From NCBI GenBank assembly GCA_017645925.1, contig JAGCNN010000114.1:1-49276 (forward strand): a stretch of 49,276 nucleotides of DNA, written 5' to 3'. The position numbers were made by a program, and so were the translations under genes. Below the pieces are notes generated by a model. It was not told where the DNA came from, ran no database searches, and saw only the letters and a program-made list of their open reading frames with translations. This stretch comes from Bacteroidales bacterium (GTDB lineage: Bacteria > Bacteroidota > Bacteroidia > Bacteroidales > ML635J-15). Positions 1 through 49,276 of the stretch are shown piece after piece (the stretch's first letter is position 1; every line of letters begins with the position of its first letter).

Positions 1-36
1 ATCAAGACTTACCTGATGGAGTTTGGCGGAAAATAA
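1..36 (+). CDS. Possible C-terminal tail of a gene entering from the left
   Basis: Frame 1 is open from the window edge to a TAA at 34-36 and encodes eleven residues ending in MEFGGK. It would converge with recJ, whose stop lies 43 bases further on. Eleven codons are too few to identify a product or to rule out chance. Confidence 0.3.
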   Translation: MKTYLMEFGGK

Positions 37-78
37 CAGTTATTACACTTGTGTGCAAAAGTTTTGCAACGACCAAAA

Positions 79-1809
79 TCAATTTTCTACCTCGGCTTCT
101 TTGATATCAAGAAGTTGTACCTGTAAGGTAGTTTGGTTCATGAAATTGTTTTCGGTAATGTGGTAGCAAATGTCAAAGGGTTTAAATTCGGAAATTATCT
201 CGTAATTGGCACCGAAACCAAAACCAACTCCATCAATACAGTTGTTGTCGCCAACCTGCTGTACAATTTTCAGCTTCAAGTGTTCGAGGTTCTTGCCAAT
301 TTGCCTGCCCATTCCGTTGTCATATATTTGACGTGAAGCAAATACAGGAGACATATTTCCTGGTCCGAAAGGTGCAAACTGTTTCAAAATGCGATAAGTC
401 TTGGGAGTTATCTCCTTTATCATTATTTCGGTATCGATACGGATGACAGGATGGCGCTGTTCTTCGGTAATGTTGGTGCGTACATATTCCTCAAACCGCT
501 GCTTGAAAGGTTCAAGGTTTTCCTTTTTCATTGTTAGTCCGGCAGCGTATGTGTGTCCACCGAAATTTTCAAGCAAGTCGCCACAGGCAGTTACAGCCTT
601 GTATAGGTCGAATCCCTCCACCGAGCGAGCCGAACCAACTACAAGTCCGTTGTTTTCGGTAAGGACAACCGTTGGTCTGTAGTAAGTTTCTGTAAGCCTT
701 GATGCTACTATTCCCACCACGCCCTTGTGCCAGTTTGGGGAGAATACCACTGTGGAATATGCATTTTTCAGTCTTTCGTCGTCTTCAATCTGGGCAATTG
801 CCTCTTCGGTAATGTTCCGGTCTATTTCCTTGCGGTAGCTGTTCATGCCGTCAATGGAATTGCCTATTTGCAATGCAAAGTCGCGGTCTGTGGTTGTTAG
901 CAGTTCTACAGCTGTTTTGCCAGTGTCGATACGCCCGGCGGCATTTATTCTTGGTCCAATCTTGAATACAATGTCGTTTATTTGTATTTCCTTGTTGCTC
1001 AAATCGGTAAGGTCGATTATGCTTTCAAGTCCAGTGCAAGGCGAAGTGTTCAGCTTTTGCAATCCGTAGAAAGCAAGAGTTCTGTTTTCGCCAATTATGG
1101 GAACAATATCGGAGCCAATGCTAACAGCAACAAGGTCAAGGTATTTTGTAATATTCTCAATGTCAAGATTGTGCTTTTGTATGTAGCCTTGTAGCAGTTT
1201 GAAAGCCACGCCACAACCCGAAAGCTCATTGAAAGGATAGCTGCAGTCGGGACGTTTGGGGTCGAGGACTGCGTAGGCGTTTGGCAATTCGTCGCCGGCG
1301 GTGTGGTGGTCGCATACAATCACGTTTATGCCTTTGCTGTTGGCGTAATCTATTTTTTCGTTGCCCTTGATACCGCAGTCAACGGTAATTAGGAGTGTTA
1401 TGCCATTTTCGGCAGCAAAGTCTATTCCCTTCTGCGACAACCCGTAACCTTCAAGATAGCGGTCGGGAATGTAGTAGTCAACATTTGCATCTATTCCCTT
1501 AAGGAAACGAATCATGAGTGCTGTGGCTGTAGTGCCGTCAACATCATAGTCGCCAAAGATGAGAATTTTTTCCTTGCTGTCGATTGCTCGTGTCAATCGG
1601 TCAACGGCCTTGTCCATGTCCTTCATCAGGAAGGGGTCGTATAGGTCGGAAAGTTGTGGACGGAAAAAGCGTTTCGCCTCGTCGTAGTTGTGAACGCCGC
1701 GCTGAACAAGCAATGTGGCTATTAATTTGTCAACGCCAACATCTTTCATAAGTCTTGCAACCGATTGCTTGTCGTTACATTCTTTAACTGTCCAAAGCTT
1801 CTCCGTCAT
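79..1809 (-). CDS. recJ: Single-stranded-DNA-specific 5'-3' exonuclease RecJ
   Basis: A DHH-family phosphoesterase that degrades single-stranded DNA 5' to 3' in recombinational and mismatch repair. At 576 residues it has the normal family length. The metal-binding motifs are in order: FGDYDVDG at about residues 85-92, TVDCG near 142-146 and the DHH triad at 167-169. The later DHHA1 region contains the GGH motif (ENFGGHTYAAG). The start MTEKLWTVKE fits the usual N-terminus. serS lies upstream on the same strand, separated by 182 bases that hold a terminator-like hairpin and a palindrome, so recJ is probably transcribed separately. Nothing appears damaged. Confidence 0.96.
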   Translation of the reverse strand: MTEKLWTVKECNDKQSVARLMKDVGVDKLIATLLVQRGVHNYDEAKRFFRPQLSDLYDPFLMKDMDKAVDRLTRAIDSKEKILIFGDYDVDGTTATALMIRFLKGIDANVDYYIPDRYLEGYGLSQKGIDFAAENGITLLITVDCGIKGNEKIDYANSKGINVIVCDHHTAGDELPNAYAVLDPKRPDCSYPFNELSGCGVAFKLLQGYIQKHNLDIENITKYLDLVAVSIGSDIVPIIGENRTLAFYGLQKLNTSPCTGLESIIDLTDLSNKEIQINDIVFKIGPRINAAGRIDTGKTAVELLTTTDRDFALQIGNSIDGMNSYRKEIDRNITEEAIAQIEDDERLKNAYSTVVFSPNWHKGVVGIVASRLTETYYRPTVVLTENNGLVVGSARSVEGFDLYKAVTACGDLLENFGGHTYAAGLTMKKENLEPFKQRFEEYVRTNITEEQRHPVIRIDTEIMIKEITPKTYRILKQFAPFGPGNMSPVFASRQIYDNGMGRQIGKNLEHLKLKIVQQVGDNNCIDGVGFGFGANYEIISEFKPFDICYHITENNFMNQTTLQVQLLDIKEAEVEN

Positions 1810-1847
1810 TGTGATTAATTTTGGGCGGTAAAAATAATATTAAAAAT

Positions 1848-1878
1848 AAAAAAAGTCGGCATAAAATCCGACTTTTTT
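1848..1878 (-). terminator. Intrinsic terminator after serS
   Basis: The stem AGTCGG/CCGACT is flanked by an A-run on the left and a T-run on the right, so the hairpin carries a U-tract on either strand. It lies between the serS stop and the recJ start and most plausibly ends serS transcription. Confidence 0.7.
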
Positions 1879-1907
1879 GTAAACAAGGGTAAAAATGTTT
1901 CTTTCTT

Positions 1908-1933
1908 GTTGAGACGCAAAATTTTGCGTCTAT
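1908..1933. repeat. Palindromic intergenic repeat, GACGCAAAATTTTGCGTC type
   Basis: The 18-bp core at 1913-1930 is a perfect palindrome. The same core recurs at 24033-24050, and variants occur at 18061-18080 and 36751-36770, always between genes. This marks a dispersed REP-like family rather than a local operator. Confidence 0.75.
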
Positions 1934-1947
1934 ACTTTTGTATTGTT

Positions 1948-1975
1948 GTGGTGTCACGGCGCGCCACGACGCCAC
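1948..1975. repeat. GC-rich imperfect palindrome
   Basis: The arms GTGGTGTC and GACGCCAC surround a central GGCGCGCC. It is 28 bp long with a few mismatches or G-U pairs. It sits between the serS stop and the dispersed palindrome and is clearly more GC-rich than its surroundings. Function is unknown. Confidence 0.4.
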
Positions 1976-1991
1976 TGATTGTCAATTGATT

Positions 1992-3257
1992 TTATATTTT
2001 GTCAAAACCAGTATATTTTCTCAGCACCTCTGGAACAATAATTCCGTCCTCGGTCTGGTAGTTTTCTATGATTGCAGCCATAATTCTCGGCAATGCCAAT
2101 GCACTTCCGTTCAAAGTATGGCAAAGCTGTGTTTTCTTGTCGGCTGTACGGTATCTAAGTTTCAAGCGGTTTGCTTGGAAATCCTCGAAATTAGATACAG
2201 AGCTAACCTCAAGCCATTTTTCCTGTGCTGCCGAGAAAACCTCGAAGTCGAATGTGAGCGAAGATGTGAAGCTTATGTCACCACCGCACAAGCGCAAAAC
2301 ACGGTAAGGAAGTCCCAGCTTAATGAGCAAGCCTTCAACATGAGCCTTCATTTCTTCCAGAGCCTCGTACGAATCTTCGGGTTTGCGAATCTGTACTATT
2401 TCCACCTTGTCGAATTCGTGCAGACGGTTTAGTCCACGCACGTTTGCACCCCACGAACCAGCTTCGCGACGGAAACAAGCAGAATAAGCAACATTCTTTA
2501 TCGGGAAATCCTTCTCGTTGAGGATGACATCGCGGTAAAGGTTGGTTACAGGAACTTCGGCAGTTGGAATAAGATAGTAGTTGTCAACTGTTGCGTGATA
2601 CATCTGACCTTCCTTGTCGGGAAGCTGACCTGTTCCGTAACCGCTGTCCTCGTTGACCATCAGAGGAGGAAGCACTTCGGCATAGCCAGCCTTTTCTGCC
2701 TCATCGAGGAAGAAAGTTATAAGTGCGCGCTGTAGTTTTGCACCCTTGCCGAGATATACGGGGAATCCTGCACCTGTAATCTTTGTGCCAAGGTCAAAAT
2801 TTATGATATTCAAGTCCTTTATAATTTCCCAATGCGGTTTCTTAAACTTCAATTCGGGAATGGTTCCGCCCATTTTTTCAACTACGTTATCGTCTTCGCC
2901 CTTGCCTAGAGGAACGGATTCGTGCGGGGTATTGGGAAGAAGTACCATATAGCCGTTAAGTTCCTTTTCGGCTTCGGCCTGCTTTGCTTCAAGTTCCCTT
3001 ACCTGTTCTTTGAGTTCGGCAGTCTTCGATTTTGCCTGTTCAGCTTCGTCCTTCTTGCCCTGTGCAAAAAGTTGACCTACTTGCTTGGCTATGGTGTTCA
3101 ATTCCTTTAGGATGTTGTCCTTTGCAAATTGACATTCCTTGCGGCGGTCATCGCAAGCTATGATTTTTTCTACTAGTTCTGTTGCGTCGAAATTCTTTAT
3201 TTTCAGACGGTTGATGACGAAATCCTTGTCATCACGTATTAATTTTAATGTAAGCAT
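1992..3257 (-). CDS. serS: Seryl-tRNA synthetase
   Basis: Charges tRNA-Ser with serine; a class II aminoacyl-tRNA synthetase of 421 residues, the normal length. The N-terminal ~100 residues form the tRNA-binding antiparallel coiled coil, rich in charged heptads around residues 30-100. Class II motif 2 is visible as ACFRREAGSWG followed by RGLNRLHEFDKVE. Motif 3 is visible as NGSALALPRIMAAIIENYQ. The start MLTLKLIRDD is the typical SerS N-terminus. A TAAATTTG -7-like box lies 23 bases upstream (3280-3287, minus strand). Intact, with no sign of transfer. Confidence 0.97.
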   Translation of the reverse strand: MLTLKLIRDDKDFVINRLKIKNFDATELVEKIIACDDRRKECQFAKDNILKELNTIAKQVGQLFAQGKKDEAEQAKSKTAELKEQVRELEAKQAEAEKELNGYMVLLPNTPHESVPLGKGEDDNVVEKMGGTIPELKFKKPHWEIIKDLNIINFDLGTKITGAGFPVYLGKGAKLQRALITFFLDEAEKAGYAEVLPPLMVNEDSGYGTGQLPDKEGQMYHATVDNYYLIPTAEVPVTNLYRDVILNEKDFPIKNVAYSACFRREAGSWGANVRGLNRLHEFDKVEIVQIRKPEDSYEALEEMKAHVEGLLIKLGLPYRVLRLCGGDISFTSSLTFDFEVFSAAQEKWLEVSSVSNFEDFQANRLKLRYRTADKKTQLCHTLNGSALALPRIMAAIIENYQTEDGIIVPEVLRKYTGFDKI

Positions 3258-3365
3258 TTCTTGAAAATTTAATTGGCTGCAAATTTATGCAACTTCCATA
3301 AAATGTGTTTAAAAAAATTTAAAAATGATTTATATGCGTTGCTTTGATTCTCTTGCCATAGTTTT

Positions 3366-4004
3366 TTATATCACAAGGTCTTCGTACTTAACCTTTGGCA
3401 CATAGTGTATTCCGTCCTTGCGGTAGTAGGCATGGCTGTCGGCTTCGGAAATAGGAACAAATTCTATCTTTTCGTCGCCCTTGCCGATTGCAACGATTGC
3501 CAGAGGTTCGTATGGCAGCGAAAATTCACGTTTTATTTCTTCCTTGTTGAAAGCGCAGATAATGATGCCGTTGAGCCCCATTTCCACCGCTTTCAGCAGC
3601 ATTGTCTGCATTGAAATGCCAAGGTCAATGTCAACAATCTTGTTTTCGGCAGTGGTTGAGCATATAATTACAAATGCTTCGGGCTCGGTGCCTGCGAAAG
3701 GCAAATGAAGTTCGGGCAAAGCACCACCAAGATGTATGTTTTTCAAAACCTTTTCGGCACCGGTTTCCTTGGTTACAATCTTGAACCTCAGCACCTGCTG
3801 GTTGCGTCCCGACGGAATTTTGGTGTTAACAGCCACAATGCGTTCCATCATTTCGGGCTTTACAATGTAATCTTTCTTGTAGCCACGGTAGCTGCGGTTT
3901 TTTGCAATTATTGTATCAATGGAATTTACGTGCTTTGAATGCGACTTTGCGCTTCCCTGTCCAAATACTTCCTCGTATCTGTTTTCCAAATAGTTATCAG
4001 CCAT
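3366..4004 (-). CDS. Nitroreductase family protein
   Basis: A 212-residue flavin-dependent oxidoreductase-like protein. The pattern near residue 34 (NRSYRGYK) resembles the FMN-contacting R-S-x-R-x-[FY] start of the family. The internal segment IDLGISMQTMLLKAVEMGLNG matches the family's long central helix (D-x-G-x-x-x-Q-x-x-x-L-x-A-x-x-x-G-L). It ends with a short tail containing HYVPKVKYEDLV. The substrate cannot be inferred. It lies 30 bases downstream of the alpha/beta hydrolase on the same strand, so co-transcription is likely. Confidence 0.85.
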   Translation of the reverse strand: MADNYLENRYEEVFGQGSAKSHSKHVNSIDTIIAKNRSYRGYKKDYIVKPEMMERIVAVNTKIPSGRNQQVLRFKIVTKETGAEKVLKNIHLGGALPELHLPFAGTEPEAFVIICSTTAENKIVDIDLGISMQTMLLKAVEMGLNGIIICAFNKEEIKREFSLPYEPLAIVAIGKGDEKIEFVPISEADSHAYYRKDGIHYVPKVKYEDLVI

Positions 4005-4034
4005 AATTTATGAATTTAGTAATGCAAAATTAGC

Positions 4035-4814
4035 TCAAAAATTGGATTTATTTAGAAATTTTAATATTTCTTTGGCGAGCTGTTCTGGTTTTTCAAAGTG
4101 AATTCTATGAGTACATCCCTGAATTTCAGTTATTTCGCTGTTGGGAAAAATGTATTTTGCAGCCTTATAGTCCGCTGTTGGGAAAAAATCCGAATCCATA
4201 GCCTTGACGAACAAGGTCGAAACCTCAATTTTACTGTCAATGAAATCATCGGCTTCAAATCCGCCGCTTAGCTTGTCAAAATTGTTGAATACTGCATCAA
4301 TGTCAATGTGCCATGAGAATTTTTTGTCGCTGTAGTTTATATTTCCAATAATTGCACGCTTGGTATCGTCATCGAAATTTGAAATTGCATTTGCAAGGTC
4401 CGAAAGCGAGCGAAAATCATTGATAGGAAGATTCTTTATTGCAACGACTTGGTTTAGAAGATTGGTTATAAGTGGATTATATTCAACAAGCGAGTTCATC
4501 CTGCAAGGCGAAATGTCAACAACAATCAGCTTTTCAAGCATTTGCGGATATTTCAGAGCAAACTGCATAGCCGACTTTCCGCCAAGCGAATGCCCAACAA
4601 GGCTGAACTTTTCTATGCCGTGTTCTTCTGCGTAAGCCTTTATGTCTTCAGCGATTTCATCAAATGACATCGTAGGATAACGCTTTGCATCGCGGTGGTT
4701 GCGGAGAGGAAGAAGGTGGACGGAGAAGGTTGATGAAAGCTGGTCGGCGATGGGTTTCCAGGAAAGAGGGCAATCGAAGAGACCGTGGAGGAGAAATAGG
4801 GGATAAGGTTTCAT
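4035..4814 (-). CDS. Alpha/beta-fold hydrolase (YbfF-like esterase)
   Basis: A 259-residue soluble hydrolase. The oxyanion strand reads FLLHGLFDCPLSWKPIA. The nucleophile elbow is GHSLGG with Ser76. The C-terminal histidine is most likely H236 in THRIHFEKPEQ, which aligns with the GHWVHxEKP pattern of YbfF-type esterases. There is no signal peptide, so it is cytoplasmic. It is probably the first gene of a two-gene unit with the nitroreductase. The closest reading is an acyl-ester hydrolase of unknown substrate. Confidence 0.87.
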   Translation of the reverse strand: MKPYPLFLLHGLFDCPLSWKPIADQLSSTFSVHLLPLRNHRDAKRYPTMSFDEIAEDIKAYAEEHGIEKFSLVGHSLGGKSAMQFALKYPQMLEKLIVVDISPCRMNSLVEYNPLITNLLNQVVAIKNLPINDFRSLSDLANAISNFDDDTKRAIIGNINYSDKKFSWHIDIDAVFNNFDKLSGGFEADDFIDSKIEVSTLFVKAMDSDFFPTADYKAAKYIFPNSEITEIQGCTHRIHFEKPEQLAKEILKFLNKSNF

Positions 4815-5099
4815 GGTTTCTGAGTTTAACTTCGTTGAGGGCTTCGCCGTTCTATGGCTGCGCCATTTCTAGGTTTCATGTTCAAGGTTCAAAAATTCAA
4901 GGTTCAATGATTTGCGCTCGTTGAATGGTTTGAAATAGTTTCACGTTTCTATGTTTCACGTTTCTGTGTTTCTATGTTTATGATTGTTTTATATCATTTT
5001 TGTAGCGGCGCAATGCATTGCGCCGCTACAGATTATCATTTATACATTTTTTGCATTTTGGGTAACCAGAAACTAGAAATCTTGAAACCAGAAACTGCA
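4815..5099. other. Intergenic region with short direct repeats
   Basis: No convincing gene is present. The left part is made of short near-repeats such as GGTTCAAGGTTCA and CACGTTTCTATGTTT, typical of decayed Bacteroidota intergenic DNA. The right part holds the 30-bp palindrome at 5001-5030. Confidence 0.6.
5001..5030. repeat. Perfect 30-bp palindrome
   Basis: Each 15-base arm reads TGTAGCGGCGCAATG from its own 5' end, with no loop. A shorter version with core GCGCAATGCATTGCGC is present at 14139-14164. It follows pheS on the minus strand and could act as a transcript-end hairpin, but it has no clear U-tract. Confidence 0.8.
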
Positions 5100-6119
5100 T
5101 TAATATGCATCCGTGAACTGCTCCAAGAACCTAATGTCATTCTCGAAGAACAACCTCAAGTCCTTGACGCCGAAACGCAACATGGCGATACGCTCGATGC
5201 CCATGCCGAATGCGAAGCCTGAATAAACCTTCGGGTCGATGCCAGCAGCCTTGAAGACGTTGGGGTGAACCATACCGCAGCCGAGAATTTCGAGCCAACC
5301 GCTACCCTTGCACACATTGCAGCCCTTGCCACCACAGAGCGAACAACTTACATCCACTTCTGCCGATGGTTCGGTGAACGGGAAATACGACGGACGCATA
5401 CGAATCTGCGACTTCTCGCCGAAGAATTCCTTTGCAAAGTAGTCGAGTGTCTGCTTGAGGTCGGCGAAGGAGACATTCTTGTCAACGTAGAGACCTTCAA
5501 TCTGATGGAACTGACAGTGAGCGCGTGCCGAAATAGCCTCGTTACGGAAAACTCGTCCCGGTGAAAGGCTGCGGATTGGCGGAGTCATTGTTTCCATTTC
5601 GCGCGACTGTCCCGACGATGTGTGGGTGCGGAGCAGCACATTCATATCGGATGAGATGAAGAAGGTGTCCTGCATGTCGCGTGCCGGATGGTCGGGCGGG
5701 AAGTTCATCTTCTCGAAGCAGTGGGCATCGTCCTCGATTTCCTGGCTTTCGTTTACGCTGAAACCGATTTTAGTGAAGATGTTCACGATTTCGTTCCTTA
5801 CTATCGACAGCGGATGACGTGCACCGAGGTTCATCGGGTCGCCTGGACGGCTAAGGTCGAGTTCTACCTTGCCGTCGTTGCTTACCTGCAACGAAGCCTT
5901 CAGTTCTTCCAACTTGGCAAGAGCCGTCTGCTTAAGCTCGTTTATACGCTGGCCTACTTCCTTTTTCTGCTCAACGGGAACATTCCTGAAATCGTCGAAC
6001 AATGCGGGTATTAAGCCCTTCTTCGACAAGTATTTAATTCTGAAATCTTCAACTTCGCTTAATGCCTTGGGTGCGAAACTAGCAACCTCTTCGCTTATTT
6101 TTCTAATACGGTCTAACAT
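5100..6119 (-). CDS. pheS: Phenylalanyl-tRNA synthetase alpha subunit
   Basis: Catalytic alpha chain of the heterotetrameric class II synthetase that charges tRNA-Phe; 339 residues, the normal size. The N-terminal coiled coil covers about residues 1-90. The class II core follows with GARHPLS, RTHTSSGQ and FRNEAISARAHCQFHQIEG. The C-terminal motif 3 region reads GFAFGMGIERIAMLRFGVKDLR. A C-x2-C-x4-C-x2-C cluster (CSLCGGKGCNVC) lies in the insert before the active site. pheT is not in the window. A TATTTTTG -7-like box lies on the minus strand at 6136-6143. Confidence 0.97.
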   Translation of the reverse strand: MLDRIRKISEEVASFAPKALSEVEDFRIKYLSKKGLIPALFDDFRNVPVEQKKEVGQRINELKQTALAKLEELKASLQVSNDGKVELDLSRPGDPMNLGARHPLSIVRNEIVNIFTKIGFSVNESQEIEDDAHCFEKMNFPPDHPARDMQDTFFISSDMNVLLRTHTSSGQSREMETMTPPIRSLSPGRVFRNEAISARAHCQFHQIEGLYVDKNVSFADLKQTLDYFAKEFFGEKSQIRMRPSYFPFTEPSAEVDVSCSLCGGKGCNVCKGSGWLEILGCGMVHPNVFKAAGIDPKVYSGFAFGMGIERIAMLRFGVKDLRLFFENDIRFLEQFTDAY

Positions 6120-6212
6120 CGATGTAAAATTTTTGCAAAAATAAAACTAATAGCGGAATAATTTAAAATAAATTTTTTGTTCTCTCACCAGCATACATTC
6201 TATATTTTTCCT

Positions 6213-6220
6213 TACTTTTG
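6213..6220 (+). promoter_or_regulatory. Candidate -7 box TACTTTTG
   Basis: Matches the Bacteroidota -7 consensus TAnnTTTG. No clear TTTG is seen 19 bases upstream. It would drive the transcript that reads into the inverted-repeat element and the HTH gene. Confidence 0.4.
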
Positions 6221-6298
6221 TCCCGTTAACCATAAAATTTACGAAACAGGAAGAAGAACATAACATTTAACATACAGCAAGATAGCGTTTAACCGACT

Positions 6299-6421
6299 AT
6301 TTTTCTTGGTAAAGCTGGAAACTTAAAAAGAGAAAGGATTAGTTCAAAGTGGAACGCTCGCGACTTATGTCGTGAGTTTTTTATTAATCCTTTCAGGTTT
6401 TCCAGGCCTTCCAAGAAAATA
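6299..6421. repeat. ~120-bp inverted-repeat element with nested hairpins
   Basis: The arms match at three spaced blocks: TTTTCTTGG (6301-6309) with CCAAGAAAA (6411-6419), CTGGAAA with TTTCCAG, and GAAAGGATTA (6332-6341) with TAATCCTTTC (6385-6394). At the centre is a further stem, CTCGCGAC (6357-6364) and GTCGTGAG (6369-6376), with a TTAT loop and six Ts, which looks like an intrinsic terminator. A second CTCGCGAC follows the element at 6430-6437, eight bases before the HTH start codon. This could be a folded leader with attenuation or a small mobile palindromic element. Confidence 0.7.
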
Positions 6422-6444
6422 AAAATTTGCTCGCGACATTTTTT

Positions 6445-6684
6445 ATGGAAGAAATTCACATTGGAAATATGATAAGGCAGGAACTGAAACGACAAGGTCG
6501 GACAGTCACTTGGTTCGCCGCCGCCATACATTCCGACCGCAGCAATACCTACAAGATGCTGAAAAAGCCGAGCATAGACCTTGCCTTGCTGATAAAAATT
6601 TCGGAACTACTGGGACACGATTTCTTAAAGGAATGCTCAAAGAAATTGATAATTTTTGAGCAAACCGAAAGCAGAACAAAATAA
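6445..6684 (+). CDS. Small helix-turn-helix regulator
   Basis: A 79-residue protein from the ATG at 6445; an in-frame TTG at 6427 is possible but lies inside the upstream repeat motif. It reads MEEIHIGNMIRQELKRQGRT at the start, then an HTH core with VTWFAAAIHSDRSNTYKML as the two-helix motif, and ends in a basic tail. This resembles a small XRE/Cro-like family common in Bacteroidota. Its stop lies two bases from the stop of the convergent toxin gene. The large inverted repeat directly upstream suggests its expression is controlled by RNA folding or autoregulation. The target is unknown. Confidence 0.8.
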   Translation: MEEIHIGNMIRQELKRQGRTVTWFAAAIHSDRSNTYKMLKKPSIDLALLIKISELLGHDFLKECSKKLIIFEQTESRTK

Positions 6685-6686
6685 AA

Positions 6687-6998
6687 CTAATGCAAATTTG
6701 ATGTGGCTATAATCCCATCAATCACAACAAATTGTCCATCAATATGGAAAATAATATTCCATTTTCTGTTTTTTGTAATTAGACGTTTGGCCTGTGGATG
6801 AAGTTGCTTTGCTGTTTGCCACTGCGAAAACTGCATAGCATCAGCAAGCAAAGGATTTGAGAGTTCTCTTATTTCATCAAGCAATTGGTCGGTATATTTC
6901 ATAGCCAGATTTTCTGAAGCTACCGAAGTTATATATTGGGTGATTTCAGCCAAGTTATTCCAAACATTGTCAGTAACAACAAGCCTATATTTTTTCAT
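6687..6998 (-). CDS. ParE/RelE-like toxin of a type II toxin-antitoxin pair
   Basis: 103 residues with the layout of the RelE/ParE fold: an N-terminal strand (YRLVVTDNVWNNL), a two-helix hairpin (AEITQYITSVASENLAMKYTDQLLDEI by position) and C-terminal strands ending KRLITKNRKWNIIFHIDGQFVVIDGII. Basic residues R92-equivalent in the KRLITKNRK strand fit this family. The start overlaps the upstream partner's stop by 14 bases, the usual arrangement for translational coupling of toxin to antitoxin. Whether it targets ribosomes or gyrase cannot be told from sequence. Confidence 0.8.
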   Translation of the reverse strand: MKKYRLVVTDNVWNNLAEITQYITSVASENLAMKYTDQLLDEIRELSNPLLADAMQFSQWQTAKQLHPQAKRLITKNRKWNIIFHIDGQFVVIDGIIATSNLH

Positions 6999-7149
6999 AG
7001 TGCTTCTTTACTGCATTTTTCAAAGCGACTGCAAAATCTTCGAATGGTCTGCAATTAGCAGGCATATCAGAACAATCCTCTGCTTTTCTTGTAGCTTGCA
7101 TGGACTTTATTGCTATTTTATTATTTGTTACTGTTGCAGTTGCTGGCAT
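6985..7149 (-). CDS. Putative antitoxin, 54 residues
   Basis: The start is taken at MPATATVTNN (7149) because a TATCTTTG promoter lies just upstream at 7169-7176; an upstream in-frame ATG at 7203 would lie ahead of that box. The product has no recognisable DNA-binding motif. It ends with an amphipathic stretch (FEDFAVALKNAVKKHYEKI) that could wrap around a toxin. The antitoxin role is inferred from the order, the 14-base overlap with the toxin gene and the size, not from family similarity. It contains two cysteines in an unusual middle section (EDCSDMPANCRPF). Confidence 0.6.
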   Translation of the reverse strand: MPATATVTNNKIAIKSMQATRKAEDCSDMPANCRPFEDFAVALKNAVKKHYEKI

Positions 7150-7168
7150 ATTCGAAATAATTTTGGGA

Positions 7169-7199
7169 CAAAGATAAATATTTTTCCTGAATTGAAAAA
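7169..7199 (-). promoter_or_regulatory. Promoter of the toxin-antitoxin pair
   Basis: On the minus strand a TATCTTTG -7 box (7169-7176) is preceded after exactly 19 bases by TTTT (7196-7199), three of four matches to the -33 TTTG. It lies about 20 bases before the antitoxin start. Confidence 0.55.
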
Positions 7200-7259
7200 A
7201 CAAATCGTAATTCTAAATCGTAACCTTTAGCTCTGCGAAGCCAATTCTTAAATTCCCCT

Positions 7260-7276
7260 GTGGTAAAATTTGCCAC
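7260..7276. repeat. 17-bp palindrome between the antitoxin promoter and the peptide locus
   Basis: The arms GTGGTAAA and TTTGCCAC pair with one G-U. It sits upstream of both the minus-strand antitoxin promoter and the plus-strand peptide genes, where an operator would be expected. There is no direct evidence of binding. Confidence 0.4.
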
Positions 7277-7330
7277 AAATTTGAGGTAAAATGTGCAACA
7301 GAAGAAATAGAAAGGATAATTTAGATGATT

Positions 7331-7338
7331 TAAATTTG
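7331..7338 (+). promoter_or_regulatory. Candidate -7 box TAAATTTG for the peptide locus
   Basis: Matches TAnnTTTG about 60 bases before the first tiny ORF. No good -33 TTTG is present 19 bases upstream, so this is a weak call. Confidence 0.35.
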
Positions 7339-7363
7339 CATTTATACTTCTTTTGAGTTGTTT

Positions 7364-7402
7364 GGCATTGCTCAAGTGAGGTTTTATAGTGTAAATATGC
7401 CT
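7364..7402 (+). promoter_or_regulatory. Hairpin leader, copy 1
   Basis: Opens with GGCATTGCT and closes with AATATGCC, so GGCAT and ATGCC can pair. The closing arm contains the ATG (7397) of the first tiny ORF. A second copy lies at 7548-7582 with the same order of blocks (GGCATTGCT, TTTTTAGTG or TTTTATAGTG, AATATGCC). Confidence 0.6.
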
Positions 7403-7522
7403 GATTTTATTTGTGTTAACATGAAAAAAGGACCTGAAATAGACGAAATTCTCGACTGGATGATTCCTGATGAAGATGCCAGAGCAGAATACGATGAAGA
7501 TGGATATGATTATGACGACTAA
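7397..7522 (+). CDS. Candidate peptide precursor 1, acidic, 41 residues
   Basis: A 41-codon ORF from the ATG in the hairpin arm; an internal ATG at 7421 would give 33 residues. It begins MPDFICVNMKKG, has a hydrophobic patch (EILDWMIP) and ends in a striking acidic tail with three tyrosines (EYDEDGYDYDD). It stands in the RiPP-precursor position upstream of a radical SAM maturase, in the same orientation. No family is recognised. The acidic tyrosine-rich tail could be a core peptide. It could also be a short regulatory ORF. Confidence 0.5.
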   Translation: MPDFICVNMKKGPEIDEILDWMIPDEDARAEYDEDGYDYDD

Positions 7523-7547
7523 TATCCTAAACTTTTTCAAGTTATAA

Positions 7548-7582
7548 GGCATTGCTTGAATTAGTTTTTAGTGAATATGCCT
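7548..7582 (+). promoter_or_regulatory. Hairpin leader, copy 2
   Basis: Repeats copy 1 with GGCATTGCT, TTTTTAGTG and AATATGCC. Here the ATG in the arm (7577) opens only eight codons (MPKFKNLN) before TAA at 7601-7603, one base before the ATG of the next ORF. That spacing would allow coupled re-initiation. Confidence 0.6.
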
Positions 7583-7604
7583 AAATTTAAAAACTTAAAT
7601 TAAG

Positions 7605-7715
7605 ATGAATATATCTTACGAAGTTGTTGAGTATTCGGAAGTAATCAATGTGACAGTATCGTTCGGTTGTTATACTAGGTGCTGTACAAATGTTGATTAT
7701 CAAGGTGAATACTAA
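7605..7715 (+). CDS. Candidate peptide precursor 2, 36 residues with a C-x3-C-C cluster
   Basis: Begins MNISYEVVEYSEVINV, then TVSFG, and ends with GCYTRCCTNVDYQGEY. The acidic first half could be a leader and the Cys/Tyr-rich end a core for radical SAM cross-linking; all three cysteines (22, 26, 27) lie in the last 15 residues. It directly precedes the maturase gene, separated only by an intrinsic terminator. It is too short for family assignment, and the precursor role is inferred from size, position and composition. Confidence 0.55.
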   Translation: MNISYEVVEYSEVINVTVSFGCYTRCCTNVDYQGEY

Positions 7716-7723
7716 AATTAACA

Positions 7724-7760
7724 GGGGTTGCATTTTTAAATTATTTGCAACCTCTTTTTT
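7724..7760 (+). terminator. Intrinsic terminator/attenuator between peptide and maturase
   Basis: The stem GGGGTTGCA (7724-7732) and TGCAACCTC (7746-7754), with one G-U pair, is followed by six Ts, 11 bases before the maturase ATG. A partial terminator here would make peptide mRNA more abundant than enzyme mRNA. Confidence 0.75.
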
Positions 7761-7771
7761 AATTCAAAACT

Positions 7772-9103
7772 ATGGAACGCAATAAAACTATAGATATAAA
7801 TAAGCGATATAATTTTCCAGAATGGTGCATAAGACAATACAATGGTAAATATTTGGTAATCTGCAGTGAAACAGCAAATTGGATTGTCCTTGACAACGAA
7901 CAACAACTAGATTTCTTTAAATCCCTGACCGAACATACTATAAATGATGCAATAGCCATCACTAAATGTCCAAAGGATGACTATGTAAATGTTCTGATAC
8001 AAATAGAAGCAAAGCACCTTGAAGAAAAAAATGTCCAGCCTTCGTTTGTGGACAAGCTATCGCTACATTTTTACATAACTAACGTTTGCAATATGAAGTG
8101 TCCGCATTGCTATATGAGGGCGGGTTCAGCATTAACAAACGAGTTGACAACAGAAGAAATATTCAATGTTTTGGAAGATTTCAAAAAGGTTGGTGGCATT
8201 GATGTTACTTTTACTGGTGGAGAAATTGCTACACACAAAAATATAGTTGAAATAATAAAGTTTGCACACGAGCTTGGGTTAGAAATAAAATTGCTTACAA
8301 ACGGAACTTTGTGGAGACCCGACATGATTCAAGAAGTCGCTCCTCTCATTTCATATGTACAATTTAGCATAGATGGTTTTGACGAAAGCTCCAATGCAAA
8401 AGTCAGAGGGGTAAAAGCATTTAATAAGACATTGAAAACAGTTGACCTTTTTGTTGCTGCTGGAGTTAAAGTAATAGTGGCGATTACCCCATTTTTTGAC
8501 AGTGAATTCGAAAGCAATATTCATAACTATGTTGAGTTTATAAAAGACCTTACGGCAAAATATCACGGAGAAGACTTTATTGTTAGAGTTTGTACGGAAA
8601 TGTTGGAAGGTAGGGAAATCAGCCTAAACGAAGAAGAAAAAGTAAAGTATAACGAACTAACGACTAAAATATATTCGGAATATTATGGAGTAGATTTGTA
8701 TGACTATCCATTTATTAGCAAAATGAGGCAAAGGCGAATAATGGAGAATTGCATATATGGTGAAATTTCTATTTCTGCAAATGGTGACGTATTTTTCTGC
8801 TCAAGAATTCCATCTGTTCCAAGTATTGGAAATGTAAAAGATATTCCATTTGAACGTATTGCAAAACTATCGCGTATCATTCACGAAAAATCAAATATCA
8901 ACAATCTTAGACCCTGCAAGGATTGTGAACTAAAATACTTGTGTGGAGGTGGATGCAGAATAGAATATTTTGGAGAACTTACATCGTGCAAGGACATTGA
9001 ACATTTAGATGTAAATGATATTCCCCCAAGAAAATGCACAAAAGAATACAAAGAATCATTCTACGATTTAATGATTCGCACAAACACTAGAATTTTTCAA
9101 TAA
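7772..9103 (+). CDS. Radical SAM/SPASM peptide maturase with N-terminal PqqD-like (RRE) region
   Basis: 443 residues. Residues ~15-90 follow a PqqD-like RiPP recognition pattern (FPEWCIRQYNGKYLVIC, then NWIVLDNEQQLDFFKSL and a helical end). The radical SAM core binds its [4Fe-4S] cluster through C106, C110 and C113 (CNMKCPHC) and has FTGGE at 147-151. The C-terminal SPASM domain carries C327, C343, C382, C385, C391, C395, C406 and C422, including the CX2CX5CX3C pattern, enough for two auxiliary clusters. Family knowledge says such enzymes cross-link or otherwise modify short ribosomal peptides. The two tiny upstream ORFs are the natural substrate candidates. No transporter or protease is adjacent. 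An anaerobic sulfatase-maturase-like role is less likely because no sulfatase is near. Confidence 0.88.
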   Translation: MERNKTIDINKRYNFPEWCIRQYNGKYLVICSETANWIVLDNEQQLDFFKSLTEHTINDAIAITKCPKDDYVNVLIQIEAKHLEEKNVQPSFVDKLSLHFYITNVCNMKCPHCYMRAGSALTNELTTEEIFNVLEDFKKVGGIDVTFTGGEIATHKNIVEIIKFAHELGLEIKLLTNGTLWRPDMIQEVAPLISYVQFSIDGFDESSNAKVRGVKAFNKTLKTVDLFVAAGVKVIVAITPFFDSEFESNIHNYVEFIKDLTAKYHGEDFIVRVCTEMLEGREISLNEEEKVKYNELTTKIYSEYYGVDLYDYPFISKMRQRRIMENCIYGEISISANGDVFFCSRIPSVPSIGNVKDIPFERIAKLSRIIHEKSNINNLRPCKDCELKYLCGGGCRIEYFGELTSCKDIEHLDVNDIPPRKCTKEYKESFYDLMIRTNTRIFQ

Positions 9104-9128
9104 GTATAAACATTTAAAAATTAGGATT

Positions 9129-9377
9129 ATGTTAGATTTTTTACTAGACTTGGCAAACATTTTTATTGGCGGTGCCAACAAGACTATAAATGAATATTCA
9201 AATGCCAAAAAAACAGGTCAAAGTGTGAATAAATACAATGTTGCAATGACAGCTGCGAATACTGCAAAAAGTAGCGCAAAACGTTATAGTGCATACGTAA
9301 AGCAACATAATGCAGAACTTATCGCAAAAGATGAGGAGGCACGAAGAAAATACGAAGAAGAAAACCAGCAAGACTAA
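9129..9377 (+). CDS. Small lysine-rich protein downstream of the maturase
   Basis: 82 residues, starting 25 bases after the maturase stop, so probably in the same transcript. It begins with a hydrophobic segment (MLDFLLDLANIFIGGANKT), then turns polar and alanine/lysine-rich (KYNVAMTAANTAKSSAKRY), with a charged helical end (EEARRKYEEENQQD). No family is recognised. It may be a membrane-associated accessory or immunity protein, or unrelated. Confidence 0.6.
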   Translation: MLDFLLDLANIFIGGANKTINEYSNAKKTGQSVNKYNVAMTAANTAKSSAKRYSAYVKQHNAELIAKDEEARRKYEEENQQD

Positions 9378-9439
9378 GGTAAGGATTATGGATTGAAAAC
9401 CACATATAGTTTTACGTTTTCAAACAGACAAAATGCAAA

Positions 9440-9473
9440 GGAATACATCAAAAATGGTGTATTCCTTTTTTTT
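9440..9473 (+). terminator. Intrinsic terminator closing the radical SAM locus
   Basis: A ten-pair stem GGAATACATC/GGTGTATTCC with one G-U pair and a six-base loop is followed by eight Ts. It lies 63 bases after the small lysine-rich gene and marks the 3' end of the operon. Confidence 0.85.
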
Positions 9474-9570
9474 ATGAATTAATAAATATTTGATTATAAA
9501 AGCACTATATTTTACATTTCTTAATTTTCTGCATTCTAAATGCAATATCTTGAAATGAACACCATTTTAA

Positions 9571-9603
9571 TTTCACAAATTGTGTTACACAAAATGTGTA
9601 ATG
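9571..9603. repeat. 33-bp direct repeat, left copy
   Basis: Two tandem 14-bp units (TTTCACAAATTGTG then TTACACAAAATGTG) followed by TAATG. It matches the right copy at 10780-10812 at 31 of 33 positions and lies just beyond the ATPase stop codon. TTACACAAAATGTGTAA within it is itself palindromic. Confidence 0.85.
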
Positions 9604-9606
9604 CAC

Positions 9607-10734
9607 TTATATTGCTTCAAGCCAACGCGAAAAGAAAACATCATCAACAGAATATTCTACACCATCAAGGCTAACTTCGGCATTTAGCAATTCCTTTTCG
9701 CAAAGAGATTCAACTAGTCGTTTTGAAACTGATGCTCCACCAATTTTATAGCGCTTCAAAAAATCAGCGGCTGTAATTTGTCTTACACTGCCTTCCTTGG
9801 CCACTGCAATTAAGAAATCCCATTGCTTGTCGGTGAGCATTTTACGGTATTGCAAATATACAGGTTCTCGCTGGCTCAACACTTGTCCGCAAGCTTTTTT
9901 TACTTCGGGTATATCAATATTTTTCTGCCCGTTTGCATAAATAGTGTGACAGAGAAATTGTGTATAGTATGTATGCCTTTGCGTCCATTCAAGGATGAAA
10001 TTAACGGCATCATCTGTAATTTTCCGTTTGTGTGCTGAAAATTGCTTGCAAATGAAATCGGAATAATTTGTGGCGGAAATTTTGTCGATTGAAACAAAAG
10101 ACGTGCTTGAATAGAATGGTTTACGTGCATTAGTAAAAATATCAGTCATCAAATGTTTCCTGCTACCGCTGAAAATGAAAGTTACATTGTTGCACCGTTG
10201 CATATAGGTCCGCAACATTGCTTCCATATTTTGTTCAGGATATTCTCGTATTTGCTGGAATTCGTCTATCGCAAAGACAATATGAACATTTTGTGAAGTC
10301 AATAATTCAAACAGACTGCGCAATGTGTATTCTTTCTCTGATTCATTGTGATATGCTATCTGAAATTGCGGTTCACCAGTTATTGAATCGTATGTTACCT
10401 GTGGTCGCAACGACTTGATGAAACTCATCAAACGTTCACCAATTTTTGTTTTTGTAGGAAATGCTTTAACAGCAGCTTCCGCAAACAATTTAATGAAATC
10501 ATCAAGATTACGCGATATAAAAATGTCCAGATACACCGTAAATATTTCGGGATGCGTTGAATTTAGCTCGTCAAAAAGGCGAAAAACAAGACCTGTCTTT
10601 CCCATGCGACGGCGAGAAACCAATGTCATGTCTGTTTTATTGATGCAATTTTGTAACATTAATTGCAACTCTTCTTCGCGGTCGCAAAAAAACTCTTTCG
10701 ATTCGTATGATTTTATTACAAAGGGATTTACCAT
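9607..10734 (-). CDS. AAA-type ATPase (archaeal ATPase_2-like) with C-terminal winged-helix region
   Basis: 375 residues. The start MVNPFVIKSYESKEFFCDRE is typical of this Bacteroidota/archaeal ATPase family. The P-loop is the variant SRRRMGKT at 40-47; Walker B is VFAIDEFQ with D157 and E158; a sensor-like strand reads FIFSGSRKHLM. The last ~100 residues look like a winged helix (QWDFLIAVAKEG, then RQITAADFLKRYKIGGASVSKRL). The cellular role of the family is poorly defined. The gene stands alone, is bounded on both sides by the same 33-bp repeat, and has a consensus promoter whose -33 box lies inside that repeat. This suggests an autonomous cassette and possibly autoregulation. Confidence 0.85.
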   Translation of the reverse strand: MVNPFVIKSYESKEFFCDREEELQLMLQNCINKTDMTLVSRRRMGKTGLVFRLFDELNSTHPEIFTVYLDIFISRNLDDFIKLFAEAAVKAFPTKTKIGERLMSFIKSLRPQVTYDSITGEPQFQIAYHNESEKEYTLRSLFELLTSQNVHIVFAIDEFQQIREYPEQNMEAMLRTYMQRCNNVTFIFSGSRKHLMTDIFTNARKPFYSSTSFVSIDKISATNYSDFICKQFSAHKRKITDDAVNFILEWTQRHTYYTQFLCHTIYANGQKNIDIPEVKKACGQVLSQREPVYLQYRKMLTDKQWDFLIAVAKEGSVRQITAADFLKRYKIGGASVSKRLVESLCEKELLNAEVSLDGVEYSVDDVFFSRWLEAI

Positions 10735-10757
10735 AAAATTCCAAATTATTTACGGTA

Positions 10758-10788
10758 CAAAAATAATAATAATTTTAGGTTTCACAAA
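10758..10788 (-). promoter_or_regulatory. Promoter of the ATPase gene, overlapping the repeat
   Basis: On the minus strand TTTG (10785-10788) is separated by exactly 19 bases from TATTTTTG (10758-10765), a full match to the Bacteroidota consensus. The TTTG is part of the CACAAAATGTG unit of the right-hand repeat, so a protein bound there would cover the promoter. Confidence 0.7.
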
Positions 10789-10812
10789 ATGTGTTTCACA
10801 AAATGTGTAATG
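10780..10812. repeat. 33-bp direct repeat, right copy
   Basis: Two identical tandem units of TTTCACAAAATGTG followed by TAATG, differing from the left copy (9571-9603) at two positions. It lies 46 bases upstream of the ATPase start codon. Confidence 0.85.
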
Positions 10813-10876
10813 AAGGCGCAAAAAAATTGCAACCCGCAAGATTCCGTTGCCAGCACATCTTTCCAAAACCTTTGTA

Positions 10877-10907
10877 TTTGCCAATTAAAAACCATACATT
10901 ATATTTG
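10877..10907 (+). promoter_or_regulatory. Consensus Bacteroidota promoter of the lipoprotein gene
   Basis: TTTG at 10877-10880, a 19-base spacer, and TATATTTG at 10900-10907: a full match to TTTG-N19-TAnnTTTG, ending 26 bases before the lipoprotein ATG. Confidence 0.75.
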
Positions 10908-10933
10908 CCTAATAATTTTAAATAGGTATAGAA

Positions 10934-11851
10934 ATGAAAAAGAATTATTTGTTAGCATTTGTATTGCCTCTAGCATTGGCATTTACAAGTTGCGGGGGTT
11001 CATTCCAAAATGGAACGATTGAGAATGTTGCCGAGGCAACCGAAGAAGAAAAGACAGAGGTGGACAAGGAAATAGAAGCTTCTGATTTTCCGTGGTATTT
11101 CCCAGATTGGGCAAAGAATGACGGCCTTGCAGAAGGACAGACTGTATTGTCGATACATTCATTCTATCCCGACAAACTAAAGGAATCCAACGACCCAGCC
11201 AATGAAACCTACATCTTTTATAATGCAAGTCTCAAGAGCATTGGCGAAAAGACATCGGTTGTAACAAGCATGGGACAGGATATTGAAATGCCTAATGCAC
11301 TGATAATTCCGATTCCACAGGGACAGACTGCAAAGAAGGGCGACATTGTTCTCACATGGTGGCAAAGCGGTTCGGGAATGGAGCGTGCCATTGTTACCGA
11401 CGATTCAAATCCCTCATCGCCAAAGGTTTGCTACCTCGATATGGACTGGACAGACGATGGAAAGGGTTTTGCCAACGAACATGCCAACGAGCAGTTGAAG
11501 CCAAACACATTCACCGTGCTTAAGAACAACGAATGGCAGCCAGGCGCACAGGTTACCCTTTATTCCGATGGAAGCTACCAGATTTTTACACTTATAAATG
11601 CTGCCGACAAGTATTTGCTTCTGTCGGGATGGGCTGGAAAGATAATCGTATATAAAAAGGAATATTGCAAGCTTGTTCCACTTGAGCAGGAGATAAATGT
11701 TGGCGATGAAGTAATGGCTAATTTCGTAGGAAGCTACAGGACTGGCTACAAGGTTACAAAGGTTGACAAGGAGATTGGTCGTGTTTGGACAACCGATTCG
11801 TATGGTGAAACAAAGATTTTCAGCATCTTGGATGTATATAAGGAAGAATAA
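10934..11851 (+). CDS. Secreted lipoprotein of unknown function
   Basis: 305 residues. The signal peptide MKKNYLLAFVLPLALAFTSC has a lipobox-like end with the lipidated cysteine at 20, so it should be anchored in a membrane facing the periplasm or the outside. An acidic linker follows (EATEEEKTEVDKEIEASD). The body shows no catalytic motif. The last ~50 residues (INVGDEVMANFVGSYRTGYKV onward by position) resemble a small SH3/Tudor-like barrel, as does an earlier segment with KKGDIVLTWW. It has its own consensus promoter and is flanked by divergent and convergent genes, so it is monocistronic. Confidence 0.8.
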   Translation: MKKNYLLAFVLPLALAFTSCGGSFQNGTIENVAEATEEEKTEVDKEIEASDFPWYFPDWAKNDGLAEGQTVLSIHSFYPDKLKESNDPANETYIFYNASLKSIGEKTSVVTSMGQDIEMPNALIIPIPQGQTAKKGDIVLTWWQSGSGMERAIVTDDSNPSSPKVCYLDMDWTDDGKGFANEHANEQLKPNTFTVLKNNEWQPGAQVTLYSDGSYQIFTLINAADKYLLLSGWAGKIIVYKKEYCKLVPLEQEINVGDEVMANFVGSYRTGYKVTKVDKEIGRVWTTDSYGETKIFSILDVYKEE

Positions 11852-11887
11852 GCATAAAAAAGCGGATAAAATATCCTTATACTCTCG

Positions 11888-11912
11888 CCTTCGGGAGTGC
11901 AAATCCCGAAGG
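11888..11912. terminator. Stable hairpin downstream of the lipoprotein gene
   Basis: A perfect nine-pair stem CCTTCGGGA/TCCCGAAGG with a seven-base loop, without a T-run. It may protect the 3' end of the lipoprotein mRNA. Confidence 0.5.
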
Positions 11913-11926
11913 ACATAGAATATAAA

Positions 11927-11959
11927 CAAAGCGGTGGATAATAATGTGTCCGCCGCTTT
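11927..11959. terminator. Bidirectional terminator between lipoprotein and exonuclease genes
   Basis: The stem AAAGCGGTGGA pairs with TCCGCCGCTTT (one G-U pair), with A/T-rich flanks on both sides. It lies between two convergent genes, where a shared terminator is expected. Confidence 0.7.
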
Positions 11960-12003
11960 TGTTATTTTATTCCTCTGTTTTGTCGCTAAACAAGCACAAT
12001 AAT

Positions 12004-12780
12004 TTATTTCTTTGAGTTCATCTTGAACTTCATATATTCGTCGGTGAGAACTTTTTTGGTGTAAAGTGGGAACTCTCCCTTCATCATCCAGTCGTAGTAT
12101 GCCGAGTCCTTGCGGAATACATCGGTCAGAAGCATTCCCTTGTATTTGCCAAAGTTGACAACCACATTGTGGTCGGCATCGTAAACAAGACGTCCCATGA
12201 AGTCGGCATTGCTGTTGTAGGTCGAGAACTTTGAAATTTCCTGTATGTCGTTGCCAATGTCGGAATAGCGTTCCAGCTGAGCCTTGAAGACCTCGTAGGT
12301 TGCTTCGGTGTCGGCATTTGCCGAGTGAGCATTCTCAAGGTCGCCGTTGCAGTAGAACTTGTATGCTGCCGACAGATTACGCGGTTCCTTCTTCATGAAT
12401 ATGCTCATCACATCAACAAAGTTGCGCTTCTTGAGGTCGAAATCAACACCTGCGCGTATAAATTCCTCGGCAAGCAGTGGAACATCGAACTTGTTGGAGT
12501 TGTAGCCTGCAATGTCGGCATCGGAGAAAATCTTCACCAATTCCTTTGCCATCTGCTTGAACGTTGGGCAATTGGCTACATCTTCGTCTGTAATCTTATG
12601 AACCGCCGTTGATTGTGGTGGAATTGGCATTTCGGGATTTATGCGGTAGGTCTTGCGCATTTCCTCACCGTTTGGAAAGACCTTGACTATCGAAAGCTCG
12701 ACAATCCTGTCGGTGGCAATGTTTACGCCTGTCGTTTCGAGGTCGAAAAAAACTATCGGCTTGTGAAGTTGTATTCTCAT
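12004..12780 (-). CDS. DnaQ-like DEDDh 3'-5' exonuclease with ExoX-like C-terminal domain
   Basis: 258 residues. The catalytic set of the DEDDh family is complete: D13 and E15 in FFDLETTG, D99 in NSNKFDVPLL, H152 and D157 in AHSANADTEATYEVF. The C-terminal ~50 residues (VVNFGKYKGMLLTDVFRKD, then AYYDWMMKGEFP) match the small domain found after some ExoX/DnaQ-like nucleases. It lies downstream of dnaN on the same strand, separated by a terminator hairpin. It could be the proofreading epsilon-like subunit or a repair exonuclease; the extra domain favours the latter. Confidence 0.88.
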   Translation of the reverse strand: MRIQLHKPIVFFDLETTGVNIATDRIVELSIVKVFPNGEEMRKTYRINPEMPIPPQSTAVHKITDEDVANCPTFKQMAKELVKIFSDADIAGYNSNKFDVPLLAEEFIRAGVDFDLKKRNFVDVMSIFMKKEPRNLSAAYKFYCNGDLENAHSANADTEATYEVFKAQLERYSDIGNDIQEISKFSTYNSNADFMGRLVYDADHNVVVNFGKYKGMLLTDVFRKDSAYYDWMMKGEFPLYTKKVLTDEYMKFKMNSKK

Positions 12781-12795
12781 ATTGGCATATAAAAA

Positions 12796-12819
12796 GATTA
12801 CCCGAATAATCGGGTAATC
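12796..12819 (-). terminator. Terminator after dnaN
   Basis: A perfect ten-pair stem GATTACCCGA/TCGGGTAATC with a four-base loop, followed on the minus strand by five Ts. It lies 10 bases beyond the dnaN stop. Confidence 0.8.
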
Positions 12820-12829
12820 AAGTATTGTG

Positions 12830-13963
12830 TTACATTCTGTTTATCATCATCGGCATGAGAAGCATCAGCACTTCCTCATCTGGGTTTTCATTGTCCTTTG
12901 GCAATATTATTCCGGCACGGGTTGGATCCGACAATTCAACGACAACTTCGGTGGTGGAAATGTTGCTTAGTATTTCGGCAAGGAAGTTCGACTTGAATCC
13001 GATTTCCATTTCATCGCCTTGGTACTGGCAAGGTATAGATTCCTTTCCTGAAATTGAGAAATCCATATCCTGAGCCGATATTTCAAGTGAGTTGCCTGTG
13101 ATTTTCAGTCCAACGAGGTTGCTCGACTGGCTTGCAAACATACCTACACGGCGCAACGAGTTGTAAAGTTCAAGTCTATCGATTGTTAGTATGTTTGGAT
13201 TTTCGCGTGGAATTACCGAATTGTAGTTCGGGTAAGCACCTTCAAGCAGACGGCAAACGAGCTTTATTGAACCGAAAGTGAAAACCGCGTTCTTATCATC
13301 AAATTCAAGCATAACATCGTCCGAAGCCTTTGGAAGGATGGTTTTCAGTATGTTGGCCGGCTTTTTAGGCAGGATGAATGAGCTTTCGGTCTCAGCCTTA
13401 ACTTCCTTGCGTGTATATTTCACGAGCTTGTGTGCATCGGTTGCTACGAAGTTGACGCCTGATTCCTGCAATTCAACGAAAATACCATTCATAATTGGGC
13501 GGAGTTCGTCGTCGCCGGTAGCGAAAATTGCAGAAGTTATACCTCCGTAAAGTATATCTGGGCTAATGCTCATGCTTATCACCTTTTCCTGCTTCAGCTG
13601 CGATGCTTGTGGAAAATCGGAACCATCTACGCCAACGAGAGTATAGTTACCGTTCTGCGATGCAATGTCGATGCGGTTGTCGTCGGTGTTGATGTTGAAT
13701 GTAAGCGGCTGTTCGGGAAATTCCTTCAGCACTTCAATGATTTTCTTTGTGTCGGTAGCGATTACTCCATTCCCGCTGTAGTTTTCAAGCGGCAACGTTG
13801 TTGTGATTGTGCTTTCAAGGTCGCTTGCCGTAATTTTTAAAATACCGTCTTCGATCGACAGCAATACATTGTCGAGAATTGGTAGAGCATTTTTTGAGTT
13901 CACAACCCTGCTAACAATCTGTAGGTGTGATAGAAGCTCCGAACTTGATATTACGAAATCCAT
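12830..13963 (-). CDS. dnaN: DNA polymerase III beta subunit (sliding clamp)
   Basis: 377 residues, the normal length, with three repeated clamp domains. The start MDFVISSSELLSHLQIVSRV, the middle FATGDDELRPIMNGIFVEL and the C-terminal end EVLMLLMPMMINRM (the M-P-M-x-[IL] tail that forms the peptide-binding pocket) are all typical. It encircles DNA and tethers polymerases and repair factors. dnaA is not next to it. Intact. Confidence 0.96.
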   Translation of the reverse strand: MDFVISSSELLSHLQIVSRVVNSKNALPILDNVLLSIEDGILKITASDLESTITTTLPLENYSGNGVIATDTKKIIEVLKEFPEQPLTFNINTDDNRIDIASQNGNYTLVGVDGSDFPQASQLKQEKVISMSISPDILYGGITSAIFATGDDELRPIMNGIFVELQESGVNFVATDAHKLVKYTRKEVKAETESSFILPKKPANILKTILPKASDDVMLEFDDKNAVFTFGSIKLVCRLLEGAYPNYNSVIPRENPNILTIDRLELYNSLRRVGMFASQSSNLVGLKITGNSLEISAQDMDFSISGKESIPCQYQGDEMEIGFKSNFLAEILSNISTTEVVVELSDPTRAGIILPKDNENPDEEVLMLLMPMMINRM

Positions 13964-14247
13964 ATATAATTTTTTTAAGTTTTTAAAATTTTAATAGGGC
14001 GTAAAATTATAAATTTTTATTGAAACAGGTGTGTTTTTTTATTTGTTTTTTAGTTTGACGGTTGATGGTTGGTTAAAAGGTTGATGATTTGAAGATTATA
14101 ACAAATGTTCCGCACAAAACAGCAAAGGCTTGAAGATTTAGCAGCGCAATGCATTGCGCTGCTACAAAAATCGTCAATCGTAACTCGTAAATCCCTTTGC
14201 ATCTTGTCAGCCCCAATCGTCAATCTAAAATCGTAACTCGTAAATCC
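13964..14247. other. Intergenic region with palindrome and 19-bp direct repeats
   Basis: No gene is seen. It holds the GCGCAATGCATTGCGC-type palindrome (14139-14164) and two copies of TCGTAACTCGTAAATCCCT at 14178-14196 and 14231-14249, the second running into the DUF4340 stop codon. Confidence 0.6.
14139..14164. repeat. 26-bp perfect palindrome
   Basis: The arms read TAGCAGCGCAATG from each 5' end. It shares the GCGCAATGCATTGCGC core with the palindrome at 5001-5030. Confidence 0.75.
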
Positions 14248-15288
14248 CTATGGTGCCTGTACTTCCTTGAACCTTATTGCCTCGTGGTGATTCTGGCCGA
14301 AGAAATCCGATTTGTAGAATGTTATCGGGTCAATGATTGGATATTGTAGGATTACAACTTCACCATTTATTATTCCGTATAGGTTGTCGATGTCGTATTC
14401 AAAAATATTTCCTTCTGGGTCGAAAAGCCCTGTAGTATTTGGACGTCTGTAGGTCAGGAGTTTGCTTTTAGCCCCGGTCTTGTCTTCGATAGTAAACGAT
14501 GCCATCATTTCTGTTTTCTGCAGGCTGTCGCGCTTTTCGGCTTGGAGGCTGTCGAGTATGAAAGTTTCAAATCCGACGAACTTTATGCGGCTTACAAATT
14601 CCTTTACGCGCAGGGTGTCAAATGGTTCGTTGATGCTGCTGCCGTCAATGTTCTTGAGGTTGTAGCTGTTTTCGCCAAGTCGCTCGGCGATGAACGATTC
14701 GTCCTTGTCGGGATATTCCACATAAACCCTTGCAATATCCTCGACGTTGTAGTTGAAGGCTATGCGTTCGCGCCATTCCGAAAGTTCGGGCAGGTAGTGA
14801 ACAGTAAGGTAACCCGTGAACCCCGGACGCGACAATACGAACGGACGGTCGGAGTTTTCCAGAATCATGTATGCCCCGTTGTTATCCTCGGTTACTCCGC
14901 CAACATAATAGGTCTTAACCAGTTCGTCATCCTGATATATTTCCACCTTAATGCCCTGCACGGCAAGGTCTTTCATCACCCTGTCCATTTTTGCCGACGA
15001 TACTGGCGAGCTGACCTCAATCTTTTTGATTGTAGTTAGCAAATTGTTCACGAAATCGCGGCGGGCGGTGTATTTTCCGTCCACAGTCCAGTGGTTTCCT
15101 TTGCGTTCAAGTGTAACAGCCGAACCGCTTTTATTGGCAAGGAAAATCTTGTTTATGGATGCAGTGTCCTCGACGGCAAAGTCGCGCAGTGTGCTCTGCG
15201 AGTCGTAGTTGCGCACAAAAAATATTGCAATCGAAACACCTATCAGTATTACGGTTACTATTAGCAGCAGGAGGTTTGTTTTCTTCAT
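14248..15288 (-). CDS. DUF4340 domain protein, third gene of the gldFG operon
   Basis: 346 residues with an N-terminal membrane anchor (NLLLLIVTVILIGVSIAIFF) and a periplasmic body. The segment NHWTVDGKYTARRDFVNNLL is characteristic of DUF4340, a repeat unit (WxVDG...AR...VNxLL) found beside ABC-2 type transporters such as GldF/GldG. It starts only 6 bases after the gldG stop, so it is in the same operon. It probably works with the GldFG complex in the inner membrane. The substrate is unknown. Confidence 0.85.
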   Translation of the reverse strand: MKKTNLLLLIVTVILIGVSIAIFFVRNYDSQSTLRDFAVEDTASINKIFLANKSGSAVTLERKGNHWTVDGKYTARRDFVNNLLTTIKKIEVSSPVSSAKMDRVMKDLAVQGIKVEIYQDDELVKTYYVGGVTEDNNGAYMILENSDRPFVLSRPGFTGYLTVHYLPELSEWRERIAFNYNVEDIARVYVEYPDKDESFIAERLGENSYNLKNIDGSSINEPFDTLRVKEFVSRIKFVGFETFILDSLQAEKRDSLQKTEMMASFTIEDKTGAKSKLLTYRRPNTTGLFDPEGNIFEYDIDNLYGIINGEVVILQYPIIDPITFYKSDFFGQNHHEAIRFKEVQAP

Positions 15289-15294
15289 GAGGTT

Positions 15295-17112
15295 CTATTT
15301 TTCTTTTTTGGAATATTTTACTTTGCGGATTACTATGATAGTGAACCCGATTATCAGCACGATAAATATTGGAACGATAAGGTTGACGCAAATCCACAAG
15401 GTCTTGTCTTCCTTTACTTTTGTAGCATTCAGGGTACGGCTCTTGAGTTCTCTCATTCTCAGAGATATAAGTCCTTCATCGGCACATAGGTAGTTCACGC
15501 AGTTTACTATAAACTGGGTATTTCCGGGAGTATATTGGGCATCGTAGTATTTGTCGTATCCAAGCGGATAAGGCTGAACCTTGTCGCCCATGCGTTTGAT
15601 TTCGTTGCGGATAAAGTCGCCATCGGAAATGACTATCATTTGTGTCTTTTTGCTTCGCTCTTTGAATTTAAAGTCCTTGTTGTCAGCCAATTCTGGCGGA
15701 AGCCTATTGGCAAAATTTGACTTGAATTCGCCTTCTAGCAGCACAGCTATGGGCATATTAGGTTTGTTGAAAGTGAGCATTTCTGGTTTTTCGCGAAGTA
15801 TGTCAAGGCTGATTTCTACAGGATGCGACAGTGCCTTGGCGTATGGCGAAGTCCTTAACAATATGGTTTTCTTTACATTTGAATCTTCGCCAACGGTGTC
15901 GATTGAACTTACAAAGCAAGTACGCATCACATCAAGGTTCTTCACAAGCTGGTGCTCGAGAAGTGTGTCGGGAACTATTAGTGGGAAGTAGTACCACGGC
16001 TTAGGTTCAAATTGTGGCTTGCCCTCCACAGTGTTGACGCACACCGGAATCTGCAGGCATCGCAAGTCCTGAATAAGGTCGGGATTTATGCGCACGCCGT
16101 AGTTGAAAAGCTGGTCGCTGAGGTTGATGTCGTTCATCAGAGCCATGGCGGTTGGGTTGTTGTTGAGGCTGTCCATGTCAAAGTTCATCCACTCCACCAG
16201 CCAGATGACTTTTCCGCCGTTCATTATGTACTGGTCGATGATGTACTTGTCGCGCTCGTTGAATCTCGCCTGCGGCTTGGCTACTACCACACACCCGTAC
16301 TCGTCAAGCGCCTTAAGGCTTCCATTCATGTTCACGCGCTCTATGCGGTAATACTTTGACAACGAGGTCATAATATCGTATGTGCGGTTCTCATCAAGTT
16401 CGTCATGACCTTCAAGAAATGCCACCTTGTGCACCTTGCGGCTCGAAAGCATCCACAGTGCATGTACAAAATCGCGTTCAAGTTCGGTGGAACTTAGCAT
16501 GGTATATGGAGTGTTGCCCGAAACGCTGTTAGTAAGTAGATTTACAGGGAAGTCTTTTTCCTTGTATTTCACCAAGGCACCTGCAAAAATTATCTTTTCG
16601 GAGCCGCCCATGCCTTCTTCCTGCACTATGTAGGTGGGATTCAGACCTTTGTTGTAAAGTTGTGCAAATATTTTCTTTTTCTCAAGCGGCTCTACCTCTT
16701 CCTCGTCCGAAAGGAATCCAAACCACTTCTGCACAAACCCCTGTTCTTCGCCACTGTGCTCGGTAAAAGGATTCTTGAACTCGTAGCGTATGTTGCCCGA
16801 ATACTGGCAGAGGTTTTTCATAAAGTCGTCAACGGTGCGCTGGTAACGGACAAGCTCGGAAGGCAAATCGTTGTCCTTCAGGAATATCTCTATATACACA
16901 TCGTCGTCTATGCTGTCAAGCACTTCTTTCGAAAAGTCGGATATTGAGAAGCGTTTTTCCTTTGTAAGGTCGGCACGGAAGAAAAGCTGCGACGACAAAA
17001 GGTTAAGTACAACTATCAGCACCAAAATAAGCACTGCCTGTATGATGTTCTGCATGCGGTTCTGGCGGCGCATCTGCGAATACGATTTCTTGTTTTCAGT
17101 CTCCTTTGTCAT
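15295..17112 (-). CDS. gldG: GldG-type ABC transporter auxiliary protein
   Basis: 605 residues with transmembrane segments at both ends (IIQAVLILVLIVVLNLLSSQ near residues 19-38 and VNLIVPIFIVLIIGFTIIVI near the C-terminus) and a large periplasmic region between, as in GldG. Internal motifs include FLEGHDELDENRTYD and VVAKPQARFNERDKYIIDQY, typical of the ABC_transp_aux family. In flavobacteria GldA, GldF and GldG form a transporter linked to gliding. It starts 12 bases after gldF. The gliding role should not be assumed in Bacteroidales. Confidence 0.92.
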   Translation of the reverse strand: MTKETENKKSYSQMRRQNRMQNIIQAVLILVLIVVLNLLSSQLFFRADLTKEKRFSISDFSKEVLDSIDDDVYIEIFLKDNDLPSELVRYQRTVDDFMKNLCQYSGNIRYEFKNPFTEHSGEEQGFVQKWFGFLSDEEEVEPLEKKKIFAQLYNKGLNPTYIVQEEGMGGSEKIIFAGALVKYKEKDFPVNLLTNSVSGNTPYTMLSSTELERDFVHALWMLSSRKVHKVAFLEGHDELDENRTYDIMTSLSKYYRIERVNMNGSLKALDEYGCVVVAKPQARFNERDKYIIDQYIMNGGKVIWLVEWMNFDMDSLNNNPTAMALMNDINLSDQLFNYGVRINPDLIQDLRCLQIPVCVNTVEGKPQFEPKPWYYFPLIVPDTLLEHQLVKNLDVMRTCFVSSIDTVGEDSNVKKTILLRTSPYAKALSHPVEISLDILREKPEMLTFNKPNMPIAVLLEGEFKSNFANRLPPELADNKDFKFKERSKKTQMIVISDGDFIRNEIKRMGDKVQPYPLGYDKYYDAQYTPGNTQFIVNCVNYLCADEGLISLRMRELKSRTLNATKVKEDKTLWICVNLIVPIFIVLIIGFTIIVIRKVKYSKKEK

Positions 17113-17124
17113 GATGTTGCCCTC

Positions 17125-17856
17125 CTACCATTTGCGACTTTCAAGTCTGAGTTTAGAAAAGAATACAAAAACCGCTATCACGCTCAAGAAATATATAATG
17201 TCGCGTGAATCAACTACGCCACGGCTTATTGAGCTGTAATGGTCGTTTATGCCAAGTGATTTTACAAAGTCGGTTCCTATTCCCGACGAAACCAAGTCCG
17301 ACAGCAGGTCGAAGCCTAGGTAGAACATGAAGCAGAAAACTATTCCGAGCAAAAACGAGCCTATGACATTCTTCGAAAGCGAACTTGCAAAGATACCAAT
17401 GGAAGCATATACCGAACCGAGGAAAAACAGACCTATGTACGAACCGGCTATTGCTCCGTAGTCAACGTTTCCGACAGGGTCGGCCAAAAGGTGTATGGGA
17501 ATAAGGAAGAGCAATGTAGGTAGCAATGCAATGAGAACCAGCACCACGGCGGCTAGGTATTTTGCCATGACAATCTTGAACTCTGATATAGGGCGGGTAA
17601 GCAGAAGCTCCATGTTGCCAGTGCGCAGTTCGTCTGCAAACATGTTCATTGTTATTGCTGGCACAAGGAAAAGGAATACCCACGGCGAAATGATGAACAA
17701 GGTATCTATGTTGGCAGCATTTACCTGAAAAATATTGAAATTTGTTGGGAATACCCACATGAAAAGGCTTACTATCAGCAGGAATACGGCAATTACAAGA
17801 TAACCTATGACCGAACTGAAGAAACCTTTTATCTCCTTTAAGAATAGCGTGTTCAT
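17125..17856 (-). CDS. gldF: GldF-type ABC transporter permease
   Basis: 243 residues from the start MNTLFLKEIKGFF; a longer reading frame exists to 17979, but the extra 41 residues lie in repeat DNA and upstream of the promoter box. Six hydrophobic segments are visible, beginning SSVIGYLVIAVFLLIVSLFMW. The ELRTGNMELLLTRPISEFKIV segment is the cytoplasmic coupling loop of ABC-2 permeases. It is the first gene of gldF-gldG-DUF4340. A TATCTTTG -7 box sits at 17881-17888 on the minus strand. The ATPase partner gldA is not in the window. Confidence 0.92.
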   Translation of the reverse strand: MNTLFLKEIKGFFSSVIGYLVIAVFLLIVSLFMWVFPTNFNIFQVNAANIDTLFIISPWVFLFLVPAITMNMFADELRTGNMELLLTRPISEFKIVMAKYLAAVVLVLIALLPTLLFLIPIHLLADPVGNVDYGAIAGSYIGLFFLGSVYASIGIFASSLSKNVIGSFLLGIVFCFMFYLGFDLLSDLVSSGIGTDFVKSLGINDHYSSISRGVVDSRDIIYFLSVIAVFVFFSKLRLESRKW

Positions 17857-17880
17857 TTCTGTATGAATAAAGACAAACGG

Positions 17881-17888
17881 CAAAGATA
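17881..17888 (-). promoter_or_regulatory. Candidate -7 box of the gldF operon
   Basis: TATCTTTG on the minus strand, 24 bases before the gldF start. The surrounding TTTATCTTTGCCGTTTGTC is nearly the same as the sequence at 32633-32651 before the second C10 protease gene. No -33 TTTG is seen. Confidence 0.45.
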
Positions 17889-17940
17889 AATCATAATTGT
17901 GAAATGGTGAAAAAAAATTTGAAAGCAGCAAGGCATTGTC

Positions 17941-18165
17941 TTCTTTTTCAAAGACAACAGGGACAACAAATGACAACATTTTTTTTCTGGATGAATTGCA
18001 TGGTTGTCCAAAGTTGTCAAGGTTGTCTTCTTTTTATTTGCAAAGCTATGAATTGTGTTGAGCCGCAAAATTTTGCGGCTGTACTAGTAGAGATGTTGCG
18101 CGCAACATCTCTCAGATTCCCCAAATATTCAATGCCGTCCAATGTTGTCCAATCCCTTGCTGCTA
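17941..18165. repeat. Dispersed intergenic repeat, copy A
   Basis: Order of modules: GACAAC-rich run, a spacer with GAATTGC, the opposing TTGTCC/GGTTGTC-rich run (together an inverted repeat), AGCTATGAATTG, the palindrome AGCCGCAAAATTTTGCGGCT (18061-18080), GTACTAGTAG, and a 24-bp palindrome with arm AGAGATGTTGCG (18089-18112). The same order occurs at 36601-36850. It fills most of the gap between gldF and the surface-protein gene. The rest of the gap (18166-18390) shows only AT-rich leader DNA and the ribosome binding site. Confidence 0.75.
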
Positions 18166-18390
18166 CTGGGTTTGGCGATAATGAAACATATAATTTATCT
18201 ATGCAATTATGATAATATTGTTGTTGTTTTATCTACGGGGGAGGGTATTTCGTATAATAGTATTTGTTTACCTATAATCCAAACTTGATTTAATTTTTTA
18301 AAATGATATTTTCGCGTAGCAATTTTTCTTAGGAGACGTTGTTGGTAACTTGTTAATAATTAAAACAATATAAACAATAGGAGAATAAAA

Positions 18391-21300
18391 ATGAGATTAT
18401 CCTTATTCAATTCGGTGCTGTTGGCTGTACTTATGGGTGTCTGTATGCTATTGGGCGGCAATGCAGTCGGGCAGGCAACAACAAAAATTGTAAACGAAAC
18501 TTCGGGCGACACTTCCCTGTTTTTGAAAGTGCGTGGTGTGGAGGACGCTTCGGTTGACGCTATTCCAGTTGAGCGAACATCTCCTAACGGCAAGCAGCTA
18601 TATTGCGCCTACGACATCAACATCACAAAGGATGGCCAGGAATGGCAGCCTGAACCCGAACAACCGGCGATAGTCTCTATGGAAGCTCCCGACTTTGCCG
18701 ATGGTCAGCTTCTTGATATTTACCACGAAGGAACCCACGGACTAGAGTTCGTTGCAACCGTGGCTTCCGAAAACGGCAAAATAACCTTCCCTGCACACTC
18801 CTTCTCAGTTTATATTGTCGCAGCCGCTCCCGAGTATGACCGCTTGAAAGTGAACTTGCATCAGGCAGACGGCACTATTGTTACGATTTACGTGAAAAAA
18901 CTTGACATTGAACGAGGCGATTTCAAACGCATTGTCTATAATCCGGGTTTTGGCACTCTGGGCGAGGGCGTTCAGTGCAGGGGCTGGATTGAAAAAGAAG
19001 ACTACACCGAGGATGATATCCCAAGTGCCTTGACTTTTGACGGTGTGCGTGAGAGGATAGAAAACAGGCTGAACGCTGGTGTGGAAGATGGAACCGAGAT
19101 GGATTTTTACACTATGCTTTTCAAGTCTTTCTCTGTATTGTACCTAGATGAGAATGAGGCCGTTATCAACAACGATGTCTTGCTGTTCCGTGCCGATAAA
19201 AACGTAACCAGCATGCAATATAGGGTAAACACCAACTACACCCCTCGTAGCAACACCAGTAAATTTGAGGGATGGATGGTAAATTCTCCGGCAGACGGCG
19301 AACATATTGTTGGGCATACCGATGATTCCCATAATTATACCCGCGAAACAACAATTGAGATAACTGGCAATGTAACATTTGATGTTGTTGTATCCGACGG
19401 GTTCTGGCTGATTTACCACGAGAACGGCAAGGGGGCAACCTACAAGGCTGCCGACTTTGTCCATGCTGGAGAAACTACGCATGCACCTGAACTGGAAATG
19501 CTGCGAAACGGATATACATTTGTAGGTTGGTACACTGGCGAACCAGCCACGCAATATGGTAACCCAACAGGTTCTGAATTTGTATTTGAACGTCGTCTAG
19601 AAGCTAATACGCATGTTTATGCAAAATGGAAAGCAAATGAAACATCCCGATACACAGTTATTGTTTGGAAGCAAAATGTAACCTGCGACGGTTATGATTT
19701 CGAGGAAGCTATTAATCTTGAAGGAAGGCCCAATACTGAGATTAACACTGTGATATCTTCTTACGAGGTCGCTAGCAATCCCAATACTAGATACGCCCAA
19801 ATTAATGGAGTTTCTAAAAAATACACAGGTTTTTACCTCAATAATTTTAACGAGCATGTGACAATCGCCCCCGAAGGTAATTCAATAGTAAATGTATATT
19901 ACGATAGAATAGAATATACGGTTAAGTTTATTTATTATCGTCATTATAAGAAAACCAATAATCCAAATAAAGGAGAGTATAACCAATATGCACAAAATGG
20001 AGATGGAACGGACATGAGTGCTAATTGGGTTCAATGCGGCAATGACAATAATCATCCTACTTGTACCTATGCTAACGCGGCATTTTACACAGATGGATAT
20101 TATACTTATTATTACTATCCCATTACTGCCAAGTATGGTCAGAACATTAGGGAAATGTGGCCTCAATATGATGAATTCCCCACTTTTAGATATAATAACA
20201 GTACATATCAGTTAGTCAGCTGGATAGTAATGATAGGTTCTGGGACAAGGCCGAATAGCTCAAGTACTACACGTTCTGTTAAGGGCGTAGTGGCAACTAT
20301 GGACGAACAAATTCTAGGTGATATGACTGGTTCTGGTAACAATTATCTTGTAGCTAGATATGCTACTAGTACAAACATATGGACCTACAATATATGGTTC
20401 CCGCAGGTTGCAGGAGAAAGTTATGCAGGAAGAACTACCACTACTTATAATGGCGTTAACTATTATTTGGATGAAGCCATAACGGCTAAGTCTTCAAATA
20501 CTGCAGCTAATCAGCCTAGTCCGTCTTTACCTGGATATACCATAGCAGATACTACGAATTCTGGATATACAATGAACTTCTATTATACTCGCAACGCATA
20601 TAAAATTAATTATATGGACGGTTCCTATTATAATGGCAACAATGTAAAACTTAATGATTACTCTCCTAGCGGTCAGCTTCACGAAACGACTGGTGTCGCA
20701 TACGGATCCAATATTTCGTCATACGGTGATTATGTTCACTCGGCTCCTCGAGGATTTGTATTCGAGGGATGGTATGTGGATGAGCCTTGTACGCGACCTT
20801 TTAACTTCAACACAAGGATGCCTGAAGCTAATGTAACCGTATATGCCAAGTGGAGACAAATCCAGTACCGTGTATTCCTGCATCCAGATGTAAGTGACGA
20901 CGATAGTACCTTATTCTGGGGTTCGGACAATCAGGCACTGAATTTCCGTATCGATTACGGAAATAAAATAAGTGTACCTACAGGAATCCGCGACGATTAT
21001 GAGTTTGTGGGCTGGTACACAGATGAGAGTCTTGATGGTGCTTTTGCATTCAACGAAAATACAGTCGTCTTGAATGATGGTAACACTGTTGCCTACGACA
21101 AGACTACCGAATTTACCGATCCTATGGACAAGTGGGGCAACGGTGCTACCTGGAATTCGGATGTTTCATACGAGGACGAGAATACTCATGAAATTCTTCC
21201 AAGAACCCCAGAACGTTTCTGGATTACAAAGAAATACGACCTCTATGGCAAGTGGCGTGCAAAACTCCGTGGTGCAAATGGTATTACAGTGGTATATGAA

Positions 21301-23874
21301 GACAATGCAGGTACAGGACCAGTACCTACCGAAGAATTCTTGTATCAGGACAATGTAGAAGTTATAGCAGCTCCGGCTTGTTCACCGATAAATGATACCA
21401 AGGTATTCTCTCACTGGGTGTTGCAGACTTACAATTCATCAACTGGAGAATACGAAGATATCCCCAACTCCCGCATCTACCCGGGTACTACTTTCACCGC
21501 GCTGAAGGCTGATTCCAAGATGGTAGTTACACGTTGGTTCGACCCTAACCATCCTGATAATTTTATTGTAGAAGGATTTAATCCAAGTAGCACTGAAATC
21601 CATCCTATAAGCCACGATGATCCATACGTCGATTACCTTGCAACCTACACAGTAAAGCTTCGCGCTGAGTATGAGGATGTTGAAAAACCCGAATATACCT
21701 TTATGGAATGGTTCATGAATGATGGTGAAGGCACGATTGCTCGTACAGACGGCAGAAGTGGTGCGTCTCCTTCCCTCGCTATCAATGGGGCTGTTGACAT
21801 CCCAGTTCCAACCCGCGATGGCTATATATTCAAGGGATGGTACAAGAAAAACGTTTCCTTGGGCGAGCCTGTTCCTACTTCTATAAGCGATTGTACACCG
21901 AATTACTTGTATTACAATAATAATAAATATTATAAGGAGAATACCTATACTAATGAAGTTTCTCAGGTGGCTGCCGACAGGTACATGACTTACGATTACT
22001 TGTATGCAGTATGGGAACCGGATGTACAGTTCACAATTGAGCCTGAATGTATGGGAGTTCCAATTTCACTGCCAACCACTACCAACGCAGGTGTTGACTT
22101 GTCGGCAGGAACATGGTCATGGACAGCATCGTCGGGTGCTGTTTCGGGAACAACCTATACAGCTACTGAGAAAGCAAATGTTACTCTCACTTTCAATCCC
22201 GACCCATCAACATGTGCACAAGCAAAAGATTTCAACATATCCTTTACAACACCAAATGTTGATAATCCATCTTCGTACGACTATATATGGAGAAGCGGTA
22301 CAACTAGTCGCCTAACAGATTGGAATACAGCTTCCAACTGGTATGTTTACGACAATGAATATTCGGTTGCTACTGAATTGCCGTCAACGGAAAGTAACAT
22401 ATATATAGGTCCATCGGAGTGTGTAACACCAACCTGGCCACAGGCAAACGAAGCAAATGCCAACAATATAACCATTGCTGAAAATGCAACACTCACAGTT
22501 CCTGCCGACATGACATTGAAGATTGCTGGCAACCTTGACAATATTGGAACATTAGACGCAACCGAAGGTACTGTAGCATTCTGCGGTACAGCAGACCAGA
22601 CAATAAGCCACGATATTACTTTTGGCATGGTAACCTTCAGTTCAGAAGGAAACATCGTTCCAAGCGGTAGCGTTGCAATTAATAAGAAGGCTAATTTTAA
22701 TAACGGCATATTGGTTGGTGATGTAACTTTCAATATTGGAGCAGAAGCAGACGTAACAAATTACAACAGCTTCGTTTCGGGTACGGTTACAAAATTGGTA
22801 GGTGAAATAGCAGAAGATGATTTCACATTCCCGACAGGTAGCAATGGCGTTGACCAACCAAATGTACTAGGTAGCGTATATATTAAAAAACTTCCTATAA
22901 ACAGCACTACAGCAGTAACTTTCCACCAGAAATCCAATGAGGGCGGATTTGGACTCGATGTCCTGCCTCGTTGGTGGAACGTTGCCGACAACTGCAATGG
23001 CAACAATCCACAGTTCAACCATGTAAGCAACTTTGAATACTGGAATGTTAATACTTCAACAACATTAGTTGATGCAACCTTGACGCTTTCTGCTGAAGAT
23101 GTTAATGCACATTTCGGCAGCCCATCAAACTACGACGAGGAAAACATCTTTGGAGCAATGTGGATGGGAAGCTGCTGGCAGAAATTGGGTGGACCGGCAA
23201 GTTTTGCAGGTGCTACAATAACCATTTCCGTTGATTCTATTCCTGCAGTTTCGCACCGTAACACAGAACCATCATACCTTACTATCGGCTCAAAAGACCA
23301 AAGCACTTTGCTTCCTATCGAGTTGTTGTCATTCACAGCTACCTGCGATGGCAGAAACCCGATTGTTGAATGGGCAACAGCTACCGAACGCAACAACGAC
23401 TACTTTGTAATCGAGCGTTCGGACGATGCAATCAACTTCGTTGAAGTTGCACGAGTAGCAGGCGCTGGCAACAGCATTGAACAACAAAACTACAGTTATA
23501 CCGACTACACTGCAGCAAGTGGTGACAACTACTACCGCCTTGTTCAGGTTGACTACGACGGAAGCCGTACAGTTTCGGAGATAGTTTCTGTGGCTTGCGA
23601 CGATAATGCAGACGGCACTCCAGAAATCATGGCTTATCCTAATCCATTCTGCAATGAATTAACCCTTGATCTCAATAATTTTGGAAATCGTACTGCACAC
23701 ATCGAGGTTTACGACATGCTGGGCAAGATGGTAATGCAGGATAAGGTCGATGCACCGCAAAACAGCTACGAAATGATATTGAATTTTGGTAATCTTCCTG
23801 CTGCAAGCTACACCATAAGGGTTAGCACAGTTGACTTTGTGATAAACAAGCAGGTTGTGAAGAAAAATTTATAG
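18391..23874 (+). CDS. Giant T9SS-exported surface protein with InlB-type repeats
   Basis: 1827 residues. The signal peptide is MRLSLFNSVLLAVLMGVCML and the following residues. The first ~1200 residues carry several Listeria-Bacteroides (Flg_new) repeats, recognised by GYTFVGWYTGEP...YAKWKAN, GFVFEGWYVDEP...YAKWRQ, YEFVGWYTDES...YGKWRAK and GYIFKGWYKKN...YAVWEPD. A parallel-beta-like segment follows (SNIYIGPSECVTP, ITIAENATLTVPADMTLKI). Then come a LLSFTATCDG...VEWATATERNNDYF fibronectin-like module (~1639-1740) and a type A T9SS sorting domain (AYPNPFCNELTLDL onward, ~1746-1827). There is no catalytic motif, so adhesion or surface structure is the likely role. An AGGAG ribosome binding site lies at 18379-18383. 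Confidence 0.88.
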   Translation: MRLSLFNSVLLAVLMGVCMLLGGNAVGQATTKIVNETSGDTSLFLKVRGVEDASVDAIPVERTSPNGKQLYCAYDINITKDGQEWQPEPEQPAIVSMEAPDFADGQLLDIYHEGTHGLEFVATVASENGKITFPAHSFSVYIVAAAPEYDRLKVNLHQADGTIVTIYVKKLDIERGDFKRIVYNPGFGTLGEGVQCRGWIEKEDYTEDDIPSALTFDGVRERIENRLNAGVEDGTEMDFYTMLFKSFSVLYLDENEAVINNDVLLFRADKNVTSMQYRVNTNYTPRSNTSKFEGWMVNSPADGEHIVGHTDDSHNYTRETTIEITGNVTFDVVVSDGFWLIYHENGKGATYKAADFVHAGETTHAPELEMLRNGYTFVGWYTGEPATQYGNPTGSEFVFERRLEANTHVYAKWKANETSRYTVIVWKQNVTCDGYDFEEAINLEGRPNTEINTVISSYEVASNPNTRYAQINGVSKKYTGFYLNNFNEHVTIAPEGNSIVNVYYDRIEYTVKFIYYRHYKKTNNPNKGEYNQYAQNGDGTDMSANWVQCGNDNNHPTCTYANAAFYTDGYYTYYYYPITAKYGQNIREMWPQYDEFPTFRYNNSTYQLVSWIVMIGSGTRPNSSSTTRSVKGVVATMDEQILGDMTGSGNNYLVARYATSTNIWTYNIWFPQVAGESYAGRTTTTYNGVNYYLDEAITAKSSNTAANQPSPSLPGYTIADTTNSGYTMNFYYTRNAYKINYMDGSYYNGNNVKLNDYSPSGQLHETTGVAYGSNISSYGDYVHSAPRGFVFEGWYVDEPCTRPFNFNTRMPEANVTVYAKWRQIQYRVFLHPDVSDDDSTLFWGSDNQALNFRIDYGNKISVPTGIRDDYEFVGWYTDESLDGAFAFNENTVVLNDGNTVAYDKTTEFTDPMDKWGNGATWNSDVSYEDENTHEILPRTPERFWITKKYDLYGKWRAKLRGANGITVVYEDNAGTGPVPTEEFLYQDNVEVIAAPACSPINDTKVFSHWVLQTYNSSTGEYEDIPNSRIYPGTTFTALKADSKMVVTRWFDPNHPDNFIVEGFNPSSTEIHPISHDDPYVDYLATYTVKLRAEYEDVEKPEYTFMEWFMNDGEGTIARTDGRSGASPSLAINGAVDIPVPTRDGYIFKGWYKKNVSLGEPVPTSISDCTPNYLYYNNNKYYKENTYTNEVSQVAADRYMTYDYLYAVWEPDVQFTIEPECMGVPISLPTTTNAGVDLSAGTWSWTASSGAVSGTTYTATEKANVTLTFNPDPSTCAQAKDFNISFTTPNVDNPSSYDYIWRSGTTSRLTDWNTASNWYVYDNEYSVATELPSTESNIYIGPSECVTPTWPQANEANANNITIAENATLTVPADMTLKIAGNLDNIGTLDATEGTVAFCGTADQTISHDITFGMVTFSSEGNIVPSGSVAINKKANFNNGILVGDVTFNIGAEADVTNYNSFVSGTVTKLVGEIAEDDFTFPTGSNGVDQPNVLGSVYIKKLPINSTTAVTFHQKSNEGGFGLDVLPRWWNVADNCNGNNPQFNHVSNFEYWNVNTSTTLVDATLTLSAEDVNAHFGSPSNYDEENIFGAMWMGSCWQKLGGPASFAGATITISVDSIPAVSHRNTEPSYLTIGSKDQSTLLPIELLSFTATCDGRNPIVEWATATERNNDYFVIERSDDAINFVEVARVAGAGNSIEQQNYSYTDYTAASGDNYYRLVQVDYDGSRTVSEIVSVACDDNADGTPEIMAYPNPFCNELTLDLNNFGNRTAHIEVYDMLGKMVMQDKVDAPQNSYEMILNFGNLPAASYTIRVSTVDFVINKQVVKKNL

Positions 23875-23904
23875 CCGAATCGTAGTTTCATAAAAAAACG
23901 ACTT

Positions 23905-24118
23905 ATAGTTGTCCTTGATGTCTTTTTTTAGACAACAAGGACAATTTTTTTCTGATTGAATTGCAAAGTTGTCCAAGGTTGTCTTGGTTGTCTTCTTTTT
24001 TATTTTCAGAGCTAAGATGGATAATTTATTGAGACGCAAAATTTTGCGTCTGTACTGGCTTTTCTTTTTTCAAGGACAACAAAGACAACGTTTTTTTCTT
24101 TTTGAATTGCAATGTTGA
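23905..24118. repeat. Dispersed intergenic repeat, copy B
   Basis: Contains GACAACAAGGACAA, the opposing TTGTCCAAGGTTGTCTTGG run, a GACGCAAAATTTTGCGTC palindrome (24033-24050) and a further GGACAACAAAGACAAC run. It occupies most of the gap between the surface-protein and first C10 protease genes and contains no gene. Confidence 0.75.
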
Positions 24119-24172
24119 AATCACTTTGCACATTTTTTAGCAGGCACCAATAATTTAAATCGTAATTTTAAT

Positions 24173-24180
24173 TACATTTG
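24173..24180 (+). promoter_or_regulatory. Candidate -7 box TACATTTG
   Basis: Matches TAnnTTTG and would give a leader of about 85 bases before the C10 protease ATG. The -33 box is not evident. Confidence 0.4.
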
Positions 24181-24270
24181 TCGCTTGTTTTCGTCCGCTA
24201 TTTTCGACAAGGGACTTCACGTTTATAGCAGACTAATTGATTATGAGGTCCTTAAACTAAAAAGTAACAA

Positions 24271-27200
24271 ATGAGAAGGTTATTTTTGTTAGCATTATTG
24301 GTTCTATTTACCTTGCCAATATTTGCAAAGCATGTTGATGTCGAAACTGCCCAAACCGTGGCAAGATCGTTCATGTCACAGAACTTAGGTGTATCAACAC
24401 GTGCTACATTCAGCGACGTTACATCGCAAACAGAATTCACAAACTTCTACATCTTCAACACCGATGGCGGTTTCATAATCGTGGCGGCCGACGACATTGC
24501 AACACCAATACTTGGTTATTCGGACGCTGGTATTTTCAATCCCAACAACATTCCGGTAAATATGCACGAGTGGCTTCTCGGCTATGACCGCGACATCAGC
24601 TTGGGCATAAGCAACGGCGTATCGGCATCACCAGAAATTGCCGCCGACTGGAGAAAATTGGTTAGTGGAATAGCTGTTTCGCAAAAACGTAGCAGGTCGG
24701 TAAATGCACTTGTACAGACAAGGTGGAATCAGGGTTCGCCGTACAACACCTTTTGTCCCTACGACACCGACGAAGGCGAGCGCACGGTAACAGGTTGTGT
24801 TGCTACAGCTATGGCGCAGATAATGAAATATTGGAACTACCCTGCTCAAGGTAATGGTTCGCAAACATATACACATTCCCGATATGGAGAGTTGAGTGTA
24901 ACTTTCGGAAGCACAACCTACGATTGGAGCAACATGCTGAATACTTATACCAATTCAGCTACTGATGCACAGAAGAATGCTGTTGCAACATTGATGTACA
25001 GCTGCGGCGTGGCTGTAAAAATGTCGTATGGAGTAAGCCGCACAGGCGGTAGTGGCGCCGTAACCGTAGGTCCATACAATGGAACTGCCGAATATGCAAT
25101 GGAGAACTTCTTTCTCTACAAGAATACGCTTGAAGGCCGATTCAGAAGCGACTACGAAGACACGGACTGGAAAAATATGATAATAGCAGACCTTGATGCC
25201 AGCAGACCAATCATTTACACAGGTAGAGGCGATGGTGGCGGACATTGCTTTATCTGCGACGGCTACAACAACAACAATCAGTTCCATTTCAACTGGGGCT
25301 GGGGCGGATACTGCGATGGTTTCTATGCAATCAATAGCCTTGAACCTGGTACTGGTGGTATTGGTAGCGGCAACGGAACATACAACGATAGCCAGTCGGC
25401 AATATTTGGAATAGAACCCAATGCCGGTCTCTTTGCTATTCCAAACGCACTTACCCTTTCGGGAGTCGGTGAAAGCAAGACTTTCATGGTTCGCTCCAGC
25501 ACAGCTTCAAACCAATCATGGACGGCAACTTCAAGTCAGTCGTGGTTGACACTTAGTCCAGCCACAGGAGCAGGTAGCGGTTCAAATACTACTGTTACTG
25601 CTACAGCCGAACGCAACAACACTGCATCGGAACGCACGGCAACCATAACAATAACGCAAGGAAGCTCAACAACTATGGTAACCGTTGTTCAGCCAAGCGG
25701 TATTCCCAACGACCCAGGTTGCTTCGGAGTTGATGGATACGATTCATTCTTGATTCTTGAACCCGGCAACATGGTTATAGAATGTGGTGAAGGTTTTGGA
25801 TATTACACCACTGGACATCAAATTACTAAGGTCAAATTTTCAAGTCTTGATGGTGCCGCAACTACAAACTATACCGATTACACAAACAAGAGTTTTACCA
25901 TAAAGATTTACGAAGGTGGAAGCAAAGAATCGCTCAGCAGCGGATATACATCGAATATTGCAGGCGCAATGGGAACTCAGGTATATTCACAGAACTTTAC
26001 ACAGCCCGATTTTGGGGAACAGGAAGTAATCCTCAACACTCCTTATACTATTGACGAAACTAAAAATTTCTGGGTTGTACTGGTGGCAAATGGAAAATCT
26101 CTTATTAAAGAAAAGTGGATTGACTATGGAGAGCCCATACCAAGAGACAACTATGAAAGTAGTTTAGCTGCTTATGATGGCAAATATCTATATACAGACA
26201 CTTATGAAGGAACTGATTATCTGAATGTAAGCACTACAGCATACTACACCGACGAAAGCCGTGCTTATCTACAAATATGTTCTGTAGATTTTTTGCTGAC
26301 ATTCTGTACTGTCAATCCGGCGTTGCTTATGGTAACACCTGAAACTCTTAACTTTGAAGCAACTGGTGAGACTAAAAACTTCACCGTCAAGGCGAACGAT
26401 AATGTGTCGGCAAACTGGACGGCTGTTTCAAGCGAAAGCTGGCTAACCCTTTCGGCATATTCGGGAAGCGGAAACGGAGCAACGACAACAGTTACCGCTA
26501 CAGCAGCAGAAAACATAAGTGGTGCCGACAGAGAAGCAACAATAACCATAACCCAAGGTTCAGAAACAAGAGTTATCACTGTTACACAGCCCGATGGTTC
26601 GATTGCCGACATAAACAGATGGTATGGAAATATGGCACCTAATAATATGTATATTTTAGAAGAAGGCAATCAGGCGATTATAAGACCGGAAAAATATGGC
26701 AATTTTACAGCGGGCAGCCAAGTAACAAAAGTTAGATTTGAAACTTATAATGGTGCACGTTTACAAGGTTACAGCGACTATGTCAACACGAGCTTTACAA
26801 TTAAGATATACGAAAACAATAGCGTAAACTCTGCTTTAACATCATCTCCCGGATACACATCAAATATTAATGCTTGTATAGGAACTGAAGTATATTCACA
26901 GAATTATACATCGGAAAGTTTTGCAGATAACGATTATGACAAAACTCATATAGTTGAACTTAACACCCCATATACAATACAGGATGGTGTCAATTTCTGG
27001 ATTGCAGTCGTTGTAAATGGTAATACTCTATTCGATTATGATAGGGTATCTTCGGGTGAACCTATTCTTTCTTCGGAATACAATTCGAGCATGGCTGTCG
27101 CAAGAGCCAACGGAAAATATTTGTATGTAGATACTTATTCTGGTACTGACTATCTAAACATGAATAACATTACTTATACAGATGGTGATTACAATAATAC

Positions 27201-30200
27201 ATATTCAATGAATTTCGACCTCTCCTTCTATGTGTCCGATGGCATAACTGCTTATGTGCCGTCTTCCGACTTCGAGGCAAAAATCTATGGAGAGGATAAT
27301 TACTTAATTAGAAATGCTGTTTCCATTGGAGCAACCGATAATATTGTATTGTATTCAACCGCAACAAACAACGGACCCGACAATGCGGTGCAGCCATACG
27401 GAATAACATTGAAGTTAGGTTCTGAAACCTTGGACGAACGTACAATCAACCTTTCGGAATCAAGTCCTTTATCAGTTGGCTATAGAAGAGGTTTCTCATA
27501 TACAATAACAGCCGAACAACTGAACCAAATGCTGGCAACGGGAACTTTCGACATTTGTTTTTCAATTGATTATTCCGGACAAGATGTAAATGAGACTAAC
27601 AATACCTATTGCATAACTATAATCCGTGAAAATCCGACTTTTACAATTTCGGCCAGCGCACAGCCTACAGCAGGAGGCAGTGTAACGGGAACAGGAACCT
27701 ACGAATTGGGCGAAGGAGTAAACCTTGTGGCAACCCCAGCAAATGGCTATCTTTTTACCAACTGGACAGAAAACGGAACTGTTGTCTCAACAAATGCAAA
27801 TTATCAGTTTACAGTAACCTCAGACCGTACACTTGTAGCAAACTTCACACAGAGAACATACAACGTTACTGCAACTGTTGACCCTGCAAACAGCGGTACA
27901 ATCAGCGGCAACAACAGCCCTTATACTTACGGAGCAAATGTTTCGCTTACCGCAAATGCTAATGACGGATATACATTCATAAACTGGACTGACGAAGATG
28001 CCAACGTGGTTTCAACCAATGCAACATATCAGTTTGCAATTGACGGCAACAGAACACTAGTTGCTCACTTCGAAAGCGAAGAGTATGAAATAACAGCAAC
28101 CGCAAATCCTAGCGCAGGCGGCTCAGTTACTGGTGCTGGAACTTTCCAATATGGAGAGCAGGTAACACTTACAGCAACAGCAAACGAAGGCTACAATTTT
28201 GTAAATTGGACAGAAAACGGCACTGCTGTTTCTACCGATGCTGAATACTCATTTACGGCAACAGCAAACCGCAATTTGGTTGCAAACTTCCAAATCAATA
28301 GCTATAATATTTCTGCAACAGCAAATCCAGTAGCTGGTGGAACTATCAGCGGTGCGGGCAATTATAATCACGGTCAAGCCGTTAGCTTGACAGCAACCGC
28401 AAACATAGGCTACAATTTCGTCAACTGGACCGAAAACGGCACGGTCGTTTCTACGAATACGACATATTCGTTCACAGCAACAGCCGACAGAACCTTGGTT
28501 GCCAACTTCGAAGCAATTGTATATAACATTTCGGCAAGCGCAAGCCCTGTTGAGGGAGGAACAGTTGCTGGTGCTGGAGATTACAACTACGGTCAGGATG
28601 TAACGCTTACGGCAACCGCAAATACAGGTTACTCATTCACCAATTGGACTGAAGATGGCTCAGTTGTTTCCTCCAATGCAAACTACACATTCACAGTATC
28701 AGGAAACAGAACTTTGGTTGCTAATTTCGAAATCAGCACCTATACCATTACTGCAAGTGCAAATCCAGTTGCTGGCGGTACAGTTAGCGGTGCCGGAGAA
28801 TACACTCACGGACAATCTGTTACTCTCAACGCAACAACAAATACTGGTTACAACTTTGTAAACTGGACAGAGAACGGCTCAGTTGTTTCTACAGATGCTG
28901 AATATTCGTTTACAGCAGAAGCAGACAGAACTTTGGTTGCAAACTTCGAAGCAATTACCTACACAATCTCAGCAAGTGCAAACCCAGTAGAAGGCGGAAC
29001 AATCAATGGTGCAGGTGATTATACCTACGGACAGAATGTTACTCTTAATGCAGTTGCAAACGCCGGTTACACTTTTGTAAACTGGACCGAAAACGGTACT
29101 GAAGTTTCTACTGATGCAGAATATTCGTTCTCAGCAACGACAAGCAGAACCTTAGTTGCAAACTTCCAGATTAACACCTATACGATTTCGGTTACAGCCA
29201 ACCCTGCTGAATATGGAACAGTTAATGGCGGCGGTAATTATACTCACGGTCAAACAGTAACACTAAACGCAACAGCAAACACTGATTACTCATTTGTAAA
29301 CTGGACCGAAAACGGGAACATTGTTTCAACGGAAGCCGAATATTCGTTTACAGCAACTGCAAACAGAACTTTGGTCGCTAACTTTGCAACAATAACCTAC
29401 ACAATTACAGCAAGTGCAAATCCAACAGAAGGCGGAACAGTAAATGGTTCGGGTAATTATGCATCTGGTCAGACCGTAAATCTCAATGCTGTAGCAAATA
29501 CAGGATACAATTTCACCAATTGGACTGAGAATGGCTCTGTAGTTTCTACAAATGCAGAGTACTCGTTTACAGCAGAAGCAGACAGAACTTTGACTGCTAA
29601 TTTTGAACTCGTTAACTACACTATTTCGGCAGTAGCAAATCCTGCTGAAGGAGGAACAATCAATGGTGCAGGTGATTATACATACGGTCAGACGGTTAGT
29701 CTTTCGGCAGTGGCAAACACTGGTTACACATTTGTCAACTGGACAGAAAATGAAACTGAAGTTTCTACTGATGCAACCTACTCGTTTACTGCAACAGAAA
29801 ACCGCAACCTAGTTGCCAACTTCCAGATTAACACCTACACTATTTGGGCAAGTGCAAGCCCAGAAGAAGGCGGAACTGTAAATGGCGCAGGTAATTACAA
29901 CTATGGTCAGAATGTAACGCTTACAGCAACCGCAAACATTGGCTACACATTCTCCAACTGGACAGAAGGCACCGAAATAGTTTCAACAAATATTGAATAT
30001 TCGTTCAATGCAACAGCCGACAGAACCTTGGTTGCCAATTTCACAATCAACGGCTATACAATTTCGGCTACAGCCAACCCAACCGATGGCGGCACAATCG
30101 AAGGTGCAGGCGATTACAACTACGGTCAGACTGCAACTCTAACAGCAACAGCAAATACTGGATACCACTTTGTCAACTGGACCGAAAATGACAATGAAGT

Positions 30201-32529
30201 TTCTACTGATGCAGAATATTCGTTTACAGTAAACGAAAACAGAACCTTGGTTGCTAATTTTGAAATCAACACCTACACTGTTACGGCTGTTGCCGAACCA
30301 ACCGAAGGCGGAACTGTTACGATTGATGTTCCATCACAGGACGACATTTACAACTACGGAACCAACCTTGTTATTACAGCAACCGCAAACGAAGGATACC
30401 ATTTTGTTCAGTGGAATGACGGTGTAACTACAGAGCAGAGAACTTATATGGTTGATGCCAATGCTGAATTTATAGCATATTTCGTACAAAACGAAGCTGC
30501 ACAATACATAATTGCCGCAATCGCAAATCCAACCGAAGGCGGTTCTATTGAGGGTGCTGGTATATATCTTGAAAATGAAGACGTTATCCTCACTGCAACA
30601 GCAAATCCAAATTATCACTTTGTAAACTGGACAGAAGACGATGCTGTAGTTTCTACCGACGCAAGTTATTCATTTACGGTAACATCAAACAGAACTTTGG
30701 TTGCTAATTTTGAACTCAACACCTACATAATTACAACAATCGCAAATCCTGTTGAAGGCGGAGTATTATCTGGAGCAGGAGAATACCAACATGGTCAGAT
30801 GGTATCGCTGAGAGTAACTACAAATGCAGGTTACAATTTTGTCAGCTGGACCGAAAATGGTTCTGTTATTTTGAATACTCCAAGTTATTCGTTCCAGGCA
30901 ACTGCCGACAGGACTTTGGTTGCTAACTTCGAAGCAGTTACCTGCAATATTACAGCAAGTGCAAATCCAGAAGAAGGCGGAACAGTAACGGGTTCTGGCA
31001 ACTATGCATACGGACAGACAGTAACGCTCACCGCAACAGCAAACGATGGTTACATATTTGCCAACTGGACCGAAAATGGCTTCTTTGTTTCTAGCGATGC
31101 TGAGTATTCATTTACAGCAACATCCGGCAGAAATTTGGTTGCCAACTTTGGAGCAAGTAGCTATACAATTTCGGCTAGTGCAAACCCGATAGAAGGTGGT
31201 TCGGTAGAAGGCGCAGGCGAATATATTCCAGGTCAGACTGTACGTCTCAATGCTATCGCAAACGAAGGCTACACATTTGTCAACTGGACTGAAAACGGTA
31301 CTGTTGTTTATACAAATGCAAACTACCCGTTCACAGCAATATCCGACAGAAATTTGGTTGCCAACTTTGTGATAAATACCTACACGATTATTGCAAGTGC
31401 AAGCCCAGTTGCCGGAGGTACAGTAGATGGTGGCGGCGAATACACATACGGACAAACTGCGACCGTAACGGCAAATGCAAATACGGGGTACTCATTTGTC
31501 AATTGGACAGAAAACAATGAAGTCGTTTCGTCTGAACCAGAATATTCGTTTATGGTAACCAATGACAGGAGGCTTGTCGCAAACTTCAGCATAAGCACAT
31601 TTACAATTTCGGCAAGCGCAAATCCTGCTGAAGGAGGAACAGTGGAAGGTGCCGATGAATACACATACGGTCAGACTGCTACACTTAGGGCAACGGCAAA
31701 CGAAAACTACAACTTTACGAACTGGACCGAAGACGGCGAAGTTGTTTCGAGCGATGCTGAATATTCGTTTACAGTAACTGCCGACAGAACCCTTGTGGCT
31801 AACTTCATTTATAACTCTACTGTATATAACATCACAGCAACAGCCAATCCAACAGATGGCGGAACGATAGATGGAGCTGGCGAATATCGTGAAGGAGAAA
31901 CAGTTTCTCTTTCGGCATCTGCAAATCCAGATTATCACTTTGTAAATTGGACAGAAAACGACATTGTTGTTTCTGTAAATGCAGACTATTCGTTTACCGC
32001 AAGGGAAGACCGCAATCTTGTTGCTAATTTCCAAAAGGACAGATATACTGTTTATGTAACAACAAATCTTTTGGAAGCCGGTACAATAGAAGGTGATGGA
32101 GAATATGCGGTCGGAGAAACAGCAACTCTTATTGCTACAGCAAACGAAAACTACCGCTTCGTCAACTGGACAGAAGCAGGCGAAGAATTATCAACGGAAA
32201 CTGAATATTCATTTGTGGTAACCAGAGACAGATACATTGTGGCAAACTTCATTTATGAAATGTCGGTTGATGTAATAGAATTAGGTTCAATCTCCGTTTA
32301 TCCTAATCCGACACGCGGAATGTTCAAGGTTGGCTTCGGTTCAATCAACGGCGATGTTACCTGCCAGATTGTAAATGCAAGTGGCTCGGTTATCGAGACA
32401 AGGGAATTAAATGTAACCGACGGTTCCGAATTTGTCTTCGACTGCAATGTTGCTCCGGGCGTTTACTTCGTAAGAGTAATTTCCGATGACAGAGTATGGA
32501 CTGAATCTATCGTAATTAACAGATATTAA
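24271..32529 (+). CDS. Giant C10 cysteine protease with 21 InlB-like repeats and T9SS sorting domain
   Basis: 2752 residues. Signal peptide (MRRLFLLALLVLFTLPIFA), then a Spi-like propeptide and the C10 (SpeB/interpain) domain. The nucleophile is C176 in TVTGCVATAMAQ, the histidine is H325 in GGGHCFICDGY, and NWGWGG follows. Two BACON domains lie at about 385-477 and 683-774, each followed or separated by a module with LEPGN/LEEGN and IKIYE motifs. A CARDB-like domain covers about 998-1120. Residues 1123-2660 are 21 tandem units of ~73 residues (core GYNFVNWTENG...SFTATADRTLVANF). The end is a type A T9SS domain starting SVYPNPTRGMF. Extracellular protein degradation is likely. The repeat array is far longer than in typical C10 enzymes and may serve as a stalk or adhesin. 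It is paralogous to the next gene. Confidence 0.93.
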   Translation: MRRLFLLALLVLFTLPIFAKHVDVETAQTVARSFMSQNLGVSTRATFSDVTSQTEFTNFYIFNTDGGFIIVAADDIATPILGYSDAGIFNPNNIPVNMHEWLLGYDRDISLGISNGVSASPEIAADWRKLVSGIAVSQKRSRSVNALVQTRWNQGSPYNTFCPYDTDEGERTVTGCVATAMAQIMKYWNYPAQGNGSQTYTHSRYGELSVTFGSTTYDWSNMLNTYTNSATDAQKNAVATLMYSCGVAVKMSYGVSRTGGSGAVTVGPYNGTAEYAMENFFLYKNTLEGRFRSDYEDTDWKNMIIADLDASRPIIYTGRGDGGGHCFICDGYNNNNQFHFNWGWGGYCDGFYAINSLEPGTGGIGSGNGTYNDSQSAIFGIEPNAGLFAIPNALTLSGVGESKTFMVRSSTASNQSWTATSSQSWLTLSPATGAGSGSNTTVTATAERNNTASERTATITITQGSSTTMVTVVQPSGIPNDPGCFGVDGYDSFLILEPGNMVIECGEGFGYYTTGHQITKVKFSSLDGAATTNYTDYTNKSFTIKIYEGGSKESLSSGYTSNIAGAMGTQVYSQNFTQPDFGEQEVILNTPYTIDETKNFWVVLVANGKSLIKEKWIDYGEPIPRDNYESSLAAYDGKYLYTDTYEGTDYLNVSTTAYYTDESRAYLQICSVDFLLTFCTVNPALLMVTPETLNFEATGETKNFTVKANDNVSANWTAVSSESWLTLSAYSGSGNGATTTVTATAAENISGADREATITITQGSETRVITVTQPDGSIADINRWYGNMAPNNMYILEEGNQAIIRPEKYGNFTAGSQVTKVRFETYNGARLQGYSDYVNTSFTIKIYENNSVNSALTSSPGYTSNINACIGTEVYSQNYTSESFADNDYDKTHIVELNTPYTIQDGVNFWIAVVVNGNTLFDYDRVSSGEPILSSEYNSSMAVARANGKYLYVDTYSGTDYLNMNNITYTDGDYNNTYSMNFDLSFYVSDGITAYVPSSDFEAKIYGEDNYLIRNAVSIGATDNIVLYSTATNNGPDNAVQPYGITLKLGSETLDERTINLSESSPLSVGYRRGFSYTITAEQLNQMLATGTFDICFSIDYSGQDVNETNNTYCITIIRENPTFTISASAQPTAGGSVTGTGTYELGEGVNLVATPANGYLFTNWTENGTVVSTNANYQFTVTSDRTLVANFTQRTYNVTATVDPANSGTISGNNSPYTYGANVSLTANANDGYTFINWTDEDANVVSTNATYQFAIDGNRTLVAHFESEEYEITATANPSAGGSVTGAGTFQYGEQVTLTATANEGYNFVNWTENGTAVSTDAEYSFTATANRNLVANFQINSYNISATANPVAGGTISGAGNYNHGQAVSLTATANIGYNFVNWTENGTVVSTNTTYSFTATADRTLVANFEAIVYNISASASPVEGGTVAGAGDYNYGQDVTLTATANTGYSFTNWTEDGSVVSSNANYTFTVSGNRTLVANFEISTYTITASANPVAGGTVSGAGEYTHGQSVTLNATTNTGYNFVNWTENGSVVSTDAEYSFTAEADRTLVANFEAITYTISASANPVEGGTINGAGDYTYGQNVTLNAVANAGYTFVNWTENGTEVSTDAEYSFSATTSRTLVANFQINTYTISVTANPAEYGTVNGGGNYTHGQTVTLNATANTDYSFVNWTENGNIVSTEAEYSFTATANRTLVANFATITYTITASANPTEGGTVNGSGNYASGQTVNLNAVANTGYNFTNWTENGSVVSTNAEYSFTAEADRTLTANFELVNYTISAVANPAEGGTINGAGDYTYGQTVSLSAVANTGYTFVNWTENETEVSTDATYSFTATENRNLVANFQINTYTIWASASPEEGGTVNGAGNYNYGQNVTLTATANIGYTFSNWTEGTEIVSTNIEYSFNATADRTLVANFTINGYTISATANPTDGGTIEGAGDYNYGQTATLTATANTGYHFVNWTENDNEVSTDAEYSFTVNENRTLVANFEINTYTVTAVAEPTEGGTVTIDVPSQDDIYNYGTNLVITATANEGYHFVQWNDGVTTEQRTYMVDANAEFIAYFVQNEAAQYIIAAIANPTEGGSIEGAGIYLENEDVILTATANPNYHFVNWTEDDAVVSTDASYSFTVTSNRTLVANFELNTYIITTIANPVEGGVLSGAGEYQHGQMVSLRVTTNAGYNFVSWTENGSVILNTPSYSFQATADRTLVANFEAVTCNITASANPEEGGTVTGSGNYAYGQTVTLTATANDGYIFANWTENGFFVSSDAEYSFTATSGRNLVANFGASSYTISASANPIEGGSVEGAGEYIPGQTVRLNAIANEGYTFVNWTENGTVVYTNANYPFTAISDRNLVANFVINTYTIIASASPVAGGTVDGGGEYTYGQTATVTANANTGYSFVNWTENNEVVSSEPEYSFMVTNDRRLVANFSISTFTISASANPAEGGTVEGADEYTYGQTATLRATANENYNFTNWTEDGEVVSSDAEYSFTVTADRTLVANFIYNSTVYNITATANPTDGGTIDGAGEYREGETVSLSASANPDYHFVNWTENDIVVSVNADYSFTAREDRNLVANFQKDRYTVYVTTNLLEAGTIEGDGEYAVGETATLIATANENYRFVNWTEAGEELSTETEYSFVVTRDRYIVANFIYEMSVDVIELGSISVYPNPTRGMFKVGFGSINGDVTCQIVNASGSVIETRELNVTDGSEFVFDCNVAPGVYFVRVISDDRVWTESIVINRY
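27637..32250 (+). repeat. Array of 21 divergent InlB-like repeats inside the first C10 protease
   Basis: Unit length is about 220 bp, each unit encoding x-Y-T-I-x-A-x-A-N-P...G-G-T-V-x-G-A-G-x-Y...N-W-T-E...L-V-A-N-F. Unit 13 is irregular (TIDVPSQDDIYNYG, HFVQWNDGVTTEQRTY). Units differ enough at the DNA level to indicate an old array under selection. Confidence 0.9.
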
Positions 32530-32553
32530 AGAAGTTATTCGATTGTTATTATG

Positions 32554-32583
32554 AGGTGGATTCCAAGGAATCCACCTTTTTTT
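32554..32583 (+). terminator. Terminator after the first C10 protease gene
   Basis: An eleven-pair perfect stem AGGTGGATTCC/GGAATCCACCT with a two-base loop, followed by seven Ts. Confidence 0.9.
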
Positions 32584-32634
32584 ATTCCTTCGCAAAAAAA
32601 TCGCCAATCCAAAATAGTCAATCCAAAATTTGTT

Positions 32635-32642
32635 TATCTTTG
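32635..32642 (+). promoter_or_regulatory. Candidate -7 box TATCTTTG of the second C10 gene
   Basis: Matches TAnnTTTG, 82 bases before the ATG and downstream of the preceding terminator, so the two protease genes are probably separate transcripts. Confidence 0.45.
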
Positions 32643-32724
32643 CCATTTGTCTTTGCAGTCTTCCGTAGTGTAAAGACACATAGATTGCAAGTTATTAATA
32701 ATAAAGAGTTTAAATTTTTTAGTA

Positions 32725-35700
32725 ATGAAGAAAATAGTATTATTGTTTTTAATGCTGTCGTTAGGATTGTCGGTGTTCTGTTCACCGGTAAGCATCCAAA
32801 CGGCGCAGAGAGCTGCCGAGTCTTTCTGGGCTCAGATGAATGGTAGCAAAGTTTCGTTTGTAGGATCTCAAACGGAATTTACAGAATTCTATGTGTTTAA
32901 CAATCAGATTGGTGAAGGTTTTGTCCTCGTTTCAGCCGACGATATTGCCCATCCTATTCTTGGTTACTCCGACAAGGGTTCATTCAGAACCGATGTCCAG
33001 TTGCCTGTTAATGTAAGAGGTTGGTTCAAGGGTATATCAAAGGAAATAAGCTCAGCGGTTGAATTGGGCGTACAACAGAGCGAGGAAGTTCGTGAAGAAT
33101 GGAACAGCCTGCTCGAAGGAACTGCTTATCCAAAGCGTTCGACAAGGGCTGTAAGTGCTTTGCTAAGCACTACTTGGGATCAAGGTAAACCATACAACAA
33201 CCTTTGCCCCGCTGATGCTAATACAGACTCGTATTACGGTGGTCGTACCGTTACTGGATGTGTTGCTACTGCAATGGCTCAGGTTATGAAATATTGGAAC
33301 TACCCAACACAAGGATCAGGTTCTCACTCTTATTCAAGTTCATACGGAACATTGAGTGCAAACTTCGGCAACACTACTTATGATTGGACAAATATGCCTA
33401 ACAACTTGACAAACTACTCAAGTTCGGCACAGAAGACTGCTGTTGCAACACTTATGTATCATTGCGGTATTGCTGTGGAAATGAGTTACGACATAGCAGA
33501 AAACGGTGGTAGCGGTGCATATACAGTAGCATACGGAAATACTCCATGCGCTAAGAGTGCTCTTGTTACTTATTTCAAGTATAAATCATCAATTCAAGGA
33601 TTGTTTAGAGCTAGCTATTCAGACACCAACTGGAAGAACCTTCTGAAAGCAGACCTTGACGCAGGCAGACCTATTATGTATTCTGGTGCAAGCGATGAAG
33701 GTGGACATAGCTTTGTATGCGACGGTTACAACAATAGCGACCAATTCCATTTCAACTGGGGCTGGAGCGGAAGCTATGACGGATTTTTCTCTCTCAATGC
33801 AATGACTCCTGGTTCTGGCGGTATCGGTGGCGCTGGATACGATTTTAGCGAAGACCAAGATGCTATTATAGGTATTGAACCAGCAGGAATTACGGTTAGT
33901 CCTACAACGGTACAGCTTCCAAGTGCTGGCGGAAGCGCAACAGTAACTGTAACAGCAGGATCTGCATCCACATCGTGGTCAGCAACAAGCTCAGCAAGCT
34001 GGGTTTCTTTCACCCCGACAACAGGCAGCGGTAACGGATCAACAACAACAATGACTATTTCTGCTTCTGCAAACAACTCTAATTCAACTCGCAATGCTAC
34101 CATAACATTGACACAAGGAACTCAAACCGCAACTGTTACGGTTACCCAGTTGGATGCAGCTGCTGAAGCTTGCTATGTCACAAACGAAGACATTATGAGC
34201 GATGATTCTACTGCTACATCAGGCGTAGGTTCAAACATTTATTATTCTACTTATTTTACAAAAATTGCTGAAAAAATAGATGTAACAGGCAATTACACAA
34301 TTGACAAAATTACATTTCCCGACATGCTAAATACTGCAACCTCAGGAAATATTGCAATAAAAGTATGGAGTGCAACTTCTGCAGGTGCTCCAAATGCAGA
34401 ATTGTATTCAGCTAATGTAAGCATGACAACAATCAACAATGCGCTAACTACAGGACAACTGACTAACGGCACAACATGCTACTATGGTGCATACGAACAC
34501 ACATTGACTTCGCCAGTCGTAGCATCGGGTCCATTTTTCGTAGGCATTGACTTTACTAGCCTTGGCGCAGGAAACAGCTCCACTATGTCAAATGTAGTAT
34601 GCATTGCTGACAATCAAAACCACGACCTTGACAATACTGCTTATATCTATAGCATATACAGCGGATATACTGGATGGAAATTAATAACCAACTTCTTTGA
34701 AGGAGTAGATGAAGCTAAATTTGCTATTCAGGCACATATTTGTCCTACTGATGAACAACCGAATGTTCTTTCTGTTTCTCCATCAACTCTCAGCTACACA
34801 GCAGCAGGCGAAAGCAAGACTGTTACCGTTACAAGCAATGTTTCATGGACAGCAACCTCATCGGCAAGCTGGCTGACTTTAAGCCCCACTTCTGGTTCTA
34901 ACAACGGCACAATTACCGCTGTTGCAGCAGCAAACACATCAACCTCGCAGCGTACAGCTACAATAACAGTTTCTGCAAGTGGCGTAAGTTCGCAGACTAT
35001 CAGCGTAACACAGGCTGGTGAAAGCGGCGGCAGTGGAACTGGCGACTGCGTTGTACTGCACGAAGACAGATTTGATTCTCCAACCGTATATTCAGTACAG
35101 GACGATGGCGGCTATGTCTGCGGTAGCAATTCATACGGAGACCAAGCTAAAGCCGAATATTTTGAACTTTCAGGCAACTACAACATCACCAGCATTGATT
35201 TTGCATACGCAATTGACGGAACCGACGGAAGCGTTACTTTCAAGGTATGGGCAAACAATAATGGCACCCCCGGTAGCGAACTTGCTTCTCAAACAGTAAC
35301 TTTGTCGAACCTTTATTCAGCAGCAACTAGCCAAAGCGGAATTATGATAGGCTCTTATACTTGGACTTTGTCAAGCCCTGTTGCTATTTCCACCAACTTC
35401 TTTGCCGGATTTGATGTTTCAAGTGCAACAAGTTATATAGGTCTGCTTTCTACAGCACAAGGTAGCGGATACACCAATAGCTGCTACGAACTTTACAACG
35501 GAAGCTGGGGTGATATGTACACAAATTGGCAGGAACTCGATATTTCAATGTATGTACTGCCTACAGTATGCCCAACAGGTACAACTCCATCCTACAACCT
35601 CACGGTTTCGCCGTCATCACTCAGCTACACTGCTGATGGCGCAAGCAAGACGGTTAATGTTACAAGCAACACATCATGGACTGCAACATCATCGGCAAGC

Positions 35701-36381
35701 TGGCTGACAATAAGCCCTGCATCAGGTACTAACAATGGTACAATCACCGCTGTTGCAGCTGCTAATACTTCATCGTCGCAGCGTACTGCAACTATCACAG
35801 TTTCGGGTGGTGGAATAACACGCACAGTTTCTGTAACTCAGGCAGGTGTAAGCTACAACCTCACAGTTTCACCGTCATCACTCAGCTATACTGCTGATGG
35901 AGAAAGCAAGACGGTTAACGTTACAAGCAACACTTCGTGGACAGCAACCTCATCAGAAAACTGGCTGACAGTAAGCCCTGCATCAGGTTCAAACAATGGC
36001 ACAATCACTGCAGTTGCAGCTGCTAATAGTTCAACATCGCAACGTACTGCAACTATCACAGTTTCTGGTTCTGGTATTACACGCACTATAAATGTAACAC
36101 AGGCAGGTGCTCCAACTGCAATTGATGAAGAAGTTGCAGAAGGCATCTCCGTATATCCTAACCCGACAAGCGGAATGTTTACAGTTGGACTTGGTGCAAT
36201 CAAAGGCAAGGCAACATGCCAGATTGTAAATGCAAATGGTTCAATAATTGAAACTCGTGAAGTCAATGCAGACGACAACTCTGAAATCGTTTTCAACTGC
36301 AATGTTAACTCTGGAGTTTACTTCGTAAGAATAATTTCAGACAACAATGTTTGGACTAAGCGAGTTGTGATTGAAAAATAA
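32725..36381 (+). CDS. C10 cysteine protease with four BACON domains and T9SS sorting domain
   Basis: 1218 residues. Signal peptide (MKKIVLLFLMLSLGLSVFC), propeptide, then a C10 domain with C179 (TVTGCVATAMAQ), H328 (EGGHSFVCDGY) and NWGWSG. BACON domains lie at about 388-477, 680-766, 956-1042 and 1043-1128. Two copies of a ~190-residue module (NYTIDKITFPDM...VGIDFTS and NYNITSIDFAYA...AGFDVSS) separate them. The T9SS type A domain starts SVYPNPTSGMF. The catalytic half is strongly similar to the preceding gene while the C-terminal halves differ, pointing to tandem duplication followed by tail replacement. No adjacent C10 inhibitor is recognised. Confidence 0.93.
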   Translation: MKKIVLLFLMLSLGLSVFCSPVSIQTAQRAAESFWAQMNGSKVSFVGSQTEFTEFYVFNNQIGEGFVLVSADDIAHPILGYSDKGSFRTDVQLPVNVRGWFKGISKEISSAVELGVQQSEEVREEWNSLLEGTAYPKRSTRAVSALLSTTWDQGKPYNNLCPADANTDSYYGGRTVTGCVATAMAQVMKYWNYPTQGSGSHSYSSSYGTLSANFGNTTYDWTNMPNNLTNYSSSAQKTAVATLMYHCGIAVEMSYDIAENGGSGAYTVAYGNTPCAKSALVTYFKYKSSIQGLFRASYSDTNWKNLLKADLDAGRPIMYSGASDEGGHSFVCDGYNNSDQFHFNWGWSGSYDGFFSLNAMTPGSGGIGGAGYDFSEDQDAIIGIEPAGITVSPTTVQLPSAGGSATVTVTAGSASTSWSATSSASWVSFTPTTGSGNGSTTTMTISASANNSNSTRNATITLTQGTQTATVTVTQLDAAAEACYVTNEDIMSDDSTATSGVGSNIYYSTYFTKIAEKIDVTGNYTIDKITFPDMLNTATSGNIAIKVWSATSAGAPNAELYSANVSMTTINNALTTGQLTNGTTCYYGAYEHTLTSPVVASGPFFVGIDFTSLGAGNSSTMSNVVCIADNQNHDLDNTAYIYSIYSGYTGWKLITNFFEGVDEAKFAIQAHICPTDEQPNVLSVSPSTLSYTAAGESKTVTVTSNVSWTATSSASWLTLSPTSGSNNGTITAVAAANTSTSQRTATITVSASGVSSQTISVTQAGESGGSGTGDCVVLHEDRFDSPTVYSVQDDGGYVCGSNSYGDQAKAEYFELSGNYNITSIDFAYAIDGTDGSVTFKVWANNNGTPGSELASQTVTLSNLYSAATSQSGIMIGSYTWTLSSPVAISTNFFAGFDVSSATSYIGLLSTAQGSGYTNSCYELYNGSWGDMYTNWQELDISMYVLPTVCPTGTTPSYNLTVSPSSLSYTADGASKTVNVTSNTSWTATSSASWLTISPASGTNNGTITAVAAANTSSSQRTATITVSGGGITRTVSVTQAGVSYNLTVSPSSLSYTADGESKTVNVTSNTSWTATSSENWLTVSPASGSNNGTITAVAAANSSTSQRTATITVSGSGITRTINVTQAGAPTAIDEEVAEGISVYPNPTSGMFTVGLGAIKGKATCQIVNANGSIIETREVNADDNSEIVFNCNVNSGVYFVRIISDNNVWTKRVVIEK
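35593..36108 (+). repeat. Near-identical tandem BACON-encoding units
   Basis: Two units with a 261-bp period (starting at 35593 and 35854) share long identical stretches such as CTCACNGTTTCNCCGTCATC. They encode BACON domains 3 and 4, which indicates a recent internal duplication. Confidence 0.8.
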
Positions 36382-36400
36382 TACAGCGAATCAAATATTT

Positions 36401-36429
36401 AAAAGGCGGATTTAGGTCCGCCTTTTTTT
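36401..36429 (+). terminator. Terminator after the second C10 protease gene
   Basis: A ten-pair stem AAAAGGCGGA/TCCGCCTTTT with a six-base loop and T-run. Confidence 0.9.
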
Positions 36430-36870
36430 GTTGGTCACAAAGACCAACAGAGTCAACCATTTTTATTGCAAGAAGGGCGTTATTTTATTTGTAGAGATGT
36501 TGCGTGCAACATCTCACGGATTCCCCAATGTTCAATGTTGTCCAAAGTTGTCCTGGTTGTCATCATTTGAATTTGTTGAGACGCAAAAATTTGCGCCCGT
36601 GCTAGCTTTTTTCTTTCAAAGACAACAAAGACAACAAAGACAACAAGGACAACATTTTTTTCGGTTGAATTGCGTGGTTGTCCAAGGTTGTCTTGGTTGT
36701 CTTCTTTTTTATTTGCAGAGCTATGAATTGTTTATGATGATAATTTGTTGAGCCGCAAAATTTTGCGGCTGTACTAGTAGAGATGTTGCGCGCAACATCT
36801 CTACGGATTCCCCAATATTCAATCTTGTCCAAGGCTGTCTTGGTTATCTTCCTTTATTTGTTTATGGCAA
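36429..36870. repeat. Dispersed intergenic repeat, copy C (double)
   Basis: Starts with the hairpin TGTTGGTC/GACCAACA (36429-36449), then a palindrome with arm GAGATGTTGC (36494-36515) and a decayed GACGCAAAA one. A full second module follows: GACAACAAAGACAAC run, opposing TTGTCC run, AGCCGCAAAATTTTGCGGCT (36751-36770), GTACTAGTAG and the 24-bp AGAGATGTTGCG palindrome (36779-36802). It fills the gap between the second C10 gene and the M16 gene. No gene is seen. Confidence 0.75.
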
Positions 36871-36901
36871 AAATTTTACGGATGTACAACGGATAATAAA
36901 C

Positions 36902-36930
36902 AAAAAAGAGGACATTTAATCCTCTTTTTT
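36902..36930 (-). terminator. Terminator after the M16 peptidase gene
   Basis: A perfect eleven-pair stem AAAAAAGAGGA/TCCTCTTTTTT whose U-tract works on the minus strand, 22 bases beyond the stop codon. Confidence 0.85.
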
Positions 36931-36952
36931 GGCGTTTACGATAATGTATAAA

Positions 36953-39754
36953 TTATTTTTCTGGAACAAGTCTTACCTTTACATAGCTGTCAAACTTGAA
37001 GTACTTTTCGGCAGCCTTTGTCATCTGAGCCTTGTTGATGCCGTTTATACGAGCATCTTCGCCCTTAGCCTCTTCGGGAGTAATGTCACCCTCTACAAGG
37101 TCAATTACAAGGCTTCTCCAGTACTTGTTTTCCTTGACTTCGGTTTCGTGTTCGCGTTTCTTCTTTTCGATAACCTTTGCAATTTCATCATCGCTGATTT
37201 CTCCCTTCTGGATTGACTTTATAACGTCGAAAATCTTTTCCTTAAGTTCTGGTTCTCTTGCTGGGTCGCAGCTGTAGAAAATCTGTACTGCATATCTTCC
37301 TGTAGGCTTGCTTGAAGTCATAGGATATGCTCCGATAGAATATACACCGCTTTCCTTTTCACGAATCTGTTCGAGGAGCTTGGTGGTTAGAATCTTGCAG
37401 ATAGCATCAATTTCGGTGTTGTTCTGAGCGTTGTATTCAAAATCACCATGGAACATAATGATTTCTATACACTTGTCGTCCTTGCCTTTTCTTACGTCCT
37501 TTTCAACTCCACCCTTTGGAGGACGGATGCCGAGGTCAACGAAAGTTTCAGTACGTTCAACAGTTTCAAGCGAACCCAAATATTTTTCAATTATCGGTTT
37601 TGCCTTCTTGCTGTCAATGTTTCCAACAAAGTAGAAAGTGAAGTTGCATGGGTCGTTGAAACGCTGCTTGTAGAACTTGCTCATGTTCTTAAAGTTAACT
37701 TCGTCAAGCATAGCTGGTGTCATAGGTTTGCGGTATTCGCTGTAGTTGGCCATAATCCATCTCATCGAATCCTGCCATACGCTCTGCGGGTCTAGACTTG
37801 CATTTTCAAGCATACCCTTCTGCTTTTCAACGTACGACTTGAATGCATCTTCGTTGAACTTAGGCTGAGTGAAGTAAGCGTTTACAAGTTCAAGCATTGT
37901 TTCAAAGCCTTCAACGTCGCAACTTCCAGTAAAACCTTCTTCGGTTTCACCGATGTATGGCGATACATGTGCATTCTTGCCAGAGAGGTATTTCTGCAAT
38001 TCTGTTGCATCGTAGTTGCCAAGACCGCTTTCGTCCATTACGTCGGTTATGCATTTTGCTGTGAGAGCATCCTTTGCGCTAAGCTTCGAGTAACCGCCTT
38101 CGCTCTTTGCTGTCATTGTGATTTCATCAGCCTTGAAGTCGGTGTGCTTCAAAACAACCTTTACACCATTCTTGAGAGTCCATGTTTCGTAGCCAAAATC
38201 CTTGTTAACTTCTTTCTTTGCAACCTTACCCTTTGGTCCGAGAGCATCAACGAGAGGCTTGTCGGCAACCTTGTCAACGTAAGGTTCCGTGCTGGTCTGG
38301 TTTGCTTCTTCGAAAGCCTTTCTAATCTGAGCTTCGGTCGGGAGCTTGAAGCCTTCCTTTTCGGGAGCCATTGCGAATACCACGCAGTTTTCGTCGGTAA
38401 TCATTGTAGCAGCAAAGTTGTTGACTTCTTCAAGGGTAATTTCGGGAATGTACTTATTGTAAAGGTCGTGTTCGTATTCTGCACTTAGATATGCTGAATG
38501 AGGTGGCATAAAGTTAGCCTTATATTCGTTGATGTAGCTTTCCGATTTCTGCTTGTCGCGCTCGTTGTACTGCTTTTCAATCATCTTCAACATGTCCTTC
38601 TTTGCGCGGTCGAGTTCGGTCTGGGTGAAACCGTGCTGGAGCATTCTCTGGTTTTCGGTAACAAGAACCTTTACTGCATTTTCAATCTTGTCGTTCTGCA
38701 ATACTGCAATGTTCATGAAAACGTCCTTACCGCCCATAAATGGAGAATATGCGCCGAAAGCTTGTACAAAAGGAGGATTTGGTGACAGGGCAATTTCCGA
38801 CAAACGAGCCATAAGCATCTGCGACATAAGTGATGAAACCATATCGCGGCGAGCATCAGCAACAGTAACGGTGCTGGTCTGCGGGTGCTTGTAGAAAATC
38901 TCAACCATAGTAGCAGGACATTCAGGGTCACTTGCGAGCTTTACGATTGTTTCCTTGTGGTCGGGAATGCTTACTACTTCCCTAGTCTTTGGATTTACTG
39001 GCTTAGGAATCTGCGAGAACTGCTTCTTGATGCGGTTTTCCATATCGGCAACGTCAAAATCACCAACAACTATCACAGCCATAAGGTCTGGACGATACCA
39101 AGTCTTGTAGAAATCCTTTATTACCTTCGGGTCAAAGTTGTCAACAACTTCCATAAGACCTATCGGCAGACGTTCAGCGTACTTGGAGCCGTTGAACACA
39201 GCCTTGAGCATTTCGTTCTGCACGCGTTCCTGTGCGCCCTGGCTCAAACGCCATTCCTCATGGATAACGCCACGTTCATCGTTAATCATATCGTCGTCCA
39301 TCGTAAGTTCGTGAGCCCAGTCGTAAAGTACGAGCAAGCCCTTGTCGATGAATTCGCTGTTGTCGGTCGGAACCTTGATGCCATATACGGTTTCGTCGAA
39401 CGAAGTGTAGGCGTTAACCTCGCTACCGAACTGCATACCAATCGATTCCATGTAGTTTACAAGTTCGTTCTTGTTGAAGTGGGTACTTCCGTTGAACGCC
39501 ATGTGCTCGGTAAAGTGAGCCAAACCTCGCTGCTCCTCGGTTTCGAGTACCGAACCGGCATACACCGCAAGCGTAAGTTCTGCGCGGTTTTCTGGAACTG
39601 AGTTCTGTCTAATGTAATAGGTAAGTCCGTTGTCGAGTTTGCCTACCACTACCTTAGGGTCGTTTGGCAGCTTGTCGGAAAGTGCCATTCCCTGCGAAAA
39701 TGCTGCCCCAATGCCAAGAAATACAAGGAGCAACAGAAATGTGAGTTTTTTCAT
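36953..39754 (-). CDS. M16 family zinc metallopeptidase (insulinase/pitrilysin type)
   Basis: 933 residues, signal peptide MKKLTFLLLLVFLGIGAAFS, so periplasmic or exported. The inverted zinc motif HFTEH is at residues 80-84 (AHFTEHMAFNGSTHF), with the downstream glutamate in the INDERGVIHEEWR region. A second, inactive M16-like half starts near residue 510 and carries FYFVGNIDSKKAKPIIEKYL. The two-half layout is typical of Bacteroidota M16 proteins such as PqqL-like enzymes. There is no T9SS tail, so periplasmic peptide degradation is likely. A promoter-like box lies directly upstream, and a lipoprotein gene is 53 bases upstream on the same strand. Confidence 0.94.
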   Translation of the reverse strand: MKKLTFLLLLVFLGIGAAFSQGMALSDKLPNDPKVVVGKLDNGLTYYIRQNSVPENRAELTLAVYAGSVLETEEQRGLAHFTEHMAFNGSTHFNKNELVNYMESIGMQFGSEVNAYTSFDETVYGIKVPTDNSEFIDKGLLVLYDWAHELTMDDDMINDERGVIHEEWRLSQGAQERVQNEMLKAVFNGSKYAERLPIGLMEVVDNFDPKVIKDFYKTWYRPDLMAVIVVGDFDVADMENRIKKQFSQIPKPVNPKTREVVSIPDHKETIVKLASDPECPATMVEIFYKHPQTSTVTVADARRDMVSSLMSQMLMARLSEIALSPNPPFVQAFGAYSPFMGGKDVFMNIAVLQNDKIENAVKVLVTENQRMLQHGFTQTELDRAKKDMLKMIEKQYNERDKQKSESYINEYKANFMPPHSAYLSAEYEHDLYNKYIPEITLEEVNNFAATMITDENCVVFAMAPEKEGFKLPTEAQIRKAFEEANQTSTEPYVDKVADKPLVDALGPKGKVAKKEVNKDFGYETWTLKNGVKVVLKHTDFKADEITMTAKSEGGYSKLSAKDALTAKCITDVMDESGLGNYDATELQKYLSGKNAHVSPYIGETEEGFTGSCDVEGFETMLELVNAYFTQPKFNEDAFKSYVEKQKGMLENASLDPQSVWQDSMRWIMANYSEYRKPMTPAMLDEVNFKNMSKFYKQRFNDPCNFTFYFVGNIDSKKAKPIIEKYLGSLETVERTETFVDLGIRPPKGGVEKDVRKGKDDKCIEIIMFHGDFEYNAQNNTEIDAICKILTTKLLEQIREKESGVYSIGAYPMTSSKPTGRYAVQIFYSCDPAREPELKEKIFDVIKSIQKGEISDDEIAKVIEKKKREHETEVKENKYWRSLVIDLVEGDITPEEAKGEDARINGINKAQMTKAAEKYFKFDSYVKVRLVPEK

Positions 39755-39782
39755 TGTATTTAATTTTAAAATTTTCTGTCGG

Positions 39783-39812
39783 CAAAAATAAACGATTACA
39801 AGTTATGTCAAC
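39783..39812 (-). promoter_or_regulatory. Promoter-like site of the M16 gene
   Basis: On the minus strand GTTG (39809-39812), an 18-base spacer and TATTTTTG (39783-39790), close to TTTG-N19-TAnnTTTG. It overlaps the end of the upstream lipoprotein gene. Confidence 0.5.
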
Positions 39813-40359
39813 GTGAAAGATTTCTTAAACTATCGGCGGAGGCAAGTTGCACCTGCTCAATGACTTTTCCTTTCTCGTAGAAAACTTTCAATATTTCGGT
39901 TCCGTCTTCAAGGAAGAATGACCAAACGCCTTCGGCTGTATCGTTAACGTATTTTTTGTTGTATTGTACTTGTCCGTTCACATAATAGACTTTGTTTTCG
40001 CCATTGCGCAGTCCGTGTGTATAGTCGCCTGTGCTCCAAACTTTACCACATTCGTACCAAGCAGTCCAGCGTCCATTGCGCAAGTTGTTGTCATCAAGCG
40101 GACCTTCCATGCAAATGTTTCCGTTCTTGTAGTAGCGTTTTTCGTATTTTGCGGAAGTACTGTCGGTCTTGTCGAAAAACCTTATGCGCCTAGTTTCACC
40201 GCTGTCGAATGTATCGGTAACTGAATAGTCATATACATTTACAAGCGTATCGGTAGCTAATACTTCGGGAAGCGGTTTTTCATTTTCTCCTTTGCATGAA
40301 AATAGGGCGTAAACCATTGCAAATGAAAGCAGAAGGAAGAAGATTTTTATTTTATTCAT
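39808..40359 (-). CDS. MORN/YwqK-like repeat lipoprotein
   Basis: 183 residues. The signal and lipobox read MNKIKIFFLLLSFAMVYALF followed by S-C-K. The body contains about four MORN-type repeats: YYKNGNICMEGPL, RNGRWTAWYECGKVWSTGDY, RNGENKVYYVNGQVQYNKKY and EGVWSFFLEDGTEILKVFYE. Such proteins are common in Bacteroidota, sometimes labelled YwqK-family antitoxin, but no toxin partner is seen here. Likely a membrane-anchored surface or periplasmic repeat protein. Confidence 0.82.
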   Translation of the reverse strand: MNKIKIFFLLLSFAMVYALFSCKGENEKPLPEVLATDTLVNVYDYSVTDTFDSGETRRIRFFDKTDSTSAKYEKRYYKNGNICMEGPLDDNNLRNGRWTAWYECGKVWSTGDYTHGLRNGENKVYYVNGQVQYNKKYVNDTAEGVWSFFLEDGTEILKVFYEKGKVIEQVQLASADSLRNLSR

Positions 40360-40427
40360 TGTTTTTTAATTTTATTGTTGTGATGATGCAGTGGGTGCTT
40401 AATCAAACTCAAAACCATAAAATCCAT

Positions 40428-40862
40428 TTATTCCACCTTTACCATATCCTTTTCAAAGTCGCTGTGGAAGTTCATATTCTGCAGTTTCCAGACTTTGTCG
40501 GGACGGTACATTGTTACTACAAATTCGACTGGCTGGCGGTCGTACTTTAGTACATATACATACTTGGCATACGATTCGCCCAAGTAATATTTTCCTGCAA
40601 GTTCGTACCCGTTGAAGTTGCCAAGAAGCTTGCGCGAAGCCTCGAATTTTTCTTTCATTGCAGTTGTGCCCTCCTTGTTGCTTTCAAGCCATTCGTTTGT
40701 TGAAAACAGATAGTCGATGGCTCTGTTTACGTCGGCGTTGAATATCGAGAAGAATTTTGCCATGATGTCTTCCGGCGTATTCTGCGTATTCTGTGCTTTT
40801 ACAGCGTTACCTATTGTCATAAATGCTGTTATAGCAACGATGATAATTATTGTCCGTTTCAT
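40428..40862 (-). CDS. Small exported protein, possibly NTF2-like
   Basis: 144 residues with a signal peptide (MKRTIIIIVAITAFMTIGNA, cleavage near VKAQ). The body has a helical start (TPEDIMAKFFSIFNADVNRA), then alternating strands (KYYLGESYAKYVYVLKYDR, EFVVTMYRPDKVWKLQNMNF), the layout of an NTF2/SnoaL-like fold; this is a guess from pattern. Its promoter is good. It lies 68 bases upstream of the lipoprotein gene and may be co-transcribed with it. Confidence 0.7.
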   Translation of the reverse strand: MKRTIIIIVAITAFMTIGNAVKAQNTQNTPEDIMAKFFSIFNADVNRAIDYLFSTNEWLESNKEGTTAMKEKFEASRKLLGNFNGYELAGKYYLGESYAKYVYVLKYDRQPVEFVVTMYRPDKVWKLQNMNFHSDFEKDMVKVE

Positions 40863-40885
40863 AAGCGTACATTTTATTGGAAATG

Positions 40886-40916
40886 CAAAGTTAGAAAAAG
40901 TATTTTTGAGAACAAG
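40886..40916 (-). promoter_or_regulatory. Promoter of the small exported protein gene
   Basis: On the minus strand CTTG (40913-40916), a 19-base spacer and TAACTTTG (40886-40893), a near-complete match to the consensus, ending 23 bases before the ATG. Confidence 0.6.
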
Positions 40917-41035
40917 TGCAAAACTGGCAAGAAAAATCCAAAATGAAATCTTTCATAAATTTCAAAAAAAAAATTTACACTGCCACACTTTGGCATTCTT
41001 GAGCACGACCTTTGCGTTGAGAAAAACAAACGAAA

Positions 41036-41581
41036 ATGATAAGGATAATATTGGTAATAGTAATTATTGCAGCGGCAGCGACCTTGATTGCGCTGGCATT
41101 GAAAAGAAGAACTGTCTCGGTGGACAGAATTTACCGACAGGCGCGCACAGTTTTGGCAGACGAAGGCTACAAAACCGAAAAGGTAGAGGGTACAAACTAT
41201 GTATGGATTGGCGACAACCCTGTGGTCTATAGCATTGACAAGGTAGAAGATATTGATTTGTTGCGTCTGCGCTTCTATTCAGTGCAAGAATTCAATGGAC
41301 TCGACGATGTGAACCGCGAAGGTATGTGCGCCATTGCAAACAACCTCAACATGGAATACGCCATGTCGTTTTTTATCGACTTTGACGAGCCTAACACGGT
41401 AAGCATGGCATACGAAACAAGAATACGCAATGTAGGCGACTTTATGCAGGAGGCTAAGCGTTTCTTCGAGATGCGAAGTGCAGCCGAGAATTATGTGGAG
41501 CAATCGATACCTGTACTTTTGGAAAACTTCCCTTTGGTGGTTGATAGTGAAAAAATTGGATTTAAAATAGCGAAAGAATAA
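41036..41581 (+). CDS. Membrane-anchored protein of unknown function
   Basis: 181 residues with an N-terminal transmembrane segment (IILVIVIIAAAATLIALALK) and a soluble domain of mixed strands and helices (YVWIGDNPVVYSIDKVEDID, AMSFFIDFDEPNTVSMAYET). The domain layout resembles YbjN/secretion-chaperone-like folds, but no signature is certain. It is the first of six closely spaced genes on the plus strand. Confidence 0.7.
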   Translation: MIRIILVIVIIAAAATLIALALKRRTVSVDRIYRQARTVLADEGYKTEKVEGTNYVWIGDNPVVYSIDKVEDIDLLRLRFYSVQEFNGLDDVNREGMCAIANNLNMEYAMSFFIDFDEPNTVSMAYETRIRNVGDFMQEAKRFFEMRSAAENYVEQSIPVLLENFPLVVDSEKIGFKIAKE

Positions 41582-41585
41582 TATT

Positions 41586-41756
41586 ATGGATTTCTTTAAA
41601 ACAAGAAACGTTGTGTGCCAGCATTGTGACGAGGTTTTAGGGACTTCAATAGGCTCGGACATATTAGTGGATCCAGCACCGATGCCTCATTTTATTCTAT
41701 GGTGCCCCAATTGCGGAAAACTGGTATTCAAATATTTTACAGGATTTAGAAAATAG
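41586..41756 (+). CDS. 56-residue zinc-ribbon protein
   Basis: Too short for a standard ORF list but well supported. It starts 4 bases after the previous stop and carries two C-x2-C knuckles, CQHC at 11-14 and CPNC at 40-43, the form of a treble-clef or zinc-ribbon fold. It ends KLVFKYFTGFRK. The tight spacing suggests a translational link to the membrane protein before it. Its partner or nucleic acid is unknown. Confidence 0.65.
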   Translation: MDFFKTRNVVCQHCDEVLGTSIGSDILVDPAPMPHFILWCPNCGKLVFKYFTGFRK

Positions 41757-41784
41757 TAATAAGAAAATTATTAGGAGGTTAATT

Positions 41785-41985
41785 ATGAGCAAGGAATTAG
41801 AAAAAAGAGAAAATTCAGACCTGACAAAGAGTTCGTTTCCCGAGGAACTGAAACCTTTTGAAAGAGGTGTAGGTCCAGCAGTTACAGTTGGCAAGGCGGC
41901 AGGGAACATAATTTCCGACATCATAGACGGCGTTGTTGACTTTTTTTGCGATGATGACAAAGAAAAGAAGGAACAAGTTAGTTAA
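41785..41985 (+). CDS. Small acidic protein of unknown function
   Basis: 66 residues preceded by a strong AGGAGG at 41773-41778, unusual in this phylum and good support for translation. A charged start (MSKELEKRENSDLTKSSFPE) leads to a glycine-rich amphipathic stretch (GVGPAVTVGKAAGNIISDI) and an acidic end (DFFCDDDKEKKEQVS). The middle may associate with a membrane. No family is recognised. Confidence 0.65.
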   Translation: MSKELEKRENSDLTKSSFPEELKPFERGVGPAVTVGKAAGNIISDIIDGVVDFFCDDDKEKKEQVS

Positions 41986-42011
41986 AAAATGCTGCAATTT
42001 GTTGATTTATG

Positions 42012-42019
42012 TATCTTTG
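42012..42019 (+). promoter_or_regulatory. Candidate -7 box TATCTTTG
   Basis: Matches TAnnTTTG, 24 bases before the 206-residue gene. No -33 TTTG at the usual spacing. Confidence 0.4.
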
Positions 42020-42043
42020 TGAAAGTTTTTTAATGTTATAATT

Positions 42044-42664
42044 ATGGACAAGTCAGAAAAAATACGTGAAATTTTGCAGGACTATTCAGTAAGGCAAATC
42101 GAAGAGCAAATATTCCAATTTAATAGTCCTTTCGTAAACGATGACATCTCTACCCTATTGGAAATTCGCAAGAACATAATCAACCATTATGTGCTTCAGC
42201 AACTGGAACTTGTATTGCCCGACATTATTGCCTTCAACGATGCACTGCGTGAGGCACTGCGGACAACTTACGAGAAAGGCCGCATGGTTTACGATACCAA
42301 CAAGGCACTAGGCTCGAATGTACGTCTGGAAGCTACTTGCTTCTTGAGTAAAGACTACCCAAAGTTGCATCCGCTGCAAGGCGACTACTGCGACAATCTA
42401 TGGCGCACCTTGTGCGAGAAGCAGTACAACGATATGTACAGGTGGGGTGCCGGCTATTATTGCATGGTGAACCAAAATTTTGATGAGTTCATCGGTGCTA
42501 CTTATAATGAAAATTGGAATGATGGTCTCAACCCCGAACTTACCAAGGACTTGCATCTTATCAAGCAATTCCACGACCTGTTCGAGGACACCGAATTTGC
42601 CATAACCGACTTCATCTATTGCCGGGACTTTTATCACGAAATCAGCGTAAAGATAAATTATTGA
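42044..42664 (+). CDS. Cytoplasmic protein of unknown function, 206 residues
   Basis: No signal peptide or membrane segment. It is mostly helical, with aromatic-rich segments (CDNLWRTLCEKQYNDMYRWG, YYCMVNQNFDEFIGATYNEN) and several cysteines. No catalytic motif is recognised. It lies inside the six-gene run and has its own -7-like box. Confidence 0.65.
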   Translation: MDKSEKIREILQDYSVRQIEEQIFQFNSPFVNDDISTLLEIRKNIINHYVLQQLELVLPDIIAFNDALREALRTTYEKGRMVYDTNKALGSNVRLEATCFLSKDYPKLHPLQGDYCDNLWRTLCEKQYNDMYRWGAGYYCMVNQNFDEFIGATYNENWNDGLNPELTKDLHLIKQFHDLFEDTEFAITDFIYCRDFYHEISVKINY

Positions 42665-42698
42665 ATCACAAGAGTATAAACGTTTAAATTAAATCAAA

Positions 42699-43046
42699 AT
42701 GAAAAAGTTACTAGTATTATTGACATTCGTGGCAATATGTGCCACTGCCTTCTCGCAAAGTATTTCTCACATCGAGAACAAGAACAACTTCTACCATATC
42801 TACAACGAGAAGAACCAAGATGTGAAGACTGTGACAAACCAGATTGGAACGTTGGTAGGACATGGAAGCAATTTCTTCATTGTCAAGAAGTTTAATTTCT
42901 ACGATTTGTATGATATGCAAGGACGCAAGTACAAGTCCATTTCAACTTCGGTTGGCGACATTGTTTCCGTTTCGGGCGAAACCTTTGTCGTACGCAAAGG
43001 CAACTTTACATCCGTATATAACAGCAAGGGTGAGAAAATAAAGTAG
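42699..43046 (+). CDS. Small secreted beta-repeat protein
   Basis: 115 residues. Signal peptide MKKLLVLLTFVAICATAFSQ, then about four short repeats of the form F-Y-x-[IVL]-Y-[ND]-x-x-[GN]-x-x (NFYHIYNEKNQDVKTV, NFYDLYDMQGRKYKSI, NFTSVYNSKGEKIK), each likely a beta hairpin as in blade-type repeats. It may be periplasmic or surface-exposed. Function is unknown. Confidence 0.7.
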   Translation: MKKLLVLLTFVAICATAFSQSISHIENKNNFYHIYNEKNQDVKTVTNQIGTLVGHGSNFFIVKKFNFYDLYDMQGRKYKSISTSVGDIVSVSGETFVVRKGNFTSVYNSKGEKIK

Positions 43047-43071
43047 TGTACAAACAAAAAATCTTACAGAT

Positions 43072-43224
43072 ATGGATTCAAATTTCATAAAGGCTGGACT
43101 TAAGATTTTGGCCGCAATAGCAGCAGTGGTAACTGGCGGAACACTCGCCAAGAAAGCCCATGAAGATTACAAGCGCGGAAAAGAACTGCAGGAATCAAAA
43201 CGCAGCAAACCCGTAGCGGGATAG
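43072..43224 (+). CDS. 50-residue membrane peptide
   Basis: Starts 25 bases after the previous stop. One hydrophobic segment (GLKILAAIAAVVTGGTLA, residues 9-26) is followed by a strongly basic tail (KKAHEDYKRGKELQESKRSK), so the C-terminus is expected in the cytoplasm. Last gene of the six-gene run. No family is recognised. Confidence 0.6.
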   Translation: MDSNFIKAGLKILAAIAAVVTGGTLAKKAHEDYKRGKELQESKRSKPVAG

Positions 43225-43239
43225 GTATAGTTTTGTTTT

Positions 43240-43364
43240 TCTCGGTTGCCTTAGGGCAACAACAGTCCACAAAGTTTGTATGTCTTCGCTTTGTACTTCG
43301 GTTGGAAGATTCTGGAACCTATTTTTTGGCAATCGTGGCATAGCAAGACATACTTGTGGACTGC
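43240..43364. repeat. Structured intergenic DNA with imperfect inverted repeat
   Basis: A GTTGCC/GGCAAC hairpin is followed by arms CAGTCCACAA...GTATGTCTT (43263-43286) and AAGACATAC-TTGTGGACTG (43345-43363), which pair apart from a five-base bulge. The ~58-base loop has no ORF of note. It could be a small RNA or a decayed mobile element end. Confidence 0.5.
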
Positions 43365-43404
43365 AATGGAATATGGGGAATACAAATATCCATTTGTTAT
43401 CATT

Positions 43405-43470
43405 GAAACAAAAGACAACATAAACAACTTTGGACAACAGTAGAGATGTTGCGCGCAACATCTCTACAAG
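43405..43470. repeat. Dispersed intergenic repeat, copy D (short)
   Basis: A short GACAAC run followed by the 24-bp palindrome with arm AGAGATGTTGCG at 43442-43465, identical in core to those at 18089 and 36779. The remaining bases to 43605 are an AT-rich leader with an AAAATGAG/CTCATTTT hairpin near 43503. Confidence 0.75.
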
Positions 43471-43605
43471 AAATCTAATATTAATACTCGTTTTTATCAA
43501 AAAATGAGCTTTAATATCTCATTTTCATATAATTTACAAACAAAAAAAATCATTGTATCGCAAAAAAGTATTAACTTGCGATGCTATTTTTAAATTTTTT
43601 GTTTT

Positions 43606-46600
43606 ATGAAACGACTATTATTATTAGTGGTCATCTGCGCAATGTGCAGTTTAGCATTTTCGCAGAACGGGCATATCCCGTTAAACCCATCGGCAACAAA
43701 AAGTGGCTCGCTTCAATCCAACAGTATGTATGGTTTCAGCACCACATTTTCATTTAATTCAATCGAGAGTGAAGCTATTTCAAACGAAAAGGGTAATTTC
43801 TCAGAAATCTACATCGATGGTTCGTTCCCATACGGTGAAGTCGGTTCCCCGTCGCTTCCTATGGTTACAAGGTTGATTGCAATTCCGGAAGGTGCAACGC
43901 CATCTGTCACGGTAAACGGATATTCCGAATCGGAATACGCGTTGGCCGACTACGGCATCCAGACACTGTCGGCACAGCAGGCTCCTGTCCGCAAGAGCAT
44001 CGACCCGACAACCGTTGAGTATGTCGTAAACAATGCTGCCTACGCAAGCAACGCATACACCACCGACGAAATTGCATCGGTAGAGTATCTTGGTACAATG
44101 CGTGGCATACGTCTTGGTAAACTGACAATCCGTCCAGTATCTTACAATGCCGCAGCAAATACCATCAAGGTTCGCAACGACATCAATGTAACTGTCAATT
44201 TCGAGAATGCCAATGCTGCACTCACGCAGAGTATGTTTGCAAGCACATACAGCCCTGCGTTCAACAGCATCTACGACCAGTTGCTCAACAAGAGCATTTT
44301 CGGACAAAGGGCAACCAGGGACGCTTACAGCGACCATCCCGACTTGTACAATACTCCTGTCAGGATGTTGGTTATTTGCTATTCGGGATTCAGAGGCAAT
44401 GCTGCTCTTAACCAGTGGCTTCAGTGGAAACTGCAGAAAGGCTATTATGTTGACATTTTCTATACAGATGAAACTGGAACCTCAGCAAATAACATCAAAT
44501 CATTCATTCAGACGAAATACAATGCATCTGTTTCGGCTGGCAACGCCTACTCTTACCTGATAGTGATTGGTGATACGGGACAGGTTCCGCAATATATGAC
44601 CAAGACCATAGATTCCGATATCGGCGAGTGCGCTTCTGACTTGGGCTATGCTGCTGTCAACTTCACGACATCAAGCACTACCAACTATTTCCCGGATATG
44701 TTCTACAGCCGTATTTCGGTTGAAAATGAAACACATCTCACCAACTATATTAATAAGGTGTTGACCTACGAGAAATATGAGTTTACTGATGGTGGTAACT
44801 ACCTTAACAATGTGATTCTTGTCGGTGGATGGGATTCAAGCTGGACAAACCGTGTTGCAAAACCTACTATCAATTATGGCAAAAACAACTACTTCAATTC
44901 TACCAACACCACATACGGAGGTTTTGAGAACGGTACTATCAACGCAACTATTTCGACAAGTTCAACACAAGGTTATTCAGGAACAAACAACGGTTGCTAC
45001 AATGGCCTCAATAACGGTGTAGGTTTCCTCAATTATACTGCACATGGAGACAAACAAGAATGGTCACAACCAAAAATCTCGGCAAAACAGGTTGAAACAT
45101 TTACAAATTATGGTAAGTATTTCTTCGGTATCGGCAATTGCTGCCTTACAGGAAACTTCAACCTTGCCAGTGCTTCATATTCAACAGCAAACAATCCAAC
45201 TGCTGCCATAGGTACTAATGCCTGCTTTGCCGAAACTATGATTCGTGTACCGAATGCAGGTGCTATAGCATACGTTGGTTGCTCACCTTATTCGTACTGG
45301 TACGAAGATTTCTACTGGGCAGTCGGTGCTCATTCGTTTTCACAAGGAAACGCTCCTTCAACTTCGGCATCAACAATGGGTGTTTACGATGCAATGTTTG
45401 TTGACGAATACTGGAATTCGGCATCTTCATTGTTATACCTCGGTAACCTCGCAGTTCAACAGGCTATTACCAACGGCAACACAAATTCTAGTGTTACCGA
45501 TGGCAACTGCAGAAACTCTGCACACTATTACTTCCAGTTCTACCACACTTTTGGCGATGGTTCCGTAATGCCATACGTTACAAAGCCAGAAGTTAATAAT
45601 GTTACACACCCTGCTTCAATAATGGCAGGTATGACATCACTGACAGTAAATGCTGTTGCTGGTTCGTATGTTGCTGTTACAGATAACGAATCGACAATCT
45701 ACGGTGTTGCTGTTGCAAACTCACAGGGTGTAGCAACGGTTAATTTCACCGAGGCAATCCCAACAACAGGAACATTATATGTAGTAGTTACTCGTCAGCA
45801 ATACCAGCCTTACTTCGGTACGGTTGACATTACTATTGCCAACGAACCATACGTATCAATAGAGAGCTACTCACCGCAGAATGTAAGCTTTGGAACAACC
45901 AATGATCTTTCGATGACACTCGTCAATATGGGTGGCGTTGCAACCGAAGGAAACACTACAGTTAACCTTACAACTTCGGATGAATATCTTACACTTAACA
46001 CATCAACCGCAACCTTTGGCGTAATGGCAGCACAGGGCGGAACAGCATCGAGCAGCGCATTCAACTTCTCGGTTGCAGAAAATACTCCCGACGGTCACGT
46101 TGCAACAATCAACGCAACAATAACAAACGGCTCGCACACTTGGGAAGGAACTATGACAGTTACCGTTGCTGGACCAGCCTGCGATGCTCCTACTGGACTC
46201 AATGTTGCCCTTAACGGTGCTGATGCAACTATCACTTGGGACACACAAACTATCACTCCTGTTATCATCAGTGACGATTTTGAAGACCATACATACGGAA
46301 CAATAAATTCGCCAGGAACTGTCGGTTGGACTTATATTGATGGAGATAATGCTACAACTGGTTCATTCTCAATCAATTTTACTGGTGAGAACTCCAAAAT
46401 GGCTTACATAGTTCTTGATTATAGTTCAGTAACCAATTTGTTCGCAGGACATTCTGGCAACAAGTTTATTGCAGATGCATTCATTAGCAGTAGTGTCCAG
46501 AACGACGACTGGATTATCAGTCCAGAACTTAACTTTACAGAAAACTTCACTTTCTCATTCTGGGCTCGTTCTGGTGCTTCAAGATACCCTGACGAACAGT

Positions 46601-49074
46601 TTTATGCAGCATATTCAACCACTGGAAATAGCGCAAGCGACTTCATAAATTTGAACAGCACTGTAATAACAACCACTACCACTTGGACACAATATTCATA
46701 CAATGTTCCCGCCAATGCTAAATATGTTGCAATACATTGTGTATCTAGCGACCAATATCTGTTCTGTGTTGACGACATAACTATCAGTGGAAATATAATC
46801 TCTGGTTCTGCTGCTGTCAACCTATACGACAACGGCGTTCTCGTAGCGTCCAACTTGACAAGCGGAACTTACACCGCAAGCAATCTTGCTGTTGGAGAAC
46901 ACCGCTTCAGCATCCGCGCTATTTGCGACGACAACAGCGAATCAATGTCGGCACAGAGCTGCGTAACTGTTGAAAGTATCTTGCCAAGTTATACTATAAC
47001 AGTTAATGCTAACAATGGCGGTACTGTTAATCCTAATGGAACACAAACCGTTTACGAAGGCAACGACTTCACATTTACAGCAACTCCAAACGACTGCTAC
47101 GAAATTGCTTCTGTAACAGTTGACGGAAATGCAGTAACTCTTACAAACAATTCGTACACCATTAATAATGTTACCGCAAACCATACAGTAAATGTCACAT
47201 TCAGTCAGATTACTTACACTATTACGGCATCTGCTAATAATGGCGGAACAATCACTCCTGCTGGTACTACAACAGTTAACTGCAATGGTAGCCAGACCTA
47301 CACAATCGCAGCCAACAATGGTTATCGTATCAATGAAGTTACAGTTGACGGACAAAATCAGGGTGCAATCGAAACCTACACTTTCTCGAATGTTGTAGCA
47401 AACCACACAATTTCGGTAACCTTCATCGCTGTACTTAACATTGATATTAATGCCGATGCAGAAGGTGGTTCTGTTTCTCCAACTGGCACACAGACAATCG
47501 ACGAGGGCGGTAGTTTCACTTTCACAGTTACTCCCGAATCTTGCTACGAAATTGGTTCTGTAACGGTTAATGGTACTGCCGTTACGCTTGATGCGAACAA
47601 CCAGTACACCATTAATAATATTACAGCAAACCAGACTATCAATGTAAATTTCAACCAGATTACCTACACAATTACGGCATCTGCTAATAATGGTGGTACA
47701 ATAACTCCAGCAGGTACTACTACGGTTAACTGCAATGGTAGCCAGGCTTACACAATCACACCAAGCGAAGGCTATATGATTTCTGACGTTACCGTTGATG
47801 GACAAAGCGTTGGTTCAGTAAGTTCGTACTCGTTTACAAATGTAACTGCAAACCATACAATTTCGGCAACATTCGCTGAAATTCCCGACAATCACATTGT
47901 TGTAGTTGTTAATGCTGATACAGAAGGCGGTACTGTTAATCCTACCGGTTCGCAGTCTATAGAACAAGGTTCCGACTTTACTTTCACCGTAACTCCAGAT
48001 GCTTGCTACACAATCGGTTCGGTTACTGTAAACGGAACACCAGTTACACTTGGAGCCGACAACTCTTACACTATTTCAAATGTTACCGAAGCTCAGACGA
48101 TTAATGTTACTTTCACACATGCAACCTACACAATCACAGCTTCAGCTGAAAACGGCGGTACAATAAGCGTAGAAGGTGGCAATGATGTTGAATGTGGTGA
48201 AAACAAGACATTCTCCGTAACTCCTGATGCTTGCTACACAATCGCTGCTGTTACCGTCAATGGAACAGAAGTAACACTTGATGCAAACAATTCTTACACA
48301 ATTGAAAATGTAAGTGACGACCAGACTATTGTTGCTACATTCAACCAGATTTCATACACGGTTGCTGTAAATGCTGGCGAAGGAGGAACAATTACTCCTG
48401 CTGATGGTGCAGTGCGTTGTGGTGAAAATATCACATTTGCAATTGCAGCAAACGAAGGTTATGAAATTGAAGATGTAGTTGTTGACGGACAGAGCCGTGG
48501 TGTTATCACAAGTTACACATTTGAAAATGTAACCGACAATGAACACAGCATTGCAGCAACATTCACGCAGATTGTTGTTCCTGAATGCAACGCTGTTGAA
48601 GAATTGGAAGTTTCGGTTGAACCTTACGGAAACTTGATTTCGTGGACAGCTGCCGAAAATGCAGTATCATACAACATCTTCCGCAACAACGATGAAACCG
48701 CACTCGCCAATGTTTCAACAACAAGCTATGCTGACATGAACGGACAGGAAGGCGATACCTACTACATTGTAACCGTTTGCCAGTATGGTGACTCCAATCC
48801 ATCTGAAAGCGTTCAAGCAATACAAACTGGTATCGAAGGAAGCAGCATTTCTGTTGAAATCTATCCTAACCCGGCAAGCGACAAGTTCATGATCGAATGC
48901 GAAGGCATGACCACAATTGAAATCTTCAATGTAGTTGGTCAGTCGATGGGCATGATTGATGTGAACTCGAGTGCAATAAGCATTGACTCGTCCGAATGGA
49001 CAAACGGCGTTTACAGCGTAAGGATTACAACTGAAAATGCAGGTATAATCGTAAAGCAAATTATTAAACAATAG
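43606..49074 (+). CDS. Gingipain-like C25 cysteine protease with cleaved-adhesin domain, InlB-like repeats and T9SS sorting domain
   Basis: 1822 residues. Signal peptide MKRLLLLVVICAMCSLAFSQ. A C25 propeptide-like region (SFPYGEVGSPSLPMVTRLIA) runs to ~245. The caspase-like catalytic domain has H480 in NYTAHGDKQEW and C513 in GNCCLTGNF; the 33-residue spacing equals that of the gingipain R pair H211/C244. An Ig-like domain (~750-865) follows, then a cleaved-adhesin domain (~885-1065, with DDWIISPELNFT and CVDDITISG). Then come seven InlB-like repeats (~1129-1655), a fibronectin III-like module (~1662-1742) and the T9SS type A domain starting VEIYPNPASDKF. An extracellular endopeptidase and adhesin is likely. 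Arg/Lys specificity cannot be read from sequence. Confidence 0.93.
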   Translation: MKRLLLLVVICAMCSLAFSQNGHIPLNPSATKSGSLQSNSMYGFSTTFSFNSIESEAISNEKGNFSEIYIDGSFPYGEVGSPSLPMVTRLIAIPEGATPSVTVNGYSESEYALADYGIQTLSAQQAPVRKSIDPTTVEYVVNNAAYASNAYTTDEIASVEYLGTMRGIRLGKLTIRPVSYNAAANTIKVRNDINVTVNFENANAALTQSMFASTYSPAFNSIYDQLLNKSIFGQRATRDAYSDHPDLYNTPVRMLVICYSGFRGNAALNQWLQWKLQKGYYVDIFYTDETGTSANNIKSFIQTKYNASVSAGNAYSYLIVIGDTGQVPQYMTKTIDSDIGECASDLGYAAVNFTTSSTTNYFPDMFYSRISVENETHLTNYINKVLTYEKYEFTDGGNYLNNVILVGGWDSSWTNRVAKPTINYGKNNYFNSTNTTYGGFENGTINATISTSSTQGYSGTNNGCYNGLNNGVGFLNYTAHGDKQEWSQPKISAKQVETFTNYGKYFFGIGNCCLTGNFNLASASYSTANNPTAAIGTNACFAETMIRVPNAGAIAYVGCSPYSYWYEDFYWAVGAHSFSQGNAPSTSASTMGVYDAMFVDEYWNSASSLLYLGNLAVQQAITNGNTNSSVTDGNCRNSAHYYFQFYHTFGDGSVMPYVTKPEVNNVTHPASIMAGMTSLTVNAVAGSYVAVTDNESTIYGVAVANSQGVATVNFTEAIPTTGTLYVVVTRQQYQPYFGTVDITIANEPYVSIESYSPQNVSFGTTNDLSMTLVNMGGVATEGNTTVNLTTSDEYLTLNTSTATFGVMAAQGGTASSSAFNFSVAENTPDGHVATINATITNGSHTWEGTMTVTVAGPACDAPTGLNVALNGADATITWDTQTITPVIISDDFEDHTYGTINSPGTVGWTYIDGDNATTGSFSINFTGENSKMAYIVLDYSSVTNLFAGHSGNKFIADAFISSSVQNDDWIISPELNFTENFTFSFWARSGASRYPDEQFYAAYSTTGNSASDFINLNSTVITTTTTWTQYSYNVPANAKYVAIHCVSSDQYLFCVDDITISGNIISGSAAVNLYDNGVLVASNLTSGTYTASNLAVGEHRFSIRAICDDNSESMSAQSCVTVESILPSYTITVNANNGGTVNPNGTQTVYEGNDFTFTATPNDCYEIASVTVDGNAVTLTNNSYTINNVTANHTVNVTFSQITYTITASANNGGTITPAGTTTVNCNGSQTYTIAANNGYRINEVTVDGQNQGAIETYTFSNVVANHTISVTFIAVLNIDINADAEGGSVSPTGTQTIDEGGSFTFTVTPESCYEIGSVTVNGTAVTLDANNQYTINNITANQTINVNFNQITYTITASANNGGTITPAGTTTVNCNGSQAYTITPSEGYMISDVTVDGQSVGSVSSYSFTNVTANHTISATFAEIPDNHIVVVVNADTEGGTVNPTGSQSIEQGSDFTFTVTPDACYTIGSVTVNGTPVTLGADNSYTISNVTEAQTINVTFTHATYTITASAENGGTISVEGGNDVECGENKTFSVTPDACYTIAAVTVNGTEVTLDANNSYTIENVSDDQTIVATFNQISYTVAVNAGEGGTITPADGAVRCGENITFAIAANEGYEIEDVVVDGQSRGVITSYTFENVTDNEHSIAATFTQIVVPECNAVEELEVSVEPYGNLISWTAAENAVSYNIFRNNDETALANVSTTSYADMNGQEGDTYYIVTVCQYGDSNPSESVQAIQTGIEGSSISVEIYPNPASDKFMIECEGMTTIEIFNVVGQSMGMIDVNSSAISIDSSEWTNGVYSVRITTENAGIIVKQIIKQ
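46990..48570 (+). repeat. Seven InlB-like repeats inside the C25 protease
   Basis: Alternating long and short units of ~75 residues with cores T-I-T-A-S-A-N-N-G-G-T-I-T-P-A-G and C-Y-x-I-x-S-V-T-V-[ND]-G. Cysteines recur in register, unlike the cysteine-poor array of the C10 protease. Confidence 0.85.
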
Positions 49075-49091
49075 CAGATTATATTATTGAG

Positions 49092-49119
49092 AAAAGGGCA
49101 GTTTCGGCTGCCCTTTTTT
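49092..49119 (+). terminator. Terminator after the C25 protease gene
   Basis: A ten-pair stem AAAAGGGCAG/CTGCCCTTTT with a six-base loop and T-run, 18 bases after the stop codon. Confidence 0.9.
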
Positions 49120-49276
49120 GTTGATATACGGCAAATTATTAGTGTCCACTAAAAAATGGGATAATACATATAATCGCGATATTATCAAGCGTTTATATGA
49201 CAACCTTAATAAAGGGGCTTGTCATTTCGGAAGCTAGTCGTAACACGCGATACGGAACGAGGAGCGTTGTGAAGAC
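49120..49276. other. Non-coding tail of the window
   Basis: No gene is seen. It holds two small hairpins: GATAATA/TATTATC near 49160-49186 and ATGACAA/TTGTCAT at 49197-49225 with an inner CCTT/AAGG. Confidence 0.5.

Follow-up and report, generated by a model that had tools for sequence, protein, structure and literature searches.

Among described enzymes, the sactipeptide maturases StsB and SkfB, in which an RRE is combined with radical SAM and SPASM domains, gave the best profile match and the best structural match, respectively, to the peptide maturase of the locus described here; however, its score against StsB was 129.7 bits (1.3e-37) where the cut-off is 625, the precursor is unrelated and the gene neighborhood is different. 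The ranthipeptide maturases CteB/ScfB (SCIFF) and PapB share a seven-cysteine SPASM domain and a cysteine-rich core with this system, and CteB aligns with the maturase over nearly the full length, RRE region included (residues 16–441), but the SCIFF and PapB scores lie below the cut-offs, and the family core, C-[YF]-x2-C(C/D/E), contrasts with the six cysteines in 45 residues of SCIFF and the Cys/Asp repeats of PapA. A short Cys-containing precursor and an M42 peptidase in the cluster are also found in ChrA/ChrP, whose modifying enzyme is an MNIO rather than a radical SAM enzyme; ChrP is the precedent for an M42 aminopeptidase in a RiPP cluster (PMC11002830). Loci of the Bacteroidaceae branch of the family have, as constant neighbors, a homologue of RdrB from RADAR (RdrA/RdrB) and an SNF2 helicase with an ATPase like those of Zorya ZorD and Dpd DpdE, whereas RdrA was seen in only two loci of the branch and the locus described here is without RADAR or SNF2 genes. 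RADAR is not, to our knowledge, a system that uses a RiPP. RiPP mining of Bacteroidales has been published (PMC10352776), and earlier work has remarked in general terms that RiPPs and defense genes co-localize (PMC11118758, PMC12715929). The searchable literature contained no description of the combination of a radical SAM enzyme with SNF2, RdrB and M42 genes (subscription papers were outside its scope, and an earlier description is possible), and the defense-type loci of this branch appear to be undescribed so far.

The window, that is, the whole stretch of 49,276 nucleotides that was analyzed, is contig C177 of a Bacteroidales assembly (G000; 75% complete) from a gut-type Bacteroidales bacterium. 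The locus lies in a small island between pheS-like and dnaQ/dnaN-like housekeeping genes (named by reading of the sequence), where the gene for an HTH protein and a minus-strand RelE/ParE-like pair are followed on the plus strand by ORF1, ORF2, the maturase gene, ORF4 and a terminator. The four ORFs of the preliminary description (two tiny ORFs, a maturase and a small downstream protein) were all found, on the plus strand. The elements of the locus are as follows.

6427–6684, plus strand: small HTH protein, candidate regulator, with a 46% identical counterpart in the nearest related locus, L031
7259–7277, no strand: inverted repeat TGTGGTAAAATTTGCCACA, candidate operator, unique in the window
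7364–7401, plus strand: 5' leader copy 1, GGCATTGCT-N-ATATGCC, before ORF1 (pattern search of G000)
7421–7522, plus strand: ORF1, 33 aa, with an acidic Tyr-rich tail and protein-level conservation with L031
7548–7581, plus strand: 5' leader copy 2, before ORF2 (pattern search of G000)
7605–7715, plus strand: ORF2, putative 36-aa precursor peptide, MNISYEVVEYSEVINVTVSFGCYTRCCTNVDYQGEY, recognized through motif-matched ORFs beside the family maturases
7723–7761, plus strand: hairpin and T-run in the precursor–maturase gap, probable attenuator (−15.1 kcal/mol, z −5.2)
7772–9103, plus strand: radical SAM/SPASM peptide maturase with a predicted N-terminal RRE, 443 aa (Pfam, alignments, AlphaFold2 model, structure matches)
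9129–9377, plus strand: ORF4, 82 aa, with a hydrophobic N-terminus followed by a charged part
9437–9468, plus strand: terminator-like hairpin of the intrinsic type at the operon end

The counterpart of the HTH protein (E 1.8e-15) is encoded 5' of the corresponding locus in L031. The RelE/ParE-like toxin-antitoxin pair (6687–7203, minus strand) is placed between the HTH gene and ORF1, a position at which L031 has no such pair. A 375-aa AAA ATPase (9607–10734, minus strand) is AAA_14/ATPase_2-like in Pfam and had no match in PADLOC; AAA ATPases of this type are frequent in accessory islands. Elsewhere in the window, three mechanical ORFs (17904–18212, 36428–36751 and 43195–43500) have the string VEMLRATS in common, which suggests a dispersed intergenic repeat, and very large secreted-type proteins are encoded at 24271–36381 and 43606–49074, the first two of which carry N-terminal repeats resembling streptopain prodomains (by eye only).

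The maturase matched Radical_SAM (1e-24) and SPASM (1.3e-4) in Pfam, and the full set of cluster cysteines claimed for it earlier was borne out by an alignment of 18 homologues: the CX3CX2C motif (C106/C110/C113) was invariant, and the seven cysteines of the SPASM signature CX9-15GX4C..CX2CX5CX3C..C, present in canonical spacing (C327-x10-G338-x4-C343, C382-x2-C385-x5-C391-x3-C395 and C422), were kept in at least 90% of the rows. An AlphaFold2 model built from this alignment, with the plasmid-database row left out, had a mean pLDDT of 87.5, with values of at least 90 in blocks spanning residues 11–80. Strands at 19–23, 26–31 and 36–40 and helices at 43–52, 57–64 and 68–80 are predicted to make residues 19–80 an RRE-type winged-helix fold of three strands and three helices; the PqqD-like, RRE-like N-terminus of the preliminary description thus stood as a modeled fold, but Pfam reported no PqqD match. 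Foldseek and VIA-align ranked SkfB (6efn, the best match), SuiB and CteB high; TigE, like CteB, aligned from the N-terminal domain through the C-terminus, and anSME structures were also among the fold matches. Besides StsB, the closest NCBIfam profile, SkfB (87.8 of 300) and AlbA (78.3 of 850) were matched below their cut-offs; SCIFF and PapB were not among the best 25 profiles, and the related enzyme L043 scored 83.7 of 425 for SCIFF and 68.1 of 340 for PapB, again below the cut-offs. These scores place the maturase, as a relative of SPASM peptide maturases, outside every curated NCBIfam family, and since it falls far below every equivalog cut-off, no specific chemistry can be assigned.

Maturase homologues were found in Bacteroidales and on one Treponema plasmid, and a precursor–maturase pair with a recognizable common motif occurs in about twenty other loci. 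Identity to the maturase was 86% for the nearest relative (L031, assembly G006), 41% for L003 (G007), 42–43% for Prevotella veroralis (L032), 44% for a Bacteroidales MAG (L033) and 38% for the Treponema saccharophilum plasmid pTS1 (L034). Further loci came from members of the same family and the same genus as P. veroralis; the scan of the family yielded eleven matches, and scans across the class and the order added next to nothing. The Bacteroidaceae branch formed one group in the maturase tree (support 93/99); the deep order of the other branches and the position of Treponema were not resolved, and the outgroup branches were long. Inspection and clustering of the neighborhoods recognized no sulfatase beside the homologues, an arrangement that the preliminary description had named as speaking against its reading. 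The genomic setting of the locus differs between G000 and G006. A phage origin was considered and rejected: the phage collection contained no close relative, and two viral scans came back empty. A contig filed as viral in IMG/VR (L075) carries a full M42–precursor–maturase–SNF2 cassette and an RdrB-like gene, and may be bacterial or a mobile element.

ORF2 was found directly upstream of the maturase gene and on the same strand, with the 36 codons and the C-x3-C-C, tyrosine-containing tail described earlier; a strong hairpin separates the two genes. Its leader begins MNISYEVVEYS and its core is FGCYTRCCTNVDYQGEY. Comparison with the L031 counterpart, MEISYEVVEYSDAINVTLAFGCFTRCCTNVDWGGEY, gave a dN of 0.15 and a dS of 0.76, values that indicate purifying selection and conservation as a protein. 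Almost every homologous locus has an ORF of 33–45 aa beside the maturase gene, and these ORFs are laid out alike: a leader of alternating hydrophobic/aromatic residues, strand-like and N-terminal (e.g., ISYEV.E), is followed by a C-[YF]-x2-C core. This pattern is common to the window, L031, L032, L033, L039, L040, L041, L070 and the Bacteroidaceae branch. The precursors read MEINYRVEKKEDKRLFFGCFARCCKRVNAGAQGIL in P. veroralis (L032), MELMYVVEEDLCEVCTACYAQCCVNSHTGSESDYA in L033, MNINYEVESEYEEISAFCYASCCVNYLTNSNGNSYD in L070, MEIEYDVQEREKLEMGGSPCYSTCEVHCGAYSA in L040 and MKKKITFNWSEKKISDAERVGAMYCFKRCDVNQN in the Bacteroidaceae branch, and that of L041 begins MEISYEIQEKQELESVQMGGGCYTKCEVNVDYGADYWCC. 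The last ~14 residues are almost invariant in the Bacteroidaceae branch (GAMYCFK[RSN]CDVN[QRK]N); cores differ strongly within the branch of the window itself.

Under fixed rules, with patterns written after the family had been seen, a core-motif ORF was present within 1.5 kb of the maturase gene in 19 of the 21 family loci, versus 0 of 27 controls, which were other radical-SAM genes of the same order (Fisher p = 1.8e-11, a value that overstates independence because several family loci are close relatives). The contrast is stark despite the post hoc patterns and the near-copies, and makes it very probable that ORF2 encodes the precursor of a RiPP family not yet described; the preliminary description had proposed looking for short ORFs with the same tail in front of the homologues, and for ORF2 the outcome was positive. 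The two loci without a core-motif ORF are L003, whose candidate precursor departs from the motif (GCGCW, with the C-terminal end GCGCWGPWFTN), and the Treponema locus, whose two candidate peptides lie 3.1 kb downstream of the maturase gene and are off-motif. These Treponema candidates (L034, 9465–9750) stand in tandem 3' of a methyltransferase gene and have a common LTWNV leader, and one of them is Cys-rich (CFGCFNCCC). In L070 (7436–8374, minus strand), the precursor shares its reading frame with the C-terminal end of a Csx27-like membrane protein; this would be a true fusion or, alternatively, an internal start.

The upstream small ORF fared differently. ORF1 of the preliminary description exists, on the plus strand and with its acidic tyrosine-rich tail, but the 41 codons read from the ATG at 7397 gave way to 33 aa from the ATG at 7421, the start favored by the L031 alignment. 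The tail is identical in L031, and the last 25 codons differ by 10 synonymous and 0 nonsynonymous changes; this codon pattern marks ORF1 as a real gene. A precursor role for it found no support: it has no leader motif and no cysteine, and a homologue was found in the nearest relative, L031, and in none of the other loci. Support for the proposed RiPP locus and its new precursor family accordingly comes from ORF2 and not from ORF1. In L032 and L041 the maturase gene is followed by small acidic, aromatic ORFs that resemble ORF1 only loosely. ORF4 had no family match in profile searches; its positional counterpart in L031, a 68-aa protein with a similar hydrophobic segment at the start, showed no significant sequence similarity in tblastn. 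By these comparisons ORF4 is lineage-specific, and it is possibly a membrane-associated partner. In L003, L033 and L070, too, the maturase has flanking proteins that are small and hydrophobic or membrane-like.

The palindrome TGTGGTAAAATTTGCCACA had no second copy in the window at up to 2 mismatches (expected 0.00 in shuffles) and recurs in G006 before a second leader copy (L081); it may be the operator of the locus. The leader sequence, TTGAGTTGTTTGGCATTGCTC..GTGAATATGCCT, occurs in exactly two copies in G000, before ORF1 and ORF2; G006 has it before both small ORFs and, in addition, before two unrelated genes, one for a small P-loop protein and one for a small lipoprotein. The extra G006 modules are located in L085 (C51:148325–148360), which includes the end of the HTH gene, and in L081 (C3:2959–2994). 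Because these copies precede unrelated genes, the element is a genus-level regulatory module and no RiPP signature; GGCATTGCT..ATATGCC was thereby ruled out as a RiPP-specific element, and as a structured RNA it was unsupported (z between −0.4 and +1). The promoter-leader module is a regulatory front end that can be swapped between accessory genes of different kinds. The hairpin in the precursor–maturase gap was energetically significant in 14 of 16 family loci (z −2.3 to −7.3) with unrelated sequences, which fits a probable attenuator that keeps the peptide in excess over the enzyme.

The link of the family to defense genes in other genomes was missing from the first reading of the locus. The Bacteroidaceae branch has a cassette in the fixed order M42 peptidase, precursor, maturase and SNF2 helicase, with SNF2 3' of the maturase gene in every locus whose contig extends far enough, and a protein of ~880 aa adjoins the cassette wherever the contig continues. 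In L052 this protein matches RdrB of RADAR (PADLOC 1.5e-31; PDB 8fnv 2.7e-25), with a Pfam adenosine deaminase match (2.2e-12), and the other ~880-aa neighbors cluster with it or look closely similar. Since RdrB stands on either side and either strand, it is a constant neighbor rather than a fixed operon member. RdrA was recognized in the G1034 locus and, by clustering with it, in the G882 locus, and SIR2-like and further defense-type genes lie near the cassettes of this branch. RdrB relatives occurred in 4 of 201 Bacteroidaceae genomes, two of which carry the cassette; genomes without the maturase are among those with RdrB relatives, and G805 has the cassette and no RdrB match. Treponema pTS1 has an SNF2 gene directly downstream of the maturase gene, though this maturase lies outside the Bacteroidaceae branch. 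L070, which belongs to the broader group of the window and is without SNF2, has an M42 gene after the maturase gene and the Csx27-like membrane protein upstream, and L041/L051 have a PADLOC TmtA match downstream (8.9e-143). No M42, SNF2 or RdrB gene, nor any other of these neighbors, was found near the locus in the window or in L031, and G000, an assembly 75% complete, yielded no SNF2 relative. No transporter was noted among the cassette genes, and no exporter or immunity gene was recognized. Judged by gene order alone, a defense role is plausible for the SNF2/RdrB branch; for the copy in the window it is an extrapolation.

What can be stated most safely from these comparisons is that ORF2 and the maturase form a predicted precursor/enzyme pair of a new RiPP family. 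We go further with good confidence and see in the locus a minimal operon for a RiPP from a so far undescribed family of cross-linked peptides, part of which would have been recruited to anti-phage loci, with a chemistry and a function that we infer. The first ~10 residues of ORF2 (ISYEVVE) would dock on the RRE of the maturase as an extra beta-strand, after which the maturase, a radical SAM enzyme that has two auxiliary clusters, would modify the C-[YF]-x2-C(C) core; the hairpin after ORF2 would maintain the excess of peptide over enzyme. That the product is cross-linked at all is something we infer; the modification would most likely be at least one thioether (sactionine- or ranthionine-type) cross-link from the cysteines, a choice favored, by a modest preference, because of the fold class and the conserved cysteines, and the main alternative would be that the conserved Tyr/Phe takes part in an aromatic cross-link. 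In sister loci, the M42 aminopeptidase would probably trim the leader up to the cross-link; for the window locus, the leader peptidase would be encoded elsewhere. In the Bacteroidaceae branch, the modified peptide would belong to a module with the SNF2 helicase beside a RADAR-type RdrB, which makes anti-phage defense or its control the likeliest function of that branch.

A stronger version, which we put forward tentatively, would make the modified peptide an essential part of a new anti-phage system: the maturase and M42 would produce a peptide that is a signal, cofactor or inhibitor for the SNF2 helicase and the RdrB-type deaminase, and the window locus would be a slimmed relative in which the small membrane-associated protein replaces these partners. 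It is also conceivable, short of probable, that the modified peptide is not exported but, by a logic like that of PQQ or mycofactocin, is processed to a small molecule of fixed structure, which would be a cofactor derived from the peptide or a signal inside the cell. The near invariance of the last ~14 residues in the Bacteroidaceae branch, unlike fast-evolving bacteriocins, the M42 aminopeptidase in the cassette and the lack of a transporter among its genes agree with such a product, as does the length of the family precursors, which are short enough for M42-type peptidases; however, cores are strongly variable in the branch of the window, and no cofactor-using enzyme was identified. The same variability would suit an antimicrobial or signaling peptide for which the nearby defense genes are coincidental island neighbors, and so would the different settings of the locus in G000 and G006, as in mobile bacteriocin loci, and the co-localization of RiPPs and defense genes without functional coupling discussed by others (PMC12715929, PMC11118758). 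We consider this explanation rather unlikely, given that SNF2 follows the maturase gene in all far-reaching contigs of the Bacteroidaceae branch as well as on the spirochaete plasmid, and that neither an exporter nor an immunity gene was recognized.

Two further explanations concern the substrate of the maturase. ORF1 and ORF2 could form a two-peptide system in which both are substrates and ORF1 is cross-linked through Tyr/Asp/Glu; the common 5' leader before these two ORFs and nowhere else in G000, the perfectly kept ORF1 tail in L031 and the acidic aromatic small ORFs of L032 and L041 speak for it, whereas the missing leader motif and cysteine, the restriction of ORF1 homologues to L031 and the use of the same 5' leader before unrelated genes in G006 render it improbable. 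That the maturase modifies a protein rather than a peptide, like a sulfatase-type maturase, is hardly credible: anSME structures are among its fold matches, but the homologues adjoin neither a sulfatase nor another common protein substrate, an RRE is present, and a short Cys-containing ORF stands beside nearly all of them.

The preferred reading, a precursor/maturase pair of a new RiPP family, would give human- and animal-associated Bacteroidales a family whose leader is unusually short and whose core motif is simple and open to testing, and in which a recurring arrangement of genes ties a modified peptide to the SNF2 helicase and the RdrB deaminase. If this is true, a RiPP would be a working part of bacterial antiviral immunity.
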